Origin: a virus
IMG/VR virus record: IMGVR_UViG_3300044614_001056
Span: 1 to 48,790 of that record
Direction: 5' to 3' (one strand)
DNA length: 48,790 bases
Part shown: positions 1 through 48,790 of the stretch, piece by piece
Layout: every line of letters starts with the position of its first letter
How positions within the stretch are numbered: position 1 is the stretch's first letter
The notes under the pieces: model-generated
Told to the model about the DNA's origin: nothing
What the model saw: only the letters and a program-made list of their open reading frames with translations
Database searches by the model: none
Made by a program: the position numbers and the translations under genes

Positions 1-345
1 TAAAGTATCAGAGCCTGAAGTTTCTTCTTTTGGTGGATTTTCCGGTAAAGTGGGCAACCAACCTAGCACAACTGGTTGTTGGCACTCAACACCATCTTTA
101 AAAAATCCAAATACCCATAATCCTTCAATTAATCCAACAGGAGCACCTTGTGGTGTATTGCCTGTTGTTGCTGGTTGAATGACTTCAGCCCAAGGTAAAG
201 CGTCTGTGGGAATGTCTTTTTTAAATGGACTGTGATAACTGTGGATACGTACTCTAACTCTTCCCTTTTGTAAAGGATCTATTCTGTCCTCTACACATCC
301 CCACCACCATCTAAAACTGGGATCACCCAAATGATCATTAGGCAT
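1..345 (-). CDS. 5: Baseplate hub / tail lysozyme gp5-like, N-terminal part (partial)
   Basis: The gene starts at ATG 345 and runs off the left edge; 115 codons are visible with no stop. It resembles the N-terminal OB-fold of T4 gp5, the hub protein carrying the tail lysozyme and the cell-puncturing needle. Matching segments are a 'GCVEDRIDPLQKGRVRVRI' stretch near residues 15-33, 'LPWAEVIQP', a 'GLIEGLWVFGFFKDG' strand and 'PVVLGWLP'. It overlaps the end of the gp27-like gene by 8 bp, which suggests coupling of the two hub proteins that bind each other in T4. The lysozyme and needle domains lie outside the window, so their presence is inferred. Confidence 0.85.
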   Translation of the reverse strand, partial: MPNDHLGDPSFRWWWGCVEDRIDPLQKGRVRVRIHSYHSPFKKDIPTDALPWAEVIQPATTGNTPQGAPVGLIEGLWVFGFFKDGVECQQPVVLGWLPTLPENPPKEETSGSDTL

Positions 346-1633
346 ATTCGCCTCCCTTAGAATCTTTTACTGCTTTAATACGCATAATGTATGTTGCTGA
401 CATTGCATCAGAAGGACCACCACTCTTTAACCCAATATCATGTGAAATTGTAGTGATTAGAAACACACCAGTACCTAGCACATCTTTTTCTTTTAAATTT
501 TCTCCAGAGTCTTCGATGAGAGATTCATTTACAAGTTTTCTAACTTCAATCAAATCCCCAACTTTCATTTCGCTGTTGCCCGGTACATTTAGATAGACTA
601 TGCTTTGATCTAAGTTTTGCATAGATGCCATTCGATTACCTACCCAATCATCTTGCAATCCCACACCATCTTGACCAGATTCCTCTTCTGAAGGATCATG
701 TAAAAATCTTTGTTTTGTAAATCTTCTTACAGCAACACCACTTTTTGCCACTTTCTTAAATTCTTCATTTTCGTCTAAATTCAATATTGGTTTATCTGAT
801 AATGTTGTGTATTTGTCTTTATTATAAACATGTGTCTTAGAATAATAATCACCAGTTGTAGTATCGAATGAAATTATTTCAGAAGAATACATTCCTTGAA
901 GTGCATTCTGTATTGGAGAAAAGGAATGATACGAATGGCGTAAAATCGAATATTTTACTTCATCCAATGTCATTTCTGGATATGGTAAAAATTGTTTGTA
1001 TTTCCATTTTACCAATTGTTTTTTAAATAAAGATATTGGTTTAAACCAATATTTACCATCTATATCTTGATAGAAAGTATAATCTACATCTTTGGGATTA
1101 TTTTCTGATACCGCTTGTTTGCTTAAATTTACAATATGTCCAAATGGAGATTCATAAGGTAAAACTCTTTTAATTTTATTTTTAGTCGCTTCAACATTAC
1201 ATTCTATCTCTATTTCTTTACATAGAGATTTTACTATGTTTGAAATGGTATCATTATAATTTTTTGAAACCATTCTTATATTATTTGTAAAAAGAGGCTT
1301 TGATGCAAAATAAGCAGTCACTTTTGCAAGAGAAGAACCAGCATCTGTGCTTTCTGGAACAATATTATAAACATAAAAATCTTTTGATGTTATTTCTTTT
1401 TCTGGTTCTTCATTTACTAAACTATGAAAAGAAAAAGTAATTTCGTTCAACCCACCAAGTGTTCCAGTTATTTGATATAAATTTGTGCTTGGAGTATTTA
1501 AAGCAACAATGTTACCTTTCAATACAGGATCGAACAAACTTTCAGTTAAAGTTAGCGACAGCGTAACTTCTGATATGTCTACACCGTTTAATAGTATATT
1601 AGGTTTATTTGTTAGTATAACGTTGTGAACCAT
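338..1633 (-). CDS. 27: Baseplate hub protein gp27-like
   Basis: A 431-residue protein, somewhat longer than T4 gp27 (about 390). In T4, gp27 trimers join the tail tube to the gp5 puncturing device. The beta-rich N-terminal half, the late 'VPGNSEMKVGDLIEVRK' strand and the C-terminal 'GVFLITTISHDIG' strand fit the hub fold. The strongest support is position: it lies between gp53 and gp5 on the same strand, with 1 bp to gp53 and an 8-bp overlap with gp5. Overall similarity to T4 is low, so the name rests on pattern and synteny. Confidence 0.75.
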   Translation of the reverse strand: MVHNVILTNKPNILLNGVDISEVTLSLTLTESLFDPVLKGNIVALNTPSTNLYQITGTLGGLNEITFSFHSLVNEEPEKEITSKDFYVYNIVPESTDAGSSLAKVTAYFASKPLFTNNIRMVSKNYNDTISNIVKSLCKEIEIECNVEATKNKIKRVLPYESPFGHIVNLSKQAVSENNPKDVDYTFYQDIDGKYWFKPISLFKKQLVKWKYKQFLPYPEMTLDEVKYSILRHSYHSFSPIQNALQGMYSSEIISFDTTTGDYYSKTHVYNKDKYTTLSDKPILNLDENEEFKKVAKSGVAVRRFTKQRFLHDPSEEESGQDGVGLQDDWVGNRMASMQNLDQSIVYLNVPGNSEMKVGDLIEVRKLVNESLIEDSGENLKEKDVLGTGVFLITTISHDIGLKSGGPSDAMSATYIMRIKAVKDSKGGEYA

Positions 1634-1634
1634 A

Positions 1635-2384
1635 TCATCCCTGTGCTATTGTCTTAAAATTATTTACGAAGAAAGAAACATATTCTTTTTTGATCAATGT
1701 TATAGATCTTTTTGCTTCATTTAAATTATTTTCGTATTCTTGATTTGTAATTGTTTCGGATGGTATTACCCCAGAAATATAACTTTGTAATAATACTCTA
1801 TTGCTTCTTTCATTAGAAAAATTAAAATGATGAAGACTGTAAGCATTTTCGTAAACTATTTTTTCTGGAAACAACCCAAACAAATATTTTCTATCCTTAT
1901 CCAATACAACCAAATTGTCTAGTATTTGAATAGTTGAAAGACCTAATGCAGGATCGTTTAGTTTAGTGACCTCTAATTTATTTAAATCGCGGTCACAACC
2001 TAAAACTTCATATTCCGTTGTTCCATTTAACACATATTTTGCATTACAAAGCGGAGCAGGATTTGATATTAATTGATTGTCGGTGACAAACAATGAACTT
2101 TTATTTCCATATTTTGACTCGATATATTGTCCCAACTCTTGAGAAGACATAGGCCAATCAAAATATCTACTTTTGATATTGTTTAACAACATTATTACCC
2201 AGTAGTAGTCCACTTTACCATAATAACCAAAAGATACACTTTCTGGTGTTTGTCCTTCGGTTATGTCATACTTTTCAAACAAATCTGTATTTAAAATATT
2301 AGGATCAGAAATTACCACACGCTTTAATATGTCGGGTATGGTTGTTCCTTGATAGTCTGTTGTTCCTAGTTTATTAAAATACAT
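1635..2384 (-). CDS. 53: Baseplate wedge protein gp53
   Basis: A 249-residue protein of the T4 gp53 family, the wedge component that lets wedges join around the hub. The family signature is clear near residues 50-92: 'ESVSFGYYGKVDYYWVIMLL' followed by an 'RYFDWPMSSQELGQYI' segment, corresponding to the 'PE..A..IYG.P.LYWVLLMCN' region of T4 gp53. It is longer than T4 gp53 (about 196). It sits 10 bp after the tube-junction gene and 1 bp before gp27, in one minus-strand structural operon. Confidence 0.85.
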   Translation of the reverse strand: MYFNKLGTTDYQGTTIPDILKRVVISDPNILNTDLFEKYDITEGQTPESVSFGYYGKVDYYWVIMLLNNIKSRYFDWPMSSQELGQYIESKYGNKSSLFVTDNQLISNPAPLCNAKYVLNGTTEYEVLGCDRDLNKLEVTKLNDPALGLSTIQILDNLVVLDKDRKYLFGLFPEKIVYENAYSLHHFNFSNERSNRVLLQSYISGVIPSETITNQEYENNLNEAKRSITLIKKEYVSFFVNNFKTIAQG

Positions 2385-2394
2385 GTATTAGTCC

Positions 2395-3126
2395 TTATTT
2401 TTTATACAAACTCTTTATTGTTTCTTTGGTGCTTGGAACCAATTCTTGGAATTCTAAAGTCACTACATTATGTACAGGTTGTCCATCTTCATGGAATGCG
2501 GGAAGACCTGATCCAAATGGGTTTACAGTCATATTAGTTAAAGCACACTTTTTAGCAGAAAGAAAAACTTTAGAACCCACTTTCATTTCAATATTAAATA
2601 TGTTTGGTGTTTTGTAACCTACTCCATTTATTTCCGGTAACATATTTTCTCTCATATCAAATATAAACTGTTCGTATTGTTGAGCAGATTGTGTGTTTAT
2701 TGGCATAAAATCCCAACTGAATTGAAACTGCCTAAGATTTGCATTTTTAAATAGTAAAGTGTTAATTGGATTTCTCGCTACACCGGCTCGTCTCAATACT
2801 TCCTTTGTAGCACCACCTATTCCCACTTGTCCGGCAAGATCCGGAGCAATATTTGAAAAAATACCACCGATGTCAACACTTTGACCTTGTGTACCCATAA
2901 CTCTTTGTGCAATTGCATCTAAGGTAGTAGCCGCAAGTTCTTCTTGTTGCCAATCCATACTAAAAACATCGGTTATCTCTTTGGGTAATTGAAGATAGTA
3001 TGTGATTATTGGTGTTGGATTTGCCTCTACAACGGCGTTATTATTAATTACATCAATTACACAAAATATTTTTGAATTCTGTGGTTGTCCTGTGGATGGT
3101 GCAAAGAAGTTGACTATTTTTCCCAT
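2395..3126 (-). CDS. Baseplate-tail tube junction protein (gp48/gp54-like)
   Basis: A 243-residue protein if started at ATG 3126. That start has AAAAGGA 7 nt upstream and leaves a 25-bp gap to the divergent gp4 gene; an in-frame ATG at 3162 would overlap that gene. The segment 'NLRQFQFSWDFMPINTQSAQ' with the following 'YEQFIFDMRENMLPE' is the tube-like core of T4 gp48/gp54, which cap the baseplate and start tube polymerisation. I cannot tell which of the two it corresponds to. It heads the minus-strand operon leading into gp53, gp27 and gp5. Confidence 0.7.
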   Translation of the reverse strand: MGKIVNFFAPSTGQPQNSKIFCVIDVINNNAVVEANPTPIITYYLQLPKEITDVFSMDWQQEELAATTLDAIAQRVMGTQGQSVDIGGIFSNIAPDLAGQVGIGGATKEVLRRAGVARNPINTLLFKNANLRQFQFSWDFMPINTQSAQQYEQFIFDMRENMLPEINGVGYKTPNIFNIEMKVGSKVFLSAKKCALTNMTVNPFGSGLPAFHEDGQPVHNVVTLEFQELVPSTKETIKSLYKK

Positions 3127-3151
3127 GTATAATCCTTTTCTAAATATATGT

Positions 3152-3616
3152 ATGTCGTACAAAGGTAAGTTTAAGCCAAAGAATCCCTCTAAGTATAGGG
3201 GCGATCCAACTAATATAATCTATCGTTCTTTATGGGAACGTAAATTTATGACATTTTGCGATAACACAGATAACATCGTGAAATGGGCTTCAGAAGAATT
3301 ACCAATACCTTATATTTCTCCTGTTGACAAAAAATATCACAGATATTTTGTAGATTTCATCATTGAAGTAAAAGAAAAAGATGGAACAATTCAAACCTAC
3401 ATGGTTGAAATAAAACCACATAGAAAATGCTCAGAACCAGCAAAAAAGAAAAAAATAACAAAAGGTTATTTGCAAGAAGTAGTCGAGTGGCAAATAAATA
3501 AATCAAAGTGGGCATTTGCAGAAGAATATGCTAAAAAGCGTAATTGGAAATTTAAAATAATAACAGAGAAAGAGTTATTTGGTGGAAAAGAACCAACAGA
3601 AACCGAAACCGATTAA
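3152..3616 (+). CDS. 4: Head completion protein gp4 (gp50-like nuclease fold)
   Basis: A 154-residue protein strongly resembling T4 gp4, needed to finish the filled head before tail joining. Shared features are 'YRGDPTNIIYRSLWERKFM' at residues 15-33, the conserved W-E-R-K-F-M-x-x-C-D core, a 'KKYHRYFVDF' strand and 'YMVEIKPHRK', a PD-(D/E)XK/TnsA-like arrangement with D in 'VDF' and E-x-K in 'EIK'. Start ATG 3152 matches the T4 N terminus; the longer open frame upstream runs through the divergent gene. In T4, gp4 also sits beside gp53. Confidence 0.9.
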   Translation: MSYKGKFKPKNPSKYRGDPTNIIYRSLWERKFMTFCDNTDNIVKWASEELPIPYISPVDKKYHRYFVDFIIEVKEKDGTIQTYMVEIKPHRKCSEPAKKKKITKGYLQEVVEWQINKSKWAFAEEYAKKRNWKFKIITEKELFGGKEPTETETD

Positions 3617-4151
3617 TACACCCCAATCCGCTTTAAAATGGTTACGTGATTCTATGCGGGGAGTCAACAAAACGGGCAAAGTAACAGACTACTCTGATTT
3701 TTTAAAAGACACCACCAAAAACATAAAAAGAAAACTACCGGGACAGGTTTTATTGTTTAAATACAAACCATCAACCCGCACAAGAATTTTTGACAGGTAT
3801 CCTTTAGTTTTGGTTACTGGAATCGGGGGAGGGGGGTTTTATGGTATTAATCTGCATTATATCCCCCCCAAGGATAGATTTAAAATGATCATGTTAATGA
3901 ACACTTTAATGTTAAATCCCAAAGAAACCGATCCACACAGAATTCGTATCAAAATAATGTCAATATTGAATAAGAAAATATTTGCTAAATATACTGGTGT
4001 TGTTTTTAATCAATATAATGTCAGCAATATAATCGGAAAACCAAAAATAACTACACCGGAAGAATGGACTCAGTTTGCATTTTTACCAATGTTTAAAGGT
4101 ATTTCTCCCAGTAAATTGTATTCCGAAATATTAAAGGAAACACGAAATTAA
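3579..4151 (+). CDS. Conserved phage protein with LHYIPP motif, unknown function
   Basis: A 190-residue protein. The open frame begins with non-AUG codons (TTG 3579, GTG 3582) that overlap gp4; the first ATG is at 3654, so the start is uncertain. The middle has 'LPGQVLLFKYKPSTRTR', 'DRYPLVLVTG' and 'GFYGINLHYIPPKDR'. I recall this organisation (a short strand, a bulk 'YDRYPL', then 'LNLHYLPP') from many myovirus proteins without an assigned function. In T4 the gp4 neighbours are gp2 and gp3, so a head or tail completion role is possible, but only from synteny. It abuts the tube gene directly. Confidence 0.6.
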   Translation: MVEKNQQKPKPINTPQSALKWLRDSMRGVNKTGKVTDYSDFLKDTTKNIKRKLPGQVLLFKYKPSTRTRIFDRYPLVLVTGIGGGGFYGINLHYIPPKDRFKMIMLMNTLMLNPKETDPHRIRIKIMSILNKKIFAKYTGVVFNQYNVSNIIGKPKITTPEEWTQFAFLPMFKGISPSKLYSEILKETRN

Positions 4152-4670
4152 ATGGCATACGCAGACGTACAAACAGCACTAAACAGTATAAGAGGTTTGG
4201 CAAGACCAAATAGATTTACTGTAAATCTAAACTTTAATAATGCTAATTTGTATTTTAGTGGATATGCTGAAAGTATTGACATACCACCATTGGGAGTAGG
4301 TACTGCGGATTTTCAATTCAACACTCAACCTTTGCTAAAAATACCATACGTTAAACTTCCGGCACAAACTTGTAATATAACTTTTCGTTTAGATGCACTA
4401 GGAAACCCAGTTAAAACATTTTACAGCGAAATAAATAACAGAATTGTTAAAAATGTAAATGGAGACTACTTTATTGGTTATTTGGATGATGTTGTTGGTG
4501 ATATTGACATTTCTTGTCTTGATACAGAAAAAGATAAAAAACTTTTCACAATTAAACTTTCGTATGCGATGTTGAGCAATATAGAAGCCGTTCAATTATC
4601 ATACGATGAACGCGATTCGTACTTAAAACAAACCGTTACCTTTGCATATAGAGATGCATCGGTTATTTGA
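4152..4670 (+). CDS. 19: Tail tube protein (gp19-like)
   Basis: A 172-residue protein close in size to T4 gp19 (163). The N-terminal 'GLARPNRFTVNLNF' matches 'ARPNLFQVEISY' of T4-type tube subunits. It continues with 'LPAQTCNITFRLD', a long helix around 'KTFYSEINNRIV' and a C-terminal beta-hairpin 'YDERDSYLKQTVTFAYRD', the inner-tube order expected of this fold. It polymerises into the inner tail tube. It follows the preceding gene with no gap and sits two genes before the tape measure. Confidence 0.8.
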   Translation: MAYADVQTALNSIRGLARPNRFTVNLNFNNANLYFSGYAESIDIPPLGVGTADFQFNTQPLLKIPYVKLPAQTCNITFRLDALGNPVKTFYSEINNRIVKNVNGDYFIGYLDDVVGDIDISCLDTEKDKKLFTIKLSYAMLSNIEAVQLSYDERDSYLKQTVTFAYRDASVI

Positions 4671-4693
4671 ATTATTTAGAATAGGATTTTACT

Positions 4694-5398
4694 ATGCCAC
4701 TACCAAAAATTGACGTTGCAACCTTTGAAATGAAATTACCATCAAATGGTCAAAAGATAAGATATAGACCATTTTTAGTTAAAGAAGAAAAGATTCTTTT
4801 AATAGCAGCAGAATCTAAAGACAATGATCAAATACTATTAGCAATGGATCAAGTTATTAGCAATTGTTTAATAGACAAGATTGATATTGAAGATGTTCCT
4901 TCATTTGACATAGAGTATATTTTCTTAAAGTTACGCGAAAAATCTATGGGAGAAGTTATAAAAATTAATGTAATTGATCCCGATACTAGTAAAAAATTTC
5001 AAGTAGACGTTGATCTTAATAAAGTTATTGTAAAAAGATCTACAAAACATGAAACGAAATTAAAATTATCAGATTCTTTATTTGTAGAAATGAAGTATCC
5101 CAATATGCGTACAATTTTGTCTGTAGATCCCTCAAAACCATTGGTTGAAAATGGATTTAATTTAATCGTAAATTGTATCAATAAAATTTATGATAAAGAA
5201 TCTGAGTATAAAGCATCAGATTATTCCAAAGTAGAATTGCAAGAATTTGTTGAGCAATTTACGCAAGACATGTATGAAAAATTAAGTAATTTCTTCGATA
5301 CCATGCCTTCCATTTATTATGAATCAGAAGCAGTTTCTCCATTTACACAAAAGAAAGTAAAGGTTGTTCTCGATAAATTTGTAGATTTTTTCGACTAG
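4694..5398 (+). CDS. 26: T4 gp26-family baseplate/tail assembly protein
   Basis: A 234-residue protein of the T4 baseplate family that includes gp26. The N-terminal signature 'LPSNGQKIRYRPFLVKEEK' followed by 'ILLIAAESKDND' and the 'FDIEYIFLKLREKSMGE' helix are characteristic. In T4 these proteins assist hub assembly and are not abundant virion parts. The gene ends in GAT TTT TTC GAC TAG, and an open -1 frame continues for about 60 codons up to the tape-measure gene. That matches the layout of frameshifting tail assembly chaperones, so this may be the short product of a programmed frameshift pair. Confidence 0.8.
   Translation: MPLPKIDVATFEMKLPSNGQKIRYRPFLVKEEKILLIAAESKDNDQILLAMDQVISNCLIDKIDIEDVPSFDIEYIFLKLREKSMGEVIKINVIDPDTSKKFQVDVDLNKVIVKRSTKHETKLKLSDSLFVEMKYPNMRTILSVDPSKPLVENGFNLIVNCINKIYDKESEYKASDYSKVELQEFVEQFTQDMYEKLSNFFDTMPSIYYESEAVSPFTQKKVKVVLDKFVDFFD
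5386..5392 (+). promoter_or_regulatory. Candidate -1 ribosomal slippery heptamer T TTT TTC
   Basis: The last codons of the gp26-type gene are GAT TTT TTC GAC TAG. The heptamer TTTTTTC is in the right register for a -1 slip, two codons before the stop. The -1 frame is open from here to 5580 and has no ATG near its beginning. A downstream stimulatory structure is not obvious. Confidence 0.6.
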
Positions 5399-5580
5399 GG
5401 CTGGCGAGTGAGTCTTTAGAGAATTTGTATAAAACAAATTTTCTTCTCCTACAAGAACACAAGTACAGCCTAACTGAATTGGAAAACATGATACCGTGGG
5501 AAAGAGAAATTTATCTAAATCTTTTAATAAAACATGTAGAGGAAATAAATAAAAGAAGAGAACAATTAAAGAAAAAATAA
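5392..5580 (+). CDS. -1 frame extension of the gp26-type protein (frameshift product tail)
   Basis: This open frame has no plausible initiation codon of its own: the frame is closed by TAA at 5374, and the only ATG is mid-frame in 'ENMIPWERE'. Read after a -1 slip it adds about 62 residues including 'LASESLENLYKTNFLLLQEH', 'YSLTELENMIPWEREIYL' and a basic 'KRREQLKKK' end. It is helical and charged, ends 3 bp before the tape measure start, and sits exactly where the 'T' part of G-T tail chaperones sits. Alternatively it could be a separate small protein started at a rare codon such as CTG 5401. Confidence 0.6.
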   Translation, partial: RLGLASESLENLYKTNFLLLQEHKYSLTELENMIPWEREIYLNLLIKHVEEINKRREQLKKK

Positions 5581-5583
5581 CTA

Positions 5584-7464
5584 ATGTTAGCACTACCAAC
5601 AATAACATCCGAGGGTAAACAAAACACTAAAGCAGTTTCTGGTATTGGACGAATGTTCTCAAATACTGGAACTGCTATGGTTTCTTCTTTTCAAAGAAAC
5701 ACGACTCCATCACGAAGAAGAAGAATTGCCCGTCCAGAGTCATCTACTCTGTCAGAAAAAATGGATGCTGCGGTACAAAAACAAACTCAGGGATTAGATT
5801 ACAAGTTTGTCAAAAAAGCATTTGATATTTACATAAACTTAGCAAACAACATAAAAAAGACTGTAAACGATTTAATCCAAAAAGTAAAAACCATACTTGG
5901 TATACAAAATGAAAGTGCGTCGTTAAAGGCACAAACTCGTTCACCAATACCCCAACAATCGACAGAACAACTAAGAGAAACCGCTGAGGCTCAACAAGAA
6001 CAAGTTTCTTTGCAGATGGATCAAAATAAAACTTTAATCGACATTAAAGTTATTATGGAAAAGATCTTGAAGAAAATTGGAACGGGTGGTTCTGGTGAGG
6101 ATTCTGGTGGTGGATTGTTGAGCACTGCCGCCGATGCTGCTATTCTTGCTTCTACATTAAGAAGAGGAGGAAAGGCTGGAGCACTTTCTCGTGTTGCCAG
6201 AGTTGCTGCTGGTGGAAAATTAGGAGCACTTGCAAAAGTCCGAGGAGCGTCAGCACCAGTTACAATGACCGCTAAAGCAATTGATACCACAACAAAAGCA
6301 GCAACTGGCACAAAAGCAGCAATAACAGGAACGGCATCAAAAGCAGGAAGCAAAGCATTATCTCTTCTAGGTTTTGGAACTGCACTTGGTGCCGCTGGAT
6401 CAGCTGCTCCAGCAATAGCACAATCAGTAGCCCCAGTTGCAGCCGGAATACAAAACATTCCAGGTCAAGGGTTTGTTATGCAACCCCCGTCAACACCAAC
6501 CACAAGTCCTGCTCAACTACTTTCAACCCCCGCATCCACAACAGCACAAGCAGCGGCAGCAGCACCAAAGCCCGGCTTCTTTGGTAGAATGTTACAAACT
6601 GCAAGAAATATAGGCACTGGTGCGGTAGGAATGGTGCAACAACTTGGACAAGGTGGTCTAGAATTAGCAAAAGCCATTAAAAATCCTATGGCATTCCTAA
6701 AAGGACCTGGTAAAAACGTAATACTTCCTGCTTTAAAAAGAGTACCATTACTTGGTACTGCAATTGAAGGTATCATCGGATACTTAAACATACCAGCAAT
6801 ACAACAAGATCCCAATTTAACTCCAGAACAAAAGAAGGAAGCAATTGGTGCGGAATTAGGTAAAAGAATGGGTTCCCTTATCGGAACTACCATAGGTTCC
6901 GCTGTAGGTTTGGTTGGAGGACCTTTGGGTTCAATACTCGGTGGAGTTATTGGAACGTATGGTGGTGAATACGTTGGTAATTTAATTGCAGAGGCAATAG
7001 GACCAAAAGAAGTTTATGAATTTGCGGCTTCTGTGCCTGGAATAGGTGATTGGTTTAAGAAGGGTGTAGAAGCACCAACAACAGCAGAAGGACAAGCAAA
7101 AGTTGAGACACCTTCACTGCAAGAAGCAATGACACCGGCAACCCAAAGTCAACAACCTTCTGTAGAATTTGGGGGAACACCAAGAACACAACTCGCACCA
7201 GCAGCACAAATGCAAACAAGTGAAAGTGTGCAATACCAAACAAATAAAAGTATTAACAATGAATTGAGTACAATGCCTCAAACAGATAATAGACCTCTTG
7301 TAATAAACAATTATTACAATAATTCTAAAACATCTGTTGCTGGTGGCGGAAGTTCGTCTGCAATTGCATCAGATGGTAATGCAATTCCTCCAGATGAAAG
7401 TGGCATGCAGGCTCTACTTACTAGAGATTTGGGTAGAAATGCGGCTCTAGGAACTCAAGGGTAA
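5584..7464 (+). CDS. 29: Tail tape measure protein (gp29-like)
   Basis: A 626-residue protein started at ATG 5584, comparable to T4 gp29 (about 590). The N-terminal third is helical and Gln-rich. A long Ala/Gly-rich middle includes glycine-zipper stretches such as 'GTTIGSAVGLVGGPLGSILG' near residues 438-457, typical of tape measures that enter the host membrane. The end is low-complexity and polar. It directly follows the gp26-type gene and its -1 extension, the canonical order of chaperone then tape measure, and ends at a bidirectional terminator. Confidence 0.75.
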   Translation: MLALPTITSEGKQNTKAVSGIGRMFSNTGTAMVSSFQRNTTPSRRRRIARPESSTLSEKMDAAVQKQTQGLDYKFVKKAFDIYINLANNIKKTVNDLIQKVKTILGIQNESASLKAQTRSPIPQQSTEQLRETAEAQQEQVSLQMDQNKTLIDIKVIMEKILKKIGTGGSGEDSGGGLLSTAADAAILASTLRRGGKAGALSRVARVAAGGKLGALAKVRGASAPVTMTAKAIDTTTKAATGTKAAITGTASKAGSKALSLLGFGTALGAAGSAAPAIAQSVAPVAAGIQNIPGQGFVMQPPSTPTTSPAQLLSTPASTTAQAAAAAPKPGFFGRMLQTARNIGTGAVGMVQQLGQGGLELAKAIKNPMAFLKGPGKNVILPALKRVPLLGTAIEGIIGYLNIPAIQQDPNLTPEQKKEAIGAELGKRMGSLIGTTIGSAVGLVGGPLGSILGGVIGTYGGEYVGNLIAEAIGPKEVYEFAASVPGIGDWFKKGVEAPTTAEGQAKVETPSLQEAMTPATQSQQPSVEFGGTPRTQLAPAAQMQTSESVQYQTNKSINNELSTMPQTDNRPLVINNYYNNSKTSVAGGGSSSAIASDGNAIPPDESGMQALLTRDLGRNAALGTQG

Positions 7465-7468
7465 AAAG

Positions 7469-7494
7469 AAAAGACGGCGTTTAAGCCGTCTTCT
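7469..7494. terminator. Bidirectional terminator between tape measure and gene 32
   Basis: An 8-bp perfect stem AAGACGGC / GCCGTCTT with a 6-nt loop lies between two convergent genes. Short A and T tracts flank it, so it can serve both strands. Confidence 0.8.
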
Positions 7495-7520
7495 CCAAAT
7501 CACACTCAAACAAAATTAGT

Positions 7521-8441
7521 TCACTCTTCCTTTGCCAACTTCTCAAAGTAAGAGAGCGCATCCTCTTCCTCCGCATCATCTTCGACCGGAGACTTCTTTT
7601 CTGGCATCTTTGGAGGATTCTTGAACTTTGGTGCAGAACCAAAACGCTGCTCCGCGTCCTCAATCTGCTCCATCTCTTCCGCAGTCTTTGCCTTACCTTC
7701 ACTGCCACCACGAAGAACTGATTCCATCTTAGACTTTAGTTCGTCATAAGACTTGAAGTTCTCGGGATTAGTGAACTCCTTAAGAGCATACTGCTTCTTC
7801 CAAAGTGCTTCCAACTTTGCATCATCACCACCAAGAAGCGGAGTTGGCTCTTCAAATTCACTCTTGTCATAGTTGATATAACCAGCAACCTTGCGAATCT
7901 TCAACTTGAAGTTTGCACCTTGCCAGAAATCAAACACATTGACAGGAGAATCATCTGGGAATTCGGGCTGGATCTTTTCCATGATCTTATCAAAGATCTT
8001 CTTACCGAACTTAAAGAGGAACACCTTACCCTCGTTCTCCGGGTGCTTTGGATCGGAAACAACATAAACATTGGCAACATAACTCAACTTGCGCTTACGA
8101 TCACGCGCAACAGTCTTGTCGTCTTCAATCCCGCTGTTCCAAAGTTCGTTGTTTGCTTCACACACTGGGCACTTCTTACCTAGTGTAGTTGGACAGTTCT
8201 CAATGAACCATCCACCCTTACCTTGGAAACCGTGACTGAACACACGCGCCCAAGGAACATCCTCACCGTCAACGACCGGTAAGAATCGAATTACTGCAAA
8301 ACCATTTGATGCTTGATCCAGTTCAGGCTTCCAGAACCGGTCGTCCTTATACGACTCTGCACCACCCTTGTTCAACTTATCTAACTCTTGGGTGATCTTT
8401 GAGAGATCGGTGGACTTCTTCTTTAAATCTTTAAATGCCAT
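7521..8441 (-). CDS. 32: Single-stranded DNA-binding protein gp32
   Basis: A 306-residue homologue of T4 gp32 (301), which coats ssDNA in replication, recombination and repair. The N-terminal basic helix is 'MAFKDLKKKS'. The OB-fold core has a zinc site at H70, C83, C91 and C94, in the same order as T4 H64/C77/C87/C90. The C terminus is the expected acidic protein-recruiting tail ('EDDAEEEDALSYFEKLAKEE'). Start ATG 8441 has AGGATAC just upstream. The leader contains a tandem repeat next to a sigma70 promoter; T4 gp32 represses its own translation through its leader, so similar autoregulation is plausible. Confidence 0.92.
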   Translation of the reverse strand: MAFKDLKKKSTDLSKITQELDKLNKGGAESYKDDRFWKPELDQASNGFAVIRFLPVVDGEDVPWARVFSHGFQGKGGWFIENCPTTLGKKCPVCEANNELWNSGIEDDKTVARDRKRKLSYVANVYVVSDPKHPENEGKVFLFKFGKKIFDKIMEKIQPEFPDDSPVNVFDFWQGANFKLKIRKVAGYINYDKSEFEEPTPLLGGDDAKLEALWKKQYALKEFTNPENFKSYDELKSKMESVLRGGSEGKAKTAEEMEQIEDAEQRFGSAPKFKNPPKMPEKKSPVEDDAEEEDALSYFEKLAKEE

Positions 8442-8456
8442 TTGTATCCTTTCGTG

Positions 8457-8494
8457 TACGAAGTATTAAAGTGTGACAGATATACGAAGTATTA
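8457..8494 (-). repeat. Two direct copies of TACGAAGTATTA in the gene 32 leader
   Basis: The 12-mer TACGAAGTATTA occurs at 8457-8468 and 8483-8494, exactly 26 bp apart. Read along gene 32, the upstream copy overlaps the -10 box and the downstream copy lies in the untranslated leader. Candidate operator for gp32 autoregulation or for another regulator. Confidence 0.65.
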
Positions 8495-8519
8495 TAACCG
8501 TATTATGTAGGTAAGTCAA
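8491..8519 (-). promoter_or_regulatory. Sigma70-type promoter of gene 32
   Basis: On the minus strand, TTGACT (8519-8514), a 17-bp spacer and TATAAT (8496-8491), giving a start near 8484 and a leader of about 40 nt. It overlaps the last 4 bp of the gp33-like gene upstream. Confidence 0.75.
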
Positions 8520-8737
8520 ATAGGAAGTCGAGAAGATTTGGGCAGGAAGTTCAATGACTGTGCTTCGGCTTTAATCTTTTCAACAACAGGCTTTGACAAA
8601 TGCTTGGCAATATATGAAGGATCTATATTGTGTAATTCACAAATTTGTAGAACCGCATCCATATAAGAACAATTCTTCTTTTTAATTATCTTTTCAATTT
8701 CATTTTGAATATTTAATTCACCAGATTCAAGTATCAT
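8516..8737 (-). CDS. 33: Late transcription coactivator gp33-like
   Basis: A 73-residue protein if started at ATG 8737 (GGAG about 10 nt upstream); a longer version from 8788 would overlap the epimerase more deeply. It aligns well with the C-terminal two thirds of T4 gp33: 'EIEKIIKKKNCSYMDAVLQI' parallels 'IIEKMVEEFGMSYLEATTAF', and 'KPVVEKIKAEAQSLNFLPKS' parallels 'SGIIEKIQSEAIDENLLRPS'. T4 gp33 bridges RNA polymerase, gp55 and the sliding clamp at late promoters. Synteny agrees: gene 33 is close to gene 32 in T4. TATAAATA late boxes in this window fit its presence. Confidence 0.8.
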   Translation of the reverse strand: MILESGELNIQNEIEKIIKKKNCSYMDAVLQICELHNIDPSYIAKHLSKPVVEKIKAEAQSLNFLPKSSRLPI

Positions 8738-9635
8738 ATTCTTTATTCTCCATATATTCCTTAAGACATTTGGTTGGTTGCCATCCAAGAGTTTGTTTAA
8801 TTACAAAAATATCGGCACAAGTTTGTCTTGCTTCTCCAGTTCTTGGTGCAACATGAGTATACTCTCCACCCATCATTTTTGCAAGATCTAAAACAGAATA
8901 TGATGTACCAGTTCCAACATTCATTATCTTACCACAAAGATTTGTATTGTGATTCATTGCTGCAATATTAGCAGAAACTACATCGGATACGTGAATATAA
9001 TCTCTGGTTTGCAAACCATCTCCAACAACCGTCATTAATTGATTTGCTTTCTTTTGACGAGAGAATACACCAATTACAGGCGCATATGATCCGCGTTTTG
9101 GTTGTCTTGGACCATACACATTAAAATATCTAAAACAAGCAGTATCCAGATTGTACAAATCGGAGTACATTTTGCACAATCCTTCTGAAAAAAATTTAGA
9201 ATATGAATAAGCATTTAAACAATCTGGTTTGTCGGATTCTTTTTGAATTGCCTTATTTGTCAATCCATAGATCGCAGAAGTACTTGAAAAAATTACACGT
9301 TTTGCTTTAACCATTTTGGCAGCATTCAATACATTTTGAGTACCAAAAGTATTAATATCTAATGCTCTACCGGGATTCAGAATACAATTTTGTATTCTTG
9401 CTTCTGCCGCTAAATGAAAAACGTACTCAGGTTCATGCCGATCAAATACACCATTTACAAGATGTTCATTTGTAATATCATAATGATAGTATTTTGCTTG
9501 TGGATTGAAATAGAATTGATCATGTGCATCTGATGAAAGATCATCCAAAACAGTAACATCGTGTCCTTGTCTTACTAATTCATCTACTAGATTTGATCCA
9601 ATAAAACCACAACCACCTGTTACTGTAATGTTCAT
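8727..9635 (-). CDS. NAD-dependent sugar-nucleotide epimerase/dehydratase (GalE-like)
   Basis: A 302-residue extended short-chain dehydrogenase. The N-terminal nucleotide-binding motif is 'TGGCGFIGSN' (residues 5-14). The catalytic Ser region is 'FSSTSAIYG' and the Y-x3-K pair is 'YSYSK'. It includes 'RYFNVYGPRQ' and 'RDYIHVSDV', typical of UDP-sugar 4-epimerases and related dehydratases. Its substrate cannot be fixed from sequence. It is the last gene of the glycan operon and probably supplies or modifies a nucleotide sugar, alongside Gmd at 15662-16699. It overlaps the gp33-like gene by 11 bp. Confidence 0.85.
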   Translation of the reverse strand: MNITVTGGCGFIGSNLVDELVRQGHDVTVLDDLSSDAHDQFYFNPQAKYYHYDITNEHLVNGVFDRHEPEYVFHLAAEARIQNCILNPGRALDINTFGTQNVLNAAKMVKAKRVIFSSTSAIYGLTNKAIQKESDKPDCLNAYSYSKFFSEGLCKMYSDLYNLDTACFRYFNVYGPRQPKRGSYAPVIGVFSRQKKANQLMTVVGDGLQTRDYIHVSDVVSANIAAMNHNTNLCGKIMNVGTGTSYSVLDLAKMMGGEYTHVAPRTGEARQTCADIFVIKQTLGWQPTKCLKEYMENKEYDT

Positions 9636-9651
9636 ATTTCTCTCATTTCAA

Positions 9652-10299
9652 TTAATATTGTGTATATTCTTGTTCATATTTAATATTCAATTTATCCATT
9701 ATCTTATCACAACTCATTTTATCAGAAAACCAAGAACTATAATCATCTTTATTGAAATATTTACTATTAATCCACCAATCTTCATAATACAAATCTGGAT
9801 ACTTTCTTTGAGAGACATCGGAACATAAAAGAATATATCCTTTTTCTTGCAACAATTTTCTTTGCGGTTTCTTTTCAAATTCTTCAAACTTATTGACATC
9901 AAGATCACGTTCCATATAAGAATCATGTTCTATTGTTATAACTTTAAACTCATAATTACTGTTTATTATCTTTTCTAGTAATTTAAATCTATCTCCTAGA
10001 TTTTCCATATCTAGTGTCAAATAATCAATAACAGTACTTTCATAATATTGTTTTAAGAAATCATTGTAATTAACATTCATACAGTCTTTCTGTATGAATT
10101 TGTTTTTTCTGCTAGATTTCCATTCTGAAGAAAAATCTAAAATATCAACAGATATACCGGTCCATCCTTGCAATTCCAGTGCATATGTGTTATTGATAAA
10201 AATCGGATGGGAACAACCTAAATCTAAAAATGTTCCATTGTTTTTTCTTAGTATATTGTATACAAAAACATCTTGTGCAGATTGAGAGTATGATTTCAT
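9652..10299 (-). CDS. FkbM-type SAM-dependent methyltransferase
   Basis: A 215-residue protein with the FkbM (Methyltransf_21) pattern: 'SQSAQDVFVYNIL' at the N terminus, SAM-binding 'GTFLDLGCSHPIFINNT' near residues 22-38, then 'GWTGISVDI' and a central 'IDYLTLDMEN' acidic strand. Such enzymes often O-methylate sugars in polysaccharides and glycans. It lies 3 bp after a glycosyltransferase in the same operon, so a glycan substrate is the natural inference. Confidence 0.75.
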   Translation of the reverse strand: MKSYSQSAQDVFVYNILRKNNGTFLDLGCSHPIFINNTYALELQGWTGISVDILDFSSEWKSSRKNKFIQKDCMNVNYNDFLKQYYESTVIDYLTLDMENLGDRFKLLEKIINSNYEFKVITIEHDSYMERDLDVNKFEEFEKKPQRKLLQEKGYILLCSDVSQRKYPDLYYEDWWINSKYFNKDDYSSWFSDKMSCDKIMDKLNIKYEQEYTQY

Positions 10300-10302
10300 A
10301 TG

Positions 10303-11049
10303 TTACCAATTGTGCTTTCTTTTAAGTGCTTGTCTGTCCTTTGTAGCATAATCAAATTCAAGATTATATACTTCTGAATTTATAATGTTTCCAAATTTCA
10401 TATGAAGTAGTTCTGAACCTAATACGAAATTTTTGAGTCCAGCATTTTTACATCTAAAACAATAATCGTATTCCAGATAAAAAACATGAAAATTATCCGT
10501 ATCAAAAACTCCAACTTTTTCTATAGTGCTTCTATGTAAAACTAAAGGACCATCATTCAGAAAAAATGCTTGAGCATATTCTCCACTTTTTAACCATTTA
10601 GTATTAAAGGAGGGGGAAGAAATTGAAAAATGACTACTGTGATAATTTTTACCAGTTTGGTCAAATCCATCTCGCATACCAACTAAACCAACATTTTGTT
10701 CTTTTGTATATAAATTTATAATATTCGAAATAAAATTACTATCTTGTATGAATTGATCATCTTGCGGTGTAATAAAAATATCATAATCTGTTTTTAAAAA
10801 CCGCTGTATTGCGGCATTTATATTCTTCATTCGATATTTTATTGGAGTTTCTTGTGCAGTGTGGCGATGATTTGAAAGATATTTCTGTTGATTATTAAAA
10901 TGATGGAAATTTTTTAAACTTGAATCTTTTAAATCTTCAAATGTAATATCAATAAAAACATCATTTGGTATGAAATAGTTTATACCTCTCAAAATAAGAT
11001 CAATGTGAGATTCTTTATTCCAAATATTATAATGCAAATAACATTTCAT
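10303..11049 (-). CDS. GT-A glycosyltransferase (family 2-like)
   Basis: A 248-residue protein with features of nucleotide-sugar GT-A enzymes: an acidic metal-binding 'DIFITPQDDQF' near residues 90-100, a 'GLVGMRDGF' strand, and 'FYLEYDYCFRCKNAGLKNFV', resembling the family 2 acceptor-side 'E(D)xDx..R..' motif. Likely transfers a sugar in the phage glycan pathway. It overlaps the next upstream gene by 4 bp. Confidence 0.65.
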   Translation of the reverse strand: MKCYLHYNIWNKESHIDLILRGINYFIPNDVFIDITFEDLKDSSLKNFHHFNNQQKYLSNHRHTAQETPIKYRMKNINAAIQRFLKTDYDIFITPQDDQFIQDSNFISNIINLYTKEQNVGLVGMRDGFDQTGKNYHSSHFSISSPSFNTKWLKSGEYAQAFFLNDGPLVLHRSTIEKVGVFDTDNFHVFYLEYDYCFRCKNAGLKNFVLGSELLHMKFGNIINSEVYNLEFDYATKDRQALKRKHNW

Positions 11050-11657
11050 TTTGACAACTTTTCAAAAACAGTTAACGACCAAGCTTCGGCGACTAATTTT
11101 AGGCTATATTGTTTATAAATTCCGGACAACAATTCATCTGTAAATTTTGATGGACCGGGATGAAACCTTGCGCCATTTCTATACATTCTACTATCGTGTA
11201 TACCAATATATCTATTGCATTTTACCTTGTCATAGTATAGATTAAAATCTCTTTTTACCGCCTCGTAATTATGATCACCATCTATAAACAAGAAATCGAT
11301 AGAATCGTTTTCAATTAAATTAACCACACTTGGTTTTTCGCAATAATCGTTGATGAATGTAAATCGGTCTTTAGCAAAATTTGTGTTTTTTTCTATAATC
11401 TGTATATTCCCAATTAAACTACTTTCCATACTATCGGGTACTATTGGATCTATTCCAATATGTTTTACATTTGGATCTATGTTTAAAAAATGAGAACATC
11501 TTTCACCATTCAAAATACCTATTTCTACAGTATTTACAGACTGATTATTATTCTGTTGGAGTGCTCGTTTAACACAATGAGTAAAAATAACATTTTCACT
11601 TTCGGTGCCACCAATATGATTTTCGTTTATTGTTTGTTCAAAAACATAAGAATTCAT
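11046..11657 (-). CDS. Class I SAM-dependent methyltransferase (Methyltransf_24-like)
   Basis: A 203-residue protein with 'NTVEIGILNGERCSHFL' (motif I region, about residues 42-58), 'HIGIDPI' (motif II acidic end) and 'IDFLFIDGDHNYEAVKRDF' (near residues 118-136), a hallmark of the Methyltransf_24 group found in capsule and cephalosporin-hydroxylase-like clusters. Probably methylates a sugar or glycan in this operon. It overlaps both neighbours by 4 bp. Confidence 0.7.
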   Translation of the reverse strand: MNSYVFEQTINENHIGGTESENVIFTHCVKRALQQNNNQSVNTVEIGILNGERCSHFLNIDPNVKHIGIDPIVPDSMESSLIGNIQIIEKNTNFAKDRFTFINDYCEKPSVVNLIENDSIDFLFIDGDHNYEAVKRDFNLYYDKVKCNRYIGIHDSRMYRNGARFHPGPSKFTDELLSGIYKQYSLKLVAEAWSLTVFEKLSK

Positions 11658-12370
11658 AAATTACTCCTTGTGTGTTCCAATATCTGTGGAATGTGTTTTT
11701 CTCTTCTATCATTACCCCATTGAGATATATCCGGTATAGTAGTTATGTTGTGTTTTCGTCCCAATAAACTTAAAATACTTTGATCGTGTCGATGATCTTT
11801 AAACTCTGGATAATTTCCCAAACCACATACATTTGGATCATCTGTTATTATTCTAGAGTCTTCAGCAAAAGTTAACCATTCTTTAAAAAATTGAATGTTG
11901 TTTGCATTTTTTATACACACAATAAAACTTGCTAAAATTTGATTTACACTTAAATATGGTTCTGTATCTAATCCCATGTAATAAAAACAATCTCGTTTTG
12001 TCCATTTTTTATGTGTATGAAAATCTTCTAATGTAAACAATAAAATACCATTATGGGTAGTTTTGCAAACTTCTATAACTGGATTTATATTGTTAATAAA
12101 ATGAGAACCACTATCCGCATAAAACAAAAGATCACCATCTTGCATTGATTCTAGAGTTTTTACAATAAAATATGGTTTCCACAACCAATAACCAGCACCT
12201 CTTGATTGGTTCAAAATGTGTTGATTTTTTGAAGAAAATTGCGGATCAATATCATTTACTCCATATGATTTTATTTCGTCAAAACCACCCACACTTTTAC
12301 CAGTTTCACTATTTTTCTTTTGAGCATGGTAATATTTTTTATTCGCATAATTAATCAATATTTTTTTCAT
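11654..12370 (-). CDS. Putative glycosyltransferase (capsule-type, GT32-like)
   Basis: A 238-residue protein started at ATG 12370, where it overlaps the upstream stop by 4 bp like its neighbours. The 'GAGYWLWKPYFIVKTLES' segment followed by 'GDLLFYADSGSHF' (a D-x-D-like acidic strand) is typical of small glycosyltransferase-like proteins encoded in polysaccharide loci. 'DHRHDQSILSLL' near the C terminus is another conserved feature of this group. The precise sugar is unknown. Confidence 0.6.
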   Translation of the reverse strand: MKKILINYANKKYYHAQKKNSETGKSVGGFDEIKSYGVNDIDPQFSSKNQHILNQSRGAGYWLWKPYFIVKTLESMQDGDLLFYADSGSHFINNINPVIEVCKTTHNGILLFTLEDFHTHKKWTKRDCFYYMGLDTEPYLSVNQILASFIVCIKNANNIQFFKEWLTFAEDSRIITDDPNVCGLGNYPEFKDHRHDQSILSLLGRKHNITTIPDISQWGNDRREKHIPQILEHTRSNL

Positions 12371-13110
12371 TCTGTTACTTCCTTTGCACCTTCTGGATTC
12401 ATTAGTGGAAGTTCGCTTACATTTGGATTCCAAATATAAATGTGTAATTGTTTATCCGTTTTATATTCTTTTTTACAGAGTTCCCACATTTTTCTGGCCC
12501 AGCAAACATCTTCCGCAGAATTAAAATCTATAAATCTTACTTGTTTTGCCAATTCTGTTCTAAAGGGACAAACTGGAAATGGTGGTCTTTTACAAATTCT
12601 TTTACCACCTATTACCCCATTCGCTTTCCATATTTGAGTTCCGGGATTTTCTGGATCGTCTACAAATCCATCTTGATACCAATGAGATAATTGTTCAAGT
12701 GGCGGAGTTCTATCGTGTGCTAAACTAAAATCAACAACCCATTCATCTCCATCAATTATTGCTTTTTGTGCATGGGAAATCACATCTATGTTTGGATGCT
12801 TTTCGATAATATTACAGACAGTTTTAATATAATCCTCCGACACATCATCATCGTCATCTATTAATACTACAAACTCACCTTGAGCCATTTGTATCAATCT
12901 GTCTCGTTTTTTACCGACAGTAATCTTTTTATTATCGCCCAAAATTATCAATTCTACATCTTTTCTATCACCAATTTGAAACAATAACTTATTGACTATT
13001 CTTGGCAAAAATCTATCATCAAACATTCTTTTTGGTATAGTTGCAATACCTATTGTCAATTTAATAGGCACTGGTTCGTCAATTACAGTATCTGTTGTTT
13101 CTTCTGACAT
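12367..13110 (-). CDS. Family 2-like glycosyltransferase with DDDDD motif
   Basis: A 247-residue GT-A protein. The N-terminal strand is 'KLTIGIATIPKR'. 'TVGKKRDRLIQMAQGEFVVL' leads into the metal/nucleotide-sugar motif 'IDDDDDVSEDYI' near residues 94-105. It is closely similar in design to the neighbouring 13110-13706 gene ('SVGKKRNNLLSKAKGEYVCF' then 'IDDDDMV'), suggesting an old tandem duplication. Its first base overlaps the upstream stop by one nucleotide. Confidence 0.75.
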   Translation of the reverse strand: MSEETTDTVIDEPVPIKLTIGIATIPKRMFDDRFLPRIVNKLLFQIGDRKDVELIILGDNKKITVGKKRDRLIQMAQGEFVVLIDDDDDVSEDYIKTVCNIIEKHPNIDVISHAQKAIIDGDEWVVDFSLAHDRTPPLEQLSHWYQDGFVDDPENPGTQIWKANGVIGGKRICKRPPFPVCPFRTELAKQVRFIDFNSAEDVCWARKMWELCKKEYKTDKQLHIYIWNPNVSELPLMNPEGAKEVTE

Positions 13111-13706
13111 TAGCGTTTCCCCGCAAATTTTGTTGTTTCTGATGTTTTGGGATTAAATTGATATATGTACATTCTTTTTCCAATCAATTCTTCCGTTTTC
13201 ATTAAACCACTATCCCATAGACGGTGTGAATAATCTTGGTCTTCTCCGTGGGAAATTTCTTTATAACCTATTTTTCTTGCTATTTCCGTTTTAATTGTAT
13301 TCAAGTGATTGGGTGTTCTGTATTGAATCCCATCTTTTCTAAAATGTCCACCACAGACTAAATTATGAATAAATGGTAAATTGTGATGTGGTAAAAACCC
13401 TACAAGTTCCACAACATCTGGTTTATTCTGTAATGCTTTTACAATATGAGAAACATAAATGTCCGTAACCATATCATCATCGTCAATAAAGCATACATAT
13501 TCACCCTTTGCTTTACTTAATAGATTGTTTCTTTTTTTACCTACGCTGTTTTCACCATTATCAGTTTCGGTTACAATTTCTACAATATCCGAAGCATTGC
13601 AGTTTTGTATTTGTTTTTGTAATTCATTTACCAATAGATTATAACTAGCAATTCTATTTGGTTTATTTGATAAGTGTAATATACCAATTGTCCATAAAGT
13701 ATTCAT
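13110..13706 (-). CDS. Family 2-like glycosyltransferase, paralogue of the next gene
   Basis: A 198-residue GT-A protein with 'WTIGILHLSNKPNR' at the N terminus, a 'VGKKRNNLLSKAKGEYVCFI' helix-strand and the 'DDDDMV' acidic motif. Shorter than its paralogue at 12367-13110. 'SHGEDQDYSHRLWDSG' near the C terminus matches the catalytic 'GEDxD..R' region of family 2 enzymes. It overlaps the upstream gene by 4 bp. Confidence 0.75.
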   Translation of the reverse strand: MNTLWTIGILHLSNKPNRIASYNLLVNELQKQIQNCNASDIVEIVTETDNGENSVGKKRNNLLSKAKGEYVCFIDDDDMVTDIYVSHIVKALQNKPDVVELVGFLPHHNLPFIHNLVCGGHFRKDGIQYRTPNHLNTIKTEIARKIGYKEISHGEDQDYSHRLWDSGLMKTEELIGKRMYIYQFNPKTSETTKFAGKR

Positions 13707-14386
13707 ATTAATCCCTTTTGTAATCGTTCCTTAAAAATTTGTCTATCAACAGTATCTAATGATTCGCATTTAATTCTCAAATCATCCTTAATTGAATTCC
13801 AATCGTGATTTATTATTTGTTTATCAATATCAATAATTTTATTCAGTTTTCTGGCAATTCTTGTCTGTTCATCATCTGCAAATAAACTTTTATAGATTGG
13901 GTTATAAATGTATCCAAGTCTATTGTAATATGCATTACCCATAATAGATAAAACCATTAATGATCCTCGACCTGGTATATGTTGAGTGAATGCTGCTTTA
14001 TGAGCATTATAATTTAAACAGCCATCGTAATCGGGGAAATGTACAATCATATCATTACAAATGATATCATCGTAGTTTTTAACTTTTATTTTCATGTCAT
14101 CGGAGATTAACAATAAAGTTTTCCACCCCTGAGTTGGTATGTTTGCATTGCATGCCTCTATTTTTGATTTACTATTACCAAAATGATAGTCTAAATCCAC
14201 TTTAGATTTACAATTTTCTAAAAAATAACGCATTGGATTATTATTACAAGTATCGTCGTCACAATCCATTGTTATGATAAATTTAACTTTTTGTTTCCCG
14301 GATAAATTATCAATATACTGATTCAATATATTTTTAAACAATTCAGGTCTTGATCTTGATGGATATTTAATCAATAAATCTATCAT
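13703..14386 (-). CDS. Putative glycosyltransferase
   Basis: A 227-residue protein with 'DLLIKYPSRSRPELF' at the N terminus and a possible D-x-D at 'FIITMDCDDDTCNN'. It then has 'GWKTLLLISDDMKIKVKNYD' and 'FPDYDGCLNYN', patterns of a GT-A fold acting on nucleotide sugars. Less typical than its neighbours. The stop-start overlaps on both sides place it firmly in the glycan operon. Confidence 0.55.
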   Translation of the reverse strand: MIDLLIKYPSRSRPELFKNILNQYIDNLSGKQKVKFIITMDCDDDTCNNNPMRYFLENCKSKVDLDYHFGNSKSKIEACNANIPTQGWKTLLLISDDMKIKVKNYDDIICNDMIVHFPDYDGCLNYNAHKAAFTQHIPGRGSLMVLSIMGNAYYNRLGYIYNPIYKSLFADDEQTRIARKLNKIIDIDKQIINHDWNSIKDDLRIKCESLDTVDRQIFKERLQKGLI

Positions 14387-15060
14387 GGTAGAGGCTCACT
14401 ATTTGGAAAATTATTTGATTTTCGATCTCTATAAATTTTTTCTGCTTGCTTTGTGTTTCCAGAAGGAATGGTGGGATGAAACTTATGTGTACCACGCAAA
14501 CGATGTTCGTGATATTGTTTTAAATCACCCCTTATCCACAAGCAATTGTATTTAGTCGCAACTTGATAGAGTTCAGTATCCGCCCACATGTGCCAATATT
14601 CTTCCCACATAGGACCTTTACCTTGATTGATTTTTTCCCTAAACTCTTTACCCAACCAAGCACTTCCGCAGATTTGTTCGCAGGTATCACAAGCCATGCT
14701 TCCAAACTTATCGCCGTATGGTTGCATTACACCAAAAGTACCACCAAAATGACGAACAAATTGTAAACGTAGTTGGTGTGCTTCATAATCTGAATCTGGG
14801 TACATATCGTCACCAGCAGCAATTATTATTTCATAATCAGACAATAATCCAGATAGGTAATTTACTGCTTTGGGCCAACCTCGATAACCACCAATGCTAG
14901 ATTCTGCAACGATAATATCGGCTAACCCCGAGTATTGAGAAAGCAATCTATCTGGGACAACTACGGCAATCTTATAACCCTTACTTTTCCAAACCGGAAA
15001 AGTTTTCTTTGCCATTTCTATATTTGCACTGGGTAGTGCTAACCACACATCTTCTTTCAT
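14383..15060 (-). CDS. Putative glycosyltransferase
   Basis: A 225-residue protein: 'DVWLALPSANIEMAKKTFPV' at the N terminus, an 'EIIIAAGDDMYPDSDYEAHQ' segment with an acidic cluster near residues 76-95, and 'GSAWLGKEFR'. These fit a GT-A enzyme, although I cannot assign a family. It overlaps its neighbours by 4 bp on each side. Confidence 0.55.
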   Translation of the reverse strand: MKEDVWLALPSANIEMAKKTFPVWKSKGYKIAVVVPDRLLSQYSGLADIIVAESSIGGYRGWPKAVNYLSGLLSDYEIIIAAGDDMYPDSDYEAHQLRLQFVRHFGGTFGVMQPYGDKFGSMACDTCEQICGSAWLGKEFREKINQGKGPMWEEYWHMWADTELYQVATKYNCLWIRGDLKQYHEHRLRGTHKFHPTIPSGNTKQAEKIYRDRKSNNFPNSEPLP

Positions 15061-15668
15061 TTTCCTACCTTTGTTTTAAGTCTTCTGCTTGCTTGCATAT
15101 GTTCAACTACTACTGGCTGTTCTGGTTCAAACCATTTACAGTCAAATACTTTGCAATATGACTGTGGAAAATTAAAAGTACGCAATCCCATTTTATCGTA
15201 AGATTCCCATACCTTTTGTAAACTTTGTTGCTCCCAACGATTGGGATTGTTTCTGCTTTCAACTTTCCATGTATTGATTAGACTTCTTGCAAGCGGAGTA
15301 TTGTTAAAATACATTGTACCTCCAGCAAGAGCCTCATTACCAAGATTCCAAGGTTTTAAGTGTGCATTTTTTGGTTGATTCCAAACATTAGGAATCCAAT
15401 AACAGCCAAAATCATAATCACCAAGTTTATCAAACAATTCTGGTTTATTTCTAAATCTACCATCAGCATCCACCCAAATAACACCACCTTGGCATTCATG
15501 TAATGCTTGTTCTATTACTTCCGCTTTCATCGTGCAATTATGAACCCAAGAACCTTTACTTTCTTTGGGATATGCTTTTACTGGCAATTGAAAATTGTTG
15601 CAAGTCTTAACAAGTTCAATTGCTTCTTCTTTATATTCTGGTGTATAAAAAGTAATTACAGTTACCAT
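15057..15668 (-). CDS. Nucleotide-diphospho-sugar transferase-like protein
   Basis: A 203-residue protein. '[19 protein letters not shown]' and '[18 protein letters not shown]' (D-x-D) near residues 63-80 define the donor site. '[19 protein letters not shown]' and '[10 protein letters not shown]' follow. The same architecture ('[15 protein letters not shown]', '[10 protein letters not shown]', 'QWTLQQAW') occurs in 16696-17322, so the two are paralogues flanking gmd. Likely a GT77-like sugar transferase. Confidence 0.65.
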
Positions 15669-16699
15669 TTTGGTGCCAATTTATTGTCATGAACATACAA
15701 AATATAATCTCTTCTACCCAATTCAACGTCATGTTTTGCCATCATATCGACAAGATTATCAAAATCTACTTTTGGTTGCCAACCAAGAACCATTCTTGCT
15801 TTGGTTGAATCCCCCAACAATTGATCAACTTCGGCTGGGCGATAATACCGTGGATCGATTTCCACATAATCTTCGTAATTCATATTATATTTTGCAAATG
15901 CTTTTTGACAAAAATCACGAACAGAATACATTTTACCAGTAGCAACAACATAATCATCTGGAATATCTTGTTGTAACATTAGCCACATTGCTTCAACGTA
16001 ATCACCAGCATAACCCCAATCACGCAAAGCGTCCATATTTCCAAGGTACAATTTCTTTTGCAGTCCTTGATAAATTCTACCAACTGCTCTAGTGATTTTT
16101 CGAGTGACAAATGTTTCACCTCTTCGTGGACTTTCATGATTAAACAGAATACCGCAACTTGCGTGTATTCCATAACTTTCTCGGTAATTTACAGTTAAAT
16201 AATGTGCATATGCTTTTGCACAACCATAAGGTGAACGAGGATAAAACGGTGTAGTTTCCTTTTGTGGGACTTCTTGAACCTTACCAAACATTTCACTACT
16301 GGACGCTTGGTAATAACGAATCTTTTTTCCTGTTCTTTGTTCGTATTCACGTATTGCTTCTAATGCATTTAGAGTACCAATTCCACCAACTTCACCAGTA
16401 TAAACTGGAGCATCAAACGATACTCTAACATGACTTTGTGCCCCCAGATTATAAAACTCATCTGGACTATATTTGTTTATTACATTTGAAATTGTATTGT
16501 AATCTGTAAGATCACCATAATGTAAGAACAAAGTTTTATTGTGAATTTCTGGATTATTAATTAGGTGTTCTATTCTAGCAGTATTAAAGGAAGAAGAACG
16601 ACGAATTATGCCATGTACCTCGTAACCTTTCTCCAACAAAAGATCTGCGAGATAAGAACCATCTTGACCGGTTATTCCTGTAATTATTGCTTTTTTCAT
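15662..16699 (-). CDS. gmd: GDP-mannose 4,6-dehydratase
   Basis: A 345-residue protein, the usual length for Gmd. NADP site '[15 protein letters not shown]' at residues 8-22, then '[11 protein letters not shown]', '[14 protein letters not shown]', the Y-x3-K catalytic pair in '[13 protein letters not shown]' and '[18 protein letters not shown]' are all diagnostic. It converts GDP-mannose to GDP-4-keto-6-deoxymannose, precursor of fucose, rhamnose and perosamine-type sugars. No fucose synthase is seen here, so the next step uses a host enzyme, the epimerase at 8727-9635, or a gene outside the window. Confidence 0.95.
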
Positions 16700-17322
16700 T
16701 GTCTATTCACTTTCTGTTCTACTGAAGCTAAACGATGTAAAATCACTGCACCTTGACGACCGTGCATTCTATCTATCTGACAATAAGACTGTGGTAAAAA
16801 CTCTGTCTTGGGTTGTATGTCACACCAAGCCTGTTGCAGAGTCCATTGATCCCAATGAGTTGGATTTTGTTCCTGCATCTCAATCCAACGATTACACAAT
16901 CTAATACTATTTTCACACACTCGCATGAATATAGTTCCAGAATTAAACCAACAAGGAGAAACATTTGTTGGCCAGTTGTTGGGTAAATGAATTCGTTCTC
17001 TACCAGCCGGCACTTTACTTCTACCGCCTGGTTCTCCCCGAATCATAAATTCTTGATCACCCAATAAAAACAAATCTGGATATTTAATTATTTGTGCGTC
17101 GCTGTCGATCCAAACAACACAATCGTTGGGGTTGTGCGTCTCTAACATTTTTTTTATAAAGTGAGACTTAATAGCACAATTTTTAACCCAAGAACCTTTA
17201 TTTTCTTCCAATGCTATGGTGTATTTTAGTGAATGCTTTTGCAAACTTTTTTCTAAATCTTTTGCAAGTTCTCGGTAAATACCATTATCCGTGTAATAAG
17301 AAACAAAATGTAAGTTATTCAT
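16696..17322 (-). CDS. Nucleotide-diphospho-sugar transferase-like protein, paralogue of 15057-15668
   Basis: A 208-residue protein with '[20 protein letters not shown]', the D-x-D strand '[18 protein letters not shown]' and '[11 protein letters not shown]'. The domain order is that of its paralogue on the other side of gmd. Probably adds a sugar derived from the Gmd product. It overlaps its neighbours by 4 bp on both sides. Confidence 0.65.
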
Positions 17323-18194
17323 TTTCTTCTTTTTTGCACCAAATCAAAATAAGTTTGCATATTTATTTTTTTACGATCTTCTTCTTTGTTTTCTTTTTGA
17401 CGCATCATTCGAAAATATTCCCTCCTATTGCGATCCTCTTCGGATAATTTTTGGAGTTCTTTAATTTCTTTAATGTGCTCTTGTCTCTTTTGTTCTTCTT
17501 TTATTTCTATTGAGGAATATACTTGCCTGGGAGCAGTCGGAAATCTCTGAACGTTTTGCAAAATTTCTTCATTGAATTTTGGAACAAACGATTCAAATAC
17601 AGGTCCACATTCCCAAGAATACCAATTATAACCTTTTGATAAAGCAACCGGATACCAAGAAACTAATGCACCTTTTATTTGATCTAATGTCTTTTTAAAA
17701 TTGTGTTGTTTCTTTGTATCAAAATTTTTTAATTCATAGGAATATTTTGTATCAAAGGACAATGCCTCTAAATCGTTTCCAGCAAATATTATATTTTTCA
17801 CACCATTAACATGTAACCATTGTATGGCAAATGTCAAAGTTTTATGTGGTCCACGTAGGAGTGGTTTGTTTGGATCAAACAACAAAGTTTGATAATGTTG
17901 ATTTGGTTCTCTTCCCTCATGGTACGCGTGAGTTATTACTTTTCTGCCAGGCGTTTTACCTACTTTATTTGGAACAATCTTTACTATGCTTTCGTTATTC
18001 CAAGCATCTTGTCCCTCTTGACCATGCATTTCATTTAAATGATCCGCAATAAACCAAAAATCAGGATTTGGTATTGAACGAATTGTTGTACTTATTGCAC
18101 ATACAGGTAAACCTAATGAAGCAACATTTACTTTATTTAAAGATGGTCCTGAACATGCTACTACACATGTATCAGTGGGAAATGGATAACTCAT
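17319..18194 (-). CDS. MptE/DUF115-like protein with coiled-coil tail
   Basis: A 291-residue protein. The N-terminal 'CVVACSGPSLNKVN' (residues 10-23) is the G-P-S-L nucleotide-binding loop shared by DUF115/MptE-like proteins and CST-type sialyltransferases. 'NPDFWFIADH' and 'VKNIIFAGNDLE' follow. Residues from about 225 to the end are a highly charged coiled coil. First gene of the glycosylation operon proper. It overlaps the nuclease gene upstream by 23 bp. A sugar transferase role is inferred from context. Confidence 0.55.
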   Translation of the reverse strand: MSYPFPTDTCVVACSGPSLNKVNVASLGLPVCAISTTIRSIPNPDFWFIADHLNEMHGQEGQDAWNNESIVKIVPNKVGKTPGRKVITHAYHEGREPNQHYQTLLFDPNKPLLRGPHKTLTFAIQWLHVNGVKNIIFAGNDLEALSFDTKYSYELKNFDTKKQHNFKKTLDQIKGALVSWYPVALSKGYNWYSWECGPVFESFVPKFNEEILQNVQRFPTAPRQVYSSIEIKEEQKRQEHIKEIKELQKLSEEDRNRREYFRMMRQKENKEEDRKKINMQTYFDLVQKRRK

Positions 18195-18846
18195 TTACGT
18201 TTTCCTCGTAATATTCATCTATTGCAGTCTTCAAACTAGCAACATATTTGATTGGATCTTTTTGGTATACCATAATAGAACCATCTTCGCATGACATTAG
18301 AATTGCGATATTTCTAATGGAAATTCCTGTTCTCTCTTGAAACATTATTGCATATGCGGTTGCTTGCATAAAATATTCTTGAATATCTTTTTCGTCTTTA
18401 ATTGCTTTGCTTGTCTTGAAATCTATGACAGATAGTTTTCCATCATATTCAGCAATACAATCGACTCTTCCAGCCATACGCAAAGTGCTTGACCACATTG
18501 CAGTCTCTAATGCTTTAATATTATTTATCTTGTCCAATTCACTTTTAATTTGAGCAAACATGTAATAATCGCCAGGTCGAGATGCTTTCTTCTCTTCGAC
18601 CACGGCGTCTTCGTTCATCAAATAATTTTCAATTATGGAGTGGAATGAGGTTCCGCGAGAAAGAACTCTGCGAGACTCGTCTGGATTTTTTCTTCGCCAC
18701 TCTGCAAAGAATGCTCTCTTTTTCCAACCAGTTATAGTAGTCACCGATGGATATTTGTTTCCATCTGGTGTCACATAGTATCTTTTTCCGTTTACTTCTT
18801 CTGTTTTTAGATTGTCTTCAATTTTCACTATATCATGATTAAACAT
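18172..18846 (-). CDS. PD-(D/E)XK nuclease, RecB/MGME1-like
   Basis: A 224-residue protein with the RecB-type nuclease layout: 'YPSVTTITGWKKR' near the N terminus, 'SRGTSFHSIIENYL' (the conserved His helix), 'MAGRVDCIAEYDGKLSVIDFKTSK' split over residues 128-151 (D and D-x-K active site) and the 'MQATAYAIMFQE' helix (Q-x3-Y). These are 5'-3' exonucleases acting in phage recombination or DNA turnover. It lies just upstream of the glycan operon in the same direction. Confidence 0.8.
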   Translation of the reverse strand: MFNHDIVKIEDNLKTEEVNGKRYYVTPDGNKYPSVTTITGWKKRAFFAEWRRKNPDESRRVLSRGTSFHSIIENYLMNEDAVVEEKKASRPGDYYMFAQIKSELDKINNIKALETAMWSSTLRMAGRVDCIAEYDGKLSVIDFKTSKAIKDEKDIQEYFMQATAYAIMFQERTGISIRNIAILMSCEDGSIMVYQKDPIKYVASLKTAIDEYYEENVNELSISH

Positions 18847-18855
18847 TTTTTAACT

Positions 18856-19464
18856 TCAATCTAGGGTAGGTGTACCCCGTAATCGCATCTTGAATCCTTT
18901 ACCCAATCCACTTCTTTCCACTTGTCCTGAATCAAATGTGCGAACATGTTGTTCATGTCCGACGCCCGCTGGAATATAACCCATAGGCGAAGCAGAACGG
19001 CGTCCAGAAGAGTGAGGCATGATGGAAATAAATCCATGAGAGCCTGGTGACATACTAGCAATCTTTGTTGTCTTTTTTCCACTTACCAAATAGTGTCCAT
19101 CTGTGTGAGGAACGATGTAGTGTCTTTCTAATTCACCTTCATGCTCGTCACCAAACTTTGGTTCTTTGTGTAGATATACTGCCACACCCTTACCACCCTT
19201 TAAATGCCCACCAATGGTGTCGTGAATTTTTTTAGCAGATTCTTCTCTTGCCTTACCAGTAACACTAGAGATTACTCCCTGGTCTGTAAATTTTGGATTT
19301 GGTGCTGTAGCAGCCTTTGATTTGGCAATATCACCTGCAAATGCGCCACTTGCATCAGTAGCAGCAGTATAAGCCTTGGGTGCAGTCTTTCTTGCTTCTT
19401 CTAGTTTTTGTTCAATTAATTGGGTTACTTGTCTGAATACAAAAAAGTCGATTGCCATTGCCAT
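18856..19464 (-). CDS. Phage protein of unknown function, His/Gly-rich
   Basis: A 202-residue protein with SD AGGAG close upstream; the second ATG (19458) has the better spacing. The N terminus is helical ('FRQVTQLIEQKLEEARK'). The rest is rich in Gly, Ser and His, including 'GVAVYLHKEPKFGDEHEGEL' and 'SPGSHGFISIMPHSSGRRS'. No catalytic signature is visible. The composition resembles small virion-associated proteins of marine T4-like phages. A TATAAATA late box at 19670-19677 could transcribe it through an unusual leader that is antisense to the 23S-like segment. Confidence 0.6.
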   Translation of the reverse strand: MAMAIDFFVFRQVTQLIEQKLEEARKTAPKAYTAATDASGAFAGDIAKSKAATAPNPKFTDQGVISSVTGKAREESAKKIHDTIGGHLKGGKGVAVYLHKEPKFGDEHEGELERHYIVPHTDGHYLVSGKKTTKIASMSPGSHGFISIMPHSSGRRSASPMGYIPAGVGHEQHVRTFDSGQVERSGLGKGFKMRLRGTPTLD

Positions 19465-19522
19465 TACTCCTGTTATTTACAACTATTTAGTACTCCGGGA
19501 ACCTCTACCTTTATAGATAAAG

Positions 19523-19545
19523 AACCGGACTCTTTTGGAGTCCGG
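19523..19545 (-). terminator. Strong hairpin, possible terminator of the minus-strand leader RNA
   Basis: An 8-9 bp stem CCGGACTC / GAGTCCGG with a 5-nt loop. On the minus strand it is followed by TTCTTTAT, a modest terminator tail; on the plus strand no T-run follows. Confidence 0.55.
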
Positions 19546-19552
19546 CTCCCCT

Positions 19553-19645
19553 GACGGTCGAAAGGTAGCGAAATTCCTCAAGCGCATGAATAGCGTAATC
19601 AATGGTTTCCAGTGTTCGCGGCACTGTCTCCTAATCGATCCCCGG
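19553..19645 (+). ncRNA. Segment matching 23S rRNA domain IV
   Basis: Three blocks occur in the order and polarity of bacterial 23S rRNA: ACGGTC plus AAGGTAGCGAAATTCCT (19554-19578), GCATGAATAGCGTAAT (19584-19599; 14 of 16 identical to the E. coli segment as I recall it) and GGCACTGTCTC (19620-19630; as in Bacillus). In E. coli numbering this is roughly 1918-2000, just 3' of helix 69. The helix 71 hairpin (about 20 nt) is replaced by 5 nt. The sense strand is plus, but the best promoter nearby is on minus. Whether it is transcribed as sense, antisense or not at all is unknown. Confidence 0.75.
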
Positions 19646-19669
19646 TATTCAAATCCCTCCAACCACTTA

Positions 19670-19677
19670 TATTTATA
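19670..19677 (-). promoter_or_regulatory. T4-type late promoter box TATAAATA
   Basis: TATTTATA on the plus strand reads TATAAATA on the minus strand, the T4 late promoter consensus. Transcription would begin near 19664 and run antisense through the 23S-like segment to the hairpin at 19523-19545 or into the 18856-19464 gene. Confidence 0.55.
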
Positions 19678-19686
19678 ATAGGCAAA

Positions 19687-19899
19687 TTATCTGGCTCTAA
19701 CATTTATTCGTTTTGCCCTGCGAATATTCTCTTGATTTGCAGTGCTGACCATCACCAGTTCTGGTGCGGTCTTATGCGCCCAATCCATAAAACCCATCAT
19801 TGGCTTTGCTTCTGAGCAACCAACACAGGTATCTACGCCAGGGAGGGCTTCCTGGCGAGCCTTGGGAATATTCTTTTGACAATTCTTACACTTAGCCAT
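19687..19899 (-). CDS. TraR/DksA-type zinc-finger protein
   Basis: A 70-residue protein with C4, C7, C25 and C28 in the C-x2-C-x17-C-x2-C spacing typical of TraR/DksA, and the family phrase 'IPKARQEALPG' between the pairs. TraR-like phage proteins bind the secondary channel of RNA polymerase and mimic DksA plus ppGpp. The N-terminal coiled coil of DksA is absent and the C-terminal 40 residues are basic, so polymerase binding is only a possibility. It follows the 19903-20097 gene by 3 bp. Confidence 0.7.
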   Translation of the reverse strand: MAKCKNCQKNIPKARQEALPGVDTCVGCSEAKPMMGFMDWAHKTAPELVMVSTANQENIRRAKRINVRAR

Positions 19900-19902
19900 A
19901 TC

Positions 19903-20097
19903 TTATCTCACAAAGAAAGAGTTCTTGACAGTCTTACGCTGAACTGCGAAAAAAGCATCACCGTGCATCTTTCGCGTCTTAAGTGTCACCTTACCGAGAC
20001 CCCGTTTGGCAATTTGTGTAGTCACTTGCTTCTTGAAGGCATTACCTTCCCTCTCAGCAGCCATATCAAACTCATCCCAATGTCTCTTGCGATTCAT
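19903..20097 (-). CDS. Small basic protein, unknown
   Basis: A 64-residue basic protein with no recognised motif; the N terminus has 'HWDEFDMAAEREGNAFKKQV' and the rest is Lys/Arg-rich. It is co-directional with the zinc-finger gene 3 bp downstream. A sigma70 promoter (20139-20166) precedes it. Confidence 0.6.
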   Translation of the reverse strand: MNRKRHWDEFDMAAEREGNAFKKQVTTQIAKRGLGKVTLKTRKMHGDAFFAVQRKTVKNSFFVR

Positions 20098-20115
20098 AAT
20101 ATAACTCCAAATAAA

Positions 20116-20138
20116 AGAGGACGCACTTCTCGTCCTCT
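20116..20138 (-). terminator. Terminator-like hairpin
   Basis: Stem AGAGGACG / CGTCCTCT with a 7-nt loop, followed on the minus strand by TTTTATTT. It ends transcripts coming from the 20238-20696 gene. Confidence 0.65.
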
Positions 20139-20166
20139 AGTATAGTCTTATTTAGTTGTAAGTCAA
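20139..20166 (-). promoter_or_regulatory. Sigma70-type promoter
   Basis: Minus strand TTGACT (20166-20161), 16-bp spacer, TATACT (20144-20139). It directs transcription toward the 20097 and 19899 genes. Confidence 0.65.
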
Positions 20167-20237
20167 GTTTTGGGTCTTAGGTCTTTATGGGCCTGTGTCA
20201 CACATACACAGGTATGTAGACTTTTGTAAGAGTGGCC

Positions 20238-20696
20238 TTATAGAGTGAAGGAAGATGCTCCCTTTGTTCTCATAGCGGCCGCCTTGTCTCTTCTTAAGCC
20301 AGCCAAAGCCTTTTCTGCTTTGTCTACGTTCTTAGAAGCCTCTATCTTGCCACATTCGACTTTAAGTTCATCAAAGTCTTGTTGAATTAATTTTTGTTTA
20401 TCTGGATTATTCTTGGCACTAGCATGTTGTCTTTGGAGTGCAGCCAATCTTTCATGACAACGAATGACTTCCTTGTCCAACATTTCTGCACCCTCTTTAC
20501 GACGTTGCATTGCTTCCATACCACCGGATACAGCGGCTTTAGCCAAAGGACCACCAACAACATCTAAAGCGGCAGAACCTATTGTTTTACCAATACCACC
20601 CAATGCACCCTTTAAGAAAGAGCCAATTTGCTCTTCAACGGGTTCTTGGCATCCGCAATCTTCTTGTGAATTTAAATATTGTGAGAAGTTCTTCAT
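20238..20696 (-). CDS. Late-type protein with glycine-rich helix and coiled coil, unknown
   Basis: A 152-residue protein started at ATG 20696; upstream codons belong to tRNA-Pro. The N terminus 'MKNFSQYLNSQEDCGCQEP' resembles the starts of the 32250-32408 and 48466 genes. Residues 25-60 are Gly/Ala-rich ('GALGGIGKTIGSAALDVVGG') and could insert in membrane. The rest is an Arg/Lys/Glu coiled coil. A TATAAATA box ends 8 nt before the ATG with no SD, giving a nearly leaderless late mRNA. Possibly an internal or ejected virion protein. Confidence 0.65.
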   Translation of the reverse strand: MKNFSQYLNSQEDCGCQEPVEEQIGSFLKGALGGIGKTIGSAALDVVGGPLAKAAVSGGMEAMQRRKEGAEMLDKEVIRCHERLAALQRQHASAKNNPDKQKLIQQDFDELKVECGKIEASKNVDKAEKALAGLRRDKAAAMRTKGASSFTL

Positions 20697-20704
20697 AGTG
20701 CCAG

Positions 20705-20712
20705 TATTTATA
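20705..20712 (-). promoter_or_regulatory. T4-type late promoter box
   Basis: TATAAATA on the minus strand, 8 nt before ATG 20696. By T4 late promoter geometry the transcript would start about 3 nt before the AUG. Confidence 0.65.
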
Positions 20713-20716
20713 ATAG

Positions 20717-20791
20717 TCGGAGAAACAGGATTTGAACCTGCGACCTCCTGGTCCCAAACCAGGCGCACTACCAAACTGTGCTACTCTCCGA
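20717..20791 (-). tRNA. tRNA-Pro (TGG)
   Basis: 7-bp acceptor TCGGAGA/TCTCCGA, anticodon stem CCTGG/CCAGG with loop TTTGGGA, T-loop TTCAAAT. CCA is not encoded. Confidence 0.9.
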
Positions 20792-20793
20792 AC

Positions 20794-20882
20794 GGATAGA
20801 GAGGGATTCGAACCCCCGGTAAGTATCTAGTACCTACGGCGGTTTAGTAAACCGCAGCCTTAAACCACTCGGCCATCTATCC
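20794..20882 (-). tRNA. tRNA-Ser, anticodon read as ACT
   Basis: An 89-nt type II tRNA with a long variable arm. Acceptor GGATAGA/TCTATCC and T-loop TTCGAAT are standard. The anticodon stem-loop GCGGT-TTACTAA-ACCGC gives ACT, with A at position 34 instead of the usual GCT. Confidence 0.85.
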
Positions 20883-20886
20883 AAAA

Positions 20887-20974
20887 GCGTAGTGGAGGAC
20901 TTGCACCTCTGTTGCTCTGTATCAAATCACCCCTTGCAAGTAGGCGATTCTAGTCAGCGTTAACTGAACTACGC
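20887..20974 (-). tRNA. Atypical long tRNA-like gene, best-read anticodon TGC
   Basis: 88 nt with a perfect 7-bp acceptor GCGTAGT/ACTACGC and a T-arm with loop TGCAAGT (one base off consensus). The loop CTTGCAA has the Y-T-NNN-A-A form for anticodon TGC (Ala), but its stem has a mismatch next to the loop and the variable region is long. Identity is doubtful. Confidence 0.5.
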
Positions 20975-20978
20975 AGAA

Positions 20979-21061
20979 TGCGAGCGGAGGGACTCGAACC
21001 CCCGAAGTCGAATGACAACAGATTTACAGTCTGTCCTCGTTGCCGCTTGAGTACACTCGCA
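20979..21061 (-). tRNA. tRNA-Tyr (GTA)
   Basis: 83-nt type II tRNA. Anticodon stem ACAGA/TCTGT with loop CTGTAAA; acceptor TGCGAGT paired with the 3' strand GCTCGCA; T-loop TTCGAGT. Confidence 0.9.
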
Positions 21062-21065
21062 AAAT

Positions 21066-21137
21066 ACCCAAGGTCGGGATCGAACCGACGACTTCTTCCG
21101 TGTAAAGGAAGCACTCTAGCCGCTGAGTTACTCGGGT
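21066..21137 (-). tRNA. tRNA-Val (TAC)
   Basis: Acceptor ACCCGAG/CTTGGGT with one G-T pair, anticodon stem CTTCC/GGAAG with loop TTTACAC, T-loop TTCGATC. It abuts the membrane protein gene that ends at 21138. Confidence 0.88.
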
Positions 21138-21464
21138 TTAAATCTTGGCAATAATGATTCCAAGTACGGAAATCACACAACCAATAATTGTCTTAGTATC
21201 TATTTTAAAATCAAAGAGAAAAAGCGGAAATGCTAGGACCATAATTGTCACACCAACATCCCAAATACAATTAATAATCATGATTGTATTTGGATCTTTA
21301 TAGTGACGAACCAAACAAGTCCAAGCAGTCACACTCAATATTGCTGCAATTGTTGCCAAGGTATATGCAAGGAATGCATTCTTTTGACACTTATCTGAAT
21401 ACGCAACAATTGCATACAAATAACTGGAAACGGTAATAGCAATAAATCCAATAATATAAGGCAT
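21138..21464 (-). CDS. Small four-helix membrane protein, DMT/SMR-like
   Basis: A 108-residue protein with four predicted membrane helices, approximately residues 2-20, 28-49, 60-82 and 88-106. The C-terminal 'TIIGCVISVLGIIIAKI' looks like the last helix of EamA/SMR-type small transporters. The second of two ATGs (21464) is 6 nt from GGGGAG, and that SD is itself the 3' acceptor strand of tRNA-Asn. Substrate unknown; an efflux role is only a fold-level guess. Confidence 0.6.
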   Translation of the reverse strand: MPYIIGFIAITVSSYLYAIVAYSDKCQKNAFLAYTLATIAAILSVTAWTCLVRHYKDPNTIMIINCIWDVGVTIMVLAFPLFLFDFKIDTKTIIGCVISVLGIIIAKI

Positions 21465-21471
21465 CATAAAC

Positions 21472-21543
21472 TCCCCGAACTGGACTCGAACCAGTGACAT
21501 GCGAGTTAACAGCTCGCCGCTCTACCAACTGAGCTATCAGGGA
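21472..21543 (-). tRNA. tRNA-Asn (GTT)
   Basis: Acceptor TCCCTGA/TCGGGGA, anticodon stem GCGAG/CTCGC with loop CTGTTAA, T-loop TTCGAGT. Its 5' end overlaps the stop of the upstream gene by 7 bp, and its 3' end supplies the SD of the downstream gene. Confidence 0.92.
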
Positions 21544-21917
21544 ATGTTTCTCAAAATTCCGTCTAAACTTCTCATCAGTACCGGATCATTCCAACAACCG
21601 GCAACTTTAAGAATTTTGTAACCAAAATTTTGAAGCAAAGTATGTATGTTGTTTCCACCAACAGGATTCATGGTATGAACAACAACCATACCACATTTAA
21701 TCTTATGCTCTACCATGTATTTTGCAACATCATAACCGGTCTTAATTTCATCACCAAGATCGTGATCTAAAAACACAATATCGTATTGGCGATAACCAAA
21801 ACCATTAGTTGCAGCATTATAGTTGATAGCCCAAGCCGCACACCAATTCATTTCTGTTGCTTGCTTGGAATATTCACTCCAACGCTCAGTACTATCATCT
21901 ACAAACAAAGTATTCAT
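21537..21917 (-). CDS. Receiver-like domain protein (cREC, cyclic-phosphate-processing type)
   Basis: A 126-residue protein: 'TLFVDDSTERW' at the N terminus and 'YDIVFLDHDLGD' followed by 'TGYDVAKYM' near residues 46-67. The FLDHDLG strand with a following T-G-x-D matches the receiver-like cREC group common in phages, thought to act with cyclic-phosphate or tRNA repair enzymes. A conserved Asp is present, but it is not a normal response regulator. The stop codon lies inside tRNA-Asn. Confidence 0.65.
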   Translation of the reverse strand: MNTLFVDDSTERWSEYSKQATEMNWCAAWAINYNAATNGFGYRQYDIVFLDHDLGDEIKTGYDVAKYMVEHKIKCGMVVVHTMNPVGGNNIHTLLQNFGYKILKVAGCWNDPVLMRSLDGILRNIP

Positions 21918-22285
21918 TTTTCTTCTGTCTTTTCTTGTTTCGTTCTGGCTTCTAATGAGTCATAATAGTCCATGCGCTCAATGGCATCTTGAAGCCCATA
22001 ATACTTTGCCATAATCTTTTCTTCTACAAATTCAATACGAATTTGCAAATCTTTGCGCTTTGGGTTATCATAATAATTCTTGGTTTCGCCCTTATGTTGT
22101 TCAATAAGACAACCTTGGGCTTCTCTCAAGTAACCGTGTTCTTCTAGAAGAACAGCAATTGGTGCGTACTTCAAACGGAATGTAAACTTATCAAAAGTTT
22201 CATCTAAAACCCAATTGATGGCACCTTTTGGTGACCATAATTTTGTAATTTTATCAATAGACTTTTTAACTCTCTTCTTTGCCAT
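21914..22285 (-). CDS. Conserved phage protein, unknown
   Basis: A 123-residue protein started at ATG 22285, with AGGAG 7 nt upstream. The N terminus is Lys-rich ('MAKKRVKKSIDKITKLWSPK'). The body is helical with 'APIAVLLEEHGYLREAQGCL' and a charged C-terminal helix. No function recognised. It overlaps the next gene by 4 bp and the upstream gene by 20 bp. Confidence 0.6.
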   Translation of the reverse strand: MAKKRVKKSIDKITKLWSPKGAINWVLDETFDKFTFRLKYAPIAVLLEEHGYLREAQGCLIEQHKGETKNYYDNPKRKDLQIRIEFVEEKIMAKYYGLQDAIERMDYYDSLEARTKQEKTEEK

Positions 22286-22487
22286 CTTTATGCTCCTGAT
22301 GGAACACAATAAAATGTTCCGGTACATCTTCTGGATTGTTCTCTGCTCTTATCTTTGCTCGGTTATATTCAACATCAGTTAAAAGTAATGATGTTACTTC
22401 TCCGTTGGCATCAACATGTGCAACAAAATAATACTCTTCGTTTGCAGTTGGCTTCTTGTTTTTGTTTTTAATTTTTCCCTTGGCCAT
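22266..22487 (-). CDS. Small protein, unknown
   Basis: A 73-residue protein. Lys-rich start 'MAKGKIKNKNKKPTANEEYY', then a beta-type core 'YYFVAHVDANGEVTSLLL' and an acidic end. Possibly a small nucleic-acid-associated protein. It shares one base with the upstream gene. Confidence 0.55.
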   Translation of the reverse strand: MAKGKIKNKNKKPTANEEYYFVAHVDANGEVTSLLLTDVEYNRAKIRAENNPEDVPEHFIVFHQEHKDGKEES

Positions 22488-22675
22488 TAACCGCTCTCCT
22501 CGTCGAATCTACGACGAATATCCTGTTTGTGATAAAATCCCATCAACTCATCACGAACATCATTTAGTAAATCGACAATACTATCAGTAGTATATTCGTG
22601 CATTAAAGCACGAGGCGTAGACAATTCTAGTAGCGCCTTGTTGATTCGTTCGATTGTGTAATACTTTGGATTCAT
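22487..22675 (-). CDS. Small helical protein starting 3 nt after tRNA-Leu
   Basis: A 62-residue helical protein ('YYTIERINKALLELSTPR...', ending 'RRRFDEESG') with no recognised family. ATG 22675 follows the tRNA-Leu discriminator base by only CTT and has no SD, so RNase processing of the tRNA would leave an almost leaderless mRNA. Confidence 0.6.
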   Translation of the reverse strand: MNPKYYTIERINKALLELSTPRALMHEYTTDSIVDLLNDVRDELMGFYHKQDIRRRFDEESG

Positions 22676-22678
22676 AAG

Positions 22679-22752
22679 TAGCACGGGTGGGACTCGAACC
22701 CACACTACACAGATTTTAAGTCTATTGACTCTGCCGATTGGTCTACCGTGCC
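22679..22752 (-). tRNA. tRNA-Leu (TAA), short variable loop
   Basis: Acceptor GGCACGG/CCGTGCT with G1-T72 wobble, anticodon stem ATAGA/TCTGT with loop CTTAAAA, T-loop TTCGAGT. The variable loop is about 5 nt, unlike normal type II leucine tRNAs. Confidence 0.85.
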
Positions 22753-22757
22753 GTAGT

Positions 22758-22839
22758 ACCCGCAGTAGGACTTGAACCTACACGCTTCTTAGGGCAGCGG
22801 ATTTTGAATCCGCTGTGTCTGCCATTTCACCATGCGGGC
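22758..22839 (-). tRNA. tRNA-Leu (CAA)
   Basis: 82-nt type II tRNA. Acceptor GCCCGCA/TGCGGGT, anticodon stem GCGGA/TCCGC with loop TTCAAAA, long variable arm, T-loop TTCAAGT. Confidence 0.88.
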
Positions 22840-22848
22840 GTGAACTGT

Positions 22849-22877
22849 ATTATATCATGCCTCTGTCTTCAATGCAA
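22849..22877 (-). promoter_or_regulatory. Sigma70-type promoter upstream of the tRNA-Leu pair
   Basis: Minus strand TTGCAT (22877-22872), 17-bp spacer, TATAAT (22854-22849), at the 3' edge of the tmRNA coding piece. Confidence 0.55.
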
Positions 22878-23069
22878 GTGGTTGTTGAGGATTTCTCCCC
22901 AACAACCGTGATCCGTTCAGTCGCGGGTGGATCAGACCCCACTGCTTCAAGCAGCCATTGCCATTGGTGCGGCAATCAATTTTTGCAACTGTTTATTTAC
23001 GACACTTGTTACCCGTGTCGGGTATCTCCTTCTTCATTACTCTGCGCCAATCGAAGCCAGTTCAGCCCC
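22856..23069 (-). ncRNA. ssrA: tmRNA, coding piece of a circularly permuted two-piece tmRNA
   Basis: Read on the minus strand it begins GGGGCTGAACTGGCTTCGAT (from 23069), the standard tmRNA 5' end. A tag frame from about 23000 to the stop at 22947 encodes roughly V-N-K-Q-L-Q-K-L-I-A-A-P-M-A-M-A-A, ending in Ala-Ala as tmRNA tags do. A strong hairpin GGTTGTTG...CAACAACC lies at the distal end. The GGGGCTG start pairs with the acceptor piece 3' end at 23169-23175, including the G3-U70 wobble required by alanyl-tRNA synthetase. The distal end and the exact resume codon are estimates. Confidence 0.85.
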
Positions 23070-23168
23070 TTAAATACCTGAAGCCCGGGCTTCAGGAATT
23101 GCCCCCTGCAAAGAGGACTTTACTCGCCATCTCTAATAGACTTGCAGAATCTATTTCGGTTAGGCTAA
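23070..23168 (-). ncRNA. tmRNA intervening segment joining acceptor and coding pieces
   Basis: About 99 nt between the discriminator A of the acceptor piece and the GGGG start of the coding piece, removed in other two-piece tmRNAs. It contains a perfect 20-bp palindrome (23077-23096). Confidence 0.7.
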
Positions 23169-23236
23169 TGGAGCCGAGGGGAATCGAACCCCTGTGTTGT
23201 TCGCATTTCAATCCAATATCAACAATACCAAAGATT
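23169..23236 (-). ncRNA. ssrA: tmRNA, acceptor piece
   Basis: The minus-strand 3' end has a perfect T-arm AGGGG-TTCGATT-CCCCT followed by CGGCTCC and discriminator A. No matching tRNA 5' half exists upstream; its partner is the GGGGCTG start of the coding piece 100 nt downstream. That order, acceptor before coding piece, defines a circularly permuted gene. The 5' boundary near 23236 is a guess. CCA is not encoded. Confidence 0.85.
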
Positions 23237-23238
23237 AT

Positions 23239-23511
23239 TTAGTCCATTTCCTTTTGATCGCTTATAAAGTCGTCATATAGACCAAGTTCTTCATCTAATT
23301 GTGCCAGTCTATCAAGTGCGTCGCGGCGAGGAGTATTTAGAATATGCACTGCTTCTTTTACAATAGAAGCCAATCCATGCACATCGCCCTTTTTTAGCGT
23401 TTCGCTGTAGTATCCATCATAGTCTACGAGGATAGCCCATGCGCGGAACATAGTTTCTCTAAGTTTCTTATTTTCTTCTTCAAGTTGCTTAATCTTTTCT
23501 TCGTTACTCAT
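23239..23511 (-). CDS. Coiled-coil protein, unknown
   Basis: A 90-residue protein started at ATG 23511 with GGAAAGGG upstream. The first 30 residues form a charged coiled coil ('EEKIKQLEEENKKLRE'). The rest has 'DYDGYYSETLKKGDVHGL' and an acidic helical end. It overlaps the upstream gene by 8 bp and ends just before the tmRNA acceptor piece. Confidence 0.6.
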   Translation of the reverse strand: MSNEEKIKQLEEENKKLRETMFRAWAILVDYDGYYSETLKKGDVHGLASIVKEAVHILNTPRRDALDRLAQLDEELGLYDDFISDQKEMD

Positions 23512-23743
23512 CCTTACCCTTTCCCCAACCATTTTGAAACTTTTGCATGGCCTCGCGCTTAATTTGAGAAATTTCTTTTTCTAAATTTAAAACTCGTTCA
23601 CGTAACTTATCGTTTTCAATTTCCAACATTTGATTACGCAAACGCAATGCTTGATTATTCATCAAAACATCTTCAAACTCCCAAGAACGCTCAGGAGAGC
23701 GATTAGTCTGCTCCTTCAACCAGTCGTTGTGATCCATATTCAT
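23504..23743 (-). CDS. Small coiled-coil protein, unknown
   Basis: A 79-residue protein; ATG 23743 has GAAGG 6 nt upstream. A heptad-rich segment runs from about residue 28 to 66 ('LRLRNQMLEIENDKLRERVL'), ending in a Gly/Lys tail. It probably forms a homodimer or pairs with the equally coiled-coil neighbour. Confidence 0.55.
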   Translation of the reverse strand: MNMDHNDWLKEQTNRSPERSWEFEDVLMNNQALRLRNQMLEIENDKLRERVLNLEKEISQIKREAMQKFQNGWGKGKDE

Positions 23744-23876
23744 TTTTTACCTTCTGTATTTCTCTAAGTACGCGAATCTCTTCTGCGGCGTCACGGCAAA
23801 CTTCAAACACCTCGCGGTTTGCATCGTGCCATTTATTAGCCATATTTCTTAGTCGTTGTTCTATGTGTTCGCTCAT
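23703..23876 (-). CDS. Small helical protein, unknown
   Basis: A 57-residue frame from ATG 23876 to TAA at 23703 with coherent helical composition ('HIEQRLRNMANKWHDANREV'). It overlaps the upstream gene by 4 bp in the ATGA arrangement typical of this region, and the downstream gene by 41 bp. No family recognised. Confidence 0.55.
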   Translation of the reverse strand: MSEHIEQRLRNMANKWHDANREVFEVCRDAAEEIRVLREIQKVKNEYGSQRLVEGAD

Positions 23877-24133
23877 TCACATCTCACTTTTATTCTAACA
23901 TTGTTGTCTTTGGATTCTAGCAATTCAATCGACTTGATGGTGCCTTCGAACTCCATCATAGGATCTCCGACCATTAAAAATGGTCCACCTTCAAAGTCGA
24001 ACATCTCTAGATCCTTCTCGTTGCCAGAGCAACGATAGAACAGAGATTCCCCTTCAATTGTCAGGGAACCGTCCGCTTCTTCTGTAATGAGGCGATTAAC
24101 TCCGTATCTTGATTTTATTAGTTTTGTCATCAT
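23873..24133 (-). CDS. Small beta-rich protein starting after tRNA-Gly, unknown
   Basis: An 86-residue protein with alternating strand-like segments and acidic patches ('FDFEGGPFLMVGDPMMEFEG'). The tandem ATG ATG start follows the tRNA-Gly discriminator by only CTTT, without SD; compare the 22675 and 26699 genes. Function unknown. Confidence 0.55.
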   Translation of the reverse strand: MMTKLIKSRYGVNRLITEEADGSLTIEGESLFYRCSGNEKDLEMFDFEGGPFLMVGDPMMEFEGTIKSIELLESKDNNVRIKVRCE

Positions 24134-24362
24134 AAAGTGCGGTAGGAGAGAATCGAACTCTCATGTCGGGTTTGGAAAACCCGCGTAATGAGCCATTATA
24201 CGACGACCGCTTGTTTTCACGCTCTTTTGCCATAAAGAGCCCTTGACTGATGCCACTATGGTTTCCATCTTGATAACCATTGTGATAAGCAGTTCTATAG
24301 TACCAAATTTGAAAGGCAATGATAGCGCACAGACCTGATATCGAAAGTAGTATTGTTTCCAT
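24096..24362 (-). CDS. Membrane-anchored small protein, frame running through tRNA-Gly
   Basis: An 88-codon frame. The N terminus has a clear membrane helix ('ILLSISGLCAIIAFQIWYY') followed by a Gly/His-rich stretch. The last 35 or so codons are the tRNA-Gly gene and the start of the next gene read in frame, so the natural stop may have been lost when the tRNA arrived, or the frame is fortuitous past residue 50. Confidence 0.45.
   Translation of the reverse strand: METILLSISGLCAIIAFQIWYYRTAYHNGYQDGNHSGISQGLFMAKERENKRSSYNGSLRGFSKPDMRVRFSPTALYDDKTNKIKIRS
24138..24210 (-). tRNA. tRNA-Gly (TCC)
   Basis: Acceptor GCGGTCG paired with CTACCGC (one mismatch), anticodon stem CGGGT/ACCCG with loop TTTCCAA, T-loop TTCGATT. 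Confidence 0.88.
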
Positions 24363-24409
24363 GCAAGTATGTTTGCCTTACCATATTTTGAACAGAATCT
24401 TAACTTTAG

Positions 24410-24483
24410 TACACCTACGGGGACTCGAACCCCGAGTCACCGCCTTGAAAGGGCGGGGATTTAGCCGGTTAATCTATAGGTGC
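24410..24483 (-). tRNA. tRNA-Glu (TTC)
   Basis: Acceptor GCACCTA/TAGGTGT with a G-T pair, anticodon stem CCGCC/GGCGG with loop CTTTCAA, T-loop TTCGAGT. Confidence 0.9.
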
Positions 24484-24540
24484 AGAAAGCCCCAATAATC
24501 ACTTCATCATAATATCGCCGGGGCCCAGCGAATGTATTTA

Positions 24541-25086
24541 TCAACCTATTTGCACTCCGTTGCAAACCTTAGAGCAGTAATCGTACATTGCGATACCGCT
24601 GGCTGTTCCAACATTTAGACTTCTCACTGATCCATACTGCCTAATATACACCAACTCATCACACAAGTCAAGCAGTTTCTTCGGGATTCCAATCTGCTCC
24701 TGTCCAAAAATCATGAGGACAGGCTTACTGCACGGCCAACTAAACTCATCAATTGGCTTAGCATCTCCAACATTGTCAACTCCAACAACATACATGCCAC
24801 GCATTGCCTTTAGAAGTTCTGCTTCTTGATCTTCCTTAAAATGGCGGAAGTGGGTGTAGTTGTGTGTACCGACAGTTCCACGACGATCATATTGCTTATT
24901 TCCATAAATCCAAACGGAGTTGGCTAGAAATGCATTAGCATTACGAATCACCGTAGCAATATTGAAATCATTTCCAAGATTACTACAAAGAACAGTAAAG
25001 TTGTTGCGCTTGGTGTCAAGATCTGCAACAATATCTTCGTGCTTCCAGTAATGATAGTGGTCGATGATGTTACGAGTTTCGCTCAC
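24541..25086 (-). CDS. SpoU/TrmH-family RNA 2'-O-methyltransferase
   Basis: A 181-residue SPOUT enzyme with all three family motifs: 'NFNIATVIRNANAF' (motif 1, conserved N and R, about residues 40-53), 'PVLMIFGQEQIGIP' (motif 2) and 'YGSVRSLNVGTASGIAMYDY' (motif 3, the knot). It methylates a ribose in tRNA or rRNA using SAM; the target cannot be inferred. It starts at GTG 25086 with AAGGAGG 7 nt upstream. Its presence among tRNA genes and a 23S-like segment suggests a tRNA or rRNA substrate. Confidence 0.85.
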   Translation of the reverse strand: MSETRNIIDHYHYWKHEDIVADLDTKRNNFTVLCSNLGNDFNIATVIRNANAFLANSVWIYGNKQYDRRGTVGTHNYTHFRHFKEDQEAELLKAMRGMYVVGVDNVGDAKPIDEFSWPCSKPVLMIFGQEQIGIPKKLLDLCDELVYIRQYGSVRSLNVGTASGIAMYDYCSKVCNGVQIG

Positions 25087-25301
25087 TTGTCGTCCTCCTT
25101 GTTAGAAGGAAGCACATCCATCACAACAAGATCATCAAGGTCAGTCCAAAAACAGGTGTTGGCAAGTTCGTTGCGGAACTTCCCCACCTTGCCGTTTGGG
25201 GAGATTTCAAGCAGCGTCCATTCGTTGCGTTGAATTCTTGTGATCCCGTCAGTCAGCAGTAGCCGCTTGCCTATTAGTTCTTCCCATTTGTATTCGGTCA
25301 C
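25083..25301 (-). CDS. Small protein, unknown
   Basis: A 72-residue protein beginning at GTG 25301 with AAGGAG 8 nt upstream. Trp-rich core ('EYKWEELIGKRLLL', 'EWTLLEISPNGKVGKF') suggesting a small SH3-like beta barrel. It overlaps SpoU by 4 bp and its upstream neighbour by 4 bp. Confidence 0.6.
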   Translation of the reverse strand: MTEYKWEELIGKRLLLTDGITRIQRNEWTLLEISPNGKVGKFRNELANTCFWTDLDDLVVMDVLPSNKEDDK

Positions 25302-25552
25302 TTTCCGTTCTCCTTGAAGCAGTCCCAGCCACGGTCTTTCATGTACTTCATGGCGATCTCATGGAAACGATTGCTGTCCACATACATCACAACGGTATCA
25401 GCTGAATCAACCATCGCTGCGAACTCACAGCAAGAACGCCTCGCCTCGTCGCGCTCTTTGATTAGCCGCTCAATCACTTCTGCGATCTCATCGGCACAGT
25501 TGATGCTGTGAGACAGTCTCTTGATCCTTGCGATGGCATCGTGTTCGTTCAC
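25298..25552 (-). CDS. Small helical protein, unknown
   Basis: An 84-residue protein from GTG 25552, chosen because AAGGAGG lies exactly 7 nt upstream and a sigma70 promoter precedes it; the longer open frame upstream lacks these. Mostly helical ('DEIAEVIERLIKERDEARRS') with 'RFHEIAMKYMKDRGWDCFKE' near the end. Typical of small phage proteins of unknown role. Confidence 0.6.
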   Translation of the reverse strand: MNEHDAIARIKRLSHSINCADEIAEVIERLIKERDEARRSCCEFAAMVDSADTVVMYVDSNRFHEIAMKYMKDRGWDCFKENGK

Positions 25553-25574
25553 TTGGTTTCCTCCTTGTCGGTAG

Positions 25575-25603
25575 AGTATAGCAGGTAAATAGTGTGGTGT
25601 CAA
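25575..25603 (-). promoter_or_regulatory. Sigma70-type promoter of the GTG-start gene block
   Basis: Minus strand TTGACA (25603-25598), 17-bp spacer, TATACT (25580-25575), overlapping the 3' end of the 25600-25701 gene. Confidence 0.75.
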
Positions 25604-25701
25604 GCAAACATCTTGCGGATCTGCTGGTAGCCGTAGTATGCCATCACGGACACTCCCATGACAATGGCTACGGCTTTGATGTACTTCCAAAAGTTATTCA
25701 T
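25600..25701 (-). CDS. 33-residue membrane peptide
   Basis: A very short gene from ATG 25701 with AGGAG 6 nt upstream. It encodes a single membrane helix ('YIKAVAIVMGVSVMAYYGY') with a basic C terminus, similar in tone to the preceding two-helix membrane protein. Unknown role; possibly a lysis accessory or membrane modulator. Confidence 0.55.
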   Translation of the reverse strand: MNNFWKYIKAVAIVMGVSVMAYYGYQQIRKMFA

Positions 25702-25721
25702 GGCTTTCTCCTTTCTGTGTT

Positions 25722-26096
25722 TCAGTTGATGACTTCTGCTGTGACGGGAACGGGCTTTGACCGCTGCTTGTACTTCTTGTACAGGAAGTAAGCAAGGTAG
25801 GCAAACGCTGCCAAGACACCCATCTTCAATAGGGACGAGAACCATCCGCTGCTGGGCTTCTCATTGGGCTTACTACTATCCGCTTCCTCGGTGTGTGCGT
25901 GGTTCTTCTTGCAAGCGCATCCGGAAAAGTAGAGACTGCTGTAGTGGCGCAACTCGGATTCAAGGTGACGAATCTTGTTGTCCTTGCTCAAGAGTTTCCA
26001 CTTGGTGTCATACAAGTGAATCATGTAGAGCAGGGACACCACGACGAATCCGACTGTGGAAAGCCCAAGCAAGATGTTGAGAGTGTGTGGGGTCAC
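25722..26096 (-). CDS. Two-helix membrane protein, unknown
   Basis: A 124-residue protein from GTG 26096 with AAGGAGG 7 nt upstream. An N-terminal membrane helix ('ILLGLSTVGFVVVSLLYMI') precedes a charged coiled coil, a 'CACKKNHAH' Cys/His cluster and a second helix ('MGVLAAFAYLAYFLY') with a basic end. The spanin-like layout (helix, coil, helix) is suggestive only. It overlaps the upstream gene by 4 bp. Confidence 0.55.
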   Translation of the reverse strand: MTPHTLNILLGLSTVGFVVVSLLYMIHLYDTKWKLLSKDNKIRHLESELRHYSSLYFSGCACKKNHAHTEEADSSKPNEKPSSGWFSSLLKMGVLAAFAYLAYFLYKKYKQRSKPVPVTAEVIN

Positions 26097-26518
26097 TTGC
26101 AGTCCTCCTTGTAAGGAACATAACGATCCATTCGGTGTTCTTCGCAAACTGTTTTAAGCCAAAAACCACCTTGAGTTACACAAACTTGACCGGGATTACC
26201 ACAAACTTCACAAGTCTTGCCACTCTTTCTTTCCGCTTCAATAATCCAATCAAAAATTTGATTATCGGCACCACTAACATAGAAACGAAGAGTGCCAAAC
26301 TTTTCTTTGACCTGATCTATGCGGAATGGGAATTCAACATCCACGAACTTATCACGATTGGCATCAAGATAGTTTTCTATCTTTTGTAGAAGTTCATGAA
26401 GAATTTCAGTCCAACCAATACCACACTCTATACCAAAAAGAATGCAACAACCTTCATTCTTAAAGCACAGGGGATACTTTGCTTTCCAATCTTCAAAATC
26501 AAATTGTTTGCTTGTCAT
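26093..26518 (-). CDS. Conserved phage protein with C-terminal Zn-like motif, unknown
   Basis: A 141-residue protein from ATG 26518. 'FRIDQVKEKFGTLRFYVSGA' followed by 'CEVCGNPGQVCVTQGGFWLK' and 'VCEEH' is a recurrent phage and bacterial domain of unknown role: a mixed fold plus a Cys-rich knuckle (C-x2-C ... C ... C-x2-H). It may bind zinc and nucleic acid. It overlaps the gene upstream by 20 bp. Confidence 0.6.
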   Translation of the reverse strand: MTSKQFDFEDWKAKYPLCFKNEGCCILFGIECGIGWTEILHELLQKIENYLDANRDKFVDVEFPFRIDQVKEKFGTLRFYVSGADNQIFDWIIEAERKSGKTCEVCGNPGQVCVTQGGFWLKTVCEEHRMDRYVPYKEDCK

Positions 26519-26699
26519 TTTGAAAAACATCCGGGTAGCGTTGTTCTATGGAATAATCCATAGGGAAGTGCTTACAAACTCTGTACGCTCGCTGCCGAAT
26601 TGCCTTAGGGACGCGAGGAGTCTTTGACGGATCAAGTAGATCGTAAAGAAATCTACGAACTGCTTGTAAACTTTGAACTTCTTCTTGTGGCAGTGTCAT
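26499..26699 (-). CDS. Small phage protein starting 3 nt after tRNA-Ile
   Basis: A 66-residue protein with 'VRRFLYDLLDPSKTPRVPKA' and 'ICKHFP'-like 'VCKHFPMD', a pattern I have seen in small uncharacterised phage and bacterial proteins. ATG 26699 follows the tRNA-Ile discriminator by CTT with no SD, exactly as at 22675. Unknown function. Confidence 0.6.
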   Translation of the reverse strand: MTLPQEEVQSLQAVRRFLYDLLDPSKTPRVPKAIRQRAYRVCKHFPMDYSIEQRYPDVFQNDKQTI

Positions 26700-26702
26700 A
26701 AG

Positions 26703-26774
26703 TACGCGATTCAGGAATCGAACCTGATTGAACCGATTATAAGTCGGCCTGCGAAAACCGTCCGCCCATCGCGC
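26703..26774 (-). tRNA. tRNA-Ile (TAT)
   Basis: Acceptor GCGCGAT/ATCGCGT, anticodon stem GCCGA/TCGGT with loop CTTATAA, T-loop TTCGATT. UAU reads the rare AUA codon. Confidence 0.88.
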
Positions 26775-26787
26775 AAGTTATAGATGT

Positions 26788-26815
26788 ATTATACTGATTC
26801 TTCTTCGTTTGTCAA
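26788..26815 (-). promoter_or_regulatory. Sigma70-type promoter upstream of tRNA-Ile
   Basis: Minus strand TTGACA (26815-26810), 16-bp spacer, TATAAT (26793-26788), placed at the very end of the 26789-27064 gene. Confidence 0.8.
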
Positions 26816-27064
26816 GGAGGTAGTATAAACAATCTTGGACTTTTTGTTGTTCACATGGCCAGAAGGAGTCTTCATAAAGTAGTTACTCTTCTGGCGATCT
26901 TCGTCATGACCAAGACGGTAGTTGATTTGCTCTAGACCAAGTTCACGCATTCTCTTTTCAGAAATGCCATTGTCATAGCAAAAACGAATAATCTCTCGTG
27001 CAACTTCGAGTGCTTGCGCTTCGTCGCCGTTAATTGGAATGTCGATGTGTAGTCTGTAAGTCAT
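26789..27064 (-). CDS. Conserved small phage protein, unknown
   Basis: A 91-residue protein. Strand-helix-helix start 'YRLHIDIPINGDEAQALEVA', then 'FCYDNGISEKRMRELGLEQI' and a basic C-terminal third. It overlaps the upstream gene by 4 bp. No function assigned. Confidence 0.6.
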   Translation of the reverse strand: MTYRLHIDIPINGDEAQALEVAREIIRFCYDNGISEKRMRELGLEQINYRLGHDEDRQKSNYFMKTPSGHVNNKKSKIVYTTSLTNEEESV

Positions 27065-27420
27065 TCTTTATATTCTCGCTTGTCGTGCCAGTAACCGTAA
27101 TCGTTCTCTGCTCCGTGCCGTGCCTTTAGATCAATGTATTGGAACACTGCCAATTCTTTGATGAAGTCATCTATCATTTTGATTGGTTCTTCGCTGATTG
27201 GCCATTCTTTGGGTGCTTCTGCTTGCCAATCACATGGACGGCACTTGTCGGGATTCTTTTTGCATACTTCCATTTCTGCAACGATGAGATCGCCCATTTT
27301 AACCATATTCAACAAAGTTTCAAGTGCTTTTGCGCTTTGATAATAGAGATCCTTTTTGGGTAAATCTTCTTCCTTGCGGGCGAGATTGCGGAGTTCGTAA
27401 CACATTTCCTGAATACGCAT
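27061..27420 (-). CDS. Helical protein, unknown
   Basis: A 119-residue protein: N-terminal helices 'MCYELRNLARKEEDLPKKDL', a 'CKKNPDKCRPCDW' Cys cluster near the middle, and a C-terminal 'GAENDYGYWHDKREYKE'. The Cys cluster could bind a metal. Overlaps the downstream gene by 4 bp. Confidence 0.55.
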   Translation of the reverse strand: MRIQEMCYELRNLARKEEDLPKKDLYYQSAKALETLLNMVKMGDLIVAEMEVCKKNPDKCRPCDWQAEAPKEWPISEEPIKMIDDFIKELAVFQYIDLKARHGAENDYGYWHDKREYKE

Positions 27421-27454
27421 AAAGGTATCTCCTTATTAGAATGTCCACAACTAT

Positions 27455-27832
27455 TTAGTATGCCAACTGCTCAAAACCATCATTTGTAGTAAAACGAATG
27501 CTGTGAAAAACCTTAACACACCAAGGCATGCAAAGTTCACAAGGACGAGCCATACGCATGTCGCCAAATTGATTAAACCTAATATTGATTAGGTGCAACT
27601 TCTTTCCAAGAAGCCGCTTTTCGATCTTCTGAAATGCGTCCAGTTCGGAATGCATTTCTTCGTACATATAGCCAATTTGCTTCGCCTTGGGGTGAGTCTT
27701 GAAACGATTCATACCAACAGAAACAATCTTGTGCTTATGCACAATAATTGAGACATGCTTCTTTTGCCTGGGAATATCCAAGCAGATAGGATAAGCAACA
27801 TCAAGCAAAGAATCGAGAGTTGTATTAGTCAT
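27455..27832 (-). CDS. Cytidine/deoxycytidylate deaminase-like protein
   Basis: A 125-residue protein with the zinc-deaminase signature: 'MHSELDAF' (H-x-E, about residues 60-67) and 'PCELCMPWC' (P-C-x2-C, near residue 96), in the right order and spacing. Deaminases of this fold act on free nucleotides (dCMP to dUMP) or RNA; the substrate cannot be told. It lies among tRNA genes and a GMP reductase, so nucleotide supply is the simplest role. Confidence 0.75.
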   Translation of the reverse strand: MTNTTLDSLLDVAYPICLDIPRQKKHVSIIVHKHKIVSVGMNRFKTHPKAKQIGYMYEEMHSELDAFQKIEKRLLGKKLHLINIRFNQFGDMRMARPCELCMPWCVKVFHSIRFTTNDGFEQLAY

Positions 27833-28288
27833 TTAAATCTTTCGCTTACGCGAGATCGCAAACAAGGCCGCAACACCAAGCATAACGGACACGCTCGGTG
27901 CTGGTACTGGCGGACGAACAGGGCAATCGGGACACGGAATACTTTCATTTCCGGCAGTAATCATTGCGACACTTTCGACATAATCGTGTGCAATTGGCAA
28001 AAACATATCCTGATCTACACCCTGCACAGTATACACCAAATTACCCTCACGATACAACTTATGAATCCAAAAACCATCAAATGAACCCATAAAGAACGGA
28101 GTAGCCGTATTGGTATAATTACTAACCGTTGGCATTTCAATTGCTTCTTTAGTTTCAGTAGTCATGCTCAAAGAGCCATCAAACTTAAGTGGTAGTGTGT
28201 ACGAAACACCCATGTAAGTTGAACCCTGATAGTTTGAAGAAGTGAAACGCTGACCTTCGCCGTAAATTGTAGATGTTGTTGTAATCAT
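27833..28288 (-). CDS. Protein with PEP-CTERM-like C-terminal sorting tail
   Basis: A 151-residue beta-rich protein. The last 25 residues have the tripartite form of exosortase signals: proline motif 'VPAPS', a hydrophobic stretch 'VMLGVAALFAIS' and the basic end 'RKRKI'. The N terminus 'MITTTSTIYGEGQRF' is not a signal peptide, which such substrates normally have. A 'CPDCPVRPP' segment precedes the tail. SD AAAGGG is close to ATG 28288. A cargo gene from the host is possible. Confidence 0.55.
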   Translation of the reverse strand: MITTTSTIYGEGQRFTSSNYQGSTYMGVSYTLPLKFDGSLSMTTETKEAIEMPTVSNYTNTATPFFMGSFDGFWIHKLYREGNLVYTVQGVDQDMFLPIAHDYVESVAMITAGNESIPCPDCPVRPPVPAPSVSVMLGVAALFAISRKRKI

Positions 28289-28307
28289 AATATAAACCCT
28301 TTCAAAG

Positions 28308-28381
28308 CGTTCCCGAGTGGATTCGAACCACTGACCATTCGCTTAGAAGGCGAATGCTCTATCCAACTGAGCTACGGGAAC
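28308..28381 (-). tRNA. tRNA-Arg (TCT)
   Basis: Acceptor GTTCCCG/CGGGAAC, anticodon stem TTCGC/GCGAA with loop CTTCTAA, T-loop TTCGAAT. Confidence 0.92.
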
Positions 28382-28386
28382 AAAGA

Positions 28387-28440
28387 ATAATGCGGGCACT
28401 TTCATACCCGCATTATATCAGAAGTTGAATCAACCTTCAA
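28387..28440 (-). promoter_or_regulatory. Promoter with overlapping hairpin upstream of tRNA-Arg
   Basis: Minus strand TTGAAG (28440-28435), 17-bp spacer, TATAAT (28417-28412). The -10 overlaps a 10-bp stem ATAATGCGGG/CCCGCATTAT (28387-28416) that may end upstream transcripts. Confidence 0.6.
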
Positions 28441-28738
28441 CTAATTTTAGTTCAGGAGCAACAACTTCTTGCTGCACCGGAACAACCAAGCCATTGCCAA
28501 ATGCACTGTTGTAGTGATTTGCAAGATCCATCTTAGCATCAACATGCCAAGCAATTGCGTTCCAGCGGACCAAAATACCATTCTCAATCTCACCATAAGG
28601 AATCCACGGAGCCATTCCGAGTTCTCCCTTACCTGCCGGAACAAGAATGGCAGCCTTCTTAAGAAGAAGACCGTTTTCCTGTTGCTCTACCTTTGCGATT
28701 AGTTGTTCGCCCGTCGTCAATCCTACTAGTTGAATCAT
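28430..28738 (-). CDS. Conserved phage protein, Sm-like beta barrel (tentative)
   Basis: A 102-residue protein from ATG 28738 with AAAGGA about 7 nt upstream. 'MIQLVGLTTGEQLIAKVEQQ' followed by 'GLLLKKAAILVP' resembles the strand pattern of small LSm-like phage proteins; the C-terminal half ends 'GNGLVVPVQQEVV'. A nucleic-acid-binding role is only a guess. Common in marine T4-like phages as a hypothetical. Confidence 0.6.
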   Translation of the reverse strand: MIQLVGLTTGEQLIAKVEQQENGLLLKKAAILVPAGKGELGMAPWIPYGEIENGILVRWNAIAWHVDAKMDLANHYNSAFGNGLVVPVQQEVVAPELKLVEG

Positions 28739-28844
28739 TGTCATTTCCTTTCTTTCCAAAGATTCTGTCATAGTTTTCTGAATACTTATCCCAGTCTACT
28801 CGGCGATAAGCATCACCTTTACCAGCGCCGTGTTTACCTTCCAT
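28659..28844 (-). CDS. Small basic phage protein (HGAGKGD family)
   Basis: A 61-residue protein opening with 'GKHGAGKGDAYRRVDWDKYS', a signature I recognise from numerous small phage proteins of unknown function. SD AAGGAG lies upstream of ATG 28844. The last 25 codons overlap the start of the next gene in another frame and may not be conserved. Confidence 0.6.
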   Translation of the reverse strand: MEGKHGAGKGDAYRRVDWDKYSENYDRIFGKKGNDNDSTSRIDDGRTTNRKGRATGKRSSS

Positions 28845-28864
28845 AACATCTCCTTATTCAGAAA

Positions 28865-28936
28865 AGCCACTTACTGGACTCGAACCCGCAACCTGTGCTT
28901 TACAAAAGCACTGCTCTACCATTGAGCTAAAGTGGC
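28865..28936 (-). tRNA. tRNA-Thr (TGT)
   Basis: Acceptor GCCACTT/AAGTGGC, anticodon stem GTGCT/AGCAC with loop TTTGTAA. The T-stem has one mismatch. Confidence 0.85.
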
Positions 28937-28938
28937 AA

Positions 28939-29009
28939 CTGCCCCGCTTGGATTCGAACCAAGAAGAGGAGGTTCAAAGCCTCCCATGTTACCGTTACAT
29001 CACAGGGCA
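28939..29009 (-). tRNA. tRNA-Gln (TTG)
   Basis: Acceptor TGCCCTG/CGGGGCA, anticodon stem GGAGG/CCTCC with loop CTTTGAA, T-loop TTCGAAT. Spaced 2 nt from tRNA-Thr. Confidence 0.9.
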
Positions 29010-29072
29010 TTAAAGAAAGAGCGGAGTTATTTATGCTCCGCTCCTTCAACCCTCAACCCGAGGATTTACCGA

Positions 29073-29327
29073 TTAGCGGCAACCGCCAACGGTGTAGTTA
29101 GAAGGACCAACGAGGGCGACGCGCTTCATGAAGTAGCGAGTGCTGCCATCACGGTTAGTGTGCGAAACGATACGCCAGTTGCCGTAACGCTCAACAGTCT
29201 CCTTGATGTTGCTGATGGTGGCACGGAAATTCTTGACACCAAACATCTTGCTGGCCTGAGCAGCGGTCAATCCGCGACCTGTGTGGAGATAGTTGAGAAC
29301 GCGATCCTTCTTAGTAATAGTTGTCAT
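29073..29327 (-). CDS. Small helix-turn-helix-like protein
   Basis: An 84-residue protein from ATG 29327 (GAAAGG upstream). 'KKDRVLNYLHTGRGLTAAQASKMFG' is split into a helix and an HTH-like 'LTAAQASKMFGVKNFRATIS' near residues 20-39, then a wing 'RYGNWRIVSHTNRDGSTRYF'. This winged-helix form is common in small phage DNA-binding proteins. It may regulate the neighbouring tRNA and early genes. Confidence 0.65.
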   Translation of the reverse strand: MTTITKKDRVLNYLHTGRGLTAAQASKMFGVKNFRATISNIKETVERYGNWRIVSHTNRDGSTRYFMKRVALVGPSNYTVGGCR

Positions 29328-29400
29328 AACGAAACCTTTCAAACCGGCATTCACTTAAACACAAATAAACTCTGCCGTTAAGTTTATTTGCTTTTGGAAG

Positions 29401-29473
29401 TGCCTCCAGCAGGGGTCGAACCTGCGACCTATCGGTTAAAAGCCGAATGCTCTGCCAACTGAGCTATAGAGGC
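29401..29473 (-). tRNA. tRNA-Lys (TTT)
   Basis: Acceptor GCCTCTA paired with TGGAGGC, anticodon loop CTTTTAA, T-loop TTCGACC. First tRNA after the long structured leader. Confidence 0.9.
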
Positions 29474-29785
29474 GTGAAACGGTTTTGTAAAGAACCGTAA
29501 ACTTTATGACGGTTTCGTAGTTATGTAGAAAGTTATCCGTAAACTTTTCTACACACTTGAGAGACAAGTCCTCTCAAAAACCTTCCGCAACCTTCACAAT
29601 CTCGTTTTAGTTGCTAGGGGGTGTTCTGCACACCTTGTCCTGATCGGATGCATTCTATGAGACTTGATACTCCATCAAATGCACACGCGATGTGTTAACT
29701 AATAATAAATAAAGGTTCAAAACATTTAAATAGTAATCATTGTTAACACTCCGTTGAAGGTACTGTGTTTCCTGTCATGCTCATA
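29474..29785 (-). other. Structured noncoding leader upstream of the tRNA-Lys gene
   Basis: About 310 bp with no credible gene between a strong sigma70 promoter and tRNA-Lys. Reading the minus strand it holds several hairpins: TTGAT/ATCAA, GGTGT/ACACC, GAGAG/CTCTC, an interrupted 11-bp TGTAGAAA.../...TTTCTACA, and AACCGT/ACGGTT. No SD-led frame of useful length is present. It could be an RNA gene or a processing or antitermination leader. Confidence 0.5.
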
Positions 29786-29813
29786 ATTATACTGCATTTC
29801 CGTTGTTTGTCAA
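29786..29813 (-). promoter_or_regulatory. Sigma70 consensus promoter for the structured leader and tRNAs
   Basis: Minus strand TTGACA (29813-29808), 16-bp spacer, TATAAT (29791-29786): perfect hexamers. It overlaps the last codons of the GMP reductase gene. Confidence 0.85.
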
Positions 29814-30871
29814 GCAATTTCCTGTCCATTAAATACGGAATTGATTTGGCGGTTTACCCGAACGAATGTCGTACACTTTGGCAGATCCTTCAGACGCTTG
29901 GCGCCAACATAGGTGCAAGCCGAACGAACACCACCAAGAATTTCCTGAACGGTATTGTCGATTGGACCAGTTTGCTTAACCTTGATAGTCTTACCCTCTG
30001 ACGCTCGGTAAGTGGCTACACCGCCAGAAAACTTGTTCATTGCGGTTTCTGATGACATTCCGTAAAACACTCTGTTTCCAGATTCATCATGTTGTGCTGC
30101 TTCATCAGAGCCCGCAAACATACCACCAAGCATCACGAAATCGCCACCGGCACCAAATGCCTTTGCAACATCACCTGGGCATATGCAACCACCATCAGCC
30201 ATGATATGCCCACCAAGACCATGTGCGGCATCGGCACATTCCATGATTGCCGACAGTTGGGGATATCCAACACCAGCAACCTTGCGAGTAGTGCAAACTG
30301 AGCCAGGACCAATTCCTACCTTTACGATATTTGCACCAGCAAGAATTAATGCTTCTGTCATTTCACGGGTTACTACATTGCCAGCAATTAAAATCTTACC
30401 GGGAAAAATTTTACGAATAGTTGAAACATATTCTACAAACTTTTGCGTGTAACCGTTTGCAACATCAATACAAATAAATTTTACAGCAGAGCAATAATCG
30501 AGAATATTGGTTGCTTTAACGATTTCTTCGTAAGAATTTGAACCCATTCCCATACTATAAACAAAGCAATCAAGGTCTGGATTGCTTACAAGTTGTTTGT
30601 CGTAATTTTTCATCCACTCTTCTTCTGTGTAAAACTTATGAATGCAAGTTAACATTCTGTGTTGAGATAGTTTTTCTGCAACAGAAAAAGTACCAATACC
30701 ACTCATATTTGCCGCTGCAATAGGAATTCCATCCCAAGCAACATGCATTCCAGAACTGTCAAAATCAAATCTGCGTGAAAGTGAAACTTCTTTACGACTG
30801 TTTAGTTCACTTCGTTTTGGTCGAATTAGTACATCAGCAAAATCCAACTTCACATCATCTTCAACTTTCAT
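29810..30871 (-). CDS. guaC: GMP reductase
   Basis: A 353-residue IMPDH/GMPR-family barrel, close to E. coli GuaC (about 347). The catalytic Cys loop is 'KVGIGPGSVCTTRKVAG' near residues 185-201. 'ICIDVANGY', 'IMADGGCICPGDVAKAFGAG' and 'FYGMSSETAM' fit GMP reductase rather than IMP dehydrogenase, and there is no CBS insert. It deaminates GMP to IMP with NADPH, shifting purines toward adenine nucleotides. Rare in phages; it fits a DNA-synthesis role alongside the deaminase at 27455-27832. Confidence 0.9.
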   Translation of the reverse strand: MKVEDDVKLDFADVLIRPKRSELNSRKEVSLSRRFDFDSSGMHVAWDGIPIAAANMSGIGTFSVAEKLSQHRMLTCIHKFYTEEEWMKNYDKQLVSNPDLDCFVYSMGMGSNSYEEIVKATNILDYCSAVKFICIDVANGYTQKFVEYVSTIRKIFPGKILIAGNVVTREMTEALILAGANIVKVGIGPGSVCTTRKVAGVGYPQLSAIMECADAAHGLGGHIMADGGCICPGDVAKAFGAGGDFVMLGGMFAGSDEAAQHDESGNRVFYGMSSETAMNKFSGGVATYRASEGKTIKVKQTGPIDNTVQEILGGVRSACTYVGAKRLKDLPKCTTFVRVNRQINSVFNGQEIA

Positions 30872-30873
30872 AA

Positions 30874-31287
30874 TTAATCCTTATTGTAATTGGCGTAAAA
30901 TTCCTTGAAGAAATCCGACTTACCATATGGAGTGTTCTTGTTGTGGAAAGAATCTTCAGAAGAGGTAGTGTAACCGTCTTCCCATGCCTTTGCAACAAGT
31001 TCTCTCACTTCGGCGATACTAAACATTTTTGGTTGTACATTTTGTTCATTCATAATATTTTTTTCTTCCCACTCAAAATCATCAAGTGACAGTTCTTCAT
31101 TATTAACATAATAATGTGGATATTTTACTGGTTTTGGTCTTATTTGTCTAATTGTACGGCCACCGACACTTGGAATTTCCACGACTTCATAATCTGTTTC
31201 AGTTATGTCGTACTTTTTGGTGTTAGATGTCCGATTGGTCGGTTTCATCTGATTCAGTGATGTCATTAATGGCTTGTTGTATTCCAT
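30874..31287 (-). CDS. Protein of unknown function, start uncertain
   Basis: Up to 137 residues from ATG 31287, overlapping the upstream gene by 65 bp; internal ATGs at 31266, 31248 and about 31053 are possible, and none has a strong SD. The N-terminal part is Arg/Pro-rich. The C-terminal 'MFSIAEVRELVAKAWEDGYT' with 'DFFKEFYANYNKD' is a typical small phage domain and may be the only real protein. Confidence 0.5.
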   Translation of the reverse strand: MEYNKPLMTSLNQMKPTNRTSNTKKYDITETDYEVVEIPSVGGRTIRQIRPKPVKYPHYYVNNEELSLDDFEWEEKNIMNEQNVQPKMFSIAEVRELVAKAWEDGYTTSSEDSFHNKNTPYGKSDFFKEFYANYNKD

Positions 31288-31543
31288 TTAGTAATTCTTT
31301 TTCAATATTTGAAACCCATTTATGATATTCAAACGCTTCACAATCAATAATTTCTTTAATTACTGGTGGAATACGGATTATAACATTATTTTCGTGCTTT
31401 TCAAGTAGATAATGCAGCAAATCCGAAGGGGATTCGGACTCCACTATCTTCTTATACTGTCCTTGTTCATAAAAAAACAACTCATATACGCCATCTTTAG
31501 CATATTCTATGAGGGCTTCGTACTTTTTTCTTGCTTTTTTCAT
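31223..31543 (-). CDS. Small helical protein, unknown
   Basis: A 106-residue acidic, mostly helical protein ('KKYEALIEYAKDGVYELFFY', 'EYHKWVSNIEKELLNGIQQA'). A sigma70 promoter lies at 31587-31614. No family recognised. Confidence 0.55.
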   Translation of the reverse strand: MKKARKKYEALIEYAKDGVYELFFYEQGQYKKIVESESPSDLLHYLLEKHENNVIIRIPPVIKEIIDCEAFEYHKWVSNIEKELLNGIQQAINDITESDETDQSDI

Positions 31544-31586
31544 ATACTTATCCGAAAAAAGGTATAAATTTGCTCATAACGAACAA

Positions 31587-31614
31587 ATTATACAAGGTAC
31601 GAGTAAAAAATCAA
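31587..31614 (-). promoter_or_regulatory. Sigma70-type promoter
   Basis: Minus strand TTGATT (31614-31609), 16-bp spacer, TATAAT (31592-31587), at the stop of the Gln-rich protein gene. Confidence 0.65.
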
Positions 31615-31934
31615 GCAGATTGCTCAGGATTTTCTTGTTGTTGTGCTTCTTCTTGTCCCGGTTCAGCGCCTTGTTGTCCTTGTTCAGCGGCTTGTTGTTG
31701 TGCTTCTAGTTCTTGTTGCTGCATTTCTGCTTCTTGTTGCTTTGCCATGACAACTTGAGCAGATAAACTTGGTATTAATTGCTGCACAACACGATGAATA
31801 AACCATTTTCTATCGGGACTTTTAACATTTTGTGTTTTTGCCTTTTCAATCTCTGCTGCATTTGCATTTTGCATTGATGTTGAAGTTGGCATTACACTTT
31901 TTTGCGCGGCGGTTTCTGCTTCGTTTAATCTCAT
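31611..31934 (-). CDS. Gln/Glu-rich protein, probably structural
   Basis: A 107-residue protein from ATG 31934 (GAGGAAT upstream). The N-terminal two thirds include 'DRKWFIHRVVQQLIPSLSAQ'; the last 40 residues are almost entirely Gln, Glu, Ala and Gly. Low-complexity tails like this occur in minor virion proteins. It follows the 31955-32236 gene by 20 bp in the same direction. Confidence 0.5.
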   Translation of the reverse strand: MRLNEAETAAQKSVMPTSTSMQNANAAEIEKAKTQNVKSPDRKWFIHRVVQQLIPSLSAQVVMAKQQEAEMQQQELEAQQQAAEQGQQGAEPGQEEAQQQENPEQSA

Positions 31935-31954
31935 TTTATTCCTCACTAACCTAT

Positions 31955-32236
31955 TTATGGTTGTACATCATCTTCAAGATCTCTGTAATAATCAGAAACT
32001 CGAACTCTTAAATATTTTTTGGCTTTTTGTAGCAAAACCAACTCTTGTTGTGTTAATGCTTCTCCGCCTTTTTGTTTATCTACCAGTTCTTGAACAATTT
32101 CGCGCATTCTCCATTCAATATCTTCTCCACCTTCTTCGTGCGCGTCTTTTGGAGAATTTCCTCCCTGTTCGGGTGGTGTCCCGAACATTGCTTTGATGTA
32201 GTTCTCAAAGTCATTTGGAGAAAATTCTGGCTTCAT
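31955..32236 (-). CDS. Late-type small protein, leaderless start
   Basis: A 93-residue protein from ATG 32236 ('MKPEFSPNDFENYIKAMFGT'), followed by an acidic patch and a helix 'QELVLLQKAKKYLRVRVSDY'. AATAAATA, one base from the late consensus, ends exactly 5 nt before the ATG, so T4-type geometry puts +1 on the A of AUG. No SD is present. The promoter-like box sits in the end of the next gene upstream. Confidence 0.6.
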   Translation of the reverse strand: MKPEFSPNDFENYIKAMFGTPPEQGGNSPKDAHEEGGEDIEWRMREIVQELVDKQKGGEALTQQELVLLQKAKKYLRVRVSDYYRDLEDDVQP

Positions 32237-32249
32237 GAAAGTATTTATT

Positions 32250-32408
32250 TTATTTTGCGTGTTTAAAATACTCAATTTGTCGCAAACGATTTTTTGCAGC
32301 CGCTTTAGTATCAAACTTGCCCATATTTTTACCCTTCTCAGAGCGTACCACATATTGACTACCCTCACGACGAATAAATTCAAGAAGATGTTGCTTAAAG
32401 GTCTTCAT
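32250..32408 (-). CDS. 52-residue late-type protein with MKTFKQHL start
   Basis: ATG 32408 to TAA at 32250. The N terminus 'MKTFKQHLLEFIRREGSQYV' recalls the capsid-targeting leader of T4 internal proteins ('MKTYQEFIAE') and the starts at 20696 and 48466. Basic overall. A perfect TATAAATA box ends 5 nt before the ATG, so the mRNA is predicted to be leaderless. Possibly packaged in the head. Confidence 0.6.
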   Translation of the reverse strand: MKTFKQHLLEFIRREGSQYVVRSEKGKNMGKFDTKAAAKNRLRQIEYFKHAK

Positions 32409-32413
32409 ATGTG

Positions 32414-32421
32414 TATTTATA
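32414..32421 (-). promoter_or_regulatory. T4-type late promoter box
   Basis: TATAAATA on the minus strand with 5 nt (CACAT) to ATG 32408. Confidence 0.7.
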
Positions 32422-32426
32422 AAGAA

Positions 32427-32452
32427 ACAACCTCCTTTTGAGGGGAGGTTGT
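32427..32452 (-). terminator. Rho-independent terminator
   Basis: 9-bp stem ACAACCTCC/GGAGGTTGT, 8-nt loop, followed by TTCTTT on the minus strand. It ends the 32496-32663 transcript just before the next late promoter. Confidence 0.75.
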
Positions 32453-32495
32453 CGGACCGGAGATGCTATCTCCGGTGGGGTTACAAGTATGTATA

Positions 32496-32663
32496 TTACT
32501 TGCCGCTTACTGCACCGACGAGGTTGTTAATAGCATTGACAACCATGTGGACACCAGCAACAGTAAAAGGTAGTACAGCAAGGAAGAAAAACCAATGAGT
32601 TGGGTTCTTCCAGCAAAAACCACCGAGGGGGCACTTCTTAACGCATGTTTGTGTTTGTTCCAT
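32496..32663 (-). CDS. 55-residue membrane protein, unknown
   Basis: ATG 32663 with AAAGGAG 7 nt upstream. The N terminus has three Cys ('CVKKCPLGGFCWKNP'), followed by a long hydrophobic helix ('HWFFFLAVLPFTVAGVHMVV'). Co-directional with the outer-membrane protein gene 26 bp upstream, so the two are probably co-transcribed and may act at the cell envelope. Confidence 0.6.
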   Translation of the reverse strand: MEQTQTCVKKCPLGGFCWKNPTHWFFFLAVLPFTVAGVHMVVNAINNLVGAVSGK

Positions 32664-32689
32664 TTTTAATCTCCTTTAAAATAAATGAA

Positions 32690-33424
32690 TTAGAACTTGA
32701 TTCCCAAACCAGCCGTAACGATTGCGTTCGCTTCGGGCGTAACAACATCTTGATACACGGGAATACCTACTCCCATGTTCAAGTCTACATTTGAAGCAAC
32801 ACTCCAGTTGACTGTTGGGCCAAGGAAGAGTTGTGCTTCACCACTATTGACATAGTACAATTGATCAAATTCAAGACCGAACTTGAAGGCATTCCAGTCG
32901 TATGATAGACCGGTTCCCAAAGAAACGACATCTGAATTTGTCTTTGCACCAAGCCAAGTGATATAGGATTCGCCACCATTGAACCGATATCCGGCAGTTT
33001 GAGTGAAATCAAACATCCAGAGCTTGCAGTTAAATGCAGCGTTGAGGTATGGATCTACGTTAGCATTGCGGAAATATTCCGAACCAACGGGGATGTACAT
33101 ACCAGCACCTACAGAGACGCCCCACTTATCACCGGACAAAACATCCCAAGCACCACCAAGATTGATGTTGCTTACAGTTGTGTTATCGTCCTGTGTATAA
33201 ACTGGAACATCCAAATCAACATGGAAATCCTTGTTGATATCCAATGAGAGGTTTTGGTTGAGTCCAACCAAAGTAGAGCCGGCACCCTTGAAGGTGTGGA
33301 CTTCTACAGTCTCATTAAATGACCACTTAAGATCCCAATTTGAAACCGGAGCAGGAGCAGCATTTTGTGCTGCCGCGGAACCGGAGACTGCAAGTGCAGT
33401 CAAAACTGTATAACCTGTATTCAT
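32690..33424 (-). CDS. Outer-membrane beta-barrel protein
   Basis: A 244-residue protein. The N terminus 'MNTGYTVLTALAVSGSAAAQ' is a signal peptide with an A-x-A cleavage site. The mature part alternates polar and aromatic residues in about 10-12 strands and ends '...VTAGLGIKF', with a terminal Phe recognised by the BAM machinery. SD AGGAG is 6 nt before ATG 33424. In a phage such a protein could alter the receptor surface, permeability or superinfection. It has its own promoter at 33490-33517. Confidence 0.75.
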   Translation of the reverse strand: MNTGYTVLTALAVSGSAAAQNAAPAPVSNWDLKWSFNETVEVHTFKGAGSTLVGLNQNLSLDINKDFHVDLDVPVYTQDDNTTVSNINLGGAWDVLSGDKWGVSVGAGMYIPVGSEYFRNANVDPYLNAAFNCKLWMFDFTQTAGYRFNGGESYITWLGAKTNSDVVSLGTGLSYDWNAFKFGLEFDQLYYVNSGEAQLFLGPTVNWSVASNVDLNMGVGIPVYQDVVTPEANAIVTAGLGIKF

Positions 33425-33489
33425 TCATTTCTCCTTATATAAAAATGTCAGTACAGTTACACCTCGCACTTCTTGAGGTGTAGGGGTAT

Positions 33490-33517
33490 ATAGTATCAAC
33501 ATTTTTTGGCTTGTCTA
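33490..33517 (-). promoter_or_regulatory. Possible promoter of the outer-membrane protein gene
   Basis: Minus strand TAGACA (33517-33512), 16-bp spacer, TACTAT (33495-33490). The match is moderate. Confidence 0.45.
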
Positions 33518-33542
33518 GCCTTAAAACGGAATTTCTATTTTA

Positions 33543-33550
33543 TATAAATA
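33543..33550 (+). promoter_or_regulatory. T4-type late promoter box
   Basis: Perfect TATAAATA on the plus strand, 20 bp before ATG 33571; SD AGGAG lies between. Confidence 0.75.
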
Positions 33551-33570
33551 AAATAAACTAGGAGATTACT

Positions 33571-33771
33571 ATGACAGACTCAAGATGGTTAAATGAATTA
33601 ACAAAAACCTACGTTCAAGAATCAGTAGGTCAACCCGCTAATTTAAACGAACAACGCATTCAAGAACAAGAAGAATACATTCAACTTCTCGAAAGTGTAA
33701 TTTCCGACATTGTAGAACAATATAACATCAATATTGAAGCAATTTTAGAAGAAAAACAAAAAGCAAACTAA
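33571..33771 (+). CDS. Small coiled-coil protein, late expressed
   Basis: A 66-residue acidic protein. 'DSRWLNELTKTYVQESVGQP' is followed by a coiled coil of Glu/Gln/Ile heptads to the end. Shares style with the 46708 gene ('VNEQAAYIAELEEAV'). It has a perfect late promoter, an SD and a terminator of its own, i.e. a single-gene late unit. Probably virion-associated. Confidence 0.6.
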   Translation: MTDSRWLNELTKTYVQESVGQPANLNEQRIQEQEEYIQLLESVISDIVEQYNINIEAILEEKQKAN

Positions 33772-33792
33772 TCAAAATAACAAAAAAGAAAG

Positions 33793-33817
33793 AACCCCGG
33801 TTGATCCGGGGTTTTTT
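33793..33817. terminator. Terminator between convergent genes
   Basis: 8-bp stem AACCCCGG/CCGGGGTT, 5-nt loop, then TTTTT on the plus strand. It separates the 33571-33771 gene from the minus-strand gene that ends at 33819. Confidence 0.85.
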
Positions 33818-33818
33818 A

Positions 33819-34127
33819 TTATATCTCTAATGGTTTTCTTGTTAGACTTGTAATTCTATCAATCTGTTTGGTAATTGCAACAGTGCGATCAGGCCACTTA
33901 ATATAATCCTTGTCGGGATTTTTCAAAAGGTTATACAAGAGAGGAAGAATCAATTTTTCCAACGATTGCATGTTTTGTGTGTACTTTGCAATTGCTGCTT
34001 CTTTTGCCTCATCAATTGCATCGTTGGCCTCTTCTTGTGCCTTTTGAATTGTTTGCTCGGGTGTATCCGAGAATTCAAAACTGAAATCTTCTGAGAATGG
34101 ATCTGCTGGATTAAATGTGTTTGCCAT
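33819..34127 (-). CDS. Conserved T4-like phage protein, unknown
   Basis: A 102-residue protein. The acidic N terminus ('DPFSEDFSFEFSDTPEQ') leads to a helix and the segment 'LLKNPDKDYIKWPDRTVAIT', a motif I recall in small proteins of marine T4-like phages. It overlaps no neighbour but abuts the next gene by 1 bp. Unknown function. Confidence 0.6.
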   Translation of the reverse strand: MANTFNPADPFSEDFSFEFSDTPEQTIQKAQEEANDAIDEAKEAAIAKYTQNMQSLEKLILPLLYNLLKNPDKDYIKWPDRTVAITKQIDRITSLTRKPLEI

Positions 34128-35282
34128 TTATTTTTTCCCCTTTTTATTCATTTCATCTAATTGTTTAGCCAAATCATACATCATTGGTCCGGCTTCAATC
34201 AAATTTCTCATATATGGTTTATATGTTTTTTTCCCACCCGATTTAGAAGATGGTGATTCTACTTTTACTCGTATTTGCAACAATCTGTTTGAACTTTTTA
34301 CAGAATCCACATATAGTTCTACTTTTGGATCACCCTCTTCTTCATCAAACTGTACCAATATTTTTTTACTTTTCAATAGATTGGTATAATCTTTAATAAA
34401 GGTTGGAGTAAATGCTATTCTTTTGTATGTTCCCCTTTCCAACTTTACCAATTCAATACCGGGTTCACCTAGTGTGGCACTATTTGCTATAAGTTTTGTG
34501 AGAGTAGTATAAAAAGCAGAATTTTTAGAATTAATCATACTTTTTAATTCTTTCGCAGCCTGCCCATATACAAACCTTCCCGCTTCCTTTAGTATTTTTT
34601 TTAACGTTTTCAATCTCGCATTTTCTCTTGAAGTAAATACGATATCCTTATCATAATTTTCTAATAGTTTGTTATATTTTTTTTCCAGCCCAACAATGTC
34701 TATGCCAAGCGTTTTTTTCCAAACCGAAATTTGTTTAGTAAATTCCTCACCCGATACCTGAGCAAACTGATCACCACCAGCCACTTTCAGTGAAATCTGA
34801 CGAGAGTAGGTTTGTCCATTATGTGTAATCTTAATGTCCGCCTTGGTCTGCGTTTGTGCGCCAGTACCATCTGAATGAACATCTACCGCATCTATTATGC
34901 CATTCAGAGCGAATTGGATAGCATCGCTTTTCCATGTCTCGTTCACATATTCAATTGCAGATGAATAGAGATCTTTAAAAACATCCATCTGTCTAGTTTT
35001 TTTGACTTTTAGTATATCCGTATCTGCTTGTGGAATGTTAATTTGCAAAGTCATATTGTCTTTGACTTTTGTACCGGGATCGGTAACAGTTTTCTTTAAA
35101 ACCTTCCCAACACTATAAGATCCGTAATACTCTGCCAATACATCTTCCACCATAGCCAAAGTTAAATCTGGATAATTAGATTTCTTATCTTTTGGACGAT
35201 TTATAAATTTAGCAAATAGAGCAGCACCTACAATTGCTTCTGCTATGTTACCTTTATTATATTTTGCTCGTTCGTTGGCCAT
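34128..35282 (-). CDS. Nuclease-like phage protein, PD-(D/E)XK pattern (tentative)
   Basis: A 384-residue protein: 'YNKGNIAEAIVGAALFAKFI' at residues 8-27 (a G-x-x-x-E helix as in restriction-endonuclease folds), then 'ADIKITHNGQTYSRQISLKV' near residues 148-167 (D...x-x-K) and a long helical C-terminal half. The arrangement fits PD-(D/E)XK enzymes but is not proof. Similar large uncharacterised proteins occur in marine myoviruses. It is transcribed with the 33819-34127 gene. Confidence 0.5.
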   Translation of the reverse strand: MANERAKYNKGNIAEAIVGAALFAKFINRPKDKKSNYPDLTLAMVEDVLAEYYGSYSVGKVLKKTVTDPGTKVKDNMTLQINIPQADTDILKVKKTRQMDVFKDLYSSAIEYVNETWKSDAIQFALNGIIDAVDVHSDGTGAQTQTKADIKITHNGQTYSRQISLKVAGGDQFAQVSGEEFTKQISVWKKTLGIDIVGLEKKYNKLLENYDKDIVFTSRENARLKTLKKILKEAGRFVYGQAAKELKSMINSKNSAFYTTLTKLIANSATLGEPGIELVKLERGTYKRIAFTPTFIKDYTNLLKSKKILVQFDEEEGDPKVELYVDSVKSSNRLLQIRVKVESPSSKSGGKKTYKPYMRNLIEAGPMMYDLAKQLDEMNKKGKK

Positions 35283-35326
35283 AAAAATATGTATGGTTTC
35301 CTAAATACAAAAAAGGAGCGTCAATT

Positions 35327-35497
35327 ATGTCAAATATACCAAATAATATCAAGAAGATGTGGGAAGCAGCAGCAAACATCGAAGCCATAAAGAAGGGAAT
35401 GAGCAAATCGACAGCGAGCATTCCCGGTGGACCCAAGAAGGAAGTCGGTGGAAAGATTCACGGGATTCGTGATGAAAAGGGAAACCTAAAGAACTAA
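35327..35497 (+). CDS. Small basic protein, unknown
   Basis: A 56-residue protein from ATG 35327 with AAAAGGAG 8 nt upstream; Lys-rich with 'SIPGGPKKEVGGKIHGIRDE'. A clear terminator at 35524-35551 follows, making a compact single-gene unit. No family recognised. Confidence 0.55.
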   Translation: MSNIPNNIKKMWEAAANIEAIKKGMSKSTASIPGGPKKEVGGKIHGIRDEKGNLKN

Positions 35498-35523
35498 ACA
35501 AAGAACAAAGAACAAATAGAGAG

Positions 35524-35551
35524 CCTCCCTTGATGGGAGGTTTTTCTTTTG
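35524..35551 (+). terminator. Rho-independent terminator
   Basis: CCTCCC/GGGAGG stem with a 5-nt loop followed by TTTTTCTTTT. Confidence 0.85.
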
Positions 35552-35574
35552 GGGGGTTCCTTTTGGAAATGTCT

Positions 35575-35641
35575 ATAGGATTTGACGGGGGTGGGGGTCC
35601 CAAGTAATCATGTATAGGAATTGACGGGGGTGGGGGTCCCA
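35575..35641. repeat. Two 28-bp G-rich direct repeats at the GC-island edge
   Basis: Copies at 35575-35602 and 35614-35641 differ at one position. Each has ATAGGA, TTGAC, then runs GGGGG-T-GGGGG-TCCCA. They lie between the last AT-rich gene and the GC-rich module; no gene is seen in 35552-35905. Confidence 0.8.
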
Positions 35642-35840
35642 TGAGAAGTATTTGAGGGAAACAGGGGATGGGGGAGCCTTGCCCCACCGGGTCCCACCCA
35701 AATATCCCTAGAAATACTGTTTTTCCTGCCAAGTCTTGCTCTAGAAACCCCTATGTTTCGCCTACGATCATAGCGTTTTCAGCACATCGCGCGGCAGGCC
35801 ATAGAAGCCGAAGGCCAGTACTTCGAGCACGCCAGAGTTG

Positions 35841-35871
35841 CTTTGATCCCACTTTGGGTCGGGGATCAAAG
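35841..35871. terminator. Hairpin with 10-bp stem
   Basis: CTTTGATCCC/GGGATCAAAG around an 11-nt loop, in the gap left of the VWA gene. Could act as a terminator or as a protein site. Confidence 0.45.
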
Positions 35872-35901
35872 TTTCTGTGGCTCCCCGGCAACACGGCAAA
35901 C

Positions 35902-35940
35902 GAAAAAGCCCCCACGAACCGGTTAGGGTTCGCAGGGGCT
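35902..35940 (-). terminator. Terminator of the VWA gene
   Basis: Interrupted stem AGCCCC-CGAACC / GGTTCG-GGGGCT followed by TTTTTCG on the minus strand, 24 bp past the VWA stop. Confidence 0.8.
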
Positions 35941-35963
35941 ACTATGGGTTCTGATCTACTGGA

Positions 35964-38267
35964 TCAGGACAGGTTCTTGGCGATGATGTCGGCGACTCGT
36001 CCCATCAGCACACGGCTGGTGCGCTTGGACTTCTCGGTCTTGGCGAAGGTGTTCTTCAGCTGCGTACCGGTCAATCCGGTCAGGTTAGCCTCCTTCACCG
36101 TCTTGGTGGGGACGATGATGAAGTTGGAGTCGAACCCGTCACCCGGCAGGGCGGCGAAGTTGTTCTCCTTCATCGACTCCTTGGCGATCTCCGCGACCTT
36201 GGGATTCGTACCGATCAGCATATGATCGAAGTACCGGGCGCTGCCGATGAGGAAGAACCCGACGACATTGGCACCGGTCTTGTGCTTCAGGTACATACGC
36301 AGGATGGCCGTGGTGGAGCACTGCATGGACACATTCGTACCCCACCGGGTCTTTTCCTTGCGAACCGGGATCGTCCAGGTCTTGCTACCGTCGACCAGCA
36401 CCGGGATGGCGTTAGCGTCACCCTTGGCGGTGTAGATGTCGAACGGGTGCGAGCCAGTCTCACCATCGGTCAGGAAGCACACATTGACAACCTGCAGGCG
36501 ATTGTCCCGCTTGAACTTCTCGGTCACGGGAACCATCGCGTACACAGCTTCATCGAGCGGCGTACCACCGAGGTTGAATCCCGCAGGAGTCTTGGCGGTG
36601 TACGCATTCGAGTCCTCCGCGATCCGCAGCATCATACCGGCGGCCACATCGAACTCGGTCTTGCTCATGCGGCTCGACAGAGTGTTGAGCAGGTGGAAGT
36701 GGCTGAAGCGGAGGTAATCACCAGTAGTCTGATACCCGTGCTCGTCCTTCTCGTACTCCTTGCACACGGAGGGACGGGTGAAGGACTTGCTCGACATCTT
36801 GCCGGTGAGGTTCATCTCCGCGTACTCCGGCGAGTACGAATCGGAGAACAGATAGACCTCGTAGGGGATGTTGACCGACTTGCAGAACATGACGAGGTTC
36901 AGCAACTGGTAGATCGTCTCGCGGAGGTTCTGGCTCATCGAACCCGACCAGTCCATGCAGAAGATCATGCCGTGGTTCTTACCCTTGGCGATCTCCTCGG
37001 TGGCGAGGAAGATGTCATCAGCGAACTTGTAGTCGTTGATACGATCCATGTCGATGATACCGCAACGGGCCGAACGCGTACGGCGCGACTCGTCGGCAGC
37101 CATCTTCATCTCAAACTGCTTGACGAGCATCTTGATGGCGTCCGCGCTGTTCGTGCGGAAATCCTTGAGCAGCTTCTCGTTGTTGAGGCCGTTACGCTGC
37201 GCGACAGCGACGAACTGGGGAACGATGGTCTTGAAGTCAACGAGGATCGAATCCATGTTGAGCGTCGGCATCTTCCACCGACGAACCTGCGTGGCCGAAG
37301 TGTCCACCATGTTCTTGCGGTTACGCTCCTCGGCTTCCGCAGTCACCGAACGAGTCGGCTTGCCGTTCTGATTACCACCGGTCGACGCGGTGTTGCCGGG
37401 CTTGGACTCGGACTTGGACGGCTGCGAGCCGTTACCCTGGTCCTTGTCCTGCTTCTGCTCACCCTGGCCCTGACCGTCCTGCGACTGATCGTCGCTCTGG
37501 TCACCCGCGCAATCGGCGGGATCGTTACCCTGACCCTGACCAGTCGGCTGGGTGCCGGTGTTGCCGGAACCCGAGGGCTGACCCTGCGGACCGTTGTTGG
37601 GCTTGTTCTGCTGCTGCTTCGCAGCCTTACGCGCACCATCGTACTCGTAGATCTCGGCAGCGAGAGCGACCACATCGTCCCAGGTCTTCATCGCCTCAAG
37701 GCGAGGAAGGAACGCAGCTTCGTCCGCAGTCATCGGCACGGCAGTGACGCCGTAGATGCCAGACTTGAAGTGGACATTGAGACGGTCGAGCAGCGGGAGA
37801 TCCTGCATCGCTTCGGTGTTGAGCGACTTGACGCCAAAGAAGTCCTTGTCGAACAGATACTTGCCCGCTTCGGCGTAGCAACGCTTCAGACCGGGGAAGC
37901 GATCCTTCATCTGGCGGTCGATACGAATGTCCTCGCACACATTGAGGTAGTCGTGAATCACGCGCACATCGACGCCGGTATCCGCATCGACAGCGGCGTG
38001 CGACTGGTCGATGACGGTGAGATCAGCCGGAGTGAAGAGAGCGTGACCGACCTCGTGAGCGCAGAGCATATCGTACAGGTCACCGCTCATCTCCTGCCAG
38101 ACGGGGAGAGTGAGAACGCGAGTGCCGGTATCGAACGATGCAGTCTGCGCGGTCGCGTCATGCATGACCGTGAGATTCTCGGTAGCCAGCAGACGCGCGA
38201 ATGCGTCCTTGGCAGCCGTGTTGATGGCGAACGGGTTAGAAACGGTAGTGGTAGGAGTCTGTCCCAT
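35964..38267 (-). CDS. Metallopeptidase-like and von Willebrand A domain protein (CobT/DUF2201-like)
   Basis: A 767-residue protein. The N-terminal third has a zinc-peptidase motif H71-E-V-G-H75 ('CAHEVGHALFTP'). Residues about 215-330 form a Gln/Gly/Asp-rich linker like those of CobT. The C-terminal third is a VWA domain with the MIDAS motif D439-W-S-G-S-M. It resembles the DUF2201-type metallopeptidase-VWA proteins that partner MoxR ATPases; phage versions are often labelled CobT. It is divergent from the MoxR gene 289 bp away. The TACAAT box ends 9 nt before the ATG with no SD, so the mRNA is predicted to be leaderless. Confidence 0.8.
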   Translation of the reverse strand: MGQTPTTTVSNPFAINTAAKDAFARLLATENLTVMHDATAQTASFDTGTRVLTLPVWQEMSGDLYDMLCAHEVGHALFTPADLTVIDQSHAAVDADTGVDVRVIHDYLNVCEDIRIDRQMKDRFPGLKRCYAEAGKYLFDKDFFGVKSLNTEAMQDLPLLDRLNVHFKSGIYGVTAVPMTADEAAFLPRLEAMKTWDDVVALAAEIYEYDGARKAAKQQQNKPNNGPQGQPSGSGNTGTQPTGQGQGNDPADCAGDQSDDQSQDGQGQGEQKQDKDQGNGSQPSKSESKPGNTASTGGNQNGKPTRSVTAEAEERNRKNMVDTSATQVRRWKMPTLNMDSILVDFKTIVPQFVAVAQRNGLNNEKLLKDFRTNSADAIKMLVKQFEMKMAADESRRTRSARCGIIDMDRINDYKFADDIFLATEEIAKGKNHGMIFCMDWSGSMSQNLRETIYQLLNLVMFCKSVNIPYEVYLFSDSYSPEYAEMNLTGKMSSKSFTRPSVCKEYEKDEHGYQTTGDYLRFSHFHLLNTLSSRMSKTEFDVAAGMMLRIAEDSNAYTAKTPAGFNLGGTPLDEAVYAMVPVTEKFKRDNRLQVVNVCFLTDGETGSHPFDIYTAKGDANAIPVLVDGSKTWTIPVRKEKTRWGTNVSMQCSTTAILRMYLKHKTGANVVGFFLIGSARYFDHMLIGTNPKVAEIAKESMKENNFAALPGDGFDSNFIIVPTKTVKEANLTGLTGTQLKNTFAKTEKSKRTSRVLMGRVADIIAKNLS

Positions 38268-38276
38268 AGTGCGCCC

Positions 38277-38305
38277 ATTGTACCAGGTCCGTCTGGCGCT
38301 TGCAA
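38277..38305 (-). promoter_or_regulatory. Sigma70-type promoter of the VWA gene
   Basis: Minus strand TTGCAA (38305-38300), 17-bp spacer, TACAAT (38282-38277). Start expected about 3 nt before the AUG. Confidence 0.75.
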
Positions 38306-38448
38306 GCCCCTAGAATATAGGGAATAACTGGGGGCGGACGCAGCAGGCCCTGTAAATCTAGGGGTCCTAGGTCCGATAACGCGCTGTCGATGCAGGGCGC
38401 CGCGTAAACCCTTGCTATTACTGGACTTACGATTTCTTGGGCGCCCCC

Positions 38449-38477
38449 TTGCGCCGGACCCAGGGATCGGGTACAAT
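38449..38477 (+). promoter_or_regulatory. Sigma70-type promoter of the MoxR gene
   Basis: TTGCGC (38449-38454), 17-bp spacer, TACAAT (38472-38477). The spacer matches the 42889-42905 spacer at 13 of 17 positions. An 80-nt leader with a GGCCC/GGGCC hairpin follows. Confidence 0.75.
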
Positions 38478-38556
38478 GGCTGCACACGGCCCGCAGTGGG
38501 CCACAGACTTCCGTACCGTCTAGTTTCACTCTTTCCTCTTTCGGAGAATCACTACT

Positions 38557-39945
38557 ATGGCTAACGCCACCAACAACAAGATCGCTACCTTCGTCAACCT
38601 CTGCGTGACCGAGGGATACAAGTCGCCGCTTTCCCGTTCGCAGATCAAGGCGCTGCGCGCGAAGTACGGTTGCCCGATGCCCGCGTGGCTGATGAAGGAC
38701 GAGGACCGTCGCGTCGGTCACGGCAAGTACGCTTGCGCGGAGCTCGACGCTGCGTGGTCGACTCGCAACGGCGTCGCTGCTGCTGCGTCCGTTCCGGCTC
38801 CCGTGTCCGCTCCGGTCGCTGTCGCGGCTCCGGCTGCTCCTGCGATGCAGGCTCGCATCGCCCGTGCGGAGTCCACGCTTGACGGTAACTTCATCCCGTC
38901 GAAGCTGATGACCTATGTGCCGTACGGCAACTACAAGGACATCGAAGCCATCGTGAAGTCCAAGCGTTGGTATCCGACGATGGTGACCGGTCTGTCGGGT
39001 AACGGCAAGACGACCATGATTGAGCAGGTGTGCGCGAAGCTCGGTCGTGAATGCATCCGCGTCAACCTCACCAGCCAGACCGATGCGGACGACCTGCTCG
39101 GTGGGTTCCGCCTCGTCAACGGTGACACCGTGTGGCAGGACGGTCCGGTCGTGACCGCGATGAAGCGCGGTGCGATCCTCCTGCTCGACGAGATGGATAC
39201 CGCGTCGCACAAGATCATGTGCCTCATGCGTGTCCTCGAAGGTAAGGGTGCGTTCCTGCCGAAGATCAACACCCAGGTCGAGCCTGCTACCGGGTTCAAT
39301 GTGTTCGCTACGATGAACACCAAGGGCCAGGGTGGCGAGGGTTCCGAGCAGTTCTCCTCGCGTAGCATTCTCGATGAGGCGCTCCTCGAACGCTTCAGCG
39401 GCACCTACGAGCAGGACTACCCCACCAAGGCGGTGGAGAAGAAGATCGTCCTCGGCAACATGGAGGCGCTGTCGTGCGTGGACGAGCCGTTCGCTGACTG
39501 CCTGGTGAAGTGGGCCGAGATGATCCGCAAGACCTACATGGAAGGTGGTGCGGACGCGATCATCACGACCCGTCGTCTGTGCATGATCGTGGACAACTTC
39601 AGCATCTTTGCTGACCGCACCAAGGCTGTGACCGCTGCGTGTGCGCGCTTCAGCAACTCGACCAAGGAGGCGTTCGTGAACCTCTACACCAAGGTCGACG
39701 CGGAAGTGTCCACGACCGCTGATCCGGCTCGCGCTGCTGCGATGGAGGCGGAAGCCGCCGCCGCCGCTGTCGCCAAGGCTACGCGGTTCGACCTCAAGGG
39801 TGCTGCGTTTCAGGATCGCGCCACGGTGAAGAACCTCGGTGCGGCGTGGGACGCGACTGCCAAGGTTTGGTATGTCACGGGTGACCAGTACCGCGCGAAC
39901 CCGAGCGCGTTCGACCCCTTCAAGCCGACTCCGGTGTCGGCCTAA
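38557..39945 (+). CDS. MoxR-type AAA+ ATPase with N-terminal adaptor domain and C-terminal DUF5710-like domain
   Basis: A 462-residue protein. Residues about 20-65 hold the repeated adaptor domain ('SRSQIKALRAKYG', 'PAWLMKDEDRR', 'GHGKYACAE'). The AAA+ core has Walker A G145-L-S-G-N-G-K-T-T, Walker B 'LLLDEMD' at 208-214 and sensor-1 'FATMNTKG'; phage homologues are often called CobS. The last 60 residues ('KNLGAAWDATAKVWYVTG') match the DUF5710 style seen in conjugative-primase proteins. Divergent from the VWA gene; together they should form an ATP-driven remodelling complex. No cobalamin genes are nearby. Confidence 0.88.
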   Translation: MANATNNKIATFVNLCVTEGYKSPLSRSQIKALRAKYGCPMPAWLMKDEDRRVGHGKYACAELDAAWSTRNGVAAAASVPAPVSAPVAVAAPAAPAMQARIARAESTLDGNFIPSKLMTYVPYGNYKDIEAIVKSKRWYPTMVTGLSGNGKTTMIEQVCAKLGRECIRVNLTSQTDADDLLGGFRLVNGDTVWQDGPVVTAMKRGAILLLDEMDTASHKIMCLMRVLEGKGAFLPKINTQVEPATGFNVFATMNTKGQGGEGSEQFSSRSILDEALLERFSGTYEQDYPTKAVEKKIVLGNMEALSCVDEPFADCLVKWAEMIRKTYMEGGADAIITTRRLCMIVDNFSIFADRTKAVTAACARFSNSTKEAFVNLYTKVDAEVSTTADPARAAAMEAEAAAAAVAKATRFDLKGAAFQDRATVKNLGAAWDATAKVWYVTGDQYRANPSAFDPFKPTPVSA

Positions 39946-39963
39946 TCCAACGAAAGGAACCAC

Positions 39964-40245
39964 ATGAAGAATCCTTCTTCCAACAGCACGACCAACACTA
40001 GTGACCAACTCGCACTCATCGACTGGACATACGATGCCTGGCTGAAGTGCGAAGATGGGAGCGACAAGGAGGAGCAGTTGCACACCTACCTTGGCGAACT
40101 CCTGCTGACGTTTGCCCGTTGCAATCCGCCAGAGCGCCTGCTCCCGCAGGAGTACACCCACTTCATGAACATCTCCCGCGAGTTGTGTCTCTCGGGTGGC
40201 ATGAGTGAGGACGAGTTTGATTCCAACGACATCGAGAACGCCTAA
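39964..40245 (+). CDS. Small acidic protein, unknown
   Basis: A 93-residue protein from ATG 39964, GAAAGGA upstream, 18 bp after MoxR and probably in its operon. Helical core 'WTYDAWLKCEDGSDKEEQLH' and 'YTHFMNISRELCLSGGMSED', acidic C terminus. No family recognised. Confidence 0.55.
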   Translation: MKNPSSNSTTNTSDQLALIDWTYDAWLKCEDGSDKEEQLHTYLGELLLTFARCNPPERLLPQEYTHFMNISRELCLSGGMSEDEFDSNDIENA

Positions 40246-40262
40246 CAGAAAGACCGCACAGT

Positions 40263-40439
40263 ATGAAGCTCACCAAGAAGAAGCCCGTTCGCAAGACCCC
40301 CGTCCGCACTCGCATCGACGCGCTGATCGAAGATATCCAAGTCTTTGTAGCCGAATACGAGAACAACTCCACAAACGACTATCATAACGAGATCCTGCGC
40401 GTCCGTGATGAACTCCGTAAGATCAAGCGCATCGCCTAA
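40263..40439 (+). CDS. 58-residue basic helical protein, unknown
   Basis: From ATG 40263 to TAA 40439: 'MKLTKKKPVRKTPVRTRIDA' then an amphipathic helix 'ALIEDIQVFVAEYENN' and a charged end. In-line with MoxR, 17 bp after the preceding stop. Looks like a small nucleic-acid-binding or adaptor protein. Confidence 0.55.
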   Translation: MKLTKKKPVRKTPVRTRIDALIEDIQVFVAEYENNSTNDYHNEILRVRDELRKIKRIA

Positions 40440-40459
40440 CAACAGAAAGAGAACCAACA

Positions 40460-40804
40460 ATGAACACTCTCAACGCAACCATTCCCGCCGCATACCTCAA
40501 GTGGGTTGATGCAGCAATCGCATCTGGCCTCTCTACCGACCTCATCAGTCGTAAGCAGGCTCTGAAGGTGAAGCAAGCGACTGGCGCCCGTCTTCCGCGA
40601 TGGCTGATGAAGGACCCGAGTCGTCGTCGTGGTCGTGGCAACTATTCGTGTCCCGAGATCCCCGAGCGGATCAAGGAACTCGAAGCTGCGCGTAACGCCA
40701 AGCCCGCCAACATGGCGTTCCGTGGTAAGGGTATCCCGCAGATCGCCCGTATGGCGCTGCGCGGTAAGGTTTCGATTCGCACCAAGATCAAGCGGAGGAA
40801 GTGA
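40460..40804 (+). CDS. Stand-alone adaptor domain protein (paralogue of the MoxR N-terminal domain)
   Basis: A 114-residue protein. Residues about 28-74 repeat the MoxR N-terminal domain: 'SRKQALKVKQATG', 'LPRWLMKDPSRRRGRGNYSC' and 'PE'. The C-terminal 40 residues are strongly basic ('VSIRTKIKRRK'). Because the same domain is fused to the ATPase, this protein could compete with or recruit substrates to it, or both may bind the same ligand. Four genes downstream of the ATPase in the same direction. Confidence 0.75.
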   Translation: MNTLNATIPAAYLKWVDAAIASGLSTDLISRKQALKVKQATGARLPRWLMKDPSRRRGRGNYSCPEIPERIKELEAARNAKPANMAFRGKGIPQIARMALRGKVSIRTKIKRRK

Positions 40805-40805
40805 T

Positions 40806-41027
40806 ATGTGTAACTGCACCGAGACTCACGAATGCGATGACTGCGCCGATGAGCGCGCTGTCGCCGCCGAAGAGATGGCTGATATCGAACGCGAGATCAA
40901 CATCTTCCAAGAGTTCTACGCCGTCCACAACCTGAAGCCGGTTGTGCGTAAGCCTGTCAACGAACCCATCACCAACGAGGAGTACGATCTCCTCGCTTCC
41001 ATCGACTCCAACGGAGGTTTCTGCTAA
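40806..41027 (+). CDS. Small Cys-rich protein, unknown
   Basis: A 73-residue protein from ATG 40806, with AGCGGAGGAAG just upstream. The N terminus 'MCNCTETHECDDCADE' has four Cys and a His (C-x-C-x5-C-x2-C), possibly a small zinc or redox site. The rest is acidic helix. It begins right after the adaptor gene stop and shares one base with the next gene. Confidence 0.6.
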   Translation: MCNCTETHECDDCADERAVAAEEMADIEREINIFQEFYAVHNLKPVVRKPVNEPITNEEYDLLASIDSNGGFC

Positions 41028-41524
41028 TGTCCGACACCATTCTTCGCCGTGCCCACATGTCCGCCATTCAGGAGGTTTCGTCCCTCAATCAGCGCATCAA
41101 GCGGCTCGAAGCCGGTCTTGTGGTCGCCGAGTGCATGAACCAGTACCTCGCCGCTCGACTCCAGCTGCACGGTAAGCCGTACAAGATGGATACGGCAGTC
41201 CTCACGCTCGGCCAGGCAGCCATTGATGTTGAGGACAATGCTGCCGCACAGAAGTGCATCGACGCTCTGCGTGAACTGATGGGACTGGCTCGGAAGTTCA
41301 CCGACGAAGCCATCAAGGAACACAAGAACAATGTCGATCTCTACACCGACGACCAGATGACCGCAGATGGGATCATCCGCTCGGTGTTGCAGAGCGTGGA
41401 CAAGAAGCTTTTGGCTCACCGTGACGCCGAGTTCAAGAAGCATGGCTTCACCGAGGAGGATCTCAAGGATCTGATCGCCGAACTGGAGCGCGACCTTGGC
41501 CTTGGCGGGAAGGATTCCGAGTAA
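41027..41524 (+). CDS. Helical protein, unknown
   Basis: A 165-residue, mostly helical protein: 'AIQEVSSLNQRIKRLEAGLV' coiled coil, 'YTDDQMTADGIIRSVLQSVD' and a C-terminal acidic helix. Overlaps the preceding stop by one base. No function recognised. Confidence 0.6.
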   Translation: MSDTILRRAHMSAIQEVSSLNQRIKRLEAGLVVAECMNQYLAARLQLHGKPYKMDTAVLTLGQAAIDVEDNAAAQKCIDALRELMGLARKFTDEAIKEHKNNVDLYTDDQMTADGIIRSVLQSVDKKLLAHRDAEFKKHGFTEEDLKDLIAELERDLGLGGKDSE

Positions 41525-41530
41525 TCCTAC

Positions 41531-41558
41531 TTGACTTTGTATGAAACCCTTATATAAT
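41531..41558 (+). promoter_or_regulatory. Sigma70-type promoter
   Basis: TTGACT (41531-41536), 16-bp spacer, TATAAT (41553-41558), starting 7 bp after the preceding stop and serving the second adaptor gene. Confidence 0.8.
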
Positions 41559-41604
41559 ATGTTCATACATCCGTGTGGATGAACAATACGAATAAGGAGT
41601 CATC

Positions 41605-41913
41605 ATGCAAATCAAGTCAGACTACACGAAGAACCAAGTAGAGTTCTTCAACAAGGCGAAGGAAATGTTCCCGAACCAGGCGTCGTTCTCCCGCAAGCAA
41701 CTTCTCGCAGTCAAGGATAGCCTTGGCTACAGCGTCATTCCCGTGTGGATCACTGGCGACCCGGCGCGAAAGGTGAATCGAGGTATGTACAGTCTCCCCG
41801 AGTGTACGACCGACCTCACCTCGCTGCCAGTGACCAACGATACTCGTGGTGCGCCACGGAAGAGCCAGTCAGCGCCGGCCCTCACGACGGCTGACAACAG
41901 CGCACAGTCCTGA
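41605..41913 (+). CDS. Second stand-alone adaptor domain protein
   Basis: A 102-residue protein whose residues about 28-70 again carry the domain: 'SRKQLLAVKDSLG', 'IPVWITGDPARKVNRGMYS' and 'LPE'. It is more diverged than the 40460 copy. A Ser/Thr-rich tail follows. SD AAGGAG is 6-8 nt before ATG 41605. It has its own promoter (41531-41558) and terminator, so it can be regulated separately from the ATPase operon. Confidence 0.7.
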   Translation: MQIKSDYTKNQVEFFNKAKEMFPNQASFSRKQLLAVKDSLGYSVIPVWITGDPARKVNRGMYSLPECTTDLTSLPVTNDTRGAPRKSQSAPALTTADNSAQS

Positions 41914-41931
41914 TAGCAGGACACTTGGGAA

Positions 41932-41951
41932 ATGGCGGGGAAACCCGCCAT
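41932..41951 (+). terminator. Terminator
   Basis: ATGGCGGG/CCCGCCAT stem with a short loop, followed by a pyrimidine tract CCTCCTTTTCTT. Confidence 0.75.
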
Positions 41952-41963
41952 CCTCCTTTTCTT

Positions 41964-42254
41964 ATGAGAGCAATGAAAGAACCACAGGCAGAAACCCAGA
42001 CGCACACCTTTGTCAACCCCAAAACGATCATGCGTCGTTGTTGGTGGACTGGCAAGACCTCCATCATCACGGTGGAGGAAGATGGATACATGGAGTGGCT
42101 GGCTTCCGGCAATATGAAGCCGTTGGAGGTCTGCCTTCCCATGCTAACCCGCGAGGAGCGGGAGCTGCTCATCTCTGGCTTGTCTGAAGCCGGATACGAA
42201 GCCGTTGTGGGCCACGGTTTCGATGAGGATGAGCAGGACGAATCAGGTGATTGA
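41964..42254 (+). CDS. Small protein, unknown
   Basis: A 96-residue protein from ATG 41964 (or 41973). 'FVNPKTIMRRCWWTGKTSII' and 'LTREERELLISGLSEAGYEA' suggest a small mixed fold; acidic C terminus. No SD is clear for the first ATG. No family recognised. Confidence 0.55.
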   Translation: MRAMKEPQAETQTHTFVNPKTIMRRCWWTGKTSIITVEEDGYMEWLASGNMKPLEVCLPMLTREERELLISGLSEAGYEAVVGHGFDEDEQDESGD

Positions 42255-42257
42255 GCC

Positions 42258-42285
42258 TTGACATTCAGACTGGCCCGATTACAAT
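42258..42285 (+). promoter_or_regulatory. Sigma70-type promoter
   Basis: TTGACA (42258-42263), 16-bp spacer, TACAAT (42280-42285), 9 nt before ATG 42295. Confidence 0.75.
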
Positions 42286-42294
42286 AGAGGACAT

Positions 42295-42462
42295 ATGAGC
42301 GACAGAGATCGAAACTGGCGTAGAGAACGAGAAGCGCAGCACCGCAAGAGGAAAGAGAAGCAGTCGCCCCGCGTTTCCCATCGTCCGAGACAGGACGATG
42401 ACCACGACCGTCGATGGGATCGTTTCGACCTCCCCCATGAGGATCACGACCTAGACGACTGA
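42295..42462 (+). CDS. 55-residue Arg/Asp-rich protein, unknown
   Basis: ATG 42295 to TGA 42462. The first half is strongly basic ('DRDRNWRREREAQ', 'HRKRKEKQSPR'), the second half Asp/His-rich ('HEDHDLDD'). The short distance from the -10 box suggests a transcript starting within a few bases of the AUG. A UUCG-loop terminator follows immediately. Unknown role. Confidence 0.55.
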   Translation: MSDRDRNWRREREAQHRKRKEKQSPRVSHRPRQDDDHDRRWDRFDLPHEDHDLDD

Positions 42463-42470
42463 TCGTGAAG

Positions 42471-42492
42471 GGGGCTGGCTTCGGCCAGCCCC
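42471..42492 (+). terminator. Hairpin terminator with UUCG loop
   Basis: Perfect 9-bp stem GGGGCTGGC/GCCAGCCCC closing a TTCG loop, 9 bp after the 42462 stop. The T-run is poor. Confidence 0.7.
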
Positions 42493-42562
42493 ATCTAACC
42501 GACGAAGCAAGTCTACCGCTTCTGTGAGAGTAGACAACACCAACCCGTTTGAGGATTTCAGT

Positions 42563-42796
42563 ATGAAGAATCGCAACAACAACATCATCGACCGCACCAT
42601 CAACATCTTCCGCGACTATATGCGTGAGCAGGCTGCCATGCTCGACTCTCGTTCGTTCGAGAACGCTCGGCAGTGCCGCATCGTCGCCCGTGAGGGTGGG
42701 TTCCTTGCGAAGTTTGATCGCGCTGTCGCCGCGGACAAGTCGCTTCGCGTGTTCACGGACAACGACTACAAGTACGGTCGTGCCGTCAGCGCCTAA
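42563..42796 (+). CDS. Small basic protein, unknown
   Basis: A 77-residue protein from ATG 42563 with GAGGA 7 nt upstream; a frame from GTG 42524 is open but lacks an SD. 'NNIIDRTINIFRDYMREQAA' then 'EGGFLAKFDRAVAADKS'. No function recognised. Confidence 0.55.
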   Translation: MKNRNNNIIDRTINIFRDYMREQAAMLDSRSFENARQCRIVAREGGFLAKFDRAVAADKSLRVFTDNDYKYGRAVSA

Positions 42797-42833
42797 TGCG
42801 TAACGACAACTGAATACAAAGCCCCTCGGGGTT

Positions 42834-42857
42834 GAGCCACCTTCGGGTGGCTCTTTT
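42834..42857 (+). terminator. Rho-independent terminator
   Basis: GAGCCACC/GGTGGCTC stem with TTCG loop, then TTTTC. Confidence 0.85.
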
Positions 42858-42882
42858 CATTGGGCCACCTAGAAAGCCCCCC

Positions 42883-42911
42883 TTGACACGGCCCCCAAGA
42901 TCGGGTATACT
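42883..42911 (+). promoter_or_regulatory. Sigma70-type promoter
   Basis: TTGACA (42883-42888), 17-bp spacer, TATACT (42906-42911). The spacer closely matches that of the MoxR promoter. Confidence 0.8.
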
Positions 42912-42940
42912 GGCCCCATCTAACGAATAGGACTAATCAC

Positions 42941-43531
42941 ATGAAGATCGCTTTCAACCCTCGTTTCGTCCCCTCTCGCACTTTCATGCACGACATCGTT
43001 GGTCGTGTGGACGAGTACCGCTTCACTCGCAAGGAGTGGGCGCGCCTGCGTGGTTCGTCTGCTCATGGCGTGCAGTCGTTCTTCATCCCCAACAACGCCA
43101 AGCCGCATCAGCGGAATCACTACGCCCTCAAGGTGTACGACACGCTGGTCGAAGCGTTCGCCGCGTGGCAGCGTCAGGGAATCGCCGCGCGTAAGCACCT
43201 CGCCCCGCCTGTTCGTCGCATCTGCAAGTTCGTCATTGACGGACTGGAGCCGCGTTGGGGATACCAGTCCTGCGTGGCTAGCCATATCAACCGCGTGGGT
43301 GGTTGGGATGACTGGGGGTGGGGGCCCTCCGTGACGCTAGAGCGCGATCTCCTGCGGCTGGATATCTCGGGTACGGTCAACGACGACCAGCGGTATGTTG
43401 GTATCCGCCGCGCCAAGCGTCTCGGCAAGCGTACTCGCATCCGTGGTGATCTCCACGGTGGTAATGTCGGATTCTTCAAGCACCGGCTCGTCTGCATCGA
43501 CTTCGGCACGGAGTCGATTGATTTCCGCTAA
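42941..43531 (+). CDS. Divergent protein-kinase-fold protein
   Basis: A 196-residue protein. Near the C terminus 'DLHGGNVGFF' (residues 170-179) and 'LVCIDFGT' (183-190) reproduce the catalytic-loop D-x-H-x-x-N and DFG of kinase-like and aminoglycoside-phosphotransferase folds, in the right order and spacing. A clear ATP-binding Lys is not obvious in the N-terminal half, and the protein is short for a full kinase, so it may be a minimal or pseudo-kinase. It has its own promoter in the GC-rich module. Confidence 0.65.
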   Translation: MKIAFNPRFVPSRTFMHDIVGRVDEYRFTRKEWARLRGSSAHGVQSFFIPNNAKPHQRNHYALKVYDTLVEAFAAWQRQGIAARKHLAPPVRRICKFVIDGLEPRWGYQSCVASHINRVGGWDDWGWGPSVTLERDLLRLDISGTVNDDQRYVGIRRAKRLGKRTRIRGDLHGGNVGFFKHRLVCIDFGTESIDFR

Positions 43532-43546
43532 TCAGAGGACACACAC

Positions 43547-44164
43547 ATGGGATACTGCTTTGACATCACAGACTCTAGTTTCCACATCGAGGAACGACAC
43601 TACCCCGACATGATGGATCACCTCATCCAGTTTCACAATCGGCTGATCGCGCAGAAGGTGGAAGTCAAGTGGGTGGATCTGCCGGCGGCGCTGTCGCTGC
43701 TCGAAGCCGGTGATCTGATTGGATTCTTCGCTGCGTGGAACTACGAGGTCAAGATCGACATCACGACCGGCGATATCGTGGATATCACCACGATGGCAGA
43801 GAAGATCGCCGACGAGGAGAAGCTGTGGGAACAGATTGCGCCTTGGGTGGTGGATTGCTCATACATCCAATGCCACGGAGAAGACGGAGCGTATTGGCGT
43901 TGGGTGTGGCGTGAAGGTGCCTACTACTATGTGGAGGCAACCCTGCGCTTCGATGACCCCATCGACTGTGGCTACCGCATCGTCAATGCCAACATGATGG
44001 ACGACGAACTCCGCGTCGCTCGCAAGGCTGTTGGGTACGACGAAGATCAGGTGCCGCTGAAGCCAGATCCGGTGACCACGCTCAACGAGATCATCAACAG
44101 CATCCACCAACCGATTGACACGCAGTACGCTCTGAACGCACTCCGAACGAAGGGAACGACATGA
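43547..44164 (+). CDS. Phage protein of unknown function
   Basis: A 205-residue protein. 'GYCFDITDSSFHIEERHYPD' begins a mixed fold; the middle 'GEDGAYWRWVWREGAYYYVE' is aromatic-rich, a pattern I associate with small phage-only domains. The C terminus is helical. It lies 15 bp after the kinase-like gene and overlaps the next by 4 bp, so the two are likely co-translated. Confidence 0.6.
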   Translation: MGYCFDITDSSFHIEERHYPDMMDHLIQFHNRLIAQKVEVKWVDLPAALSLLEAGDLIGFFAAWNYEVKIDITTGDIVDITTMAEKIADEEKLWEQIAPWVVDCSYIQCHGEDGAYWRWVWREGAYYYVEATLRFDDPIDCGYRIVNANMMDDELRVARKAVGYDEDQVPLKPDPVTTLNEIINSIHQPIDTQYALNALRTKGTT

Positions 44165-44577
44165 CGCCACTAGTGACCGGAACAAAATCTGCAATGCACG
44201 CCGACATCATCACCGACATGGAGTATTTGGCTGCCGAGATGGTGGCAGGTAAGATTTCAATCCTGCGCGGAACTCACATCGAGGTGCAACTGACCAATCT
44301 GCTTCTCAAGGCAGCCAGAACGGTTCGAGATCAGCAGTATCAGATCATCGAGCTTGAGGAAGCCAATACGGCACTCGCCCGCACCGCGGTCCCCGATACG
44401 GTCGAGGGAATAAGCGATCACTACCAGCAGCTGATCGTGGAGAACGAGAAACTGAAGAAGCGTAATGCCAACCAAGCGGCATTGATCGACGCCATCAATC
44501 AGGGACGAGCAAAGAAAGTCGCCGGTGGTGGTTGGACACACGACAACATCCCACACACAGAGGTAACCAGCCCATGA
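44161..44577 (+). CDS. Coiled-coil protein, unknown
   Basis: A 138-residue protein with helical segments and a coiled coil 'YQQLIVENEKLKKRNANQAA'. The C terminus is Gly-rich. ATGA overlaps on both sides couple it to its neighbours. No family recognised. Confidence 0.55.
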   Translation: MTPLVTGTKSAMHADIITDMEYLAAEMVAGKISILRGTHIEVQLTNLLLKAARTVRDQQYQIIELEEANTALARTAVPDTVEGISDHYQQLIVENEKLKKRNANQAALIDAINQGRAKKVAGGGWTHDNIPHTEVTSP

Positions 44578-44978
44578 GCAAGCCACAGCCAGACATCTTT
44601 CAACCCATCACCGAAGCCACCGCGCTTGAGCATGAACTCTCCATCATGCTCAACGCCAAACAGGTTGTCGATCACTTCATGCCAGTCCCCGGCTCCTACC
44701 CACCAGGCCCTCAAGTGGCCAAAGCCGTCCGCGTCATTCAGGCGCTGATGATCTTGGTACACGCCCAGCAGAAGGTCGTCATCGAAGCAGAGAATGCCCT
44801 TCAGCCCACTCTAGACCAACTGGGTGATACCAAGATGGCTCTCAAGGAAGCCGAACAGCGTGTCGTTGCTGTAGAGAAGATGAGGGATGACGCCGAACAA
44901 CTCTACAACGATCTGCTCGTACAGATGGCCAATTTGGAGCAGGGTATTCACGACGAGTACAACTCCCTACAGAGCTAA
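44574..44978 (+). CDS. Coiled-coil protein, unknown
   Basis: A 134-residue protein from ATG 44574 (overlaps the previous stop by 4 bp; GAGG 10 nt upstream). A 'VPGSYPPGPQVAKAVRVIQA' hinge separates two helical parts; the second half is a long coiled coil ('ALKEAEQRVVAVEKMRDDAE'). Last gene before the module's terminator. Confidence 0.55.
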   Translation: MSKPQPDIFQPITEATALEHELSIMLNAKQVVDHFMPVPGSYPPGPQVAKAVRVIQALMILVHAQQKVVIEAENALQPTLDQLGDTKMALKEAEQRVVAVEKMRDDAEQLYNDLLVQMANLEQGIHDEYNSLQS

Positions 44979-44998
44979 CCAAGGTCTTCATGTGATTG

Positions 44999-45034
44999 CC
45001 CCCGGCATACCGTAACTGGATGTCGGGGGTTTTG
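44999..45034 (+). terminator. Rho-independent terminator
   Basis: CCCCCGGCAT/ATGTCGGGGG stem (one internal mismatch), 11-nt loop, then TTTTGC. It closes the GC-rich operon. Confidence 0.85.
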
Positions 45035-45112
45035 CATTTGGTCCTGCCAAACGGCGACAGCGCCGGCGCCAGAGTCTACAGCACCCTTTGGCGGAATAAA
45101 AATGATCGTCGA

Positions 45113-45482
45113 AATAGTTCTGGCTCCCGTTTGGCGCGCGGTCGAAGCCGGCATTTCACCCTAATACAGTCTAAATCCATGTCGAGCCAATCGACATAGC
45201 TCGAGCTAACCCAGATATTCCGTTTAATTAGTTCTGGCGCTCAAAAACCCCTAGATTTACAGGGGCCACAAGGCAAAGTTTCCCAGGTTTTAGATTTAAT
45301 AGTTCTGGCGAGCACGAGAAGACGCTCGCCAAATGGAAGTTTTACGACCCGGGCTGTCAAAACTGCCGTTCGATTGGAAGTTTAGCCATTTGGCGCACGC
45401 ATTGGCTCCAGAACCAGCTCGAGCAGGTGGAGCCAAAACAATTATAACTTGATACTCGGGGTGGCTCCTATATACTAGGAAC
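45113..45482. repeat. Intergenic repeats sharing AGTTCTGGC / ATTGGAAGTT
   Basis: This 370-bp gap has no gene. It holds AATAGTTCTGGC-type copies at 45113, 45227 and 45298 and TGGAAGTT copies near 45333 and 45371, which share the core of the array at 46009-46283. A GGCGAGC/GCTCGCC hairpin lies at 45307-45330. A promoter for the next gene occupies the right end. Confidence 0.65.
45449..45476 (+). promoter_or_regulatory. Sigma70-type promoter of the metalloprotease gene
   Basis: TTGATA (45449-45454), 16-bp spacer, TATACT (45471-45476), 6 nt before ATG 45483: start predicted on or next to the A of AUG. Confidence 0.75.
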
Positions 45483-45905
45483 ATGAAGAGTACAGACCGA
45501 CGAGTTCTGGCTTTCATAAGTCAACTGCGCGAGGAGTGCCGCGCAGCCGGTGTTCGCATCATCTTCAAAAATGTCGCCAAATTGCGCGACTGGGATGACA
45601 AAAACAAAAAAACTCTGGATGGCTACTTTGTTCACCCAACAAAAAAATATTCTGGTTACATCATAGTAGCTACCAAAGTACCTCTTCCTAAACTTTTACA
45701 CACTTTGGCGCATGAATACGTCCATTTTTTGCAATGGCGCGCCAAAAAACCATCATTTTACACGTGGTCTTACCTCGCCCACGAAAATATTACTGAAAAA
45801 TCTGCGATTCGGCTCCTCGAAGCACATAATTTGCCCATAAACCTTCGAGTTCGCAGGAAAAAGTCCAGAGCCTACATCAAAAAACTGAAGTCTGAGGGAT
45901 TCTAA
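45483..45905 (+). CDS. Small zinc metalloprotease-like protein (HExxH)
   Basis: A 140-residue protein. 'LLHTLAHEYVHFLQW' contains H77-E-Y-V-H81, the zinc-binding helix of SprT/ImmA-type minimal peptidases, followed by 'HENITEKSAIRLLE', which may supply a third ligand. The C terminus is basic ('RVRRKKSRAYIKKLKSEGF'), suggesting nucleic-acid binding. No SD is present and the promoter geometry predicts a leaderless mRNA. It is isolated between two repeat-rich noncoding blocks. Confidence 0.7.
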   Translation: MKSTDRRVLAFISQLREECRAAGVRIIFKNVAKLRDWDDKNKKTLDGYFVHPTKKYSGYIIVATKVPLPKLLHTLAHEYVHFLQWRAKKPSFYTWSYLAHENITEKSAIRLLEAHNLPINLRVRRKKSRAYIKKLKSEGF

Positions 45906-45913
45906 CTGGAATT

Positions 45914-45997
45914 CATCGACAGCGACACTCTAGACACTCAGGGTTTTCTCTGAAATACCCGTCGCTTCGCGGAGTGTCTAGAGTGTCGCTGTCGATG
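45914..45997. repeat. 26-bp perfect inverted repeat
   Basis: Arms at 45914-45939 and 45972-45997 are perfectly complementary; each contains GACACTCTAGACACTC or its complement. The 32-bp centre includes short GGGT/ACCC and CG-TT-CG self-pairings. It begins 9 bp after the metalloprotease stop. It lacks a T-run, so it is more than an ordinary terminator. Confidence 0.85.
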
Positions 45998-46008
45998 CGC
46001 GCGTTTGG

Positions 46009-46283
46009 CGACTGGAAGTTCTCGATGAGTCGCTCTTAAAACGTGTATGACTCGATTGGAAGTTCTGGCGTGCACTGTCCGAATCGAAGTTTTCACACAG
46101 TGCCGGCGATTGGAAGTTCGATTGGAAGTTTTAGAGTACCTCAGCTCGACATGCGCGATTGGAAGTTTTGGCTTCACAAAACTTTTTGGAGTTCGATTGG
46201 AAGTTCCCAGAGGCCAAATAGAATTCGCCCCATTCGAATGGAAGTTCTAGCACATTACTGCCACCCCAGAACGATTGGAAGTT
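46009..46283. repeat. Array of eight CGATTGGAAGTT repeats
   Basis: Copies (allowing one change) start at 46009, 46053, 46107, 46119, 46156, 46194, 46235 and 46272, all in the same orientation. Spacing is 37-54 bp except for the abutting pair at 46107/46119. Most continue as TTYTGG. There is no gene in 45906-46313. Iteron, partition or regulator-binding array are the options. Confidence 0.8.
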
Positions 46284-46313
46284 CTGGGATACATACTGGT
46301 AAAGGAGTACATT

Positions 46314-46598
46314 ATGCCGGCGTATGATTACCAATGCAGTAAGTGTGAGAGAGTCTGGGAAGAGATCCGTAAGATCGCAGAACACGACGAACCCGAGAGG
46401 CTTCCGTGTCCCCATTGCGGCAAGAAGAAGTGCGTACAACAGGTGGTCTTAGAGGCCCCTGCGATGGCAATGGACACTAATCACCGTATAGATGGGAAGG
46501 CTAAGGGTGGCTTTAAAGATGTGATGAGTAAGATTGCTGATTCTGCGGGCGTCAAAGGTGGCAAGTTAGAGAAGGCGATTCGTCGCAGATACCTCTAA
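46314..46598 (+). CDS. FmdB-type zinc-ribbon protein
   Basis: A 94-residue protein from ATG 46314 with GGAG 7 nt upstream. 'MPAYDYQCSKCERVWEEIRK' and 'PCPHCGKKKCVQQVV' give the C-x2-C ... C-x2-C zinc ribbon of the FmdB/regulatory-protein family. The C-terminal half is basic ('SAGVKGGKLEKAIRRRYL'). First gene right of the repeat array; the base composition is intermediate between the island and the AT-rich right end. Confidence 0.75.
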   Translation: MPAYDYQCSKCERVWEEIRKIAEHDEPERLPCPHCGKKKCVQQVVLEAPAMAMDTNHRIDGKAKGGFKDVMSKIADSAGVKGGKLEKAIRRRYL

Positions 46599-46648
46599 TC
46601 CCCCAACAAACACCGAATCTGGCCCCCAGACCCCCATATATTTCACAT

Positions 46649-46656
46649 TATAAATA
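46649..46656 (+). promoter_or_regulatory. T4-type late promoter box
   Basis: Perfect TATAAATA on the plus strand, about 50 bp before ATG 46708, heading the right-end gene series. Confidence 0.75.
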
Positions 46657-46707
46657 CCCATAGATTTCAAAAATGTTAACAAATTAAAGAAACTAAAGGA
46701 TCTAACC

Positions 46708-47202
46708 ATGTCAGACATAGTAAAGAAATACCAACACTACTTCGCAGAATCTACTCGCTTACAAGAACTCGTCAATGAACAGGCTGCTTATATTGCAGAA
46801 CTAGAGGAGGCAGTATTGGCTCTCTCTGAGGATTACTTTGATTCTGATGAAGCCTCTCGGGCAAGTAGAGCAAATGTTAAAAAGGCTACGAAAGTATTGG
46901 GTGCAAAATCACCAGCCGCAAAGGCAGTAGCACAAACTCATGCTGCTATTGTAAAAAGTCCTAGAGCATACGGTATTTCTGATGATGAGTTGGGTCGCCG
47001 AGAAGGTGACGAGTTTGACGTTCTTGGTAGACCATTTACTGGAAAACCAACATTGACTCCAATTACACCAAAGGCTTATGATGGTTATGATGTTGAACGC
47101 GCATATAGTGGAAAAGAAAAAGGAATAAATTTGGGATCTATTGATAAGGCTGCAAAAGCAATCGAAGCGATTAAAGGTAAAGCCAAAGGTAAAAAGAGAT
47201 AA
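46708..47202 (+). CDS. Late-type coiled-coil protein, unknown
   Basis: A 164-residue protein from ATG 46708 with AAAGGA 7 nt upstream. 'IVKKYQHYFAESTRLQELVN' then a coiled coil 'QAAYIAELEEAVLALSEDYF'; the second half is Lys-rich with 'DVLGRPFTGKPTLTPITPKA'. It resembles virion-associated proteins of marine T4-like phages but has no assigned role. First gene of a closely packed set. Confidence 0.6.
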   Translation: MSDIVKKYQHYFAESTRLQELVNEQAAYIAELEEAVLALSEDYFDSDEASRASRANVKKATKVLGAKSPAAKAVAQTHAAIVKSPRAYGISDDELGRREGDEFDVLGRPFTGKPTLTPITPKAYDGYDVERAYSGKEKGINLGSIDKAAKAIEAIKGKAKGKKR

Positions 47203-47204
47203 AC

Positions 47205-47783
47205 ATGGACAATCTAAACAACGACATCATGCAAGCATTGGCTCAAGCATATATGAATATGCTTGCTGAAAGCCACACCCACGAACAACTCATGAAACTC
47301 TCTGTTGAGAAGTTGAAAGAACTCAAGGCCGAATATGTAAAAAAGATCGGTGAGGCTGAAGGCGAAGAGAAAGAGAAGCACCAAAAGGAATTGGCTAACA
47401 TTGAGGACATTTTGGCTTCCCGTAAGGATGACAAGGATGAGAAGGAAGAAGTCGAAGAGGCTTATCGTCTTACTCCCGAAAGAGAAAAGGTATTGGATAA
47501 GGCTGATGCAGACGCACAAGTTTCATTGGACAAATCTATTGGCTCTGCAAATAAAGATGAAGCCATAAAGGCACTTGGCAGGTCAACAAGAGCAGAAATC
47601 CTCCGTCAGTTGTCAAAGCCAAAGAAAACAGGTGCATGGGCGGGATCATCCGACGACGATCTAAAATCAACATTGAACTATGCGCGGAAATCACAACTTG
47701 GTGAATCTGCTAAAGAGATTGTACAAAATATCAGTGAATGGATGAAGAATATGAAAGGTAAGAAGAATGGCAAGAGTAAGTAA
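47205..47783 (+). CDS. Late-type charged helical protein, unknown
   Basis: A 192-residue protein. The N terminus 'DIMQALAQAYMNMLAESHTH' is followed by highly charged Lys/Glu helices to residue about 90 and a 'SDDDLKSTLNYARKSQLGES' segment. The C terminus is Lys-rich. It starts 2 bp after the preceding stop and overlaps the next small gene by 17 bp. Confidence 0.6.
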   Translation: MDNLNNDIMQALAQAYMNMLAESHTHEQLMKLSVEKLKELKAEYVKKIGEAEGEEKEKHQKELANIEDILASRKDDKDEKEEVEEAYRLTPEREKVLDKADADAQVSLDKSIGSANKDEAIKALGRSTRAEILRQLSKPKKTGAWAGSSDDDLKSTLNYARKSQLGESAKEIVQNISEWMKNMKGKKNGKSK

Positions 47784-47892
47784 TAAGGGTAAGGGTCGTG
47801 GTGGTTTCAAGCATGTAACCAAGCGCAATCGTCATTGGATGGCTCAAGTGAAATCAACCAATCGTAAAACCGATTTAGCGAGAAAATCATGA
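47767..47892 (+). CDS. 41-residue basic protein, unknown
   Basis: ATG 47767 to TGA 47892: 'MARVSNKGKGRGGFKHVTKR' and 'NRHWMAQVKSTNRK'. Very basic, Gly/Lys/Arg-rich like a nucleic-acid-binding peptide. It ends in an ATGA overlap with the next gene, which supports it being real. Confidence 0.6.
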   Translation: MARVSNKGKGRGGFKHVTKRNRHWMAQVKSTNRKTDLARKS

Positions 47893-48152
47893 ACAAGAAA
47901 GAACTATTTCAAAGAATAAAGCAACTAAAAGAATCTCGTCAGTTGAACGAACACGTTCCACTTGATGATGAAGAGGGTGGCATGGCTATGGGTGAGTTGA
48001 AAACTAGTGCTGAAGCGGCAAATGAAATTGCTGGAATGTTGCAAAACAACACTCAACTTGAAGCATGGGTTCAAAGCAAGATAACCAAGGCTAAAGATTA
48101 CTTGGTTTCTGTTCGTGATTATCTGAAGAGTAACCCAGATGCAAAAGAATGA
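47889..48152 (+). CDS. Small helical protein, unknown
   Basis: An 87-residue protein: 'KKELFQRIKQLKESRQLNEH', an acidic stretch 'PLDDEEGG' and the helical 'SAEAANEIAGMLQNNTQLEA' with 'WVQSKITKAKDYL'. This pattern recurs in small proteins of marine T4-like phages. It overlaps both neighbours by 4-14 bp. Confidence 0.6.
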   Translation: MNKKELFQRIKQLKESRQLNEHVPLDDEEGGMAMGELKTSAEAANEIAGMLQNNTQLEAWVQSKITKAKDYLVSVRDYLKSNPDAKE

Positions 48153-48309
48153 TATTGAAGAATACATAAAAGATATAAGACAAGCAATTGCAAGAGAAAC
48201 AGCAAGGACTCCTGCAAGCAACAAACCATCACCATCTGACATCTTGCTTGCTGCAAGAGAGATGATGAAAAGAGCAAAAGATGCAAGATCCAACAAAAGC
48301 AATCGCTGA
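48139..48309 (+). CDS. 56-residue helical protein, unknown
   Basis: ATG 48139 to TGA 48309: 'MQKNDIEEYIKDIRQAIARE' and 'SPSDILLAAREMMKRAKDAR', alternating acidic and basic helices. It overlaps the preceding gene by 14 bp and the next by 29 bp. No family recognised. Confidence 0.55.
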   Translation: MQKNDIEEYIKDIRQAIARETARTPASNKPSPSDILLAAREMMKRAKDARSNKSNR

Positions 48310-48469
48310 AGCATACACAAAACAAGTTCTTTTTGAGCAATGGGCATCTTCAAAACAAAATGACATTGTTGAAGCAATTTCATTGTTTGAAGAAGAAAAT
48401 GGTGTAGAATTAACCGAAGAGCAAATCAAGTTCGTAGTAGAATCATTTTTAACTGAATCATATCAATGA
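48281..48469 (+). CDS. 62-residue acidic helical protein, unknown
   Basis: 'DPTKAIAEAYTKQVLFEQWA' and 'FEEENGVELTEEQIKFVVES', acidic and helical. Ends with an ATGA overlap with the final gene. The same small-gene style as its neighbours suggests one late operon. Confidence 0.55.
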   Translation: MQDPTKAIAEAYTKQVLFEQWASSKQNDIVEAISLFEEENGVELTEEQIKFVVESFLTESYQ

Positions 48470-48790
48470 GATCATTTCGTCAACATATGAGCGGTGGATA
48501 TGTTCCACCAACCCCAGAAGAGCGGGCAGAATTAGCACGCGAGCGTGCTGCACATTTTGAAAGACAAATTGCTGGCAGCAAAATGACCGATTTTGATCGT
48601 GGACAATACACAGAGATTGGTCATGCTGCAACTACTGGCGGTATTGGTAGCAACGCCGATACAGAACTCTGGGTTCACCACGACGACAAGATTCTAAAGA
48701 AAAGATTACCTTCATGGCGTCCACACGGCGCACACCATGATGTTTTTGGTATGGGTGAGTTGAACTATCCAGAGGGTGGTCCTCGCAAAC
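48466..48790 (+). CDS. Late-type protein with MRSFRQHM start (partial)
   Basis: The gene starts at ATG 48466, overlapping the previous stop by 4 bp, and runs off the right edge after 108 codons. The N terminus 'MRSFRQHMSGGYVPPTPEER' has the same M-[KR]-x-F-x-Q-[YH]-[LM] opening as the 20696 and 32408 genes. A His/Gly-rich second part includes 'WVHHDDKILKKRLPSWRPHG'. Function unknown; possibly a virion cargo protein. Confidence 0.6.
   Translation, partial: MRSFRQHMSGGYVPPTPEERAELARERAAHFERQIAGSKMTDFDRGQYTEIGHAATTGGIGSNADTELWVHHDDKILKKRLPSWRPHGAHHDVFGMGELNYPEGGPRK

Follow-up and report, generated by a model that had tools for sequence, protein, structure and literature searches.

A predicted winged-helix-like domain is shared by a phage CobS-type ATPase and by stand-alone small proteins encoded beside it

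Introduction

What does a domain of ~55 residues do that one phage encodes at the N-terminus of an AAA+ ATPase and again as two separate proteins close by? The question is raised by the IMG/VR virus record IMGVR_UViG_3300044614_001056, of which we analyzed positions 1 to 48,790 (48,790 nucleotides, hereafter the window). A first-pass annotation had read the locus as a MoxR ATPase system with a swappable adaptor or inhibitor module and knew of no description of the domain. Likewise, our literature search, limited to open-licence papers, found no description of the domain or of its stand-alone forms.

One domain in three proteins

The ATPase and the two small proteins, here called SA1 and SA2, are encoded on the plus strand of the window exactly where they had been placed (Table 1). 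Their proposed common domain is borne out by BLASTP, which links SA1 to the ATPase (E 4e-10), SA2 to the ATPase (E 3e-5) and SA1 to SA2 (E 6e-11). To keep the homology test free of circularity, we used a leave-one-out profile: its 66 sequences were N-domains of CobS from other phages, with neither the window clade nor any stand-alone copy among them. Run against all six frames of the window, this profile matched SA2 (1.8e-14), the ATPase (2.3e-13) and SA1 (2.9e-6) and no fourth ORF, the next best match having an E of about 0.07 (0.074). SA1 belongs to the ATPase operon, two small ORFs lying between it and the ATPase at spacings of about 20 nt, and SA2 has a promoter of its own, both as the first-pass annotation had it.

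Table 1 Positions of the features described in the window

Feature	Position	Strand	Basis
384-aa protein, function unknown	34128-35282	-	phrog_33928 and phrog_3560 matches
CobT-like partner, zincin (HEVGH) and VWA/MIDAS (DWSGSM), 767 aa	35964-38267	-	phrog_459, E 8e-164
GTCCGATAACGCGCTGTC in the divergent peptidase/ATPase intergenic region	38371-38388	+	by eye; unique in the window
Phage CobS-type AAA+ ATPase, 462 aa	38557-39945	+	phrog_249, E 1.4e-94; Pfam AAA_5, 3e-21
Predicted winged-helix-like N-domain of the ATPase, residues about 12-63	38590-38745	+	BLASTP, profile, AF2
SA1, stand-alone domain plus basic C-terminal tail; part of the ATPase operon	40460-40804	+	BLASTP, AF2, charge
Sigma-70-like promoter of SA2, TTGACT-16-TATAAT	41531-41558	+	sequence consensus
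Operator-like repeats TGTATGAA / TTCATACATCC-GTGT-GGATGAA, over and just after the SA2 promoter	41538-41583	+	
SA2, separate copy of the domain, helix 3 GYSVIPVWITGDP, tail DTRGAPR	41605-41913	+	BLASTP, profile

The peptidase/CobS/stand-alone region coincides with a GC-rich block (35500-45500, 0.51-0.62) in an otherwise AT-rich genome (0.29-0.45). We rejected an assembly artefact as the source of this block because a second contig crosses its left edge at 97% identity. Elsewhere in the window, fourteen tRNA genes, all on the minus strand, lie at 20716-29473.

The ATPase is a phage CobS with a CobT-like partner

Judged from its sequence, the window ATPase is the phage CobS (phrog_249, annotated 'porphyrin biosynthesis') of T4-like cyanophages and pelagiphages, with which it shares the AAA+ family, the N-domain and a zincin-VWA gene nearby. 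Of the MoxR system proposed earlier, the pairing of an AAA+ ATPase with a zincin-VWA protein stood, whereas its status as an unplaced system did not, the ATPase being a well-known phage protein. Pfam and an AF2 model give it an N-domain, a disordered linker, an AAA_5 core and a C-terminal DUF5710. Walker A (GLSGNGKT) and Walker B (LLLDE) are both conserved in the alignment with phage CobS. DUF5710 (Pfam 2.1e-7, window 39808-39909) is absent from most other aligned phage CobS; the long linker, the divergent partner and the two stand-alone N-domains likewise set the window apart from phage CobS in general.

The partner matches phrog_459, a family annotated 'peptidase' in cyanophages, over its full length and is encoded divergently, as noted before and unlike phrog_459 of the compared phages. 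The MIDAS and HExxH motifs of the phage 'peptidase' (PMC8651126) also occur in the window partner, for which catalysis is putative; HEVGH and DWSGSM are kept in six phages, with HECAH in one of the six. CobS and the CobT-like 'peptidase' are a known pair in cyanophages and pelagiphages, and cyanophage records counted by first name (365, 61 and 24) are equal for the two genes.

It has been argued that the phage 'peptidase' is CobT, and a viral cobaltochelatase with host CobN has been proposed (PMC8651126). Here viral CobS/CobT and host CobN would insert cobalt, and the small proteins would tune the enzyme. In line with that proposal for viral CobST, solved CobS is matched by the AAA core (1.6e-34). 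However, the bacterial CobS structures align with the AAA part only, so the N-domain was not found there by sequence, and the partner retains its zincin motif. The homology of cyanophage cobS to bacterial cobS has moreover been doubted, the cyanophage protein being argued to be non-homologous (PMC5083919). Overall, we consider a phage cobaltochelatase improbable.

Bacterial CobS/CobT, NorQ/CbbQ and midasin, AAA+ proteins of the MoxR clade, resemble the window ATPase in the AAA core, and bacterial CobS does so also in having a VWA partner; a winged-helix-like N-domain was not found in these proteins by sequence.

Predicted fold and charge of the domain

The AF2 model of SA1 (83 rows) comprises a helix (residues 10-21), a short strand (28-30), two helices (31-41 and 47-51) and a hairpin (56-63), with a core pLDDT of about 92. 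The ATPase N-domain shows the identical order of elements at residues 2-58 (pLDDT about 95), followed by the linker at a pLDDT of about 40, the AAA core and DUF5710. The predicted folds of the ATPase N-domain and the stand-alone protein, whose comparison the first-pass annotation had called for, agree, and structural difference thus does not speak against a common domain. The order helix, short strand, helix, helix, hairpin of both models is that of a winged helix. We call the domain 'winged-helix-like' from this modeled topology; homology does not prove it.

Neither by fold nor by sequence did PDB searches link the domain significantly to a known winged helix, and Pfam gave no hit over threshold for it. 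Candidates from PDB profile and Foldseek searches (EF-hands, LRRK2 and similar) were discarded as chance-level matches. Among viral models, the closest folds are those of CobS proteins and of a stand-alone protein of 101 aa. When the weak Pfam matches of 83 domain members are ranked by frequency, HTH families make up about half of the top 25. In the arrangement of helices 2 and 3 and the wing, the domain resembles AbiEi_4 (PF13338), a winged helix with an RGxY(x)LP wing. AbiEi_4 weakly matches two of the 83 members (E 0.13, not significant), and we rejected it as the identity of the window domain, where its model gives no match.

A domain tethered flexibly to an AAA ring, as the AF2 model has it, would also suit a protein adaptor or inhibitor, the main rival to a role on nucleic acid. 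The N-domain would then recruit a protein substrate, and the free copies would deliver it or compete at the ring or at its VWA-zincin partner. Winged helices can also be protein-binding modules, which we count for such an adaptor. The mean charge of the domain (+4.6 in stand-alone and +2.9 in fused copies) and the operator-like DNA described below suit nucleic acid better, and we regard the adaptor as a tentative alternative.

The domain is widespread and its free copies stay close to CobS

The domain is not a peculiarity of the window phage but a normal part of the CobS family. Iterated profile searches placed it at the N-terminus of CobS in nearly all of 80 CobS loci from viral contigs, and 39 of 41 whole records searched contain it. 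In these records the copies are either CobS N-termini or small ORFs near CobS, except in L119 and L120. L119 encodes a 130-aa ORF with a weak domain match away from the CobS pattern. In L120 (173-1135, minus strand) a weak N-terminal copy is found on an AAA ATPase of phrog_1250, a family of unknown function that, unlike CobS, belongs to another AAA family.

Stand-alone copies are a minority, found in 5 of the 80 contigs, which were chosen by CobS alone and many of which are fragments. In two diverged phages, L008 and L009, the window order is retained from the divergent partner through the ATPase to SA1 and SA2, their ATPases being 71% and 55% identical to that of the window. Their SA2 orthologues are 61-63% identical, with GYSVIPVWITGDP and the DTRGAPR tail invariant in the three phages. 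An adaptor could explain such an invariant helix-3 block and tail. The same conservation, together with the promoter of SA2 and the recurrence of stand-alone copies in separate lineages, argues against SA1 and SA2 being non-functional duplicates of the ATPase N-terminus. Although the tree weakly places SA1 with the ATPase domain from its own clade, we consider such duplicates very unlikely. Overall the tree is poorly resolved, yet its well-supported branches require three or more switches between the fused and the stand-alone state.

A scan with the sequence of a stand-alone protein of another type gathered a further 66 viral contigs. With one exception at most, the small gene in them adjoins CobS and/or the peptidase; it is on the CobS strand, and the gap to CobS is 58-191 nt upstream or 63-83 nt downstream. 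Among 63 distinct stand-alone genes, 43 start within about 30 nt (usually about 20) past the peptidase stop and 7 directly follow CobS. Two small ORFs occur without an identified CobS: that of L148 lies just after the peptidase and is followed by an upstream repeat of the CobS type, and in L187 the contig starts within the small ORF. That the free copies are so nearly always linked to CobS and the peptidase, and not to other genes, also counts for an adaptor. Searching 50,697 phage records by tblastn with the stand-alone copies returned CobS N-termini or nothing, with no stand-alone copy, and a scan of genome contigs with SA2 gave no match.

The architecture of CobS, partner and free N-domain is real and recurs, in a phage family that is well known but poorly understood. 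The presence of the domain on the ATPase and as mini-proteins beside the ATPase and its partner suggests a dedicated control or targeting part of the CobS/CobT-like machine.

Control DNA at CobS, peptidase and SA2

The operator-like repeats at the SA2 promoter are unique in the window. In L008, 21 of 22 of their positions are kept compared with 34 of 56 outside, and in L009 the repeats/palindrome are absent. By eye, an element similar to GTCCGATAACGCGCTGTC is found in both L008 and L009. The SA2 leader was also considered as an RNA hairpin and rejected (z -0.14 and -0.72).

The marine group with stand-alone copies carries a direct repeat, GAACAWA-N4-GAACAWA, with an 11-bp period upstream of both CobS and the peptidase. 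About 30 marine phage contigs have it (L064, L130-L180 and others), many with two sites and almost none away from CobS/peptidase. Over 1.35 Mb of loci we counted 48 GAACAWA pairs at spacer 4, not all of them independent events since some of the contigs nearly duplicate one another. No other spacer between 0 and 15 gave more than 1 pair, and 0-1 pairs are expected in simulated sequence. With repeats common to both upstream regions, the CobS and peptidase genes look co-regulated, as far as can be read from sequence. Other lineages (L134, L136, L138, L059, L168 and L189-L194) seem, by eye, to share other palindromes upstream of the two genes, for example GTGTTG...CAACAC and GTTGAATTCAATTCAAC. Some of the repeats upstream of CobS and the peptidase may be terminators.

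The stand-alone proteins may not be the readers of these operators, since L064 and L034 differ in operator type despite a nearly identical stand-alone helix 3. Helix 3 does not covary with operator type, and this gives no support to the stand-alone proteins as readers of the GAACAWA repeat. HTVC008M and L020 have this direct repeat before the peptidase, yet no stand-alone copy was found in them; the only domain copy found in HTVC008M is that of CobS.

Given the winged-helix order of the models and the operator-like sequences at these genes, the swappable substrate adaptor proposed in the first-pass annotation is no more likely than nucleic-acid binding or regulation.

Discussion

With moderate confidence, we favor a reading in which free copies of the targeting domain of the ATPase, probably nucleic-acid-binding, regulate or compete with the CobS/CobT-like machine. 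In many marine phages a flexible linker would hold the winged-helix-like domain at the exterior of the CobS-type AAA+ ring, and the stand-alone proteins are this N-domain produced separately. They would most likely share a binding target with the ring's own N-domain and may thus regulate, compete for or pre-mark the target of the CobS/CobT-like (zincin-VWA) machine. For this target, nucleic acid, including the control DNA of the CobS, peptidase and SA genes, appears more probable than a protein substrate. DNA binding, competition and autoregulation by the stand-alone copies are what we infer from the homology, the element order of the models, the recurrent gene neighborhood and the conserved DNA elements.

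A more far-reaching version, which we think rather unlikely, would make the CobS/CobT-like pairs DNA-directed remodelling or proteolysis machines and not cobalt chelatases. The N-domain would target the ring to DNA, and the free copies would set its target or shut down the two-gene regulon via the shared operator.

T4-like cyanophages have CobS and its partner among their core genes, and what the two do has been guessed only from the name. A very common motor ATPase of marine phages carries this N-domain. The N-domain, its free copies and the control element shared by the two genes are direct handles on the job of the machine.
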